Assembly: GCA_029582265.1 (NCBI GenBank)
Contig: CM055821.1
Location: 45,203,694 to 45,267,693, forward strand
Length of the DNA stretch: 64,000 nt
Direction of reading: 5' to 3'
From: Zoroaster sp. YZ-2022
Lineage: Eukaryota > Echinodermata > Asteroidea > Forcipulatida > Zoroasteridae
The notes beneath the pieces were generated by a model. That model was not told where the DNA came from. It saw only the letters and a list, made by a program, of their open reading frames with translations, and did not search any database. Of the stretch, positions 1-64,000 are shown in pieces (the first letter of the stretch is position 1; every line of letters starts with the position of its first letter). Position numbers and translations under genes: made by a program.

Positions 1-17745
<17,745 letters not shown>

Positions 17746-18344
17746 GATTTCTACAGTAGTACAGTGTAGTAGTACAGTTATTATATAGGTGAATTCATGG
17801 TACTTTTAGTTGGTTACCGACAGCTAGCCTGTAGCGAGAGTGTATATTGGTTGGTTTTGTTGTTTTTGTTTTTTCCGTTCAGGATATATTCTCCTGTAGT
17901 TCCAAAAACCACTTCTTTTGAAAATCTGTTCTTTCACTTTAGATTCTTAGGTTTGACCTCTTCCTTTTTTAAACAAACAGTTCACTGAAACTTCTGGCAT
18001 TGTATATTAGGCCAGTTGGTGTGATGCAGTTGTTGCAATGCTGTGGTCTTCTGAATATTACAACGAATATTTACCATGGTGTATTTTACTCATTGTATAA
18101 GGTTAATTTTTTTTCTTCCCCCTGCTGTTGGCATTCATGAGAAAGTGTCGGGTGCTCGTTGCTTCTGACGTCCAAACGAGGACGTGAACAGGTGCTGAAC
18201 AAACCCCTCCATAAGAATGTGTTTTCGCTCAGGTAGTGACACCATTTTAAAGTCACATAAAGAGAAAGAGTAAGCGCAGGTTTATCTAAATCATGCGAGA
18301 GTTACTTTGCATTATTCTGGGTTCACTTACAAAAACAAAATCAC

Positions 18345-18350
18345 AATAAA
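18345..18350 (+). promoter_or_regulatory. candidate ACTN polyadenylation signal
   Basis: This is the first AATAAA after the ACTN stop codon. Further AATAAA hexamers occur at 18434 and 19597, so the 3' end could lie at any of them and the UTR may be 0.6-1.9 kb long. Confidence 0.3.
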
Positions 18351-21300
18351 TCAAATGCAATGATTCACAGCTTTTTTACCAAATGTTTGTTTTCGAGATT
18401 GTGATCTGTTCTTAGATGTGTATACTAAAAAAAAATAAAATTCATATTATTTTACATGATTAGCCAAGTGTTTTTCACTGTTATTACGTCCCGCCAGCAA
18501 AATGGAAAAGGCATACTGTATCCGCCTTGTTTCTAAATTAGCTTCCTGATAATCATGAATGTTGGCAAGTTGAAGCCTCGGAATTCAAAAAAGAAATGAC
18601 CTTTGACCTTTTTAAAGGATGTGTTCACCTTTGGTGATTACCAGATTACAAAATTACTGAATCTCAAAAATTATTTGATGTGAAGTTGATGTTGGCACAA
18701 AATGTCCAGCCATGCTTAATTAATTTTAACGTATATGATAGTGACCTGAAAGTTTTCTCTTGATTTACAGACATTTTACCAATGATATACAATCCCTCTA
18801 ATGGGTGACAAGTGTTCAGGGGATTGTCCACAAAGCTTATTCTCAAAATGCCAATCCCGAAACTCTCTGAAGACGTCAGGATTAGTTCATAAAAAAGGAG
18901 GTTTAAAACAGGTGTTGATTTCCACAAACGGCAAAGAAATAATAAATTGATTTTTTTTTATCAAACTTGCTACAATGTAGCACTAATGCAGTTTCACTGA
19001 TGGAAAAAAAACACCTGTTATTGAATCAAAATTGCTTTTTTTTATAACGGTTCAACATGTGTAGATGGGTATGCACATTTACAACCAAGTTAAGATAAGA
19101 TGTGGATTATGTTATGTTCTTGGTGGGTCATTTCCCAACCTCAAGGTTTGTTGCTATATATGTACTGCTTTGCTGTGAATAATGACGCCACAAATATCCA
19201 ATTGTCAGCATTATGTTGATGTGCTATCGACAAACAGGTCACTGATTGCCAACTACTCATAACTGGAATCAAACTAGTTGATAAACACATACTCAGTTTA
19301 ATATATAAATTGTTAAAACCCGGTTAGTTGTTTTTTTATAACCTAGTAGATAGATACAATCAAACCATATGGCATTGTTTAGCTTGTAGTTATGTCAGGG
19401 ATTAAAACGGTTTGGCATTGGTTATAAGTTTGTTATATATATATGTTTGCAAAAAAAAGCAAGATTAACTAAAAAAAAAAAAAAAAATGCTTTTAAATGA
19501 CTCATTTTTATTTACTGTGTATGAATAATGGTGATTGTTATCCTTTTTGTTTGTAGATTAAAGATGTGATAATTGAATCTAAAAAATAATATACCAAATA
19601 AAATTGAAATTTAATTATAAAAAAAAATTGGATTGAAGAAGTGCCTTACTCATCATTTGTATGGTAGTGGTGAGCTCCTCCCCATTTCTGGTGGTAAATA
19701 CTGTCAGACAAGTCTTAGATGCAGCATAGAATATATAAATGTAGAATCACATGATTGAATATTGATAATAAACATAGCATATTAAATAAGTTTGTCTGAA
19801 GAGACATTGGTATTGCAATTAACTGTTTTCACTTTTAGTTTGTTTTATTGTTTCAAAAATAAGTATTACCCAAAGGCTGTATGTAGTTCAGATTTTGTTT
19901 CATAATGCTTGTAGATCTTAAGATAAGATTCAACGAGAAGATTCAACTGTGATTCCATGTTTTCCCCCCAAGAAATCATAAATCACTCAAACATAATCAA
20001 ATCTCAAGTTTTCAATCTGTCAATTTTAACAGAACAAAAAATTTTTATTTTTTATTTATTTTTTTATTTTTACATTTGGTGCTCTACAGATAACAGGACC
20101 TGACCAAAATATACCGCTGAACAATGCATTACTAAAATGTGTAAGTTGCAACCCCTATCTTACAGTAAAGACTTGAAACATCCATCACATTTTGAATTGG
20201 CACTTAGGCCAATTTGTATAACTAACCACACTGAAGCTCTAGATAATTGTTAATCTAGCAACAAAAATTATGAATTTGTCCATCTATCTATGAATTTCCC
20301 CTCTAACTGTGTAAGTATGTTAGGTTGTTTGTTAATTGCATTTTGCCTGATACTGGCTTCCAAGTGGTTGGTTCAATCCTTAACATTTATATTCATTTCA
20401 TTGTGTTTTTCATAAAATATCACATTGCCTTTCCAATGTGAATGAAAGCTAATTTTAACAAATAATAATAACTGGTTCATTTGTAACCTAACTTCAAGAT
20501 AATTCAAAACAAATATATATTTCTGTTCATAATCAATTATTTTTATCCGTAAAAAATTGTTTGACAGTAAATTAGTATTATGAGTAAGTGGCTTTTAATT
20601 TTGCCAATACATAAAGCAATCATGCACAGTTTTATCAGACTAATTCTTCCAGCACTTATCAGTCCATATATATTAAGCATGCTGTTGTTGTTTTGATTGT
20701 AAACTCTGATATCCCAAGCATGTTCATCATCGTCGTCATCATTGTCACCATCATATCGCATAGATGTTAAATACTGGAAGAAAGTTAGCGGTCTTATTAA
20801 TTTCAATAATGAAAGTACACCAACCTTAACATGTTCAGCAAAGCATTGGAAGATAAACATGTAATTTTTAAGAAGTAATTAGTGTCCTTATTTTATTCTC
20901 TCATGCCTGTCTGGAATGCTTAACATTGTTAAATTTGGATTATGAAATAAAATCAATGCGGTTGTAAAGGAGAAACTCTTAAATTTTTTGTTATTGATTT
21001 TTTTCTTCTTTTTTTTGTTACAAAACTGTTGTTTCTTCAAAATAAACGAAGAGAATTAACATTCTTTGTTAGAAGTTAGGGAAAGGTACCCTTCTTAAAA
21101 CGATCAACTTTTATGATAATTATGGTTCCTGAATTCCAAGATAAAGGTTAAACTGAGAGACACTCCATGTCGCCATAAAATATACATTGGATCAACACTG
21201 TTCATGGAAAAACAACACAAGTTGTATTAAAGGTGACATACCCTGTTTGAAATCATCTCGTGTAGTTTTAAAAAGGTAACCATATGTTTTCAGCAGCACC

Positions 21301-21704
21301 CAATCTACCTTTAACTTTGTAAATTGAAAATATATTAGTAGCATAGTATAGTCATTGTTTGGGTTATTAATATAGTGTATGCTTGATAATTCCTCTGCTG
21401 AATATAGATAAACTCAAATGTATTTTTTGAAGTGATTTAAGTGCAGGATCGTGGCCACAGAACACTTGCTCACCGTTTGTACCTTGCATTAAAATAAAGT
21501 ACTGTGGAAACTAAATGAATTTAACACCTTATATTATGCTAGGTATCGGAGAAGGCAATTTAGGGCAACTTGTAATAAACCACAATTAATTTTGGTTATG
21601 AATTCACTATGGTTTTTATATTTTGTGTTTGTCGTTTCAAGGTTTTCCAAGTTAGAATGGTAGTCTGCTGTTCTAAGTAATATTTGTAACCTTGCATGGT
21701 GAAA

Positions 21705-21915
21705 AGGATAAGTAAAGACTGTTTGCAGTGACACCATGTGAAATTCTCACTTGAGTGGTAACTGGTGGTTACAACTCAATGTTTCAATCAACATGCTCTG
21801 ATCATCCTTTCTCCTGAAGACAATCGGAGCATACTCATCGAAACGTCGTGTTGTAACCACCAGTTCTTTTCAGAGCTGATTACTACTCAAGTGAGAATTC
21901 CACATGGTTGTCACC
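21705..21915. mobile_element. MITE (GGTGACACCATGTG family)
   Basis: The left end GTGACACCATGTGAAATTCTC and the right end GAGAATTCCACATGGTTGTCAC are inverted. The core has GATCATCC and TCGAAACGTCG. It is an older relative of the perfect hairpin at 25275. Confidence 0.6.
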
Positions 21916-22925
21916 TTATAAAGTTTTTACCTAATCTGCTGTTCTAATCTACATGGGCCTATCATTCTCACTAGCAAGAGATTTTTTTAAATTCTATATG
22001 GGTAGCAGCACTAACGATGTGACATGATTTGTTTACAAGACCCCACAAGGTCAAACTATGACAGCCAAAGGCTGTACAGATTTAAATATTTTCAAGTAAG
22101 GCACCAAATCTTGAATCTTATTCATCTGTAATTTTAATATTTTATGTTATGTGGAGATCAAAAGTACAAAATGAAAAATATATATATACATGCGCACTCT
22201 GTTGCATGCCATGAAATCGCCCTGGTAGACTTTCCCAGTGTAAGCATATGACATATAAATGCATATAAATGGTGTTGTCTTTGATAAGCCAATGGTTTTT
22301 TTTTTCAGACTACCTGGTGACCAAGATGGTTTTAGTTATAGCACAATGTGTGACTGGAATTTCGACTACTTGTATTCCACGATTCACATGATGCTTTGAT
22401 GCATAACGCAGTATGTAAATTAACGTCTAGTGTAGCAAGGTTCAGGGTCTGTTTTTCAATTGAAACATTATGATGGGTTACAGTAGGTTTAATTTTTTTA
22501 ACGTTTCCATATGATAACCATATTATATGATAATCTGAATATTGGATGATTAACAATATCCATACACTATAGACCTATCACCTTTATTTTGTACTATTAG
22601 TATAGCAGCAGATAAACAAATAACATGTCAAAGATCCGTTAAGTACACGGTAGCTATTGTATCATTTGGAATTAAATAATAATTTGTCTTGGATATATCC
22701 CAGATCATGAGTGATGAGCTTCAATGTGTAAATACCAGGTTGTCATCAACACATTTTCTTTCAAAGAAATGTATTTACTATGCAAATTGAATCTCATTAA
22801 ACCCGCCTGCAATCTTCCCAAAAAGATGTTCACAACGAGTCAGTTGTTTTATTTCTGCGCTTAATTAAGATTTTTATTCGGCGTAAATCCATGTTATTTT
22901 GTGTACATTGCTCTTATTAGTACAA

Positions 22926-23288
22926 AGGAGTGCCATGGTCGAGCGGTTTAGTGCATCGGATTTCTGTTATGATGGCAGAGTCGTCAGAATGTGGGTTCGA
23001 ATCCCAACCGCGACCATGGTGCTTGTGTCCTTGAGCAAGACACTTTACCATAATTGCTTCTCTCCACCCAGGGGTAAATGGGTACCTGTGAGGGCAGAGT
23101 CGGTTGTTGTGTTTGGTTAGCCCTATATGCGCTGTAATGGCAGCAATTGAGCTGTATACTACCCCAGGGAGCTGAGATGGTTTCAGGAATGATTTATGAG
23201 CCTGGTGAGCAGGGGTAATAATGTAATGCGCCTTGAGCACCAGTTTGGTGGATACGTGCGCAATGTAAGTCCATATTATTATTATTAA
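22926..23288 (+). mobile_element. tRNA-derived SINE, full length
   Basis: Complete copy: GAGTGCCATGGTCGAGCGG (A box), GTGGGTTCGAATCCCAACCG (B box), a conserved body ending TTGAGCACCAGTTTGGTGG, and ATTATTATTATT. It is the best-preserved member here. Confidence 0.88.
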
Positions 23289-23493
23289 AGGAAGTCAGAA
23301 ATAATGATAGCACCGCATACAGAAATATTTCAAGGGATTTTCAGTTTGTTTTTTCTTATACTAGACGCTGTTTAGACTGGCTTCCCTCATGCCCCTCCCA
23401 ACCCCCGTCTCCATTAAGAATAAATCCAGAATTTCAGAGGGAAGCCCACCTCCATCAAAGAAAGTTCTCAGATGTATCTTTGCTCCTGGGGCC

Positions 23494-23660
23494 AATTTCA
23501 TAGAGCTGCTAAGCAGATAATTTTTTTAGCAAATATTTTTGCTAAGCATTATAAAACAGACTACCAGCCAAAGTAGACAAATTTTATGTGCAAGTTATAC
23601 TGGTAACCAATCTGCTAATCAAACATTTCTGGTAAACAATTTTATCTGCTTAGGGCCCAG
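23494..23660. mobile_element. short MITE (GGGCCCAATTTCATAG family)
   Basis: GGGGCCAATTTCATAGAGCTG at the left and ATCTGCTTAGGGCCCAG at the right. A 14-bp tandem (GGTCTCAACTCTAT, about three copies) follows at 23660-23706. Confidence 0.5.
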
Positions 23661-23996
23661 GTCTCAACTCTATGGTCTCAACTCTATGGTCTCAACTCTA
23701 TGGTCTCACTACATACATCGATACTGTGCGAATGTATTTTTAATGAAAAAGGTATAATTGGTGCATATATAATAATGGTTACGTTTGTAACTACGACTGT
23801 ACTGGCCGACATTTTGGTGTTGGCGTTTCTTAAGTTCATTAAAGATAAGTTTCCCGCAAGATAGATTTCCCTCAATCACTCTTTCCTATCTATATCCCTG
23901 CCGATACCATCCATGGTGGGACTTGTGGGACTTGAGTGATTGTCGTTTCATTTACATATTAATTGGATTAGGCATTCAGAAATATCGGTAAATATG

Positions 23997-24480
23997 CCAA
24001 CAAAGATCTTATTTCCCAACTACTGAGGCGGAATTCGTCGTACTGTAGACTAATCCGTCGACCACTGGGTGCCGCCATACCCACATACGCAGTCCAGTGC
24101 TAGCTTCTTCAACCAATCTGTGCACTCTATTTCTGTGCGCGTATTTATGAATGCGTGTGGTACCACCGCAGCCAATAATGGCGGGAAATAGTGGTCGCCG
24201 GATTAGTCTCTTCGCACCGTGCATGAGCTGTTGAGGGCACGCGTTGTTAGACCACTGTGGGCGAAAGGGCAGTGATAGCGCGTCGCGTTTGGCTTATTTT
24301 GCAACCAAAAGCTCTTAATTATTTTCCAACTACTGAGGCAGAATTCGTCGTACGTAATGTATGATATACGATCTCACTAGTTGGGAAATAAGCCAATAAA
24401 GATCTTATTTATTACTACTGAGGCTGAAATCGTAAATGATATACAATTTCGGCCTCACTGGTTAGCAAATAAGCTAACAA
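23997..24480. mobile_element. inverted-repeat transposon remnants
   Basis: The motif TTTCCCAACTACTGAGGC(G/A)GAATTCGTC appears around 24011 and 24326, and diverged at 24404. It faces ACTAGTTGGGAAATAAGCC-type ends near 24376 and 24460. This fits overlapping copies of a MITE whose borders I cannot place. Confidence 0.4.
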
Positions 24481-24499
24481 AACAAGATTATCTCTATAT

Positions 24500-24550
24500 C
24501 TGTCAATAAATTTTTGAGATATCGAAGATATCTCAAAAATTTATTGACAG
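24500..24550. repeat. perfect 24-bp-arm hairpin
   Basis: Positions 24500-24523 (CTGTCAATAAATTTTTGAGA...) and 24527-24550 are exact reverse complements with a 3-base GAA loop. Confidence 0.8.
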
Positions 24551-25274
24551 ATTTAGACGAAACTTGGACATGGGTTGGGTAGATCGCTAGGGCAAATCGA
24601 TAAGACTTTGGTGAAGATCTCTCAGATCAAAGGTCATCGTGGTGACAAATAAGATTCTTTCCCCAGGATATCTCATTTTTATGGACGGATTCAGACGACA
24701 AGAGGCTTCGGGTGTGTTTGTTTCGTACATATCTGGATCTCGATCACCAGACAGTCCATACGCGTGCTAATCCGGATCCTGTATTTGATCTTGCTCGCCC
24801 TGTGGATATTAGTGAGATCTAAGATGGCGCAAACGAAAATAACAAGATGAAAATCATTACAGAATTCATAAAATCAACATGAATAACCTAAACAGTTTCT
24901 TGAAACTATTTATTTGAAGGCCAAATGATCATTGCCATCAAATGATATCTGAAACAATTTGGTACTACAAAAATCTAAATATAGCGGCTGAGCCACGACT
25001 GATCCCAAAAAGTTTCCGTTTGTTTTCGCACTGCCCAATATCACACGCCATTAATTGCATGGTGGATGAGTTGGGTAGATCATTAGGACAAATCGATAAG
25101 AGTTTGGTGAAGATCTGAAAGGTCAACGTGGTGACGATAAGATTTGCCCCCGGATAACTCACAAAGGAACTTATAGGCCTAGACGGATTCATCAGACGAA
25201 ACTTGTATGGGTTAGGTATGTCACTAGGCCTACAGGAAACCAGAACTTGTAGCTTTGCATGGTGAGGAGGATAA

Positions 25275-25404
25275 GTAATTGCGGTGACACCATGTGAAAT
25301 GCTCAATTGAGTAGTAATTAGTTCTGAAAAGAACTAGAGGTACAGTTCTTTTCAGAACTAATTACTACTCAATTGAGCATTTCACATGGTGTCACCGCAA
25401 TTAC
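25275..25404. mobile_element. perfect hairpin MITE, 61-bp arms
   Basis: Positions 25275-25335 and 25344-25404 are exact reverse complements over 61 bp, separated by 8 bases. The arm contains GCGGTGACACCATGTGAAAT and belongs to the same family as the copies near 11262, 21705, 36549 and 54257. The family member here has kept two identical arms and no interior. Confidence 0.85.
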
Positions 25405-25763
25405 TCTTACTTACAGGAAACCAGTTAAGGAAACTATACTACCCCTCTATTGGTATACAAGAACATGCACTTTTTGTACCATGTTTTAAACTCTTTGATG
25501 GATGAAATTCAACGTAAAGTTTCACCCACTATAATGGCGAACGGTCACAGTTTGTGATGGTGCAGATTTTTCATTATACTTGACATAGCATTGCGCGTTT
25601 TGTTTTCACTGGTCAATGACATCGACAATGCACACAAAGGCATGCTGGCCAAGTTGGCATCATCAGAGATTTTCTGACTAGTGACATTGCGGTCAACTTT
25701 AATAAAGGGGTCACCCAGTAAAGATCGAACACATGGGGATTAATTTAAGTACATGTATAATAT

Positions 25764-26532
25764 TGTGGCGCAAATTACTCAACAATAGAGGGCGCGCGAG
25801 CAGCAGCGGGCTCCTATATAAAGGGCCGTGGACGCAGCATGCGGCAGTTCAGTTCAGTTCAGTAGTTCAGTTTAGTTCAGTTCAGTTCCCTAGTTCTAGT
25901 CTAGTCCTCTAGTCTGGTAGCGTGTGATCGTCTCACAGGGCTGACGGCGTGCTGGACGGATGGTGGAGTTTGGCTGGGGTCAGGTCGCGGAGGCTACCGG
26001 AGGCGTGACGACGCACGGCACTCGGCCGACGTAGCAGGACGGAGCCAGGGAGCGTGCGCTCCATAAGGCCGCCTCGAGGAAGGAGACTCTCGGAGATCTC
26101 AGGACTCTGGAGGCGGGAATCTTGGAGGCGGAATACGCGCAACGCGAGAGGCGTACGGCTCCACGGGTACCCTGAGACAGCCCGCGGCCGGGCACTACCG
26201 CGCCGCCCAGCACTGCTTTTACAGCGCATGTAGGCTATCCTGTAGGCTATCCTGTAGGCTATTTCGTAACTACTAGTAATAAGAGGCTAATCAACACTGG
26301 GTCCAATACATGTATTTAATTCACCAAAATAAATCAAAGAGCAACGGAGGTTATTGTTTCCTGTGTAATTTAATAATTGTCTGTCCAAGTCAGCCCTGGA
26401 GGGAGGCGTGGGTGATGTCACTACGCGTATAGGGCGGTATATCTCCATCCAAACGAACCTGCATTCCCGGCTGCTGGGAACTGATCCGCAGAGGGGTGTA
26501 GTGAATTACGGATCGGGAATAGTCTCGCCACA
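25764..26532 (+). repeat. gypsy 5' LTR (769 bp)
   Basis: Starts TGTGGCGCAAATTACTC and ends AGTCTCGCCACA. It contains a TATATAAA box at 25815-25822, an AGTTC-rich stretch just downstream (probable transcription start area) and AATAAA at 26328-26333. It is 97 bp shorter than the 3' LTR because of several indels. Confidence 0.95.
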
Positions 26533-26534
26533 AA

Positions 26535-26552
26535 TGGTGTCAGAAGTGGGAT
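26535..26552 (+). other. primer binding site candidate
   Basis: TGGTGTCAGAAGTGGGAT begins two bases after the LTR and starts with TGG, as expected for pairing with a tRNA CCA end. I could not assign the tRNA. Confidence 0.6.
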
Positions 26553-26657
26553 TATACGCCTAGCTGCCATTTGCCCACGTTCTCACTTCTGGGAGGCTTG
26601 GAGAGGCGAAGGGCGCCTCAAACAAATAAATATATTTAAGTCAATAAATAAATAACG

Positions 26658-27989
26658 ATGACAGACCAGATTGTTGAGGAGCTTCAGGAGGAGGTTGACT
26701 GTCTCCGTATAGACCTCCAGGCAAGGGAGGATGAACTCCAACATAAAGTGGAGGAAAGTGCAAGCCAGGAGGCTAGGATAAGCCAATTGATGAGTAGAAT
26801 ATCCCGGTTAGAGGAAGCTTGGGGACACACAAGTCATGAGGCTTCGCCAGATTTTGGCTTGGATACCGGACTTGCTACCATCGGCAATGTGCATGGCACA
26901 GGGCAGGCGGCTACCGGAGGTGATGGGATGCCTCCCAGGAATATCATGAAGAGGAACAAGTCGTGGATGCCTCAGGCACACTCTACTTCCATTAGAGGAG
27001 ACACAACACCCCCTGTGGAGGCAGTCGAGGAATCGCGCCGTGGAATAGGAGGCGCCGAAACCACCGAAACACTATGGCCTCTCAAATGAGAGCAACGAGT
27101 TGTAGAGAATGAACAGTTGCAAGAAAGGCTGAGTAAGGGATCGGGACGCCCCAGGATGGTCCCGGACCGATTTGGTGGTAAGCAGCCTTGGATAGACTAT
27201 AAAGAACATTTCGAATCATGTAGGCTAGTCAATGGATGGGATGACGAAGAGGCAGCCGTATTTTTAGCGGCGAGTCTCCAAGGTCCAGCAATGAAGGTAC
27301 TTCTTCACCACGGAGATGGAGAAAAGAAGAGACATTCGTACAGAGAACTTCTCAGGCTTTTGGATGGATGTTTTGGACCTGGTGAATGAGCGGAAAATTT
27401 CCTCCTGGAGTTAAGGAACAGACGGCAAAGGCCAAAGGAAACAATTCAGGAGCTCGGCCAGGCAGTGCGTGAATTGGCGGCATATTCGTACCCGGAATTC
27501 ACGGAAGCCGCAAGGGACCGCCTTGCAAGAGGGCATTTTTCTGATGCGATAGCCAGCCAGTCTATTCGAGAGGGTGTGTTTCGGGCAAACCCTTCGACCC
27601 TTGATGAAGCAATACGGGCGGCGTTGGCCACCGAAAATTTCGAGAAGATTGAGGCTCAAAGGTGTGGGGCCAGATTCAGCAATGGGAAATGTAGGATGCT
27701 GGACAACCCAACGGAAGATGCTGTACAGCACAACGCCGGACAACAGACGGACCCAATAATACAAGAGGCAGGTCAGAAAACAAGGAGGCGTGACACCAGG
27801 GTGTACCGTTTCTGCCAGGGGCGACCTGCGACCAAAGAGGACACATGCTACAATTGTCGAAGAAAGGGACACTTTTCATAGGAGTGTCCAGGAAAGAAGA
27901 ATAAACAAAAGAGTCAGGGAAACGCCAGTCAGCCTGTCCTGCGACCCGAGGAGGGGCTGGAATCACAGCAGGGTCAACCGTCAACTTAA
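26658..27989 (+). pseudogene. gypsy gag with three in-frame stops
   Basis: A single frame runs from ATG 26658 to TAA 27987-27989 but is broken by TGA at 27087, TGA at 27387 and TAG at 27879. The N-terminus is a predicted coiled coil (EELQEEVDCLRIDLQ). The middle carries a retrotransposon Gag capsid-like region (IDYKEHFESC, LPGPAMKVL-type motifs). The C-terminus has a CX2CX4H zinc knuckle (CYNCRRKGHF) with a stop just before its final Cys. Gag packages the RNA and forms the particle. Both TGA codons could derive from CGA by C-to-T change, which is an inference from context. Confidence 0.85.
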
Positions 27990-28063
27990 AACAGACTGAG
28001 ACTAATATTTTACCAGAACGGAAGGTACTGGTACCGACGATTTCTCCCAAGGAAGGACTTTAT

Positions 28064-28813
28064 GTGTTCGGGAAAATTTGTTCCCTTGATATTCCGCTCC
28101 TTGTAGACACAGGAACTACCGATACAATTATTTCAAGCGAAGTTTATTACAGAATTCCCTCAGAGAGACGGCCGAAGTTGGAGACCGATGGCATAAAGGT
28201 ATGTCAGGCTGATGGGACACCGATAGAGACTCTGGGTGTAGTGCAAATTGAAGTTCAGATTGGAAGAACCATCGCTCCGGTACGTGCAGTGTTTGCCAAG
28301 GTTAGCGTACAAGGAATTCTTGGGATGGACTTTCTCGTACCAACAGGAGGAATATTAGACTTTAAGAACTTGGAGCTTGTGTTGCATGGAGAACACATCA
28401 AGTGTAAGAACCGGTGGGGGACATCGCTGTGCGCCAGGGTTGTGGTAGCCAGGACTACTGTCATACCGCCGGGGCATGAGACCATCATACCAGGGAGGAT
28501 AGATAAATCCCTCGATTCGTGTCATGTCGGAGTTATAGAGCCAGTCGAAGGAGGTGGAGTTGTGGCTAATAAGGGCCTTATACTTGCAAGGTCGTTGGTA
28601 AACATGGATGGAGGTACGCTGCCAGTGCGAGTATTGAACCCAGGACGGCAGAAGTGCGTTCTACGTTGTGGGTTGACCGCGGGCCGCCTCACAACCGTGG
28701 ATGAGAGAGACGTGGAAGAGATGCAACGGAAGGTAGTGGAAAAAGGGATGGAAGACGTACATATGTCCCCGGACACCTTCAGGATCTCTGGAAGCGTAGC
28801 GTCGAGGGGCTAG
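28064..28813 (+). pseudogene. gypsy protease region
   Basis: The open frame, shifted -1 relative to gag, contains an aspartic-protease signature (PLLVDTGTTDTIIS) and the later GILGMDFLVP segment of retropepsins. It would cleave the Gag-Pol polyprotein. The given start is a GTG, and the frame is open further upstream, consistent with translation by frameshifting from gag. It ends at TAG 28811-28813, where it should continue into reverse transcriptase. The RT frame (LWKRSVEGLDARY) picks up in another frame near 28780, so a small indel has broken the polyprotein. Confidence 0.85.
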
Positions 28814-30397
28814 ATGCACGCTATCATTATGCAGTTGCTGGACTACTGTCGGAGTTCGCAGACGTATTTTCCAAAGGAGACCACGACCTAGGAAGAACTG
28901 ACTGGGTGAAACACACAATCGACACCGGCGACGCTAGATCGGTAAAGCAGAAACCAAGGCGTCAACCTCCGTGTAACCAAAAAGAGATCGACCGACAGGT
29001 GGACGACTTGTTAAAAAGAGGCATCATAGAGCCGTCCGATGGTCCATGGGCGTCAAATGTGGTTCTTGTTCGAAAAAAGGACGGGACCCAGAGGTTCTGT
29101 GTGGACTATAGAGGGCTCAATGATAGGACAATTAAGGACGCCTACCCCATCCCCCGAATTGACAACACCCTTGACGCACTAGCCGATGCGAGATGGTTTT
29201 CAACCCTCGATCTCGCATCCGGCTATTGGCAAGTAGAACTCGATGAAGAGGCCCGTAAAAAGTCTGCCTTTGTTGTGCGCGGGGGATTGTACAGCTGGAG
29301 GGTTATGCCCTTTGGGCTGTGCAATGCCCCCGCCACATTCGAGAGGCTTATGGAAAGAATAGCGCGCGGCCTCCAGTGGGAAACTTTGCTCGTGTATTTA
29401 GATGATGTGATAGTATATGGACGGACCATCATGGAGGAAATCAACCGCCTGCGGGAAGTACTGCAGAGGTTCCGTGAGGCTGGATTGAAATTAAAACCGG
29501 GAAAATGTCACCTCTTCCGACAGTCTGTGAAATACCTAGGGCATGTGGTGTCCGCTGCTGGAGTATCTACGGATCCAGACAAGGTGGAGGCTATAAGGAC
29601 ATGGCCTGCTCCGACTGATGTTAGAGGGGTGAGGAGTTTTATTGGGCTAGCCTCATACTACAGGCGGTTTATAAGAGGCTTCGCTGATGTTGCACGCCCC
29701 CGCTTCATAATCTAACAGAGAAAGCACGTGTGTTCCACTGGAGCGACGAGTGCCAGGTGGCGTTTCAAACCTTGAAAACGCACCTGCAAGAGGCGCCGAT
29801 ACTAGCATACCCAGAACCCGAAGGCAAGTTTGTGCTGGACACCGATGCTAGTGGAGTCGGCATAGGAGCTGTTTTGTCTCAAGTGCAAAACGGGGAAGAG
29901 CGTGTCATAGCCTATATTATGCCAGCCGTGCACTCTCCAAAACCGAGAGGAATTACTGTGTGACGCGCAGAGAGTTACTTGCGATTGTCGTCTATCTCAA
30001 GCACTTTAAGCAATACCTGTACGGACAGAGGATAACGATACGAACGGACCATGCGGCGTTAAAATGGTTGGTCACTTTTAAGAACCCGGAGGGGCAAGTA
30101 GCCTGATGGCTAGAGGTGCTTGGGCAGTACAACTATGAGGTATTGCATCGCCCTGGGAAGAAACACGGGAACGCCGACGGCCTGTCGCGTAGGCCATGCA
30201 AACAGTGTGGACGAGTGGACGACGAGAACCTAGAGGCTCCCATGCCAGCGAATGCGAGAGTAGTGGCCGTCGAGCCAGCTGGCGTTAGAGAGGATTTGAG
30301 GAAACGTCAGCTGGAAGACCCCTCTATTGCTTGGGTGATACTTGGAAAAGAGGAGTCGAATCAGCGACCAGATTGGAAGGATGTTGTCCTCCCGTGA
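28790..30397 (+). pseudogene. gypsy reverse transcriptase and RNase H
   Basis: The RT block (28906-29715) is open and has KKDGTQRFCVDYRGLN, MPFGLCNAPATFERLM and the catalytic LVYLDDVIVYG, followed by the thumb motif FIGLASYYRRFI. A frameshift near 29700 moves to the RNase H frame (LDTDASGVGIGAVLSQ). A second near 29925 moves to TRRELLAIVVYLKHF and IRTDHAALKWL. A TGA at about 30104 sits where related elements have Arg in the QVARWLE motif. RNase H removes the RNA template during cDNA synthesis. A further frameshift near 30390 leads into integrase. Confidence 0.9.
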
Positions 30398-31877
30398 GCC
30401 AGCAGCCAAAGTTTATTGGTCGCAATGGGATCAACTAGAGATGAGGCAATTGGTGCTATGTCGTCGTTGGGAATCACATGATGGACAGCAAGTAAAGTGG
30501 CATGTGATCCTCCCATCCAGCCTTCGAGAAGAGAAGATGCATGAATTACATGGAGGGAAGGCTGGAGGACACTTTGGGATCAGTCGCACCCTGGCAAAGT
30601 TGAAGGTGAGGTATTACTGGCCGTGCATGGCGGCAGACGTGAGAATTTGGTGCCGAAAGTGCAATGTCTGTGCGAAACGGAAGTCGCCTGCTCGGAAGAG
30701 GTGTGCACCACTGAGGCAGTACCAAGTTGGCGCACCCATGGAGAGAGTGGCGTTGGATCTGGTCGGTCCGCTACCGGAGACCGAAAGGGGAAACAAATGG
30801 GTGCTAGTTATAGCTGACTATTTTACCAAGTGGATGGAGGCTTGTCCTCTCCCCGACAGTACAGCTGAGATGGTAGCCAAGGCATTTGTGGAGAACTTTG
30901 TTTGCCGATATGGGGTACCAAGAGAATTGCACTCCGACCAGGGTCGCAAGTTTGAGTCAGACGTCTTTGCCGAGATGTGTAAAATATTGGGCATACAAAA
31001 GACCCGTACGGTTGCCTATAACCCAAAGTCCGATGGACTCGTGGAAAGGTACAACAGAACACTGATCAATACGGTGGCAATGATGCTGGACCCAAATCGT
31101 AACCAGAGGGACTGGGACCTACAAATCCCATTTGCTACATTCGCATACAGGTCGGTACCACAAGAATCAACAGGAGAAACGCCAAACATGCTCATGCTTG
31201 GCAGGGAGGTGATGCTCCCAGTGGACCTCACAACAGAAGTGCCTCTTCCTGACGATGCTATGGAACCTAGGACGGACTATGGGGATGAATTGCGCAAGAG
31301 GATGCAAAAAGCCCATGAGCGAGCTAGAGCACAGACAAGGACTAGTGCACGACGCCAAAAGCTCTCCTACGATAGGAAGGTTGAGGGGACAGGTTACGAT
31401 GAAGGCAACTTTGTCTGGCTATATAACCCTTCAAGGAAAAAAGGAGTTTCCCCAAAGTTAGTTTCGAGATGGGAAGGGCCATACCTCATTATAAAGAAGC
31501 TATCTGACGTGAACTACAGGATTCAGAGTAAACCTAGAGGGAGGATGCTTGTGGTTCATTTTGATCGACTGAAGCCTTACCAAGGACCTCCCAAGGATTC
31601 ATGGCAGACAGAGTCCCCGAGAACAGTTGCTGAAATTCCACTCCATGTGGACCAGGAACAATCGCCTGTACAGCGGCATCATCAGAGGACTGATGAGGCG
31701 ACAATTCCGGACACAGGTGTTGACGAGGATATTCAGACTGGCCCAATACTCGAAACGGAGGGTAGTGACGAAGGCATAGTCATTGACACTTTGCAGGCCA
31801 TGGAGGATGTACCCGTATTGGGCCAGAATCGAAGAAACCCTCGAAGGGAGAGGAGGCTACCTGCCTGCTTCCGTTAG
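30342..31877 (+). CDS. gypsy integrase, intact frame
   Basis: The frame is open for 511 codons, the best-preserved part of the element. It has the HHCC zinc-binding domain (HELHGGKAGGHFG, then CRKCNVC), the DDE core (LDLVGPLP, LHSDQGRKFES, DGLVERYNRT) and a C-terminal GPY/F-type module (SRWEGPYLI). Integrase joins the cDNA to host DNA. The first ~50 codons of this frame are probably out of register with the ancestral polyprotein, since the preceding frame ends at 30397. No chromodomain is seen; the tail is acidic and low-complexity. It would need an upstream polyprotein frame to be made, so expression from this copy is doubtful. Confidence 0.88.
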   Translation: MEKRSRISDQIGRMLSSREPAAKVYWSQWDQLEMRQLVLCRRWESHDGQQVKWHVILPSSLREEKMHELHGGKAGGHFGISRTLAKLKVRYYWPCMAADVRIWCRKCNVCAKRKSPARKRCAPLRQYQVGAPMERVALDLVGPLPETERGNKWVLVIADYFTKWMEACPLPDSTAEMVAKAFVENFVCRYGVPRELHSDQGRKFESDVFAEMCKILGIQKTRTVAYNPKSDGLVERYNRTLINTVAMMLDPNRNQRDWDLQIPFATFAYRSVPQESTGETPNMLMLGREVMLPVDLTTEVPLPDDAMEPRTDYGDELRKRMQKAHERARAQTRTSARRQKLSYDRKVEGTGYDEGNFVWLYNPSRKKGVSPKLVSRWEGPYLIIKKLSDVNYRIQSKPRGRMLVVHFDRLKPYQGPPKDSWQTESPRTVAEIPLHVDQEQSPVQRHHQRTDEATIPDTGVDEDIQTGPILETEGSDEGIVIDTLQAMEDVPVLGQNRRNPRRERRLPACFR

Positions 31878-31942
31878 TCAGTGAGTGTAGAAATTAAATC
31901 TTTGATTAACAAGTTGTATATATATATATATTTTTTTATTGT

Positions 31943-31953
31943 TTATTCTCTAG
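31943..31953 (+). promoter_or_regulatory. splice-acceptor-like site before the third ORF
   Basis: A T-rich tract (31931-31950) ends in TTCTCTAG at 31953, ten bases before the ATG of the zinc-finger ORF. A GTGAGT donor-like site occurs at about 31881, just after the integrase stop. A spliced subgenomic message, as used for env-position ORFs in some gypsy elements, is an inference. Confidence 0.4.
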
Positions 31954-31963
31954 GCTGGAAATC

Positions 31964-32853
31964 ATGAAGGACCAAAAGGCAAAAACATTCAAATGCCCGG
32001 AGTGCACTCAGATTTTCCGGCACAGGACCAGTCTAGCCAGACACAGTCAGGTGGATCACGGGCCAGGGCTCTTCGCTTGGTGTGAACGGTGCCCCTTCAA
32101 GAGTGCAAGGAAGGATAACCTGAGAAGACACTACCGCCACAATCATGAGGATCATGTCCGTGAGGTAGATATGGTGCCTTTGGAGAGGCAACGTTCGGCA
32201 GGCGTTCGGCACAGAGGCAACGTTCGGCAGGCGGAGGCGACGAACCGAGCAGACCAGGCGGGTGACGGTGTCAAAGGATCTTGGGGATGCTGACACGTGG
32301 GCAGAGGCACTGTCCATTCTGCACAATAGGGAGGTCGCCGACACGCACCAGCGAGGAGAGAAATGTCCATCTGAGACCGAACCGGCGGCACGGGAGGAGC
32401 AACCAGCCAAACGCAAGGCTACTGACCAGGACACAGCCGCTCCTGGAATCCCCCTTGATCTCTCCATGGCTGAACCGGATGCACTTGGAGGATTGTCCCT
32501 GTCGCCAGCCTCCTTGACCTTGCTGGAAGAGGGGATGCCAGCCCCGGTGCTGGCGCCGTGCAGTGAAGCCTCGGGGAATGCTTTCGATGGCACAGGATGA
32601 CATGGAAAGCAGTGAGGAGGAGGCGGAAGTGGTGCCACCGCTGAAGCCAACAGTCCACCACGGAGAGGCTGGGTACAGGGAAGACATGCGTCCCATCCAC
32701 AAGACGCCTCTCGCGGAGGTAATGAGAGGCAAGGTCAGCCGAGTACGGGAAGTGTCAACTACAGTCAAGTACGAAGCGGGCTTGAAAGTCAGCGAGCAAC
32801 GGTTGGAGAGGGTGTACGACGTGCAGTTTGAGCAGGAATTTCGGAAGGATTAA
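31964..32853 (+). pseudogene. gypsy third ORF: C2H2 zinc fingers plus PLDLS motif
   Basis: Three overlapping frames between integrase and the 3' LTR look like one broken protein. Frame 1 (31964-32293) starts at ATG and has two C2H2 fingers: C11, C14, H27, H32 and C40, C43, H56, H61 (CX2CX12HX4H). Frame 2 (32262-32600) is charged and includes PAKRKA and PLDLS (32451-32465), which matches the PxDLS motif that binds the corepressor CtBP. Frame 3 (32563-32853) has an acidic SSEEEAE stretch and a charged tail. A 29-bp tandem duplication (starting 32185 and 32214) lies near the first frame change. Env features (signal peptide, membrane anchor) are absent. Function is unknown; DNA binding or repression is inference. 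Confidence 0.7.
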
Positions 32854-33137
32854 CAGCTAGCACCTCCATAAGAGGCTAGCCCGTGAAGTTTTATATAAGT
32901 TTTCTATAAAGTTTTCTTAAGGTTTTCTTAAAGTTTTCTATAACGGTTATAAACTTTTTCTAAAGTGGAGGAGAAAGTTAAGAGGCGCATGTATAAAGAG
33001 GCGCCGGAGAGTTGATGTTGTATATGGACCCTTTCGTTTTAAATTAAATTTGTGTAAAGAATATTTGAATTAATATGCTTGGATTATCAGGTCTTAATAA
33101 GCTGATATGAACGGGGACGTTCATGCTTAGGAGGCTT

Positions 33138-34003
33138 TGTGGCGCAAATTACTCAACAATAGAGGGCGCGCGAGCAGCAGCGGGCTCCTATATAAAGGGC
33201 CGTGGACGCAGCATGCGGCAGTTCAGTTCAGTTCAGTAGTTCAGTTTAGTTCAGTTCAGTTCCCTAGTTCTCTAGTTCTAGTCTAGTCCTCTAGTCTGGT
33301 AGCGTGTGATCGTCTCACAGGACAGGAGCGAAATCTACGGTAGGCACGAGCAGGGCTGACGGCGTGCTGGACGGACGGTGGAGTTTGGCTAGGGTCAGGT
33401 CGCAGGGACCGCGGAGGGCGCTACCGGAGGCGTGATGACGCACGGCACTCGGCCGACGTAGCATGCAGGACGGAGCCAGGGAGCGCGCGCTCCATAAGGC
33501 CGCCTCGAGGAAGGAAACTCTCGGAGATCTCAGGACTCTGGAGGCGGGAATCTTGGAGGCGGAATACGCGCAACGCGAGAGGCGTACGGCTCCACGGGTA
33601 CCCTGAGACAGCCCGCGGCCGGGCACTACCGCGCCGCCCAGCACTGCTTTTAGCGCATGTAGGCTATCCTGTAGGCTATCCTGTAGGCTATTTCGTAACT
33701 ACTAGTAATAAGAGGCTAATCAACACTGGGTCCAATACATGTATTTAATTCACCAAAATAAATCAAAGAGCAACGGAGGTTATTGTTTCCTGTGTAATTT
33801 AATAATTGTCTGTCCAAGCATGGAGGAAGAAAAGTTTTCTTCCTCCATGGTCCAAGTCAGCCCTGGAGGGAGGCGTGGGTGATGTCACTACGCGTATAGG
33901 GCGGTATATCTCCATCCAAACGAACCTGCATTCCCGGCTGCTGGGACTGATCCGCAGAGGGGTACCGTGTAGTGAATTACGGATCGGGAATAGTCTCGCC
34001 ACA
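33138..34003 (+). repeat. gypsy 3' LTR (866 bp)
   Basis: Starts TGTGGCG and ends CGCCACA. It has a TATATAAA box at 33189-33196 and the same AATAAA as the 5' copy. Relative to the 5' LTR it carries extra blocks of about 33 bp (near 33322), 13 bp (near 33408) and 38 bp (33819-33856), plus small indels. Isolated substitutions are few. Confidence 0.95.
33812..33856. repeat. 31-bp palindrome flanked by 7-bp direct repeat
   Basis: CATGGAGGAAGAAAA, a central G and its exact reverse complement (33819-33849) lie between two copies of GTCCAAG (33812-33818, 33850-33856). The 5' LTR has one GTCCAAG and no palindrome. Confidence 0.85.
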
Positions 34004-34007
34004 ATAT

Positions 34008-35330
34008 GTTAAGATTAATTATAAAACATGACGGAGGTATATACGAGTTACCGCTCTCGTTTCTAGTTTGATTAGTATTTTGTATTCATGTAATTTAACT
34101 ATACAAAAGGTATGCGTTTCTTTTATTTTAAATATAGTCTTATATGATTCTATATATACTTATTAAAGATTTTTCTCCACTGTGGATCTCGCCTTAAATT
34201 ATGTCCGACATTACATTTCTCCATATGAACACGGGCAGTTAATTATAATTACTCCAGCCTGCACATACCTGCACCACACACAGTGGATGAGGAAGGATCC
34301 TTCGTGCATACACACTGCTTGTATTATACAAACTGCTACGAGTGGTACAGTAAAACTAGCCTCCCGAGGTGATCCCTGGAGCGTTCTACAGTCCCGAGAC
34401 TAGTTTTACTGTACCACGAGTGAAAACAGTCAATATTTGTTTTACGACACCTCATACATAGATTCTGCACAAAACGAACCTGCTACAATAAATCAAACCA
34501 ATACATGACTTTCATTAACTTGACGACACTCCGAAATTAAATGAACTTCTGTAACACTTATGTAAAATGTATTTATTCATGTTGTAACAATTTCATTGGT
34601 TGCCATGAGCTAGTTCAATGGTTGCCATGGACTAGTCTTTCCTTGTTTGCTTGGCATTACAGTAAAAATAGTGAACATCATGTGACACGCTCTCAACCAA
34701 TTACAAAACAGAATCTATGTATGAGGTGTTTTCTACCTCCATGGTTATACTAGACCATGCACATTGTATACGGCCAATTGATTATTAGTGTCCATAAAGC
34801 TCCCCAACAAATATTATGCCTGGCATTGAATCTCCTCAAACAGTTATACTGCAGACGCACATAATACACATGCCCGCGATACCTATAAATACTTATTTTA
34901 TGGACCATGTACCACTAATCTCTACGGACCCAATAGTGTTCATGACTCCAGATGCACATACTTGGACCACATGCAGGTGGCAGCTCCTATAACTGCATGA
35001 AGGGGCCCTTTGTTATTTTGTAATATCTCCTTAAAAGATAAGGATTTACATATTAATTAATTAAAAGTTAATAATTTTATTTGTGTAAAGGGTTTGGTTA
35101 AATTTTCATACGATTCCTAATCCGCTCATGCTTGTAGGCTATCCCAATTTCGGCTGATCAGACGGGTTGACAATACCATACTTATCTATTTTTCATGGAG
35201 TCCATTGCACTGTTTTGCAATAAATACTTGGGATCACCCAAACTTTTGTCTCCTCATGAAATTGGCGCATGACGTCACGCTTCCAGGCCACTAATCATGT
35301 TCCAGGCCGGCTCGTGAAACTTCTTGTATC
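34008..35330. other. intergenic DNA with hairpins between gypsy and SUOX
   Basis: No gene is seen. GTGGTACAGTAAAACTAG near 34333 faces its exact reverse complement ending near 34418. CACCTCATACATAGATTCTG at 34448-34467 faces its exact reverse complement at 34709-34728. These look like MITE ends. Confidence 0.5.
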
Positions 35331-35400
35331 ACCGCCGCGGGGGGCGCGGCGCGGCGCGGCCCGGGCGCCGGCGCCGGCGCGCGAGGTCGTCCGCCGCATA
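35330..35400. promoter_or_regulatory. SUOX: GC-rich CpG core upstream of SUOX
   Basis: About 70 bp of almost pure G+C with dense CpG and alternating GC (GCGCGGCGCGGC, GCCGGCGCCGGCGCGCG) stands out from AT-rich surroundings, 180-250 bp before the SUOX start codon. It is followed by a (TACG)-rich alternating purine-pyrimidine tract. This suits a TATA-less housekeeping promoter; the assignment rests on position and composition only. Confidence 0.5.
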
Positions 35401-35575
35401 CGTACATGTACGTACGTACATACATGTATGTAACATCATCATTATGCATGCTGAACACGTACACAGCGTCGTATTTTCGTGATTGCGATTTTTCTTTTTA
35501 AATTGCCGGAGTTATTGCTTGGTGACATTTTCTGCTTTGACCTTGGTTGTGTCAGTTAACTGTCTGCTTTAGAAT

Positions 35576-35831
35576 ATGTCTCAAATGATACTAAGTAGGT
35601 TTAGGACTACACTTGGATGTTGGCGCATAAGGAGGCAGTGCAATGTGTCTATAATTGTTGAGGGTCATCGAGCCAGACGGGCAGTCGCCACATCCACATG
35701 TAATTTTGGAACCGAAGGACGACAGAGACTGCATCGAGATCATCATGGGGAAAACACCGCAAATGATGGCTACCACCACCGGTGGGGATCATCAAGGCTA
35801 TTTGTCGGGGGAGCTGTTGCTTTACTTGGAG
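35576..35831 (+). CDS. SUOX: SUOX exon 1 (mitochondrial presequence)
   Basis: ATG at 35576 (A at -3) opens 85 codons plus one base. The first ~20 residues (MSQMILSRFRTTLGCWRIRR) are Arg-rich without acidic residues, like a mitochondrial presequence. The end (SSRLFVGGAVALLG) corresponds to the hydrophobic segment before the haem domain in other sulfite oxidases. The GTATAA donor leaves phase 1, which fits exon 2 exactly. The remote location makes this an inference, though phase and sequence agree. Confidence 0.8.
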
Positions 35832-38800
35832 GTATAACGTTAACATGAGAACGGCGCTCATTTCATAGTTCTCAAATGGGATCCTGTTTGTTGTTGGTTG
35901 TGATTAAATTCAACACACGTCAGGAAAAGAATGTCGTATCCAACCGCCACTTTTGAAAGGTTTTTTGGGGATTTTTTGGCAACCACTAACCAGCTAAAAA
36001 ATGGTTCTATCGATTTTGTGGGGGGTACAGAATGCGAAAACTATCTTTAAAATCCATATTTATGATGGTTTTGGACTTTATTTCCCTTCTAAAAAAATCC
36101 TCCCCTTCAGAAAATAGAAGAATCCTATTATAGTTGCCACTGTGCATGTACAATGACCATGTTGGTTACTAACGGGGTATTTGACAAAACAAGGTCAGAT
36201 TAATATGATTGAGGAAGTAATCGTATACCAAAAATGTCCATCATCAACCATATGTTCTCCACCTTACTGGGGAGGTAAAATTACATTATCAGTTAGGCCT
36301 ATAATGAACAAGAAAAAGTGGCGGTTGGATACAACCTTCCAGGGAAATATGTGACACATCTATACACAGGGACCAAATTTCTCATATACAATGCTAAGAC
36401 TAGGCCTCACAAATTGGGCAAACGTTCATATCCCTATTTGAAAAAGTCATTTAAAACAGCACTGTAGAATTCCAATCGATCCAGCAATTTTGGCTGCAAT
36501 TGGACATCGTTTCATAGCAAAAAAAGGAACATTAAAAATGCTAAGTAAGACTAATTGCGGTGACACCATGTGGAATCTCAATTGAGTAGTAATTAGTTCT
36601 GAAAAGAACTGGGGGTACAACTCGACGTTTCGATCAGTATGCTCTGATCGTCCTCAGGAGAAAATGCTGTTGCACGGGTCTGAGGCAATGCACGCAGATA
36701 CTTTTTTTTGGCTTTAGAACTAGTTCTTTTTCTACACAACAAGCAATTTTCAGAGAGATTATCCAGTCATGGGAGAGTGATTATTGGATACCGTCATCAT
36801 CGTGCATTTTCATTTTAATTTAATAGTGCTTGGAGAACAGACAGTGATTAAGACTAGTTCAGGGTATGAAAATATGATCCTAAAATGGAAATTGTAAACA
36901 ATGTCCGAGTTTGTGTGTATAGGTGGAGTTAGGGTCTGCTTTTGAAAAGAGGGGTGGGAACATGGTCTAAAAAGGGAGCACGCAGAAATCATATTGTGAG
37001 TTTGACGAGAAAATAATGATTTGAATTTTGCTCATATCAATTAATAATAGACCTTATGCACATGACGTCATTTGAGTAGGGCGCCCTCGGCTAGAGGTCA
37101 AAAGAAGGTTGCTCATTGGCCCAATCTGTGCTCCGCGCGTGTATAGATGTGCGTTTTCCATTGTTTCATCATCGTTTTACCTCTAAGATGGCGGTGTGAT
37201 GACGTCAACGCATAAGGTCTATAATAATAATAATGTGGACTTATATAGCGCACATATCCACCAAACTGGTGTTCAAGGCGCATTATACCCCTGCTCATCA
37301 GGCTCATAAATCATTCCTGAAACCATCTCAGCTCCCTGGATCTGGATCTGGATCAAATACTGCCCAACACCCCTAAAAGGAGCAACACGGGCAGGGTATG
37401 GTGCACAGATGTAGTTGATGGTTTAATTTGCTTGGTTGCTTATTTCTTGTCGACTTGTGTGACGTACTTCCTTGCTTCTGCTTTGAATTTCTGTTTATCT
37501 TCAATTTGTGTGATATAATGTGGCAAGAGATTCCAATCTTTCAGAGTCCGGGGTATAAATGAATACTTGAGACAGTTTTTACTGGATGAGATTTGGATAA
37601 ATTTACAGTGACGAGATGAGCGTAGGACTGGGCGTAGGATCATTTGAAGCGGTATGGCAAGGCGACCCAGGAGGGCTTCGTGGAAGATGGTGACTCTTGC
37701 TACTTTCCTTCTAATCTCCAAAGGCTCCCAACCCAGTTGAACTTTCATTGCCGCTACTGTATCTCCCTATAGTCCCCAATGACGGTTTAACACTTCTATT
37801 TTGTACAGCTTCCAACTTCAGTGTGAGTTCTTTTGTATGAGGATCCCATATGGACCCCCATACTCCAGGCATGGTCGTACTAGTGTTTGATATGCTAAGT
37901 TTTTTACAAACTTTGAACAGGAGTGAAGGTTTCATCGTACAAACCCCAGAGTTTTGTTTGCTTTACTTATGATATTGTGTATGTGTGAGTTCCAAGTTAG
38001 GCTTGATGTGATTGTGACCCCAAGATATGGGTATTCTTTGTTTCAGCCAATATAGTATTATTTAAAGTGTATGTATAACTTGATGGAGATTTTGAATGTG
38101 TTATTTTTAGGACGAAGCATTTCTGCGTTGAATTTCATCTGCCATTTAGCTTGCCAAGCGGTCAATATATCTAGGTCATGCTGCAATCTGCCAGCATCCT
38201 CAGGTCCGCTACATGCCTATAAACGATACAATCGTCCGCAAACAGCTTAACACTGGATGTAAGATCATTTGGCAGGTCATTTATAAAACGACAAAATCCA
38301 TAGGGCCAGAAACCGTGCCTTGGGGACACTCGAATCTACATCCACCCACTGAGAACATTTACCATCAATAACGACCGTTGTTTCCTGTTCGTGAGAAATG
38401 CTTCAGTCCATTTTAATGCTTTGCCACGTATTCCATACCGATTTAGTTTAAGCAGTAATCTTTGGTGGGGTACCTTATCAAAGGCTTTCGCAAAATCCAT
38501 TATGATCACATCGACCTGATGTTTTTGGTCGACGTGGGTCGCAATCTCATGGATGGTATTGATGAGTTGCGTCTCACATGAATGATTTTTGCGAAAACCA
38601 TGCTGATTTTCACATATGATATTGTACCTGTCCAGATGTTTCATTATATTTGACTTAAAGATATGCTCAAACAATTTACTGCAGACAGATGTAAGATTTA
38701 TGGAACGATAATTTGATGGGTTTGTTTTGTCCCCTTTTTTATAGATGGGGGTGATATTTGAAATCAACCAATCTGTTGGAATAACACCCGTGTCTAGTGA

Positions 38801-41800
38801 ATGCTGGAAAATAATTTTTAAAACAAACCCAATTTCCTTTGCTATTATTTTTAAATATTTGGGTGACATTCCATCTGGACCCGAGGCTTTGTTTGGGTTT
38901 AGCTCTGTTAACAACTCAACAACCCCCTCTTCCATAATAATGATATCAGGCATTGTTGGCACATTGCTCATGGGTTCAGATGGGAAGTCATCCAAGTTTT
39001 CTATTGTGAATTGTGATTTAAATTGGTTACTTAGTAACTCGGCCTTCTGTAAGCTATCTGTGATTAGCTTCCCACTTGTTTGATCTCTAAGGGCAGAAAT
39101 TGTTGTATTTCCATTTTTCAATGATTTAATAAAACTGAACATTTGTTTTGTAGATTCTAAACATTTTTCACGAGTGTATCTCCTGTATGCAACTCTTGTT
39201 TCTCTTTTACTCTTTTCGCATCGACTAAAGTTTTCCCAATCCATCTGTGTGTTCTGTTTCACGGCTCTATTGTAAGCTCTCTGTTTGCGCCTTTGGTAGC
39301 GTTTAATTTTCTGGGTAATCCACGGAATATTTTTGTTTTGTTTTACCATTTTTGATGGAACATGTGTTTCAATAGAAGCAACGGCTCTATTTTTGAATTC
39401 TATCCAGAGACTATTTGCATCAGTATCAGATAAATCTTTCATAGCAAAGTCATTACTTATCATCTGAGCATCAGCTTTTAAGCCTTCAGTGTTAGCTTTT
39501 TGATACAGATACACTTTCCTTGGAGTCTGTTTAACCCTTTTGACACTTGCATCAATTTCCACTAACGGAATACCGTCATGGTCACTGATACCAGGGACCG
39601 TTGTAGTTTTGTTTACCAGTGTGGGGTTTGTAGTAAAAAAAAGGTCTAATGTTTTACCACGACGTGTCGGCCTATCAATGATCTGCTCTAGACCAAAATC
39701 AGCAGCCATTTCTATCATTTCCTTGCATATGCCAGGTTTTTGGCACCCAGAATTAGTACATTGAGACTCCCAATTTATATCACCCATGTTAAAATCGCCT
39801 GCAAGCCAAACATTACTATGGTAAATATTTTTGATGTTATTAAGGGAGTCTCTCAACTTATTTAGGTAGGTCATATCGGTGCTAGGTGGTCTATAAAATG
39901 CCCCAACAATGATAGATTTGTTACTTTTAACTGACTCAATTTGAGTCCACACTAGCTCACAATCCACCTCCAGGTCCAATCTATGAAGACTAATAATATC
40001 ACTCTTAGTCGCAATCAGTACCCCTCCGTAAGAATTTCCTTTGGTGTTGGATTTTCTGTCCTTCCTAATGACAGTATAATTTGGTGGAAATACTTCACTG
40101 CTTTGGATTGATTCATTTAACCAGGTCTCAGTGCCCACCACTAAGTCTGGGTCATGTATCTCCAAGCATACCGCTAGCTCCGCGGTTTTCCCTTTCAAGC
40201 TTTGGAAATTTATGACCAAGACCCTTAGTGGGCTCGTGACCCTGTTTGGATCATTATTGGCCTTTGTTCTATTTGGATTTCTCTCCTGTGTGTTTCTATT
40301 TTTCCTACCGGTTTTTGTTTTATTTTGTGGTGAGGAAGTTGCAATTGGGGATTTTATTTTATACAATTCTCCCTCAAATGACCCAATGCTAGTGTTTGTG
40401 CTATCAAATTCCATGTTGCCCGAGTTGAATAGGCTACTGGCTAAATTTGGCATCTTACAACGCCAGCATGACCATGTCAATTTGCTATCCTCAGTATATG
40501 CCTCAAAACTCTCCGTTTTCATGCTCAAGCAATCCACGTGATGCCAACCATCGCAAAAATCGCAACAAATAGATCTTTCACCCCACAGACATGCTTTGTA
40601 ACATATATAGCATGGAAACTGAGAGTCTGAAACACTTGGTAGAGAACTATTTGCACTCGCATTTCCACTAGCATTTGGTCCTGGGTTTGGATGGCAATCA
40701 TGTGCCTGGATGACAACAAGAATGCAAATGTAGAGTAAAGCACATTTAATAGCATGTTTTGTTTTGAATATATGTTTACTTAGTTTCACTATATTGGCTG
40801 AATATGCTTTGTATAGGAACTCTGGAGTTTTTAAACTTCGCCAATATGCATAACTAGTATTAGTCATATCACCCGTCTTCCTTGTCGCACTTGGGTCCAT
40901 CACTGGGTAGCACTTTACATTTCACGAGTGTGGGTCTTGATGTTAATGCCCATAACATTATTGGTCTAGAAAAGAGAGCGCACTCACAGTTATCGACGCC
41001 ATACTTCATGTAGAATCTTACTACGGTAATCCTGGGTCGCCCCACACAAACCACTCGTATTCTCCCCTACGCCCAGCCACTGATGGAGCTTACGCCATCT
41101 TCATTTTGTTAATTGTTCACATGTAATAAATATAACTCCAAAGTCCAAGTCCATTGGGTCGTTATTGTTCAAAATGGCCACCGCCACGGTCCTCGGGTCT
41201 TGAGTAAAAAAATGTATCGCTAAATATCTCATCCATCTTAACGCAACATTTAATGAAGAAGCAACCAAACCAACGTTCGATAGTTGCCCGATGGTATGCA
41301 ACTATAATTTTGTGGGAAACTTAGGTCTTGAGCTCAAATGATGTAAAAATTTGAGCATGGACTTTGCAGTGATGTTCCAAGCACGTCCGACCAGCTCTAC
41401 CCACAATGCACCAACTCCCTGGGGAGTATACAGCTCAATTGCTGCCATTACAGCGCATATAGGGCTAATCAAACACAACAACCAACTCTGCCCTCACAGG
41501 TACCCATTTACTCCTGGGTGGAGAGAAGCAGTTATGGTAAAGTGTCTTGCTCAAGGACACAAGCACCCCGGTCGCGGCTGGGATTAAAGTGCACTTTATA
41601 GACCTTATATCCATTAACATCAGAAACTGAACGGCGCCCTCATTCAGAGGCAAAAGAAGGTCACTCATTGGTTCATATATGCGCGGTGTGCATGCGTGTA
41701 TGCACAGCACGTATACATGAACCAATCAATGACTTTCTCTAGCCTCCGAATGAGGGCGCCCTTCAATTTGTGACATCATGTGCATGAGATCTATAGTGCT

Positions 41801-44800
41801 TTTGAGTATCTGGGGGAATAAACTCCGGTGGGACTCGAACCTTCAACCTTCTGCTTACTAGGACAGATGTCTTGTAACTCCTCGTCCACCGAGCTTGCCT
41901 GAGGATGACAAGCCAGCTGGAATCTTGCAAGCAGTGGGTACCTCAATTTGCATGAAATAGCATTTGAAAATAGTTTTCTGCAGCTGTGAACTATCATAGA
42001 TCAACATTACATGGGACTGAAATTGACCATAAAAATGTCTGAAAGAAAAAAGTACCATTGGGTCACGGTCACTCCAGCTATCTTTATGCTAAATGTATTG
42101 GCAATAATTTCATTTTTCAGTCTCCTGACGATGACTAGAGCAGACTTTTCAGAACCTGTACCTCAGCTTCACGTTAGTTGAGATTAACACATGGTGTTAC
42201 CGCAAACCGAAACGATATCGATATTCCACCATGCAAAGCCTCAAAACTTATATTAGAGCAGACTAGTCGAAACATTGAGAACAAACCAAGCGGCTCTTCT
42301 CAGAGCCATCACTTTTTCCAAAAAGAGATCATTACATGGTGTACCCAAAACAATTACAGCACCTCGGACAAAATTATTATTAGAAGATTGATACTATCAT
42401 CGGCTTTAGACCAACTAAGTTTGACATACAAATTTAACCATTTGGTTAATTACCCATCCTATACCTCATAAATCTTTAAATCTCCTAGATCCCGTGGCCG
42501 AGTGTCGTGGCCGAGCGGTCTAGCGCACCGAACTCAAGTTCTGGTGTTGCCAGCAGCAGGGTGTGGGTTCGAGCCCCGGTCGTGACACTTGTGTCCTTGA
42601 GCAAGGTACTTAACCATAATTGCTTCGTCCTTCGGATGGGACGTAAAGCCGTAGGTCCCGTGTGTTGTGTAATGCACGTAAAAAAGAATGCGCCTTGAGC
42701 ACCACTTAGTTGGTGGATACGTGCGCTATATAAGTCCACACATTATTATTATTATTATCCCCTAGATTTGAGTACAGTTAATCAAATTATTTTGCAAATT
42801 AATTTTTGTCGTCCAGAGTGGTAAATTCCATACTGGAATTAATACACCAAATCTGGATGCATTTAAATTTTAAAAAACATGACACAATGAATAAGCTGAA
42901 GTTGGTTTTGTACTCTTATCATGATTCTGAAAAAGTATGGTTAAATTTACATACATATTACCAAAAGTACATACTGGCTTTATTTTTATAGATTTATTTT
43001 CATTTATTTATTTATTTTTTGGAAGGAATTGGTCTGACAGCCTACTCAGCCTTTATTAACAACTCTAACTGTGCTGAAAAAGGCACTCGTTCTTCGGATC
43101 AAAATGTGGGTAAGAATTTTGGTTTCTTTTTATGTTATTTTGATTGATATACGCACATAATTGGGCCATTGGGGAGACACGTTATGCTGAATAATTCTGA
43201 ATTAGGGAACACTTTGAATTACAACTGTCTCCCTAACTCCTGTTTCTAGGCAAAATTTTTTTGTCAGAAATAGCCTAAAACCCATATTTACTAGGGTTAG
43301 GGTAAGGGTTTTGGTTATGCACAAGTCTATGGGAAGCTCTCTCAAAGGTATCATTTAGGGTATTTATTATTTATTTGGCCAATGACAACATTAACATTAA
43401 CAACATTAACAAGCATAATATTAACAGTAGATAAAATGGAAACTTTAAGCACATTGGAAAAATACAAGAGAAATGAATGGCCAAGGAACATGTATATTAG
43501 ATAGATGAAGGAGGGAGGGAATGGGAGGGGGTAGACAATCCATTCTAAGATGGCCAGTGTAAACAAAAGTGGTTCATCCAGTGAGGTTTTCTGTACAGGT
43601 CAAATGCCATAGAATTAGAAGTAGTCATGATAAAATGAATTAATATCTTAATGCATACCTTGCCTTGTGAGCATTGTGCATACACTTTATGTGCGTATGT
43701 TATGGTACTAAGCGCGCGTGTACTTCTACCAGCCAATGATCGCTAGAGATATTCCGCGCGTACGCACATCAACTGCAAAATACGCAAAACGCGACACTCG
43801 CTGCCCTTCCGCACACAGTGATCTAACAACATGTGCCCTCAACGGTTCATGCACGGTGCGAATAGACCCAATTGTGGTGAATAGCAGAGTCAGGCACTAA
43901 ATGTGTGTTTATAGGTCTCGCCTATGCCATCCGATCACTTGGAATGCACTGCGTTTTTTTTGAGAACTTGCACGCCAGTCTGCGTCATGAATTTACCAAA
44001 TCAATTCTTTTTGGAGTACAGTGCTGTGGGTTGGTTATTGCACGACTGGCACACTTCGTGTATACATGTCATATAATAGACGTTTGGTACAACGAACCAC
44101 ATTGATTATTTTTCAAATAGGTTCTCCCATCAAAGGGTTGCCCGAGTACAGCCACGATGATGTCGCCAATCACACCACTCCAGAGACAGGGATCTGGATG
44201 ACCTACAAAAATGGTGTTTATGACGTGACTAAGTTTGTTGAACACCATCCCGGAGGGGATAAAATTTATTTAGCTGCAGGTGAGATTTTAAGTATTTTGT
44301 TTTGTAATAATTCAGGAATTATCCTGCCTTGTGAACCAGGGGATTCAACAGTAATAATAATAATAATAAAGATTTTTAGCGCGCACATATCCACCCTGCT
44401 GGGCGCTCAAGGCGCGGAAACAAAGAAAAACATGAATACAAACAATATACAATGATACAGTGACTCATATGGAAGTGATAATAAAAGGTAGCCACTGCAA
44501 TAGGATTCTAGCTGGCCTATCATCATCAGGCAAGCTTGGTGGTCGAGAGGTTAAGATGTCTGTAAGTTGTGGCTTTGTATCCTGCCCAAGTCGCCTGTGG
44601 AGTTTTTTCCACAGACACATGGAAAGCACCGAGTATACACTGCTTCACACATATGTTGATACAGGGAAAAAAATCAAATCAATTAATAAAAAAAGGTTTA
44701 CAACTTCTTGTACAGAGTCCATTGGACAACCTCAATTTTCAAACTTTAAATCGTACAGTTTTTAGTACTTCATGTACCTGAAAGGTAAAACGGGTTCCTC

Positions 44801-46385
44801 TTTGATTTATAAGATTTAAAAAAACAAATTATAAGAAAATCTAAATCAATTTGGACCATATTATTAAGGGATTTAGCCAGTTGGATTTTGAGGTAGCATT
44901 GTCTGTTGTGTTGGGGGAAATGAAATAATAGAACAAAATTTTGAGATTCAGTTTGTGGGCAACTAGTTACTTCATAATTTTGTACTCTGATGTTGGGGTA
45001 TTTTTGTATATCTTCCAAAAAGTGGTCTTTTGATGGGTGATAGATTTCATGATAAAGTGTGCCAGAAGCTATCTGAGCTTTTCCCTGATGTGTACAAATT
45101 GTTTCTTGAAATACTAGGTGGCTCACTTGAACCGTTCTGGGCCCTGTATGCAGTACACCAGTCCGATGAAACGATGCATCTCCTGGAGAAATTTCGCATC
45201 GGAAACTTCAAAGATGATGGAAGAACAGAGAAGAAAGACATCAATGATCCATTTGCCCATGAGCATTACCGACACCCAGCACTTCATGTCAACTCCAAGA
45301 AGCCCTTCAATGCCGAGCCTCCGCCGGAGCTCCTTATTGATAGCTTCATTACTCCAAACGAGCTGTTCTTCGTACGCAACCACCTTCCAGTACCCCAGTT
45401 TGACGAGAAGAACTTCAAGCTCACCGTCGAAGTTCCTGGGAAGAAGTCCATCAACCTGTCCTTGGATGCGCTGAAGAAGAACTTCAAGGAGCACACCATT
45501 GTCGGCACCCTGCAGTGCGCTGGAAACCGACGCAGTCAGATGTCCAACTACAAAACTGTCAAAGGTTTGTCGTGGAGGTTCGGCGCGATCAGCACGGCAG
45601 AGTGGACCGGGGTGATGCTTCGTGATGTACTGCTTCAGGCTGGATTGAAAGAAGATGACGAGGCCAAATTTGCTCATGTTCAGTTTGAAGGACTGGACAA
45701 AGACCCCAACGGCGGGAGTTACGGCTCCTCGATCCCATTCTCAGTGGCCATGAATCCATACCGGGATGTCCTTTTAGCCTACAAAATGAACGGTACTGAC
45801 ATCCCTGTTGATCATGGACACCCACTGAGAGTAATCATTCCTGGAAACATTGGTGCTCGAAGTGTTAAGTGGCTTTCAAAGATCGTCGTAAGTGACCAAG
45901 AGAGTCCAAGCCATTGGCAGCAGAACGACTACAAGAGTTTCAATCCATCCGTAGACTTTGGACAGCTTGACTATAAAACGGCCCCAGCTGTTCAGGAGTA
46001 TCCGGTCCAGTCAGCTATCTGTTCACCGAAAGAAGGCAGTAGCGTTGATTTTGACGAAGAAAATGTCACTGTCAAGGGGTATGCCTGGAGTGGAGGCGGT
46101 TATGGAATTCTGCGTGTCGATGTGTCAGTCGATGGCGGGAAGGAATGGCATGTCGCTGAATTGCAAGACGCCGGTCAGAAGATCAACCGAGTGTGGGCGT
46201 GGACGCTGTGGGAAGCCAACATACCAATTCCCAAAGATCACAGCGGAAAACTGGAAATCTACTGTAAGGCCATCGATTCCTCTCACAATGTTCAGCCAGA
46301 TACGATGAAAGGTATCTGGAATGTAAGAGGGCTAATGAATACGGCGTGGCACCGTGTGAATGTCAAGGTTGTGCAAGAGGAATAA
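35576..46385 (+). CDS. SUOX: sulfite oxidase (4 exons, complete)
   Basis: Exons 35576-35831, 43026-43109, 44121-44279 and 45118-46385 join in frame (all introns phase 1) to give 588 residues. Sulfite oxidase sits in the mitochondrial intermembrane space and oxidises sulfite to sulfate, passing electrons to cytochrome c. Visible features are an Arg-rich N-terminal presequence, a hydrophobic stretch LFVGGAVALLGGIGLTAYSA across the exon 1/2 join, a cytochrome b5 domain (HPGG His156 and His180 as likely haem ligands), the molybdopterin domain with RNHLPVP and the Cys ligand in LQCAGNRR, and the dimerisation domain ending in WNLRG/AWHRV-type sequence (WNVRGLMNTAWHRVNV). Human SUOX is 545 residues, so this one is slightly longer at the N-terminus. 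Confidence is lower only for exons 1 and 2. Confidence 0.95.
35920..36335. mobile_element. MITE (GAATGTCGTATC family)
   Basis: The ends AGAATGTCGTATCCAACCGCC and AAAAGTGGCGGTTGGATACA are inverted. The interior (CCTTCTAAAAAAATCCTCCC) matches the copy at 56428-56868. Confidence 0.7.
36340..36535. mobile_element. partial MITE (AAAGTCTCC...TTTCTGG family)
   Basis: ACCAAATTTCTCATATACAA and ATTCCAATCGATCCAGCAAT match the interior of the fuller copy at 57087-57426. Both ends are lost. Confidence 0.6.
36549..36665. mobile_element. MITE half (GGTGACACCATGTG family)
   Basis: GCGGTGACACCATGTGGAATC followed by GAAAAGAACTGGGGGTACAA and the palindromic GATCAGTATGCTCTGATC. The same half-element recurs at 54257-54364. 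Confidence 0.6.
37047..37222. mobile_element. MITE with ATAGACCTTATGC ends
   Basis: ATAGACCTTATGCACATGACGTCA and its near reverse complement TGACGTCAACGCATAAGGTCTAT bound 176 bp. A diverged relative lies at 41597-41798, and another probably near 2140-2310. It abuts the SINE that begins at 37222. Confidence 0.7.
37222..37339 (-). mobile_element. SINE, 3' part, split by the LINE
   Basis: Tail (TAA)n, ACTTATATAGCGCACATATC and body to AGCTCCCTGG. The rest of the same SINE continues at 41415. Confidence 0.8.
37440..38335 (-). pseudogene. LINE RT palm and C-terminal remnants
   Basis: In shifted frames the minus strand continues the element: LFADDC (RT catalytic box) near 38231-38246, GSIWDPHTKELTLKLEAVQ at 37711-37935, and LGWEPLEIRRK...YSFIPRTLKDWNLLP at 37440-37748. 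These are the typical C-terminal motifs of CR1/L2 and Jockey-group LINEs. At least two frameshifts separate them from the main ORF. Confidence 0.8.
38336..40903 (-). pseudogene. LINE ORF: PHD finger, AP endonuclease, RT (truncated)
   Basis: The open frame has 855 codons. Residues 53-67 are hydrophobic and are followed by HPNPGP (71-76), a 2A-like NPGP motif. A PHD-type C4HC3 finger follows (C98, C101, C114, C117, H122, C125, C146, C149). Next come endonuclease motifs (LVVGTETWL, LAGDFNMGDINW, PGISDHDGI), then RT motifs (KASGPDGMSP, QHGFRKNHSCETQL, MDFAKAFDKVPH). The frame stops before the catalytic FADD box, which lies in another frame at 38231-38242, so one or more indels have broken it. The endonuclease nicks DNA and the RT copies the RNA at the nick. 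Confidence 0.88.
41415..41586 (-). mobile_element. SINE, 5' part, split by the LINE
   Basis: Continues from CTCCCTGGGGAGTATACAGC through TGGTAAAGTGTCTTGCTCAA to GGTCGCGGCTGGGATT. The tRNA-like head beyond the B box is missing, so this SINE was 5' truncated. Confidence 0.8.
41597..41798. mobile_element. diverged ATAGACCTTAT-type MITE
   Basis: TATAGACCTTATATCCATTA at the left, ATGTGCATGAGATCTATA at the right. Internal inverted GGCGCCCTCATTCAGAGGC / GCCTCCGAATGAGGGCGCCC. Similar to 37047-37222. Confidence 0.55.
42505..42756 (+). mobile_element. tRNA-Leu-like SINE
   Basis: The head reads GTGGCCGAGCGGTCTAGCGC with ACTCAAGTTCTGG (tRNA-Leu-like anticodon arm) and GGGTTCGAGCCCCGG. It is followed by a short body and GCGCTATATAAGTCC(ATT)n. 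The head is closer to tRNA-Leu than in the other SINEs and the middle domain differs (CCTTCGGATGGGACGTAAAG). Confidence 0.8.
43026..43109 (+). CDS. SUOX: SUOX exon 2
   Basis: This exon encodes the end of the hydrophobic segment (GIGLTAYSAFINN) and a Ser/Asn-rich linker, 27 codons plus split codons at both ends. The acceptor is TTTTTTGGAAG after a T-rich tract, and the donor GTAAGA. The alternative acceptor TTTATAG at 42991 would add 11 codons but break the phase match with exon 1. Confidence 0.8.
44121..44279 (+). CDS. SUOX: SUOX exon 3 (cytochrome b5 domain)
   Basis: This exon encodes 52 residues with YSHDDVANHTTPETGIWMTY and FVEHHPGGDKIYLAA, the cytochrome b5 haem-binding core with its first axial His. 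The acceptor is TCAAATAG, the donor GTGAGA; phase 1 at both ends. Confidence 0.96.
44344..44455 (-). mobile_element. SINE tail fragment (GCGCGCACATATCC subtype)
   Basis: (TAA)n followed by GATTTTTAGCGCGCACATAT and CTGGGCGCTCAAGGCGCGG, shared with 47631-47737. It lies in SUOX intron 3. Confidence 0.65.
45118..46385 (+). CDS. SUOX: SUOX exon 4 (haem end, Moco and dimerisation domains)
   Basis: A single 1268-bp exon encodes the last 421 residues. It begins SLEPFWALYAVH (second haem His) and includes RHPALHVNSKKPFNAEPPPE, FFVRNHLPVPQ, TLQCAGNRRSQM, HVQFEGLDKDPNG, PGNIGARSVKWL and KGYAWSGGGYGILRVDVS. The molybdenum-ligand Cys and the sulfite-pocket Arg are present. The stop is TAA at 46383. No frameshift or missing catalytic residue is seen. 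Confidence 0.98.
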
Positions 46386-46650
46386 GGATTTTATTGGGTG
46401 TTACATTAAAGTCTTGGTGGTTCAGTTTGAAAAAAAGATGAGCTAAATTTGTATGCTATTTATCAAATCAAACTTAATCAAAACAGAAAATCTAAAATTC
46501 CATGGGTTATTTTCATGAACCTCATTTCTGAACTTGATATCTTTTAATTTTTCTTATTGATTCTGTAACGTTCAGACAATAATTTACATCAGACAATAAC
46601 GGATTCATCCCGACAAATGTTTCCGTCTGAATCTCTTTTTTATCTTATAA

Positions 46651-46656
46651 AATAAA
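46651..46656 (+). promoter_or_regulatory. SUOX: candidate SUOX polyadenylation signal
   Basis: First AATAAA after the SUOX stop, 266 bp downstream. A second AATAAA lies near 46946. Confidence 0.4.
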
Positions 46657-47015
46657 GAAGGAATTGTCATGGCAAATTTTCAAAAAAGATGCTGTCTTTT
46701 ATCAACAGCGTCAGACGGAATTATTTCTCATGATCTTTGGCACCATCACCAACAAGAACATTCAACTTAACGACGGTGAGATTTCTGCAACTGATTTTCC
46801 CAAGAAGCTTTCCTAAACCAAGATCTTTCACCTTGTGCATGATTTCAGTATTGCCTGTTCAGACAACGTACCTTAAACTAGTGAACAGCTCATAACCAAT
46901 CTGGTGTGGTCTGAGAGTTATGGCCACATGTATAATAATAAAAAATAAATACCCTGGGCCACACCTCCAGACGTCATTATCCTGAATTTAAGACCAAGCG
47001 TTATTATATCCAACT

Positions 47016-47304
47016 TTAAGCCTTCTGCTATAGCTGAAGTTTAGTGGCAAATAGCTATAGTGGTCAACTCAAAACCAGTCAACTGCCTGTTTTGAGTGTT
47101 GACCCAAAAGTGCACACAGGGGCATTTTTGACTGTTTTTCACTGTCATTTTGACCACCCTCAACAATACAAAACAATGGTTTTACCAGTCAAGAAAATGA
47201 CACATTTTGACCTGTAAATGTACTTACTACACGTAAGGTTTGTACCTTGGCAAGTGTATGAACATTTTGACTGATATTGACCCTTGCACTCATAGAAGGG
47301 TTAA
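47016..47304. mobile_element. TTAA-flanked MITE (family B)
   Basis: TTAAGCCTTCTGCTATAGC at the left, ATAGAAGGGTTAA at the right. The body GACCTGTAAATGTACTTACT and CACTGTCATTTTGACCACCC is shared with copies at 6531 and 57957. Confidence 0.7.
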
Positions 47305-47630
47305 TTTGCATTTAGTTATGCCTAACAATAATTATCCATGTATTTTGTAAATGCACACCTGTAACACTGTAATCATGAAATCTCTACATTACAATCTTCA
47401 TTCAGTGTCAAAGGTCGCATGTTCATATATGCAGACACACCAGGCATTAATTGTATTGTATTATGGATCATTTGATCATTTTGAGGCTGATTTGTGGAGT
47501 TGTGATAATCTTGAATCATTGCATCTTGTGTAATTATCAAAGATGAATGGCCCATGTTTTCATCAGAACGTTGATCCATATATAGAAAGTAAAATGAATA
47601 CTTTTAAAATGAGTTATTTCACAAAATAGT

Positions 47631-47663
<33 letters not shown>

Positions 47664-47737
47664 GATTTATAGCGCGCACATATCCACCCTGCTGGGTGCT
47701 CAAGGCGCGAAAACAAAGAAAAAAACATGAATACAAA
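47631..47737 (-). mobile_element. SINE tail fragment (GCGCGCACATATCC subtype)
   Basis: (TAA)n then GATTTATAGCGCGCACATAT and GCTGGGTGCTCAAGGCGCG. The head is absent. Confidence 0.65.
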
Positions 47738-47868
47738 AAATAAACAGTGTTAGCATAGGGGAAAAAAAATTATGTACTGAGATACATGTACCTACAATGC
47801 AATTACAATAGTTATTGGAAGCGCAGTTCATATATGCTTTGTAGCTGATCACTCAAAATCTAATTATT

Positions 47869-48093
47869 TTAAAGGTACAATATTGTCACGATCAGAGCAG
47901 ACTTTCAACAGGGCATGGAATCAATGTCCTAGTTCAAGATGAATACAGTGACTGAAAATTACCGGCTCATTCATGCAGCAGCAACAGTAATATGACCTTA
48001 TCATGTGGGGTATTATTTTCAGTCACTGAGTTAATCTAAAACTAGCACTCTGATTACATGCCCTATTGATCGAGACAATATTGTCCCTTTATA
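47869..48093. mobile_element. family-C MITE
   Basis: TTAAAGGTACAATATTGTCAC at the left and GAGACAATATTGTCCCTTTA at the right are inverted. The interior AGAGCAGACTTTCAACAGGG matches 10610-10833. Confidence 0.7.
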
Positions 48094-48300
48094 CAAGTGA
48101 GTATTTTTTTTTAAAACTTAATTTGAAAATATGTGTGGTATTATGTCATAAATTATGTGGATATTATATTCATTGGATGTCAACCTTTGATTATATTAAT
48201 TGGATTTTACCTTTATTTAATTACAAATGTTTATTTTACCTTTTTATGGAACAAATATAAATTTTTTCTTTTTACAACCTTACTGTCAGTCAGCTAGATG

Positions 48301-48630
48301 TGGGGTGCCATGGTCGAGTGGTTTGGTGCATCGGATTTGTGTTCTGATGGCTGAGTCGTCAGAGTGTGTGGGTTCGAAGCCTTGCCGCGACCATGGTGGT
48401 TGTGTCCTTGAGCAAGACACTTTACCATAATTGCTGCGAGGGCCGAATTGAACCTAGCCACTGGGGATGTACAAGCCGGCATGCTTAGTGCCGGTCCCAA
48501 GCCCGGATAAATGGGAGGGTTGCGTCAGGAAGGGCATCCGGCGTAAAACCTATGCCAAATCAAATATGCGGATCATGATCCGCTGTGGCGACCCCTAACG
48601 GGAGCAGCCGAAAGAGGACAACAACAACTG
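48301..48630 (+). mobile_element. chimeric SINE: tRNA head with RTE-like 3' tail
   Basis: The first ~135 bp match the local SINE head (GGGTGCCATGGTCGAGTGG, TTGAGCAAGACACTTTACCA). After TAATTGCTGCGAGGG the sequence changes to AGGAAGGGCATCCGGCGTAA, GCTGTGGCGACCCCTAACGG, GAGCAGCCGAAAG and (ACA)n. That tail type is known from RTE-clade LINEs and their SINEs in fish and invertebrates. Confidence 0.75.
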
Positions 48631-48741
48631 TCAGTCAGCTAGATATTAATGCCAACTTGTAATTGCTTGAACTTTATATGTGAATCTATAGGTGAGGGCA
48701 CCCTTTGTGCCTGTGACATCATATGCAACCTCTCTATAAGA

Positions 48742-50790
48742 CAGTGTTGTAACCAAGTAATTTTTTCTCAAGTCAAGTCAAGTCAAGTCACAAGTCAAAT
48801 GTTCTCAAGTCAAGTCAAGTCTCAAGTCAAATTTTCTCAAGTCAAGTCAAGTCACAAGTCAAATTTTCCCAAGTCAAGTCAAGTCACAAGTCAAATTTTC
48901 TCAAGTCAAGTCAAGTCAAGTCAAGTCACAAGTCATTTATCGTCCCGAATAAGGCTAAAAAAGTCTCCAGTTTCAAAATTGGTGCGGTGACGCGATTTTG
49001 TTGTTTGTTTGTTTTGTTTTGTTTAAAAAAAATTTACATGTGTAGGCGGGACCAAATTTCCCATTATACAAAGTATGGTGGCTAAGAGAGGACTCACAAA
49101 TCAGCCAAACGTTTATACCCCTATGTGAAAAAGTGTGGCTGCGATTGGACATCGTTTCATAGCAAAAAATAATAAAATAAAATGCCGACGTGCAGGTCTA
49201 GCTGAGGCCACGCGCACGGAGATCACCAGAAACCGGAGCCTTTTTATTTTTATTTTATTTTATTTTTTTGCCTATAATAATGTTCCCTGTCTTGGCAGTG
49301 AGAATAAATCCAGTGTTTGTCATTTGTTGTTTATAGGATATACATAATTGACACATTTATCTCGAATTAGCCGCGAAACCTCGCTGTAATCATCGGGCAA
49401 TATTTTCTAGAAAACTATACAAACGCACACACGTGTACCGTGTATCGTGCAGTACATGTGAAGGGAAATGTATGGTGAAACGTATAGGCTCAAATGTACA
49501 CTGTAGGCCTAAAGATTGACACTTTATTGAAGATGTTTAGACGTATTTTACTTCATTAATATAAATTGCTGATTGAATAAAATAAATGAAAAACAAGTGA
49601 TAACATGATGGGAGGTAAATAAATGACTATTGAAGACCAGAAACTCACAAACAAATCCAAGTATGACGTTAACGCTTCACAAATTGTGTAGCGCGTCATT
49701 GTTTTTGTTGGTGTCCGCATCTGAATTCAATGTTATTTACAAAACAGGGAACCAGGTAGTTTTTCATCAATTCGGTCCAGAAATTATGGGGGTTGTGTGG
49801 AAAGTATAGAAAGAAGCGATTGAGGTTTAAATTTGTACGAAAATTTGCAGACGGTTGAAGCTGTTACACGCGCGGGACGGAAACCGACGGATGGTAATTT
49901 ACACTCTTATATGGGCCTCGGAATTTGGTAATTTGGTAATTTGGAAGAAGATAAATTTTGTATACGCCCCAAATACTAGTAATTGCTGCTTCTTAGTTAT
50001 TCGGTCGCTGTTAATTGTCACAAACAATACATTTGTTAAAATCACGGACTCCGGATCCAGTGTATTACAACGTTGTGCATGAAATCCTTACTGATTCTGT
50101 GTTGACAACTCTGACAACGCTTGCATAGGTGATGTAAGGAGAATTTAAAAATTACGTTCGTAAAATATTTTAAAATTCCCTTTTTACGGAGTAAAACATT
50201 TAATAAAAAAAACATGTACCCTGATTACACACATAATAAACATAATTTGAGTCAAAATAGCTATTCGGTTTTGTTTTACGAAAAATTTGCGATAATTTGT
50301 TCACCACTTTACAAATTCTTAATACAATTAACAATGTCGCTATAACCTCGTTCCAGCCGTTTGTATAAATTATTTTGAATATTAATGCAATGCCTTTACC
50401 AGTAATAGCCCACTTCTTCCACTACGACGGATTGTGTTGAAGACTAGACATGTAGCGTACACTTTACAGTACAAGGCACATACGTGTACAGTATATTACG
50501 TATAGATATAAAATTCGCGACGGCATTTTTTTCCCGTCACAAAAGTATTCGGCTGCCGTGGCCGGATTGACCAGAAAAATACATGTAATAAAACAACCTA
50601 AAATACATGATGACTTGCAATGTCGTCAAGTCAAATTTACTCAAGTCAAGTCAAGTCACAAGTCATTTTTGTCCAAGTCAAGTCAAGTCCCAAGTCATTT
50701 TTGTCCAAGTCAAGTCAAGTCGCAAGTCACAAAAATTGGCGACTCGAGTCGGACTCGAGTCCGAGTCACCGACTCGAGTCAACAACTCTG
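48742..50790. mobile_element. hAT-type non-autonomous transposon, 8-bp TSD
   Basis: The element is bounded by the exact 8-bp repeat CTATAAGA (48734-48741 and 50791-50798). The ends are CAGTGTTGTAAC and, inverted, CAGAGTTGTTGAC. Subterminal arrays of CAAGT/TCAAG repeats (48768-48935 and 50628-50735) face each other. 8-bp duplications with CAG-type short TIRs are typical of hAT elements. No transposase is seen in the 2 kb. A MITE fragment is nested at 48957-49240. Confidence 0.75.
48957..49240. mobile_element. MITE nested in the hAT element
   Basis: AAAAGTCTCCAGTTTC, ATTGGTGCGGTGACGCG and TACAAAGTATGGTGGCTAAG match 57087-57426. The right end (ATCACCAGAAACCGGAGCC) is inverted relative to the left. 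Confidence 0.65.
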
Positions 50791-50841
50791 CTATAAGATG
50801 TATAAAATAGGATATACAAAATAAGAATACTATAAGATTAT

Positions 50842-51066
50842 GGGTGCCAGTCAACTCGCCCCCTCGCAAACTCGACCCTTACAAACTCGCCCCTTACAAA
50901 CTCGCCCCCCAGTGATACAAACTCGCCCCCTCGCAAACTCGCCCCCCACAAACTCGCCCCTCCGCAAACTCGCCCCCGGCAAACTCGCCCCCCGGCAAAC
51001 TCGCCTCCCCGCAAACTCGCCCCCCCCGCCAACTCGACCCCCGGCAAACTCGCCCCCCAACCCATA
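50842..51066. repeat. left inverted repeat of the foldback element
   Basis: Twelve CAAACTCGCCCC-type units follow GGGTGCCAGTCAACTCG. A partial second array lies just inside at about 51105-51150. Long apparent ORFs here come from the repeat. Confidence 0.88.
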
Positions 51067-51279
51067 TCACCATAATAAATCGTGTCTTTTTTTGTCCTTT
51101 AACACCCCGGCAAACTCGCTCCCCCACACAAACTCGCCCCAAACCCATATTACTGAAAATTATGTGATCCAACTAAATTTTTTATGATGTCTTATAACTA
51201 TGCGGTAAATTGTTTATATAAGCGAGTGAGTAAATCAAATACTTAATAGAGATAAATCAATTTTTTACCGTTTTATTTA

Positions 51280-51680
51280 ACGAACAGTTACAAATAAAAT
51301 CATTGAAACGGTAAAACAAATTAAATAGTTAAATAAACATTTAAAGAATTACATGAGACGATGATTGCTGAAAAATAATTTTAAAAAATAAATAAATAAA
51401 ATAAATTTTTAAATAAAAAGACGTTAAAACGTATTTACTTAAAAAGGCAAATAAAGTAATAAACAAATCAGTGATGATAATAAGTTTAAATACATTGCAT
51501 TGCCTAAAAATTTACTAACAATTTATTTAATTAAAAAAAATATTTAACGAACAGTTACAAATAAAATCATTGAAACGGTTAAAAATTTAAATAGTTAAAT
51601 AAACATTTAAAGAATTACATGAGACGATGATTACTGAAAAATAATTTAAAAAAAAACAAATAAAATAAACATTAATTTAC
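51280..51680. repeat. ~125-bp direct repeat inside the foldback element
   Basis: AACGAACAGTTACAAATAAA through ACATGAGACGATGATT occurs at 51280-51395 and again at 51543-51660, with small differences. Confidence 0.75.
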
Positions 51681-51707
51681 TGGCCATCCGGGCATTTCCA
51701 TAAACGG

Positions 51708-51946
51708 TCAGCACATCCCTAAGTAAAGTCTTGAAGACTTTCTTCCTTTGGTGAAGTCATCCCACATCTTGAAAATTTTCTGCTGTACCGAGGTCCCCGT
51801 CTTTCGTTGTCTCTTTGTGAGTTTGTTCTCTGACACAAGCCGCATCTGCAAACCTACATTTACTGTTTCCTTGTGCAGAAACTGTATCAGCTGGTACATT
51901 GACATGTTGGATCTTCCCGTCCTTCTGTTTAGACGATTGTGCCAGC
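51708..51946 (-). pseudogene. MULE-type transposase C-terminal exon
   Basis: Reading from a TTTATTGTTTGCAG acceptor at 51946, the frame gives GWHNRLNRRTGRSNMSMYQL, IQFLHKETVNVGLQMRLVSE and KIFKMWDDF before a stop. This matches the C-terminal segment that follows the DDE core in FLYWCH/MULE-type transposases of animals (a WHxxxN motif, then amphipathic helices). I found no catalytic core upstream in the remaining ~1 kb of the element, so this is probably an internally deleted copy. The match is from memory of the family pattern. Confidence 0.6.
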
Positions 51947-52157
51947 CTGCAAACAATAAAGAAACACATGTAAACGCAAGAAGAAAAAGAAGAAGATGAA
52001 GAAAGAAAAAAAGAAGATGAAGAAGAAGAAGAAAGGGAAATAAATGTAACATTTGAGATAATACCAACCTTCCAGGTCATTGTTGGTCCTGATGCTCTGC
52101 ATGATTCAACACTTTAGTTTTAAGAGTGTAGGTTGAAATTGTATCTGATTGAAACTA

Positions 52158-52362
52158 TACACTGTAAGAAATATTGGGCAAACACGGTTGATAATGTTAC
52201 CCAACACTGGTCAACATATCAACAGGTTACACAGTTGGTTTCCCATTGCCCAATGTTGGAACATTTTTTGCCAAAATATGTGAACAGTTGTGGTAAATAC
52301 TGACCAATTCTGGGAGAAATAACCTTACCCAACCCCATGTTGCCCAACGTATTTACAGTGTA
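52158..52362. mobile_element. short MITE nested in the foldback element
   Basis: ACACTGTAAGAAATATTGGGCAA at the left faces TTGCCCAACGTATTTACAGTGT at the right. Confidence 0.6.
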
Positions 52363-52971
52363 AGGACAAATACAAGTTTTATTCGTCCAGTTAGAGTAAA
52401 TTTCATCATGAATTTCATCATCATCAACTTCATTTCATAATTAGAACTTTTCATTGTAAGTCGTATATGTCACTCAAGACTACCACTGGGGCCTGTTCGC
52501 GTCTTGGTTTCTTAACATTTTTTTGTTTGAGTGTGTTTTTTAACTTTACCGATAATCGCTGAAGACGGGAAGCGCTGGGTGACCACAATGCACTTCCATC
52601 ACAATAGAATATTGATTAGTTTGAGAGCTTCTCCAAATTATACCATTTTATTTTAAAAATCGAAAACAATATTTTATTTTCAAGTTTAAAAACAATTTTA
52701 CAACCATCTGGAATAAGATGAAACATGATTTCAACTGTTTTTCTCTTGGGTACATTTTGGGGTGAGTCATTATACCAACATCAATTTTCTGATGACTACA
52801 ATTCTGTGCGTCTCAAAAAACGGCGCTCAAGACGTCCACGCATATGATCATGCATTGAAATTCAGCATTTTACAAGAGGATCCTTCACTGCTAATTTCAT
52901 TTGTAAGTTACGGTCCAGTTGATTATATAACCTTAGGTGCGTCATTTAGGGTAAATTGAGGATATTAATTA

Positions 52972-53183
52972 TTCAATATGGGTCGGTGGGCGAGTTTGCC
53001 GCGGGGCGAGTTTGCCGGGGGACGAGTTTGCCGGGGGGCGACTTTGCGGAGGGGCGAGTTTGTGGGGGCGAGTTTGCGAGGGGGCGAGTTTGTATCACTG
53101 GGGGCGAGTTTGCTAGGGGGCGAGTTTGTAAGGGGCGAGTTTGTAAGGGGCGAGTTTGCGAGGGGGCGAGTTGACTGGCATCC
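52972..53183. repeat. right inverted repeat of the foldback element
   Basis: Inverted counterpart of the left arm, from ATATGGGTCGGTGGG through GGGGCGAGTTTG units to CGAGTTGACTGGCATCC. Confidence 0.88.
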
Positions 53184-53321
53184 AAGATTATATATATAAT
53201 ATACCTGATGTATGTTATGCTTTTAAAGCAAAGTATGTTTTAACTGTAATGAGATTTCTTTAAATATGAATCAAGTCTCCCAGAACAAAGATATTGACAA
53301 AATAGGGAGACTGCTTACATA

Positions 53322-53395
53322 GGGGCTGTATGGCTTTGTAGGTACAGCGCTGGTATGGTAAACTGGAGGTCGCAGGTTCAAATCCTGCTCTAGAT
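53322..53395 (+). pseudogene. tRNA-Thr-like sequence
   Basis: GGTCGCAGGTTCAAATCCTGC forms a perfect T arm. CTGGTATGGTAAACTGG forms an anticodon arm with GGT in the loop (Thr). A short D stem (GCT/AGC) fits. The acceptor strands do not pair, so a pseudogene or tRNA-derived relic is likelier than a working gene. Confidence 0.4.
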
Positions 53396-53899
53396 AATTT
53401 CTTTTGTTCACGCAACAAAATTGATTTATGTACATTGTTTGTACCTAGTCAGTTTTTCTTGTGGTTTATTTGATTATATGATTTAAAGTAATCTAATCAT
53501 TATATCAGATAAGCAAGTCCACAGCATTGTACTCCAAAAAGAATGGATTTGGGCCATTCGTGATGTATTACGTAGACTAAAGCACAAGGTCTCAACAAAG
53601 CAGTGAATTCTGGGTGGTTTGTCAGCAAGTGCAAGTCGTGTAATTTACATGCGCTTTTAATTGCATTCTGTATTGTAACATGCACACCAATGAAGTTGCG
53701 TGTTGTACGACTCTCTGATATGCTGTCGACCATCAGCGTGTAGTTCATGTCCCGTTTAATTTTGGAACAAGCAGGCAGCGTTGGGAGCTTCTCTCAGGAC
53801 CCTCTCAAGTAGGGTAGCCCAACTCATTACCGTGCTCGTTGCACTCATGCAGAGTGCAATGCCGTAGACTGGGTTATACTTGGCTGACATACATTGAAA
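53396..53899. other. intergenic repeat debris
   Basis: No gene. GCATTGTACTCCAAAAAGAA near 53525 is an inverted relative of a segment near 44010 in SUOX intron 2. The part near 53806-53880 resembles 61996-62095. Confidence 0.4.
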
Positions 53900-54155
53900 C
53901 CATAACCCCCTAGGTATTCTGGCTAGGTACCTTCCTGAATCCTCCAAAATCCTCCAGTGCACTTTTGGAAACATGCCCTTATCTTCAAAATGCACCATGC
54001 AGCTTTTATATTCAGCACTTATGGCCTGTACTTTTTGCCAGGTAGTAATTTTGCCCCATTTGAACAGGTGAAAGTACTAGTTTCCAACAGTGCTGAATTT
54101 TTCCCAAAAAGTGCACCTTTGAGGATTTTGGAGGAGTTTGGGTGGTTAGGGTTAA
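53900..54155. mobile_element. family-A MITE
   Basis: CATAACCCCCTAGGTATTCTGG at the left (worn) and GGGTGGTTAGGGTTAA at the right, with the same interior as 4859-5117. Confidence 0.7.
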
Positions 54156-54256
54156 TACAACTCATTAACACATTGAAAAAGGTGTCAGTACATCTTAAGA
54201 GATAATTAAGTCTTAACTTTTCATTTGAGGTATTGTGGAGGTTCAAGTAAGAATAA

Positions 54257-54364
54257 ATTGTGGTGACACCATGTGAAATTCTCAATTGAGTAGTAATAGT
54301 TCTGAAAAGAACTGGAGGTACAACTCGACGTTTCGATCAGTGTGCTCTGATCGTCCTCAGGAGG
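54257..54364. mobile_element. MITE half (GGTGACACCATGTG family)
   Basis: GGTGACACCATGTGAAATTC then GAAAAGAACTGGAGGTACAA and GATCAGTGTGCTCTGATC, like 36549-36665. Confidence 0.6.
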
Positions 54365-54777
54365 TGGAGGTTCAAGTTATCAATGCATGTATATGCAGTA
54401 CTAATTAATTTAAATGGAAGGCACAACATTGATTATTGGCACATCATTGGTAATTACTAGATATTATTGATGTACGGTTGGCTCAAGTATCCGTCATCCA
54501 GAGTTCATTATTTCGTTTGAAGTGCTTTCATCTTGGAGAAAACAGGAATTATGTCGACTTTACAAAACATTTCCTCTGGCAACTTGGTGTAAAAGATAAA
54601 AGCATAAAAAACACATTACAGTTTTGTTGTGGTTTTTCTCAAAAACGTGAGCAAGTTTTGTGAGGAAACTTTTACAGGTTAGTTTTATTCATGATGCATT
54701 TCTTGAAAACTAGAGGTTTAAATGATCGCAGAAACCAATGGTGTGTACCTTCCCTTTAAATTGTCTTAAAAACTCTC

Positions 54778-55013
54778 TTAACCCTAACCTCCTAGGTATT
54801 CTGGCTAGGAACCTTCCTGAATCCTCCAAAATCCATCAAGGTGCACTTTTGAAAACATGCCCTTTCATATTCAGAACTTATGGCCAGTACTTCTTTGCCA
54901 GATAGTAATTTTGTCCCATTTGATGAAGAGGTGAAAGTACCAGTTTCCATGCAACAGTGCGGAATTTTCTCCAAAAAGTGCCCCTTGGAGGATTTTGTAG
55001 GATTTGGGGTTAA
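54778..55013. mobile_element. family-A MITE
   Basis: TTAACCCTAACCTCCTAGG at the left, GATTTGGGGTTAA at the right, with TTAA sites at both ends. Confidence 0.7.
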
Positions 55014-55766
55014 TAGACAAAATTGTGTTATTATATATGAAATCTTTGTTGTAATAAACGTCTGTTTACTTGCAAAAAGATAACATTTTTCCTCTTCATG
55101 TGTTTGTTTTGTGTTTTTGGTTTGTTTTTGTTTGCTTATTTTTTCATCACATGTAAATTAATTTCATTCATGCATATTAAAAAGTCTATTTTTTCCCTTT
55201 TTCACCCTTCAGCGTACTAATAATTTGCCCAGGCACAGTAATTTGTTTTGCTACATCAGAAATATTTTGCACATTTAAAAAAATGTTTTTTCTTCTAGTA
55301 AATTTCTCCCTTTGGCCATTGGAGTGGGGAATTCTTAAAAGGCATGCATGTATTTAAGATGAAAATAATACTGGGGACGAGGTGAAATTTTTAGTTAAGG
55401 AAAAACAGGAATAATGCCTTCGATCTCGACAGTGATTTTGAAAACATTAATGGCTCAAGTAAGTGCATGTGTCCGTTTATCTCCTATCCTTCCTCCATGA
55501 TCCTATCAAGTCCATGAAACTTGCTTGTACTCGTGTATAGAGGGCGCTGTACAACATGCGCTGAATCATTTTATAGTAGAGTACATGTACGTAAAATAAT
55601 ATGACGGGTACCTGAGCCAAGCAAAACAGTCTACAAACGTGTTAAACGACTATAAAGTTTCCTGTAAGCTAGCGAGAGATACAGTGTAGCTAAGCTAGTC
55701 AGCACCCGTTTAATCTTCGGCTGGGAACGAAGTACTAACGTCAGTTTGGCTTATGTTAGTAAAAAC
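55014..55766. other. CPQ upstream region
   Basis: AT-rich DNA with no clear TATA box or CpG core. It must include the CPQ promoter and 5' UTR if the start at 55767 is right. TATAGAGGGCGCTGTACAAC at about 55537 is the only notable compositional feature. Confidence 0.35.
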
Positions 55767-55830
55767 ATGGAGGAAATCCATGGTAAAAACATGCGCCAAT
55801 CTCAGAATTTAGTCTACTGTTTGCTTGTGG
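55767..55830 (+). CDS. CPQ: CPQ exon 1 (signal peptide start)
   Basis: ATG at 55767 (AAAAACATGG, A at -3 and G at +4) opens 21 codons plus one base, with a GTAAGT donor. A second in-frame ATG at 55791, also preceded by AAAAAC, would give a more typical signal peptide (MRQSQNLVYCLLV...). Either may be the start. The phase-1 end fits exon 2. Confidence 0.75.
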
Positions 55831-58800
55831 GTAAGTATGAAACTGAAAACTTAAAACTTTGTCTTTAATTATATGCATGTAACTAAATGTTACCTAGGCC
55901 GGTAACTGTAGTGTTTCCTTTCCATTTCAGTATATTAGATTTGTATTACATAATAACTTTTCTGGATTTTAATTAATTTCTTTTATGTTGTACAATGTTG
56001 TTCTGTCGTTATTTGTTTAATTAATTTCTTTCATGTTGTATAATGTTGTTCTCTCGTTATTTGTTTAATTAATTTCTTTTATGTTGTACAATGTTGTTCT
56101 GTTGTTATTTGTTTAATTAATTTCTTTTATGTTGTACAATGTTGTTCTGTCGTTATTTGTTTAATTAATTTCTTTTATGTTGTATAATGTTGTTATGTTA
56201 TTTGTTTAATTAATTTCTTAATTGTGAAAGTGTCACGGTCATTTGCTTGGTTGTTTATTCTAGTATTTATTGTTTGTAAATTTATGTAATCATTCTTTGA
56301 TTAAGTGGTCTTGTAAATATATTATTATTTCTTATTTTCTTTTGTGTTTGGTTATTTTCATGGTTTACTGCTATTTATTTGTTGTAATTAATAATTGTTT
56401 ACTCGTAATCATTAATTTTTATGGAAAGAATGTCGTATCTGACTGCCACTTTTTAAGGTTTAAAAAAAAAAAAATTGCAACCACTAACAAGTTAAAAAAT
56501 GATTTTATCGATTGTTGGTGGTACAGAAAGCGAAAACTATCTTTAAAATCCACTTTTATGATGCTTTTCGGACTTTATTTCCCTTCTAAAAAAATCCTCC
56601 CCTTCAGAAAATAGGATCCTATTATAGTTGCCACTGTGCATGTACAATGACTGTGTTGGTCACTAACAGGGGAGTTGACAAGATCAGACTGACATGACTG
56701 AGGAAGTCATCGTATACCAAAAATGCCTGATTTTTCATGAAATAAATATCCTGGAATGATTTGAAGTATATGTCCATCATCATCCATATGTTCTCCACCT
56801 TACTAGGTAGGTAAGATTACTTTATTGGTTATATTGAATGAGAAAAAGTGGCGGTCGGATACGACATTCTACCCATTTTTACTTGTACCATTTTAATATT
56901 TATATCCCTGTAAAGAACCTGGGAGCATTTTATATGGATTTAACGCTATATTTTATGCATATTATTATTCATCTAGAGTTCAATTTAGTTTATTTTAGTT
57001 TAGTTTATTTCTCTACAGAATTATAAACAATTAAATAACAATGATACATTTCATCAAATAGATAATAATTATATAAGGCCAAAAAAAAAGTCTCCGATTT
57101 CTGGTCATCGGTCGGCTTAAAAATTGGTGCGGTGACATGCTTTTTTTAAATAATTTTTTCGGCCTTTTTTTTTTTTTTGCCAACAGGGAAATATGTGATA
57201 CATTGTATACACGGGGACCAAATTTCCCCATATACAAAGTATGGTGGCTAAGAGAGGCATCACAAATGAAAAGTCATTAAAAACTCAGCACGGCAGAATT
57301 CCAATCGATCCAGCAATTTTGGCTGCAATTGGATGTATCGTTTCATAGCCAAAAAAAAATAAAATTAAAAATACCGACGCGCGGGTCTGAAGTGACGCGC
57401 GCGGAGACCAGAAACCAGAGACTTTTGCCTTATCAATCAATTGCCCATCATTCCTACTACAAAGAGATTTATTGAAAGATCATCTCCCTCATACCACTCA
57501 GATTTTCATATTAACAAAATTTTGTTATAATTTCTTTTGCATTTAGCTGTACTTCTTAGTCCATGTGCAGTTTCTGAGGGCAAACAACTGCTAAATAATT
57601 CCCATGACTTCATTAACCTGCAGAAAATCAAGCAAGAAATTGCGAGTTATAAAGGTAAGGTGTATTCATTGTTTTCTTTTGTTTATTTATCACCGGTAAC
57701 AATGACAACATTTCACTTCCTGGATTTATGTCATTCAGGATCATTATTAAACCTGAAGGGACTATTTGAATTCTCTTCCCACTCTTTTCCCCCCCCCCAA
57801 AAAAAAAAAAAAAAAATCTTTTAAACTTGATTTATCATTTGTGTAACATTAACTTTGGATGAGTAAAATATGAGAAACAAAAGTATTAATATATTGTTCA
57901 CAAATCACTGAATACTTCTGAGTTATCATGAACTGTATGTTTCTCTTCTTACACAATTAACCCTCCTACTACTAAGGCCGTTCCAATTTTATTAGTTGGT
58001 TTATGAATGCGGCGACTTATTTTGTTGAAAAATCGAAATAAATACAAATTGGAAATCTGTACTTTTTTATTTTATTTATTTTTTTGCCCGGCGACGAATA
58101 TTCAAACATTGGTCAGAATATTTTTTTTAGTGTCGATTTTTAGTGTCGAAAATGAATTGCGAAAAAAAAAAAATCGTGAAGGCTACGTGTCTGTGTACTT
58201 GAATACCATACGTTTCGATCACGCATCCATACGTGCCATCCCGATGGATGTGCATCGGCCCTGCCGCGCGGCACACAGTAAGTTGCTTGGACGGTACTTA
58301 TATCTGACTCCGTGCCTCCCTCATATTTTGATATCAAATACATACAGCGCAGCGGGGCGTGCTTAACCCTGAGAACAGCCCATGTGCACTGTTCGGTGCG
58401 AGACCAGTGGCCGTGGGATTGGGTGTTAGACGGGAAGTGTAATACGCGATGTAAACATAATAGTTTGATACCCGTCCCTTAATACTTGTATGTAAACAAA
58501 ATGCGTCCTGTCAAAGTGGTGTTACGATGGCAAGTTCAAGCAAAAATACTTTTCTGTGACTGTAAAGGAGGGAGGAAAGCTGGATAAACGCTTTATTGCC
58601 GTCTCCCTTGATGAAAGTATTGGTTCATTGTCCAATGCAATGGGCATCGGTGAACAATCCCTTACAATCACTGCAAGTGCCGTCGACATGACTGCCTCCG
58701 GAACGGCTAGAAATGTGATAGGCCTAACTGACGTTAATACACTGATGGCTGTAGTGTAATCCACAGCTTCGGGTGGAAATTTATCGAAATGAAGATAAAC

Positions 58801-61800
58801 CCTGCGGACAAGCAATCCACTTCTACTTCTGCTAGTGCTACTGACAACAGCGCTTTCAAAGTCATGATGGCGGCTAGTGGCACATTGTCACTACCAGCGG
58901 AAAAACCCACCAACCGTGCTAATTTTCATCTGTATAACGCTCTCCTTGGTGTGCTGTCAAAAAAGGACGTCGGATCTTCATTTTATAAATTTGGGTAGGG
59001 TAGTCCAGAGAGTTTTAAGTGTGCCAAATAAAATTTTCTCACAATCCAAAAGCCCATATATTGTAGCTCTTGTAGATCCACTCATATGTTAGGGTGCAGA
59101 ATAATAAATAAACCTCACAAGAAGCGTACTCTGATTCATTCGTTCATCGAACATTTATTTCCAATTCGCAGAAACAATTATTAAAATAATACAAAATAAT
59201 AAATAAATTATAATGCGTATTCAACAGAAATTTAAAAGATGCAAAGTAGGCTTATTATAACTGACATGGAATTGCGAGACGGAGGCAAATCCCAGTATAA
59301 AAAGCAGAGCTTATGATTGTACATGTATACAACACTTACCATCATTTTTTATTTATTTTTTTCCCTGTCTGACAACCTTTTTCAGCACCTAAAAAATCTG
59401 TAAACCAACTAATAAAATTGGAATGGCCTAACAAGGGTCAAAATCAGTCCAAATTTTGATATACTTCCCAAGGTATATCTAGTGCACTTAAAGGTCAAAC
59501 ACTGTCAAACCTTACGTGTAGTAAGTACATTTACAGGTCAAAATGTGTCAACCGTTTTTGACTGGTAAAAGCATTGTCTGGTATTGTTGAGGGTGGTCAA
59601 AATGACAGTAAAAACCAGTCAAAAATGCCCCTGTGTGCACATTTGGGTCAACAGTCAAAACAGGCAGTCGACTGATTTTGACCTCTATAGCTACTTCCCA
59701 CTAAAGTGCAGCTAGAGTAGGAGGATTAATTTGTTGTTTTTAAAACTTCTTTCTCTATTATTAATATTTTACAGATGTTGCCAATCAAATAATGGACTTC
59801 ATTGTCAATGGCAGCGCAAAAGGACAGGTATATGACAGACTTGCACTCTTCACAGACACATTTGGTAATCGGCTTACTGGCTCCCAAAATCTGGAAAACT
59901 CAATCGGTAAGGAAAGCAGAAACACAACAAATCTGACCCAACAGAAGGATTTGTTTATTTGACACAAAACACAATAAAGGGGGCCACTTTCCTACCGTCA
60001 CGTTAGCAGTTTTTCTAATGGTTGTAATTTTTTTTTAAATATCTGAAACCACCCAAAAAGAATTTCAACATTTGAAAAGACATGCATGCTTATCCTAAAG
60101 ATAATTTGAGTTGATTATTACTATTATTTTTTTAATTACCCTAAAATTTCCATCAACAAATGGACGGAAAAGTGAGGTAACTTTTTCCGTCCAATTTTTA
60201 TGGAAATTTGAGGGTAAAAAAATAAATAAAAAAATAGAAAAATTAAATAAATCAACTCAAATTAGTTCTAGTATAAGCCTGCATATCCATTCACATGTTG
60301 AAACACTTTTTGGTCGGTTTCAGGTACTTAAAAATAAATAACAACCATTGGTAAAACTGCTAACGTGACGGATGCAAAGTGGCCCCCTTTATTGTGTTTT
60401 ATGTCATTTACATTGAAGATATTCTTTAACCCTAACGATGTTAAATGCAACAAGATGCAATAAATGTAAAAAGTTGTTGCGTCTTGTTGCCCTCAGCAGA
60501 GAACAAAAGAACCATTATTCTAGCTGGTGGATCTTGTTGCACTGAGCAGCCTGCAACACTATTCTGTTGTAACACTGTGTTGCATTCAGCAGGGTGTATG
60601 TGAAATGCTTGTAGGGGGTTAGTGTTAAAGCCAGTAGAAACACTGGCCAGTAGAAAATGTTTGTAAATGCATCCATACTTCATAAGAATCAATATATATT
60701 TTAAACCTGTGATAGTTTCAGCTTATTTGATTGTGTCGTGAAATGAATAAATTAAAGATAAGTGAAAATGCATTCAGATTATTTGTATTTATTCCAAAGT
60801 GGAATTTCTGTCTTCGGATGACAGAAATTCATTTTTGAAATTATTACACTAATTAGCAACTGGGACAGAAATAATATTTCAAGGGATGTTTGATACCATC
60901 ATCAATGTTACACCAGGTAAGTTCTATGTTCAACTGTACAAAGATGAGTAGATGAATACAGAGACGAGTAATCATAACTATGATGACAAAGTCCAGTGTT
61001 CAATTTCACAGCGCTGCTTACCGGTGAGCAAATTTTCGCGCTAACTATAACAATTTGCTTAAGCATAAGCAGGTTAGCAAGAACATTCATGCGTGTTCAC
61101 CATGGATTTGTAGTGTTGTGTCGATCATTTACTAACAATAACGGCCGGCAAGTTAGCGTGCCTTTCTCTATGTTCAACGGTTAGCAGCGCTATGAAATGA
61201 ATAACGTGCAGTGAGCAACAAATCGGCCGCTTAGCGGCTGTATGAGATTGGGCCCTGCTATCTGAACACATCATGTGAGCCATACAAATAAATAATAATC
61301 ATCATCATCATCATCATTGTTTTTGTTTTAATTATCAGATTATATGCTGAACCAGCTCAAGAAAGATGGCTTAGACAATGTCCATGGAGAAAACGTATCG
61401 GTAAATAAAACCAAAACAACACATTTTTATTCACTGTAAACAAAAGTAAATTATGAACATATTCATCATTATGCATTGCTTTGAAAAAAAATCATAATTC
61501 TAGGAATTACAGCTTGTACGGTATCCCATCTGGGTTGTTGGAAACAATCCCTTCCCAAAAGATACTCTTACTTGTAAAAACAGTACACGTGTATTCAAAC
61601 GAGGACCTTTATCGGGTTCTACATGGAGTTTCCATGTAAAACTGATAAAACGTGCATATAAAGTGCATATTGTACAACTCGCAGCTAGCCCAGTAGACTG
61701 GTCCCCTGTCTATATCCTGTCCCTTATATAGACAGGCTCCAGGCGTACCACTCAAAGGATTTCATTGGATACGTTAACGCGTTGTGCTGAAGATCTGACG

Positions 61801-63791
61801 TCACGCTTCAAGGCTTGTGTTTGTTAGGTCAAAGTTCAGCATCGGGAACAATATGGCGGCTGCGCGGCCAGGATCTGGCGTAATGTACGCACCTCTAGCT
61901 CAAAGCGTGACGTCGGATCTTCAGACTACTAGCCCAGTCACATCTAGATAATGTCCTGTTAAGTTCTAACAAACAGCAATAAGTGCTTCTACCTTGATGC
62001 TCTCAAGCAGGGTAGCTAAACAGTGCTTGTTGTGCATGCGCACATTACAGTGCCATTGTACAGTGCCGTTGACTGGGTTATAGCAGGCTGGTACAAAGTG
62101 ATTCTTCATATGTAATAACATTCTGGTAGTACTCAGAGGTCAGGAATGGCCGATCTTGTCTCATGATCAAGACTTAAATGAACTGTAAACTTGAACTGTA
62201 TTAAAAGGAAGATACAACGTTGGTAATGTGGGAACCCATGTATGCTTACTTGATTTGAATCAAGAAAATACATTAACCCTAATTCCCTAGGCCCATTTCC
62301 TTACACATAACCTGAATCCTCCAAAATCCTCCAAAATCCTTCAGTAGTAAAGCAAGCACATGACATGTATGCACACATGTGTTTCTAATCTGAGATACAT
62401 GTACATGGCCAGGGACCCTCCCTGCATGCATGGAGCAATAAACAGTGTCCACTGACCCAAGCACTGACCTTGCAATCACTACAACAAACATGGATGTACA
62501 TGTACCATGGAAAGGCAAGTATGCCTGAAAACCTCAATCCTCCAAAATCCTTCACTTTAGCAAAGAGCATGTAGTATGTAACCTCAGTCCTTCAAAATCC
62601 TTCACTTTGGCAAAGAGGATTATGGAGGATTTGGGAAGGTTAGGGTTAAACAACCAACCTGTGAAAGCTTCATCTCAATGTGGAGTCTAAGTCGTGAGAA
62701 AATTGTGAAAAAACATTCACAAGTTTTACAGAAAACAATTGGAGCAAAAAGTAGCCGTCGGCAGCTTTTTTTATATGTGAATATTTTTCTCTGAAATAAG
62801 AACATTTCAAACCAAATAAGTGATCAGTACTTTTGCAACTTTCACATCAAATAAGCTCTCCGATAATTATTCGGTACTTTTGTACTCGGGTAATAACCAA
62901 TTGTTGTACGTTCCCTTTAATTATATTCAGGATCTTGTTATTGTTCATGTAATAAGAGCCCTTTGTCGTCTTCTCAAAACAAAATTATCCAAACCAAACA
63001 GGTTCCTCATTGGGTAAGAGGAAACGAGTCGGCCATGATGCTTGAACCAAGGAGATACAACCTTATAATGATGGGTCTAGGTAGCAGTGTTGGAACACCA
63101 CCAGAAGGTATGGGCAGCGGGATTCTAGATTGGTTTTTATTGGATGTGTCCACAGGAAAAGCTTGATCATCTTCGCTGCTACACTGGCTGCTAAAAAGGC
63201 TGTTTCAAGAGGAATCTCATGTCCCACCTTCCAGCTCCTCTGAGTCTATTTACTTTTTTTAAAATTTTTCTTCTATCACAACCCTGTAACATAGCTGCTA
63301 ACTATTACAAATTTGTACTAATTATTACGAATTTTTTCAGAAATTACGAAAGTACAAATTGCTCTTTAAAAACTTACAAATGTTCCGCCCATTGAAAAAA
63401 AAGAAGCCCTTGATAAAGTACCATTTTATGAGCATTCAGGTAAAAGTGCACAAGATATACCTTGACAAGTATATCAACATTTGGACTGTTTTTGACCCTT
63501 GTAGTAGTAGGAGGGTTAATGCATGGTACATCCTGATCCCAGAATTATGCACATATGCTTGTACTGGACTGCTACAAACTAATTCATAATTTGACCAATT
63601 ATCCAGCACATTGTTTTCATTTACTCATCAATTTCCTGTCTCTGGTTTTCCGTTTTTGGCATATTTAGGCAATTTTAAATTCTAATGTTTATTTGACTAA
63701 CAATTTTAAACTTTTTTTTTGTCATTCAGGTATCACTGCTGAAGCTATTGTGGTTAGTTCATTTGATGAGCTTAAAAAACGGGCAAAAGAG
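55767..63791 (+). CDS. CPQ: carboxypeptidase Q (PGCP), 5' part (6 exons)
   Basis: Exons 55767-55830, 57547-57654, 59775-59906, 61339-61400, 63002-63107 and 63730-63791 join in frame to give 178 codons, with the gene running off the right edge. The product is a zinc M28-family dipeptidase/carboxypeptidase that is secreted or lysosomal and releases amino acids from small peptides. Visible are a signal peptide (YCLLVAVLLSPCAVSEG), the prosegment (INLQKIKQEIASYK), and stretches closely matching CPQ: GNRLTGSQNLENSI, DYMLNQLKKDGLDNV, VPHWVRGNESAMMLEPR, GLGSSVGTPPEG and ITAEAIVVSSFDELKKRA. The zinc ligands lie further downstream. Human CPQ is 472 residues. Confidence 0.95.
55971..56220. repeat. 48-bp minisatellite, about 5 copies
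   Basis: Unit AATTAATTTCTTTTATGTTG...CGTTATTTGTTT repeats at exact 48-bp spacing from 55971 to 56163, then once more with a 3-bp deletion. It lies in CPQ intron 1. Confidence 0.9.
56428..56868. mobile_element. MITE (GAATGTCGTATC family)
   Basis: GAATGTCGTATCTGACTGCC at the left and AGTGGCGGTCGGATACGACA at the right are inverted. The interior is shared with 35920-36335. Confidence 0.75.
57087..57426. mobile_element. MITE (AAAGTCTCC...TTTCTGG family)
   Basis: AAAAGTCTCCGATTTCTGGT and its inverse ACCAGAAACCAGAGACTTTT bound 340 bp. Related pieces occur at 48957 and 36340. Confidence 0.75.
57547..57654 (+). CDS. CPQ: CPQ exon 2
   Basis: This exon encodes AVLLSPCAVSEGKQLL (end of the signal peptide) and NLQKIKQEIASYK. 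The acceptor is TTGCATTTAG, the donor GTAAGG; phase 1 at both ends. The preceding intron holds a 48-bp tandem repeat and two MITEs. Confidence 0.9.
57957..59729. mobile_element. family-B MITE split by a Harbinger-type element
   Basis: TTAACCCTCCTACTAC at 57957-57972 and AGTAGGAGGATTAA at the right end. The body resumes at 59429 as AACAAGGGTCAAAATCAGTC. It is the reverse of the copies at 6531 and 47016. Confidence 0.75.
57976..59428. mobile_element. PIF/Harbinger-type transposon, TAA TSD
   Basis: TIRs GGCCGTTCCAATTTTATTAG...GTTTA and the inverse ending GGAATGGCC match over about 28 bp with one mismatch. The 3-bp repeat TAA flanks both sides (57973-57975, 59429-59431). TWA duplications with GGC-type ends are the PIF/Harbinger signature. 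Short ORFs inside (58556-58759, 58789-58998) match no transposase I know, so the copy looks non-autonomous. Confidence 0.75.
59775..59906 (+). CDS. CPQ: CPQ exon 3
   Basis: This exon encodes 43 full codons (VANQIMDFIVNGSAKGQVYD and LALFTDTFGNRLTGSQNLEN). The acceptor is TTTTACAG, the donor GTAAGG; phase 1 at both ends. The upstream intron contains the Harbinger-type element. Confidence 0.96.
59955..60405. mobile_element. hairpin MITE (GGGGGCCACTTT)
   Basis: ACACAATAAAGGGGGCCACT...CCGTCACGTTAGCAG near 59968-60010 faces CTGCTAACGTGACGG...AAGTGGCCCCCTTTATTGTG near 60357-60400. A second inner stem pairs AATTTCCAT..GACGGAAAAAGT with its inverse around 60140-60215. Confidence 0.7.
60426..60628. 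mobile_element. TTAA-flanked short element (family F)
   Basis: TTAACCCTAACGATG at the left, GGGGGTTAGTGTTAA at the right, with inverted TTGTTGC/GCAACA motifs inside. Confidence 0.55.
61000..61255. mobile_element. MITE (GGGCCCAATTTCATAG family)
   Basis: TTCACAGCGCTGCTTACCGG on the left, GCAGCGCTATGAAATG near 61180 and GTATGAGATTGGGCCC at the right. It shares AACGGCCGGCAAGTTAGCGTGCC (inverted) with 16820-17413. Confidence 0.6.
61339..61400 (+). CDS. CPQ: CPQ exon 4
   Basis: A 62-bp exon encoding YMLNQLKKDGLDNVHGENVS. The acceptor is AATTATCAG, the donor GTAAAT; it ends in phase 0. Confidence 0.94.
61690..61940. mobile_element. MITE with GAAGATC-GACGTCACGC ends
   Basis: GCTGAAGATCTGACGTCACGC near 61787 faces GCGTGACGTCGGATCTTCAG near 61905. 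Outer CTAGCCCAGTAGACTGG / ACTACTAGCCCAGTCA also match in part. Confidence 0.45.
62273..62649. mobile_element. TTAA-flanked MITE (family A, long subtype)
   Basis: TTAACCCTAATTCCCTAGG at the left, GGAAGGTTAGGGTTAA at the right. Near-identical to 7147-7523, which sits in a different gene. Confidence 0.75.
63002..63107 (+). CDS. CPQ: CPQ exon 5
   Basis: This exon encodes VPHWVRGNESAMMLEPRRYN and LGSSVGTPPE, highly conserved in CPQ. The acceptor is CAAACAG, the donor GTATGG; it ends in phase 1. Confidence 0.97.
63448..63519. mobile_element. family-B MITE fragment
   Basis: CTTGACAAGTATATCAACAT, TTTTTGACCCTTGTAGTAG and GGAGGGTTAA are the right end of family B. The left part is missing. Confidence 0.6.
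63730..63791 (+). CDS. CPQ: CPQ exon 6 (last in window)
   Basis: This exon encodes ITAEAIVVSSFDELKKRAKE. The acceptor is GTCATTCAG, the donor GTACAG; it ends in phase 0. The gene continues beyond 64000. Confidence 0.95.
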
Positions 63792-64000
63792 GTACAGTTC
63801 CTGTTGTATACATGTGTATATTTTTCCCCAACCTTTTTACATTGTAATAATATACCACAGAGTTATTTATTTCAAATGTGTACAGATATATTATCAAGAT
63901 GAAGTATTTTAATGTAGAGCAGACTAGTCGAAACGTTGAGAACAAACCAACCGGCTCTTCTCAGAGCCATCACTTCTTCCATTAATTCTAAACCGAATTA

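Follow-up and report, generated by a model that had tools for sequence, protein, structure and literature searches.

The window, by which we mean the whole 64,000-nt stretch of Zoroaster sp. DNA analysed here, contains a transposable element with foldback architecture, that is, with long inverted repeats that themselves hold tandem repeats (Table 1). Both ends of the element abut AAGATTAT, an exact 8-bp duplication. When the window was scanned for exact 8-mer pairs at the spacing of the element, only 4 of 61,642 positions had one, the element itself being part of the scan. The two arms are identical at 187 of 226 alignment columns, and their alignment score of 257 compares with a maximum of -47 over 200 single-base shuffles of one arm. 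Cutting the arms at AACTCG or AAGTCG yielded 27 units with a 12-bp core of high information content, AAACTCGCCCCC; the spacer between cores was 3-4 bp in 19 of the 24 cases measured, so that the unit period is mostly 15-17 bp. The order of spacers is nearly identical across the two arms, which therefore look like a single array that was inversely duplicated. An earlier note on this DNA had claimed a bounded element with inverted repeats of 15-17-bp tandem units and an exact 8-bp target duplication, and both claims are confirmed.

Table 1. Parts of the foldback element and its flanking duplications, in window coordinates
Feature	Positions	Strand	Remarks
Element	50842-53183		Left end GGGTGCCAGTCAACTCG at 50842, near-complement at 53183
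Target-site duplication, left	50834..50841	.	AAGATTAT
Target-site duplication, right	53184..53191	.	AAGATTAT
Left arm	50842..51067	+	7-bp end GGGTGCC, then AGTC and tandem units; inner edge ACCCATAT
Two more, outlying left-arm units	51105..51140	+	
Last exon of MULE transposase gene	51708..51946	-	WHNRLNRR...GMC*
Predicted intron (sequence reading)	51947..52068	-	GT donor 52068, AG acceptor ends 51947; (AAG)n-type expansion
Penultimate exon fragment, 36 bp	52069..52104	-	MQSIRTNNDLEG; third catalytic residue (Glu), GT donor
Deletion junction	52102..52104	.	3-bp microhomology TGA (+ strand)
5'-side remnant of parent element	52105..52975	-	Upstream of the parent's first coding exon
Right arm	52976..53183	-	Left arm inverted; end GGATGCC reading inward

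Two 32-bp CAAGTC-type tandem arrays lie at 48773-48918 and 50642-50729, one of them immediately left of the element. A tRNA-like sequence (53324-53396; Rfam RF00005, 38.8 bits) stands 140 bp beyond its other end; ARAGORN made no call there, and the sequence is possibly a tRNA-derived SINE. Elsewhere the window has a histone 3' UTR stem-loop (42287-42332; Rfam RF00032, 35.6 bits) and, by eye, frames like a Gypsy-like retrotransposon gag-pol (26652-31874), an 861-aa minus-strand frame like a non-LTR retrotransposon protein (38339-40921) and a 464-aa frame like sulfite oxidase (44991-46382).

The coding remnant and its relatives in the genome

The earlier note had also seen in the minus-strand exon a resemblance to the end of MULE transposases. 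This exon is preceded by a canonical acceptor, and beyond the intron lies the fragment of the penultimate exon, which had been overlooked. Spliced, the two read IRTNNDLEG joined to WHNRLNRR, and the spliced peptide begins IMQSIRTNNDLEGWHNRLNRR. The window copy thereby retains about 92 codons of a MULE gene, including the Glu motif RTNNDLEGWH; upstream of the Glu exon the gene is lost entirely, both catalytic Asp residues included.

An HMM search of 51708-51946 against MULE profiles, as the earlier note had suggested, gave no MULE match in Pfam for the exon, either alone or joined, returning only sub-threshold scores for unrelated families. Protein database searches with the remnant found nothing, no named animal MULE sequence being returned, and scans of viral and prokaryote contigs for the tail, the tail motif and the tandem unit were empty. 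Four matches to a looser RTNN..E..WH pattern were rejected, as their frames had no resemblance to MULE proteins. Against seven bacterial IS256 C-termini the joined peptide came first among 3,263 sequences (itself, 1,262 window frames and 2,000 shuffles), at a weak E of 0.052. The splice was the best of 1,641 GT-AG joins in the element, at 11.5 bits vs. 6.9 for the next independent join, when scored with a small bacterial IS256 profile that gave a score to 1,004 of the joins. We take this IS256 ranking as a weak indication, superseded by comparison with frames from the same genome. At host-genome loci matching the MULE domain PF10551, RTNNDVEGWH occurs in 10 of the 22 frames read; the 91-aa peptide is 42-48% identical, over about 90 residues, to the C-termini of all nine frames compared, which are nine of those ten (L040 was left out). 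A MULE domain was found in each of the five among the nine that were sent to Pfam (L034, L035, L037, L038 and L050). The identity of the exon as MULE thus follows from its relatives in the same genome, and by this route the resemblance is upheld.

Fuller copies and the movement of a deletion derivative

We searched the host genome (1.0 Gb, 616 contigs) with the 17-bp end of the element, allowing at most one mismatch, and obtained 412 matches (203 + 209), against none for a reversed control. PF10551 had 50 genome matches, 30 of which were studied as loci. Longer stretches were taken around five of these, which were near family ends or resembled loci that were; all five (C1, C21, C8, C7 and C13) bear the end and the tail exon of the window's family, and in all but C13 the PF10551 match is located between family ends. 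C1 measures 5,795 bp (duplication TACGCGAG) and C21 6,134 bp (duplication GATAAGGT). C8 (3,781 bp, duplication CGCTGTAC) has a partial MULE match and a doubled right arm (L059:6261-6764), whose outer end is the one to which the duplication corresponds; C7 (3,110 bp) has no exact duplication, and a single end of C13 was found in its stretch. The tail exon occupies the same place in these five copies and in L021 and L025, and its 3' end varies among them; the C-terminus in the window copy is unlike that in C21. There is also an 8.5-kb two-ended stretch with the same arms (L081:101-8555), which lacks both the MULE tail exon and an exact duplication.

Read on the minus strand, the PHD exons of the C21 gene precede its FLYWCH exons; next are one MULE and one C..H exon, then the Glu exon and finally the last. 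The predicted GT/AG borders of these exons were read by eye from the sequence. In the joined exons PF10551 scored 46.4 bits (cut-off 27.6, 5.7e-12) and a FLYWCH finger N-terminal to the MULE domain 25.3 bits (cut-off 23.6, 1.7e-5), while PHD matched over its full length at 22.8 bits (9.5e-5), below the Pfam cut-off of 24. The motifs YVDGT, MLDFE, CAFH and RTNNDLEG make up the catalytic triad with C..H between the second Asp and the Glu, with D-D, D-H and D-E spacings of 67, 24 and 117 residues, and Trp candidates stand 14, 19 and 24 residues ahead of the Glu. C1 and C21 are 97.6% identical over 5.3 kb. Each has one in-frame stop inside the MULE domain; hence we claim neither as active, and no autonomous copy of the window's subfamily. 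Pfam scans of the frames of these two copies found no other transposase.

The genome check proposed in the earlier note, for same-ended copies with a DDE MULE gene, was thus positive (the 5.8- and 6.1-kb copies). Of the two findings that it had named as refuting a MULE lineage, an unrelated transposase was not seen in C21 and C1 by Pfam, nor was the exon a fragment captured in the window copy only, since it is the 3' end of the gene of the fuller copies. The MULE assignment of the window's family, as the note had suggested, is established.

Aligned with C21, the window copy matches positions 1-1210 in two pieces (97% and 95% identity) and positions 5034-6134 at 97.4% identity, the latter match comprising the 5'-side remnant and the right arm. 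The two matched regions overlap by 3 bp, TGA; 3.8 kb present in C21 are absent from the window copy, and both arms are kept. A 30-bp junction pattern, searched with up to two mismatches, was found at five places in the genome, all of them exact (C4, C6, which is the window copy, C12, C13 and C14), and a control gave none. Four of the five have exact, mutually different 8-bp duplications in dissimilar flanks: besides that of the window, GTATATAC at C4, TACTGACC at C14 and GTCTGAGT at C12, the last adjoining a degraded left end. The left end of C13 was not found in the stretch read. Different exact duplications at one junction indicate that the derivative moved after the deletion, and repeated insertion of one deletion product argues for a transposase supplied in trans. 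The 5'-side remnant also contains a MITE-like insert (52160-52360). Its ends are, by eye, near-complementary (CACTGTAAG... and ...TTTACAGTG) and have TA on either side; the insert is within the part common to the 6.1-kb copy and so looks older than the deletion.

Copies were gathered for a wider count of duplications by junction (the same-junction copies), by domain (the MULE copies) and, for 12 further ends, as the first twelve one-mismatch matches in the list of genome ends. A partner within 3 kb was found for 8 of these 12 ends, and the duplication was exact in 5 of the 8, or in 4 of 6 with a duplicated region counted once. Overall, exact abutting 8-bp duplications occurred in 13 of 20 two-ended copies (the window copy, C1, C21, C8, L023, L065, L066, L068, L069, L070, C4, C12 and C14) and were absent from C7, L022, L062 (7 of 8), L067, L071, L075 and L081. 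Because the flanks of L065, L066 and L067 are common to them on both sides, these are copies of one insertion in a duplicated region; counting that region once leaves 12 of 18 independent sites exact. A length of 8 bp lies within the 8-11 bp of MULE target-site duplications. The three are small copies of different lengths on contig C1, from an old insertion whose unit numbers have come to differ. Among the copies with exact duplications are some of 372-865 bp, those of 372 and 554 bp being in one duplicated region. A tiny relative of 171 bp (L068:2137-2307) has related ends (GGGTGCAGGTCAACTCT); its 8-bp duplication, TTAGATGG, is exact.

Sister subfamilies and known foldback elements

Within 1.5 kb of the domain match, 12 of the 30 PF10551 loci have a 16-bp tandem array of at least 2.8 copies; by the same measure no period-16 array occurs in the window outside the element, where three arrays have periods of 14, 15 and 18. 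The array units differ and look related: A, the window's family, AAACTCGCCCC; B and C, AACTCGTAC; D, GTTTCGTACC; and E, CAAAACGTCCA. Many PF10551 loci are without arrays in this range, as are A copies whose arms lie further out. Arrays are oppositely oriented on the two sides at 7 of the 10 loci studied on both. At L047 a full array on only one side faces a shorter inverted match, and no array pair is seen at L033 or L034. Separately, the units of L050 have the same orientation on both sides, contrary to the inverted pattern. An exact 8-mer pair was found 5-8 bp outside the arms at 5 of the 10 loci (L031, L038, L039, L041 and L043), and one with 7 of 8 matching at L040. Since about 75 by 75 placements were allowed in this search, a chance match is expected about 0.1 times per locus, and the near-symmetric placement of the pairs is a stronger sign than the match. 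Between duplication and arm, the sister loci have a short, unequal end of 5-8 bp, in most cases with RGTC after it.

In an unrooted FastTree tree of 30 short MULE-core sequences, like-armed loci cluster together, with support of 0.93-1.00 for A, C, D and E; the B loci form two groups, joined at 0.89. PHD occurs with MULE at L034, L035, L037 and L047, under the Pfam cut-off in all four, and FLYWCH occurs with MULE at L050 (Pfam). At L052, L053 and L056 a distant MULE domain fragment lies next to arrays in which a 17-bp unit is repeated up to 75 times; these may be another tandem-repeat lineage or a satellite seeded by one, and we do not claim them as arms.

The link between foldbacks and MULEs is old in general, and the design of Muta1, an Aedes aegypti MULE that its authors class as a type 2 Foldback, is nearly identical to that of the window's family (PMC5225508). 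Muta1 likewise has a MULE DDE transposase with a FLYWCH finger and a short terminal motif followed by 12-bp tandem repeats with 3-4-bp spacers; it makes duplications of 8-9 bp (8 bp here), and its derivatives are mobile in trans (PMC5225508). It differs in unit sequence and host phylum and in its 3.2-kb length with two exons, against about 6 kb and more exons for the parent here; the word PHD does not appear in the main text of that paper, whereas the parent here has a PHD-like finger (PMC5225508). Its D-D, D-H and D-E spacings are 69, 24 and 136, vs. 67, 24 and 117 in C21 (PMC5225508). Changing D214, D283, E419, H307 or W401 of Muta1 to alanine abolished activity; its two Asp, its His and its Glu have clear counterparts in C21, and for the Trp, 18 residues before the Glu in Muta1, C21 offers the three candidates given above (PMC5225508).

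Compared by description, Tm1, a Mutator/Foldback element of Meloidogyne, is also a FLYWCH MULE with composite arms and a tandem motif of about 14 bp, and its asymmetric 7-bp ends resemble the unequal ends of the sister subfamilies; its duplications are of 9 bp rather than 8, and that description makes no mention of a PHD finger (PMC3169594). Phantom, group 20 of Dupeyron et al., comprises animal MULEs, some with FLYWCH, whose 8-10-bp duplications and terminal inverted repeats of up to 613 bp can be likened to those of the window's family; the table in that paper lists no PHD finger for it, while the family here has a PHD-like one (PMC6446971). Like the family here, Rehavkus has a MULE-related transposase with a PHD finger, and a minisatellite close to a terminal inverted repeat, but it has 9-bp duplications and arthropod and annelid hosts, and FLYWCH is not listed for it (PMC6446971). 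More broadly, most foldbacks seem to be Mutator elements (PMC4079207). Muta1, Tm1 and Phantom are known examples of MULE foldbacks with arms of this type. In Galileo the tandem repeats contain sites for the THAP domain, and the role of tandem repeats as binding sites has been termed untested for Foldback and Phantom elements (PMC3688188). The novelty that the earlier note implied for a link between tandem-arm foldbacks and MULEs does not hold, as Muta1 (PMC5225508) and Tm1 (PMC3169594) had already shown it. The present analysis adds an echinoderm family, a chain of evidence from derivative to parent, the joint presence of PHD-like and FLYWCH fingers and subfamilies of constant period.

Origin of the element and the TU question

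We are highly confident that an internal deletion in a Mutator-superfamily (MULE) DNA transposon with terminal inverted repeats of ~16-bp tandem units gave rise to the window element, as a non-autonomous derivative. The 3.8 kb were lost between two TGA trinucleotides; what survives is both arms, the noncoding 5' part, the last exon and 36 bp of the penultimate one. The shortened element subsequently moved to other places. A MULE transposase made elsewhere would act on it in trans: its FLYWCH finger, and perhaps its PHD finger, would bind the tandem units, and the enzyme would pair the two ends, cut and insert with an 8-bp stagger, a presumed catalysis that rests on the superfamily. On this scheme the tandem units are putative transposase binding sites, and their repetition may provide a multi-site recognition array that raises specificity. 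We count against this explanation the 7 of 20 two-ended copies that have no exact duplication, the D-E spacing of 117, shorter than the 136 of Muta1, the in-frame stop in each of the two long copies, and the PHD score under the Pfam cut-off.

The window copy by itself, with just its ~92 codons of gene, could be a foldback from outside the MULEs, of the P/Galileo or hAT superfamily, into which part of a MULE gene was captured; P/Galileo and hAT elements likewise make 8-bp duplications. Galileo is moreover a case of foldback arms arising outside MULEs (PMC3688188). Such a capture is nonetheless very improbable, given that in longer same-armed copies the MULE gene is found at the same position and reads in the same direction, that the window copy aligns collinearly with these copies to either side of a single deletion, and that the Pfam scans of C21 and C1 detected no other transposase. 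Another reading, which we think unlikely but take seriously, grants transposition and denies the arms a part in it: the tandem units would be products of slippage or gene conversion, and the transposase would read the outer end only. Unit number does differ among copies, the copies of 372-865 bp do carry exact duplications, and Muta1 derivatives of differing terminal inverted repeat length still moved in yeast; yet none of five natural Muta1 derivatives was as mobile as an artificial element that carried 250 bp from each end (PMC5225508). The 12-bp core is also conserved where the spacer is variable, and sister subfamilies, for all the divergence of their units, again show the 16-bp period and a related core. 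Finally, we see hardly any chance that the exon was domesticated or captured and has nothing to do with the mobility of the element. Its frame stays open, and it is absent from 17 of 21 end-bearing stretches (that of the window copy being one of the 21, and several reaching only 1.5 kb inward), but it keeps its place in seven copies and its 3' end differs from copy to copy.

A 1983 Nature paper is said to have described the TU elements of Strongylocentrotus purpuratus as having long inverted repeats, tandem units of about 15 bp and 8-bp duplications, with arms that were reportedly hundreds of bp long. On that description, the ~15-bp outer-arm units and the 8-bp duplication are both matched by the window element, whereas the TU arms are the longer ones. 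The genome has one match to bindin (PF02084; 113.6 bits over 60 positions), against none in 14 control genomes, and this match contains LGLLLRHLRHH, a sequence common to sea urchins and sea stars (PMC4063459). Bindin thus narrows the host to one of these two groups. The residues on either side of this sequence look sea-urchin-like. Membership of the window's family in TU, matched by its architecture and its bindin-bearing echinoderm host only, is plausible. The literature searched, most subscription journals being outside its scope, yielded no TU sequence and no paper assigning TU elements a transposase; PMC4079207 cites the 1983 paper. We give even weight, for and against, to the proposal that TU elements are non-autonomous PHD-FLYWCH MULEs, in which transposase and ~16-bp unit have co-diverged under a constant period in five subfamilies or more, the arms being a putative co-evolving multi-site array.

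With the finding of collinear long copies, and of a deletion derivative that moved, a tandem-arm foldback family of echinoderms gains a transposase. That transposase brings PHD-like and FLYWCH fingers together, where a published table lists PHD for Rehavkus and FLYWCH for Phantom (PMC6446971); the PHD-like finger is possibly a variant feature. The question of what moves TU elements is now one sequence comparison away, and the subfamilies, with their equal period, different units and related transposases, are a natural set in which to address whether the repeats of foldback elements are binding sites.
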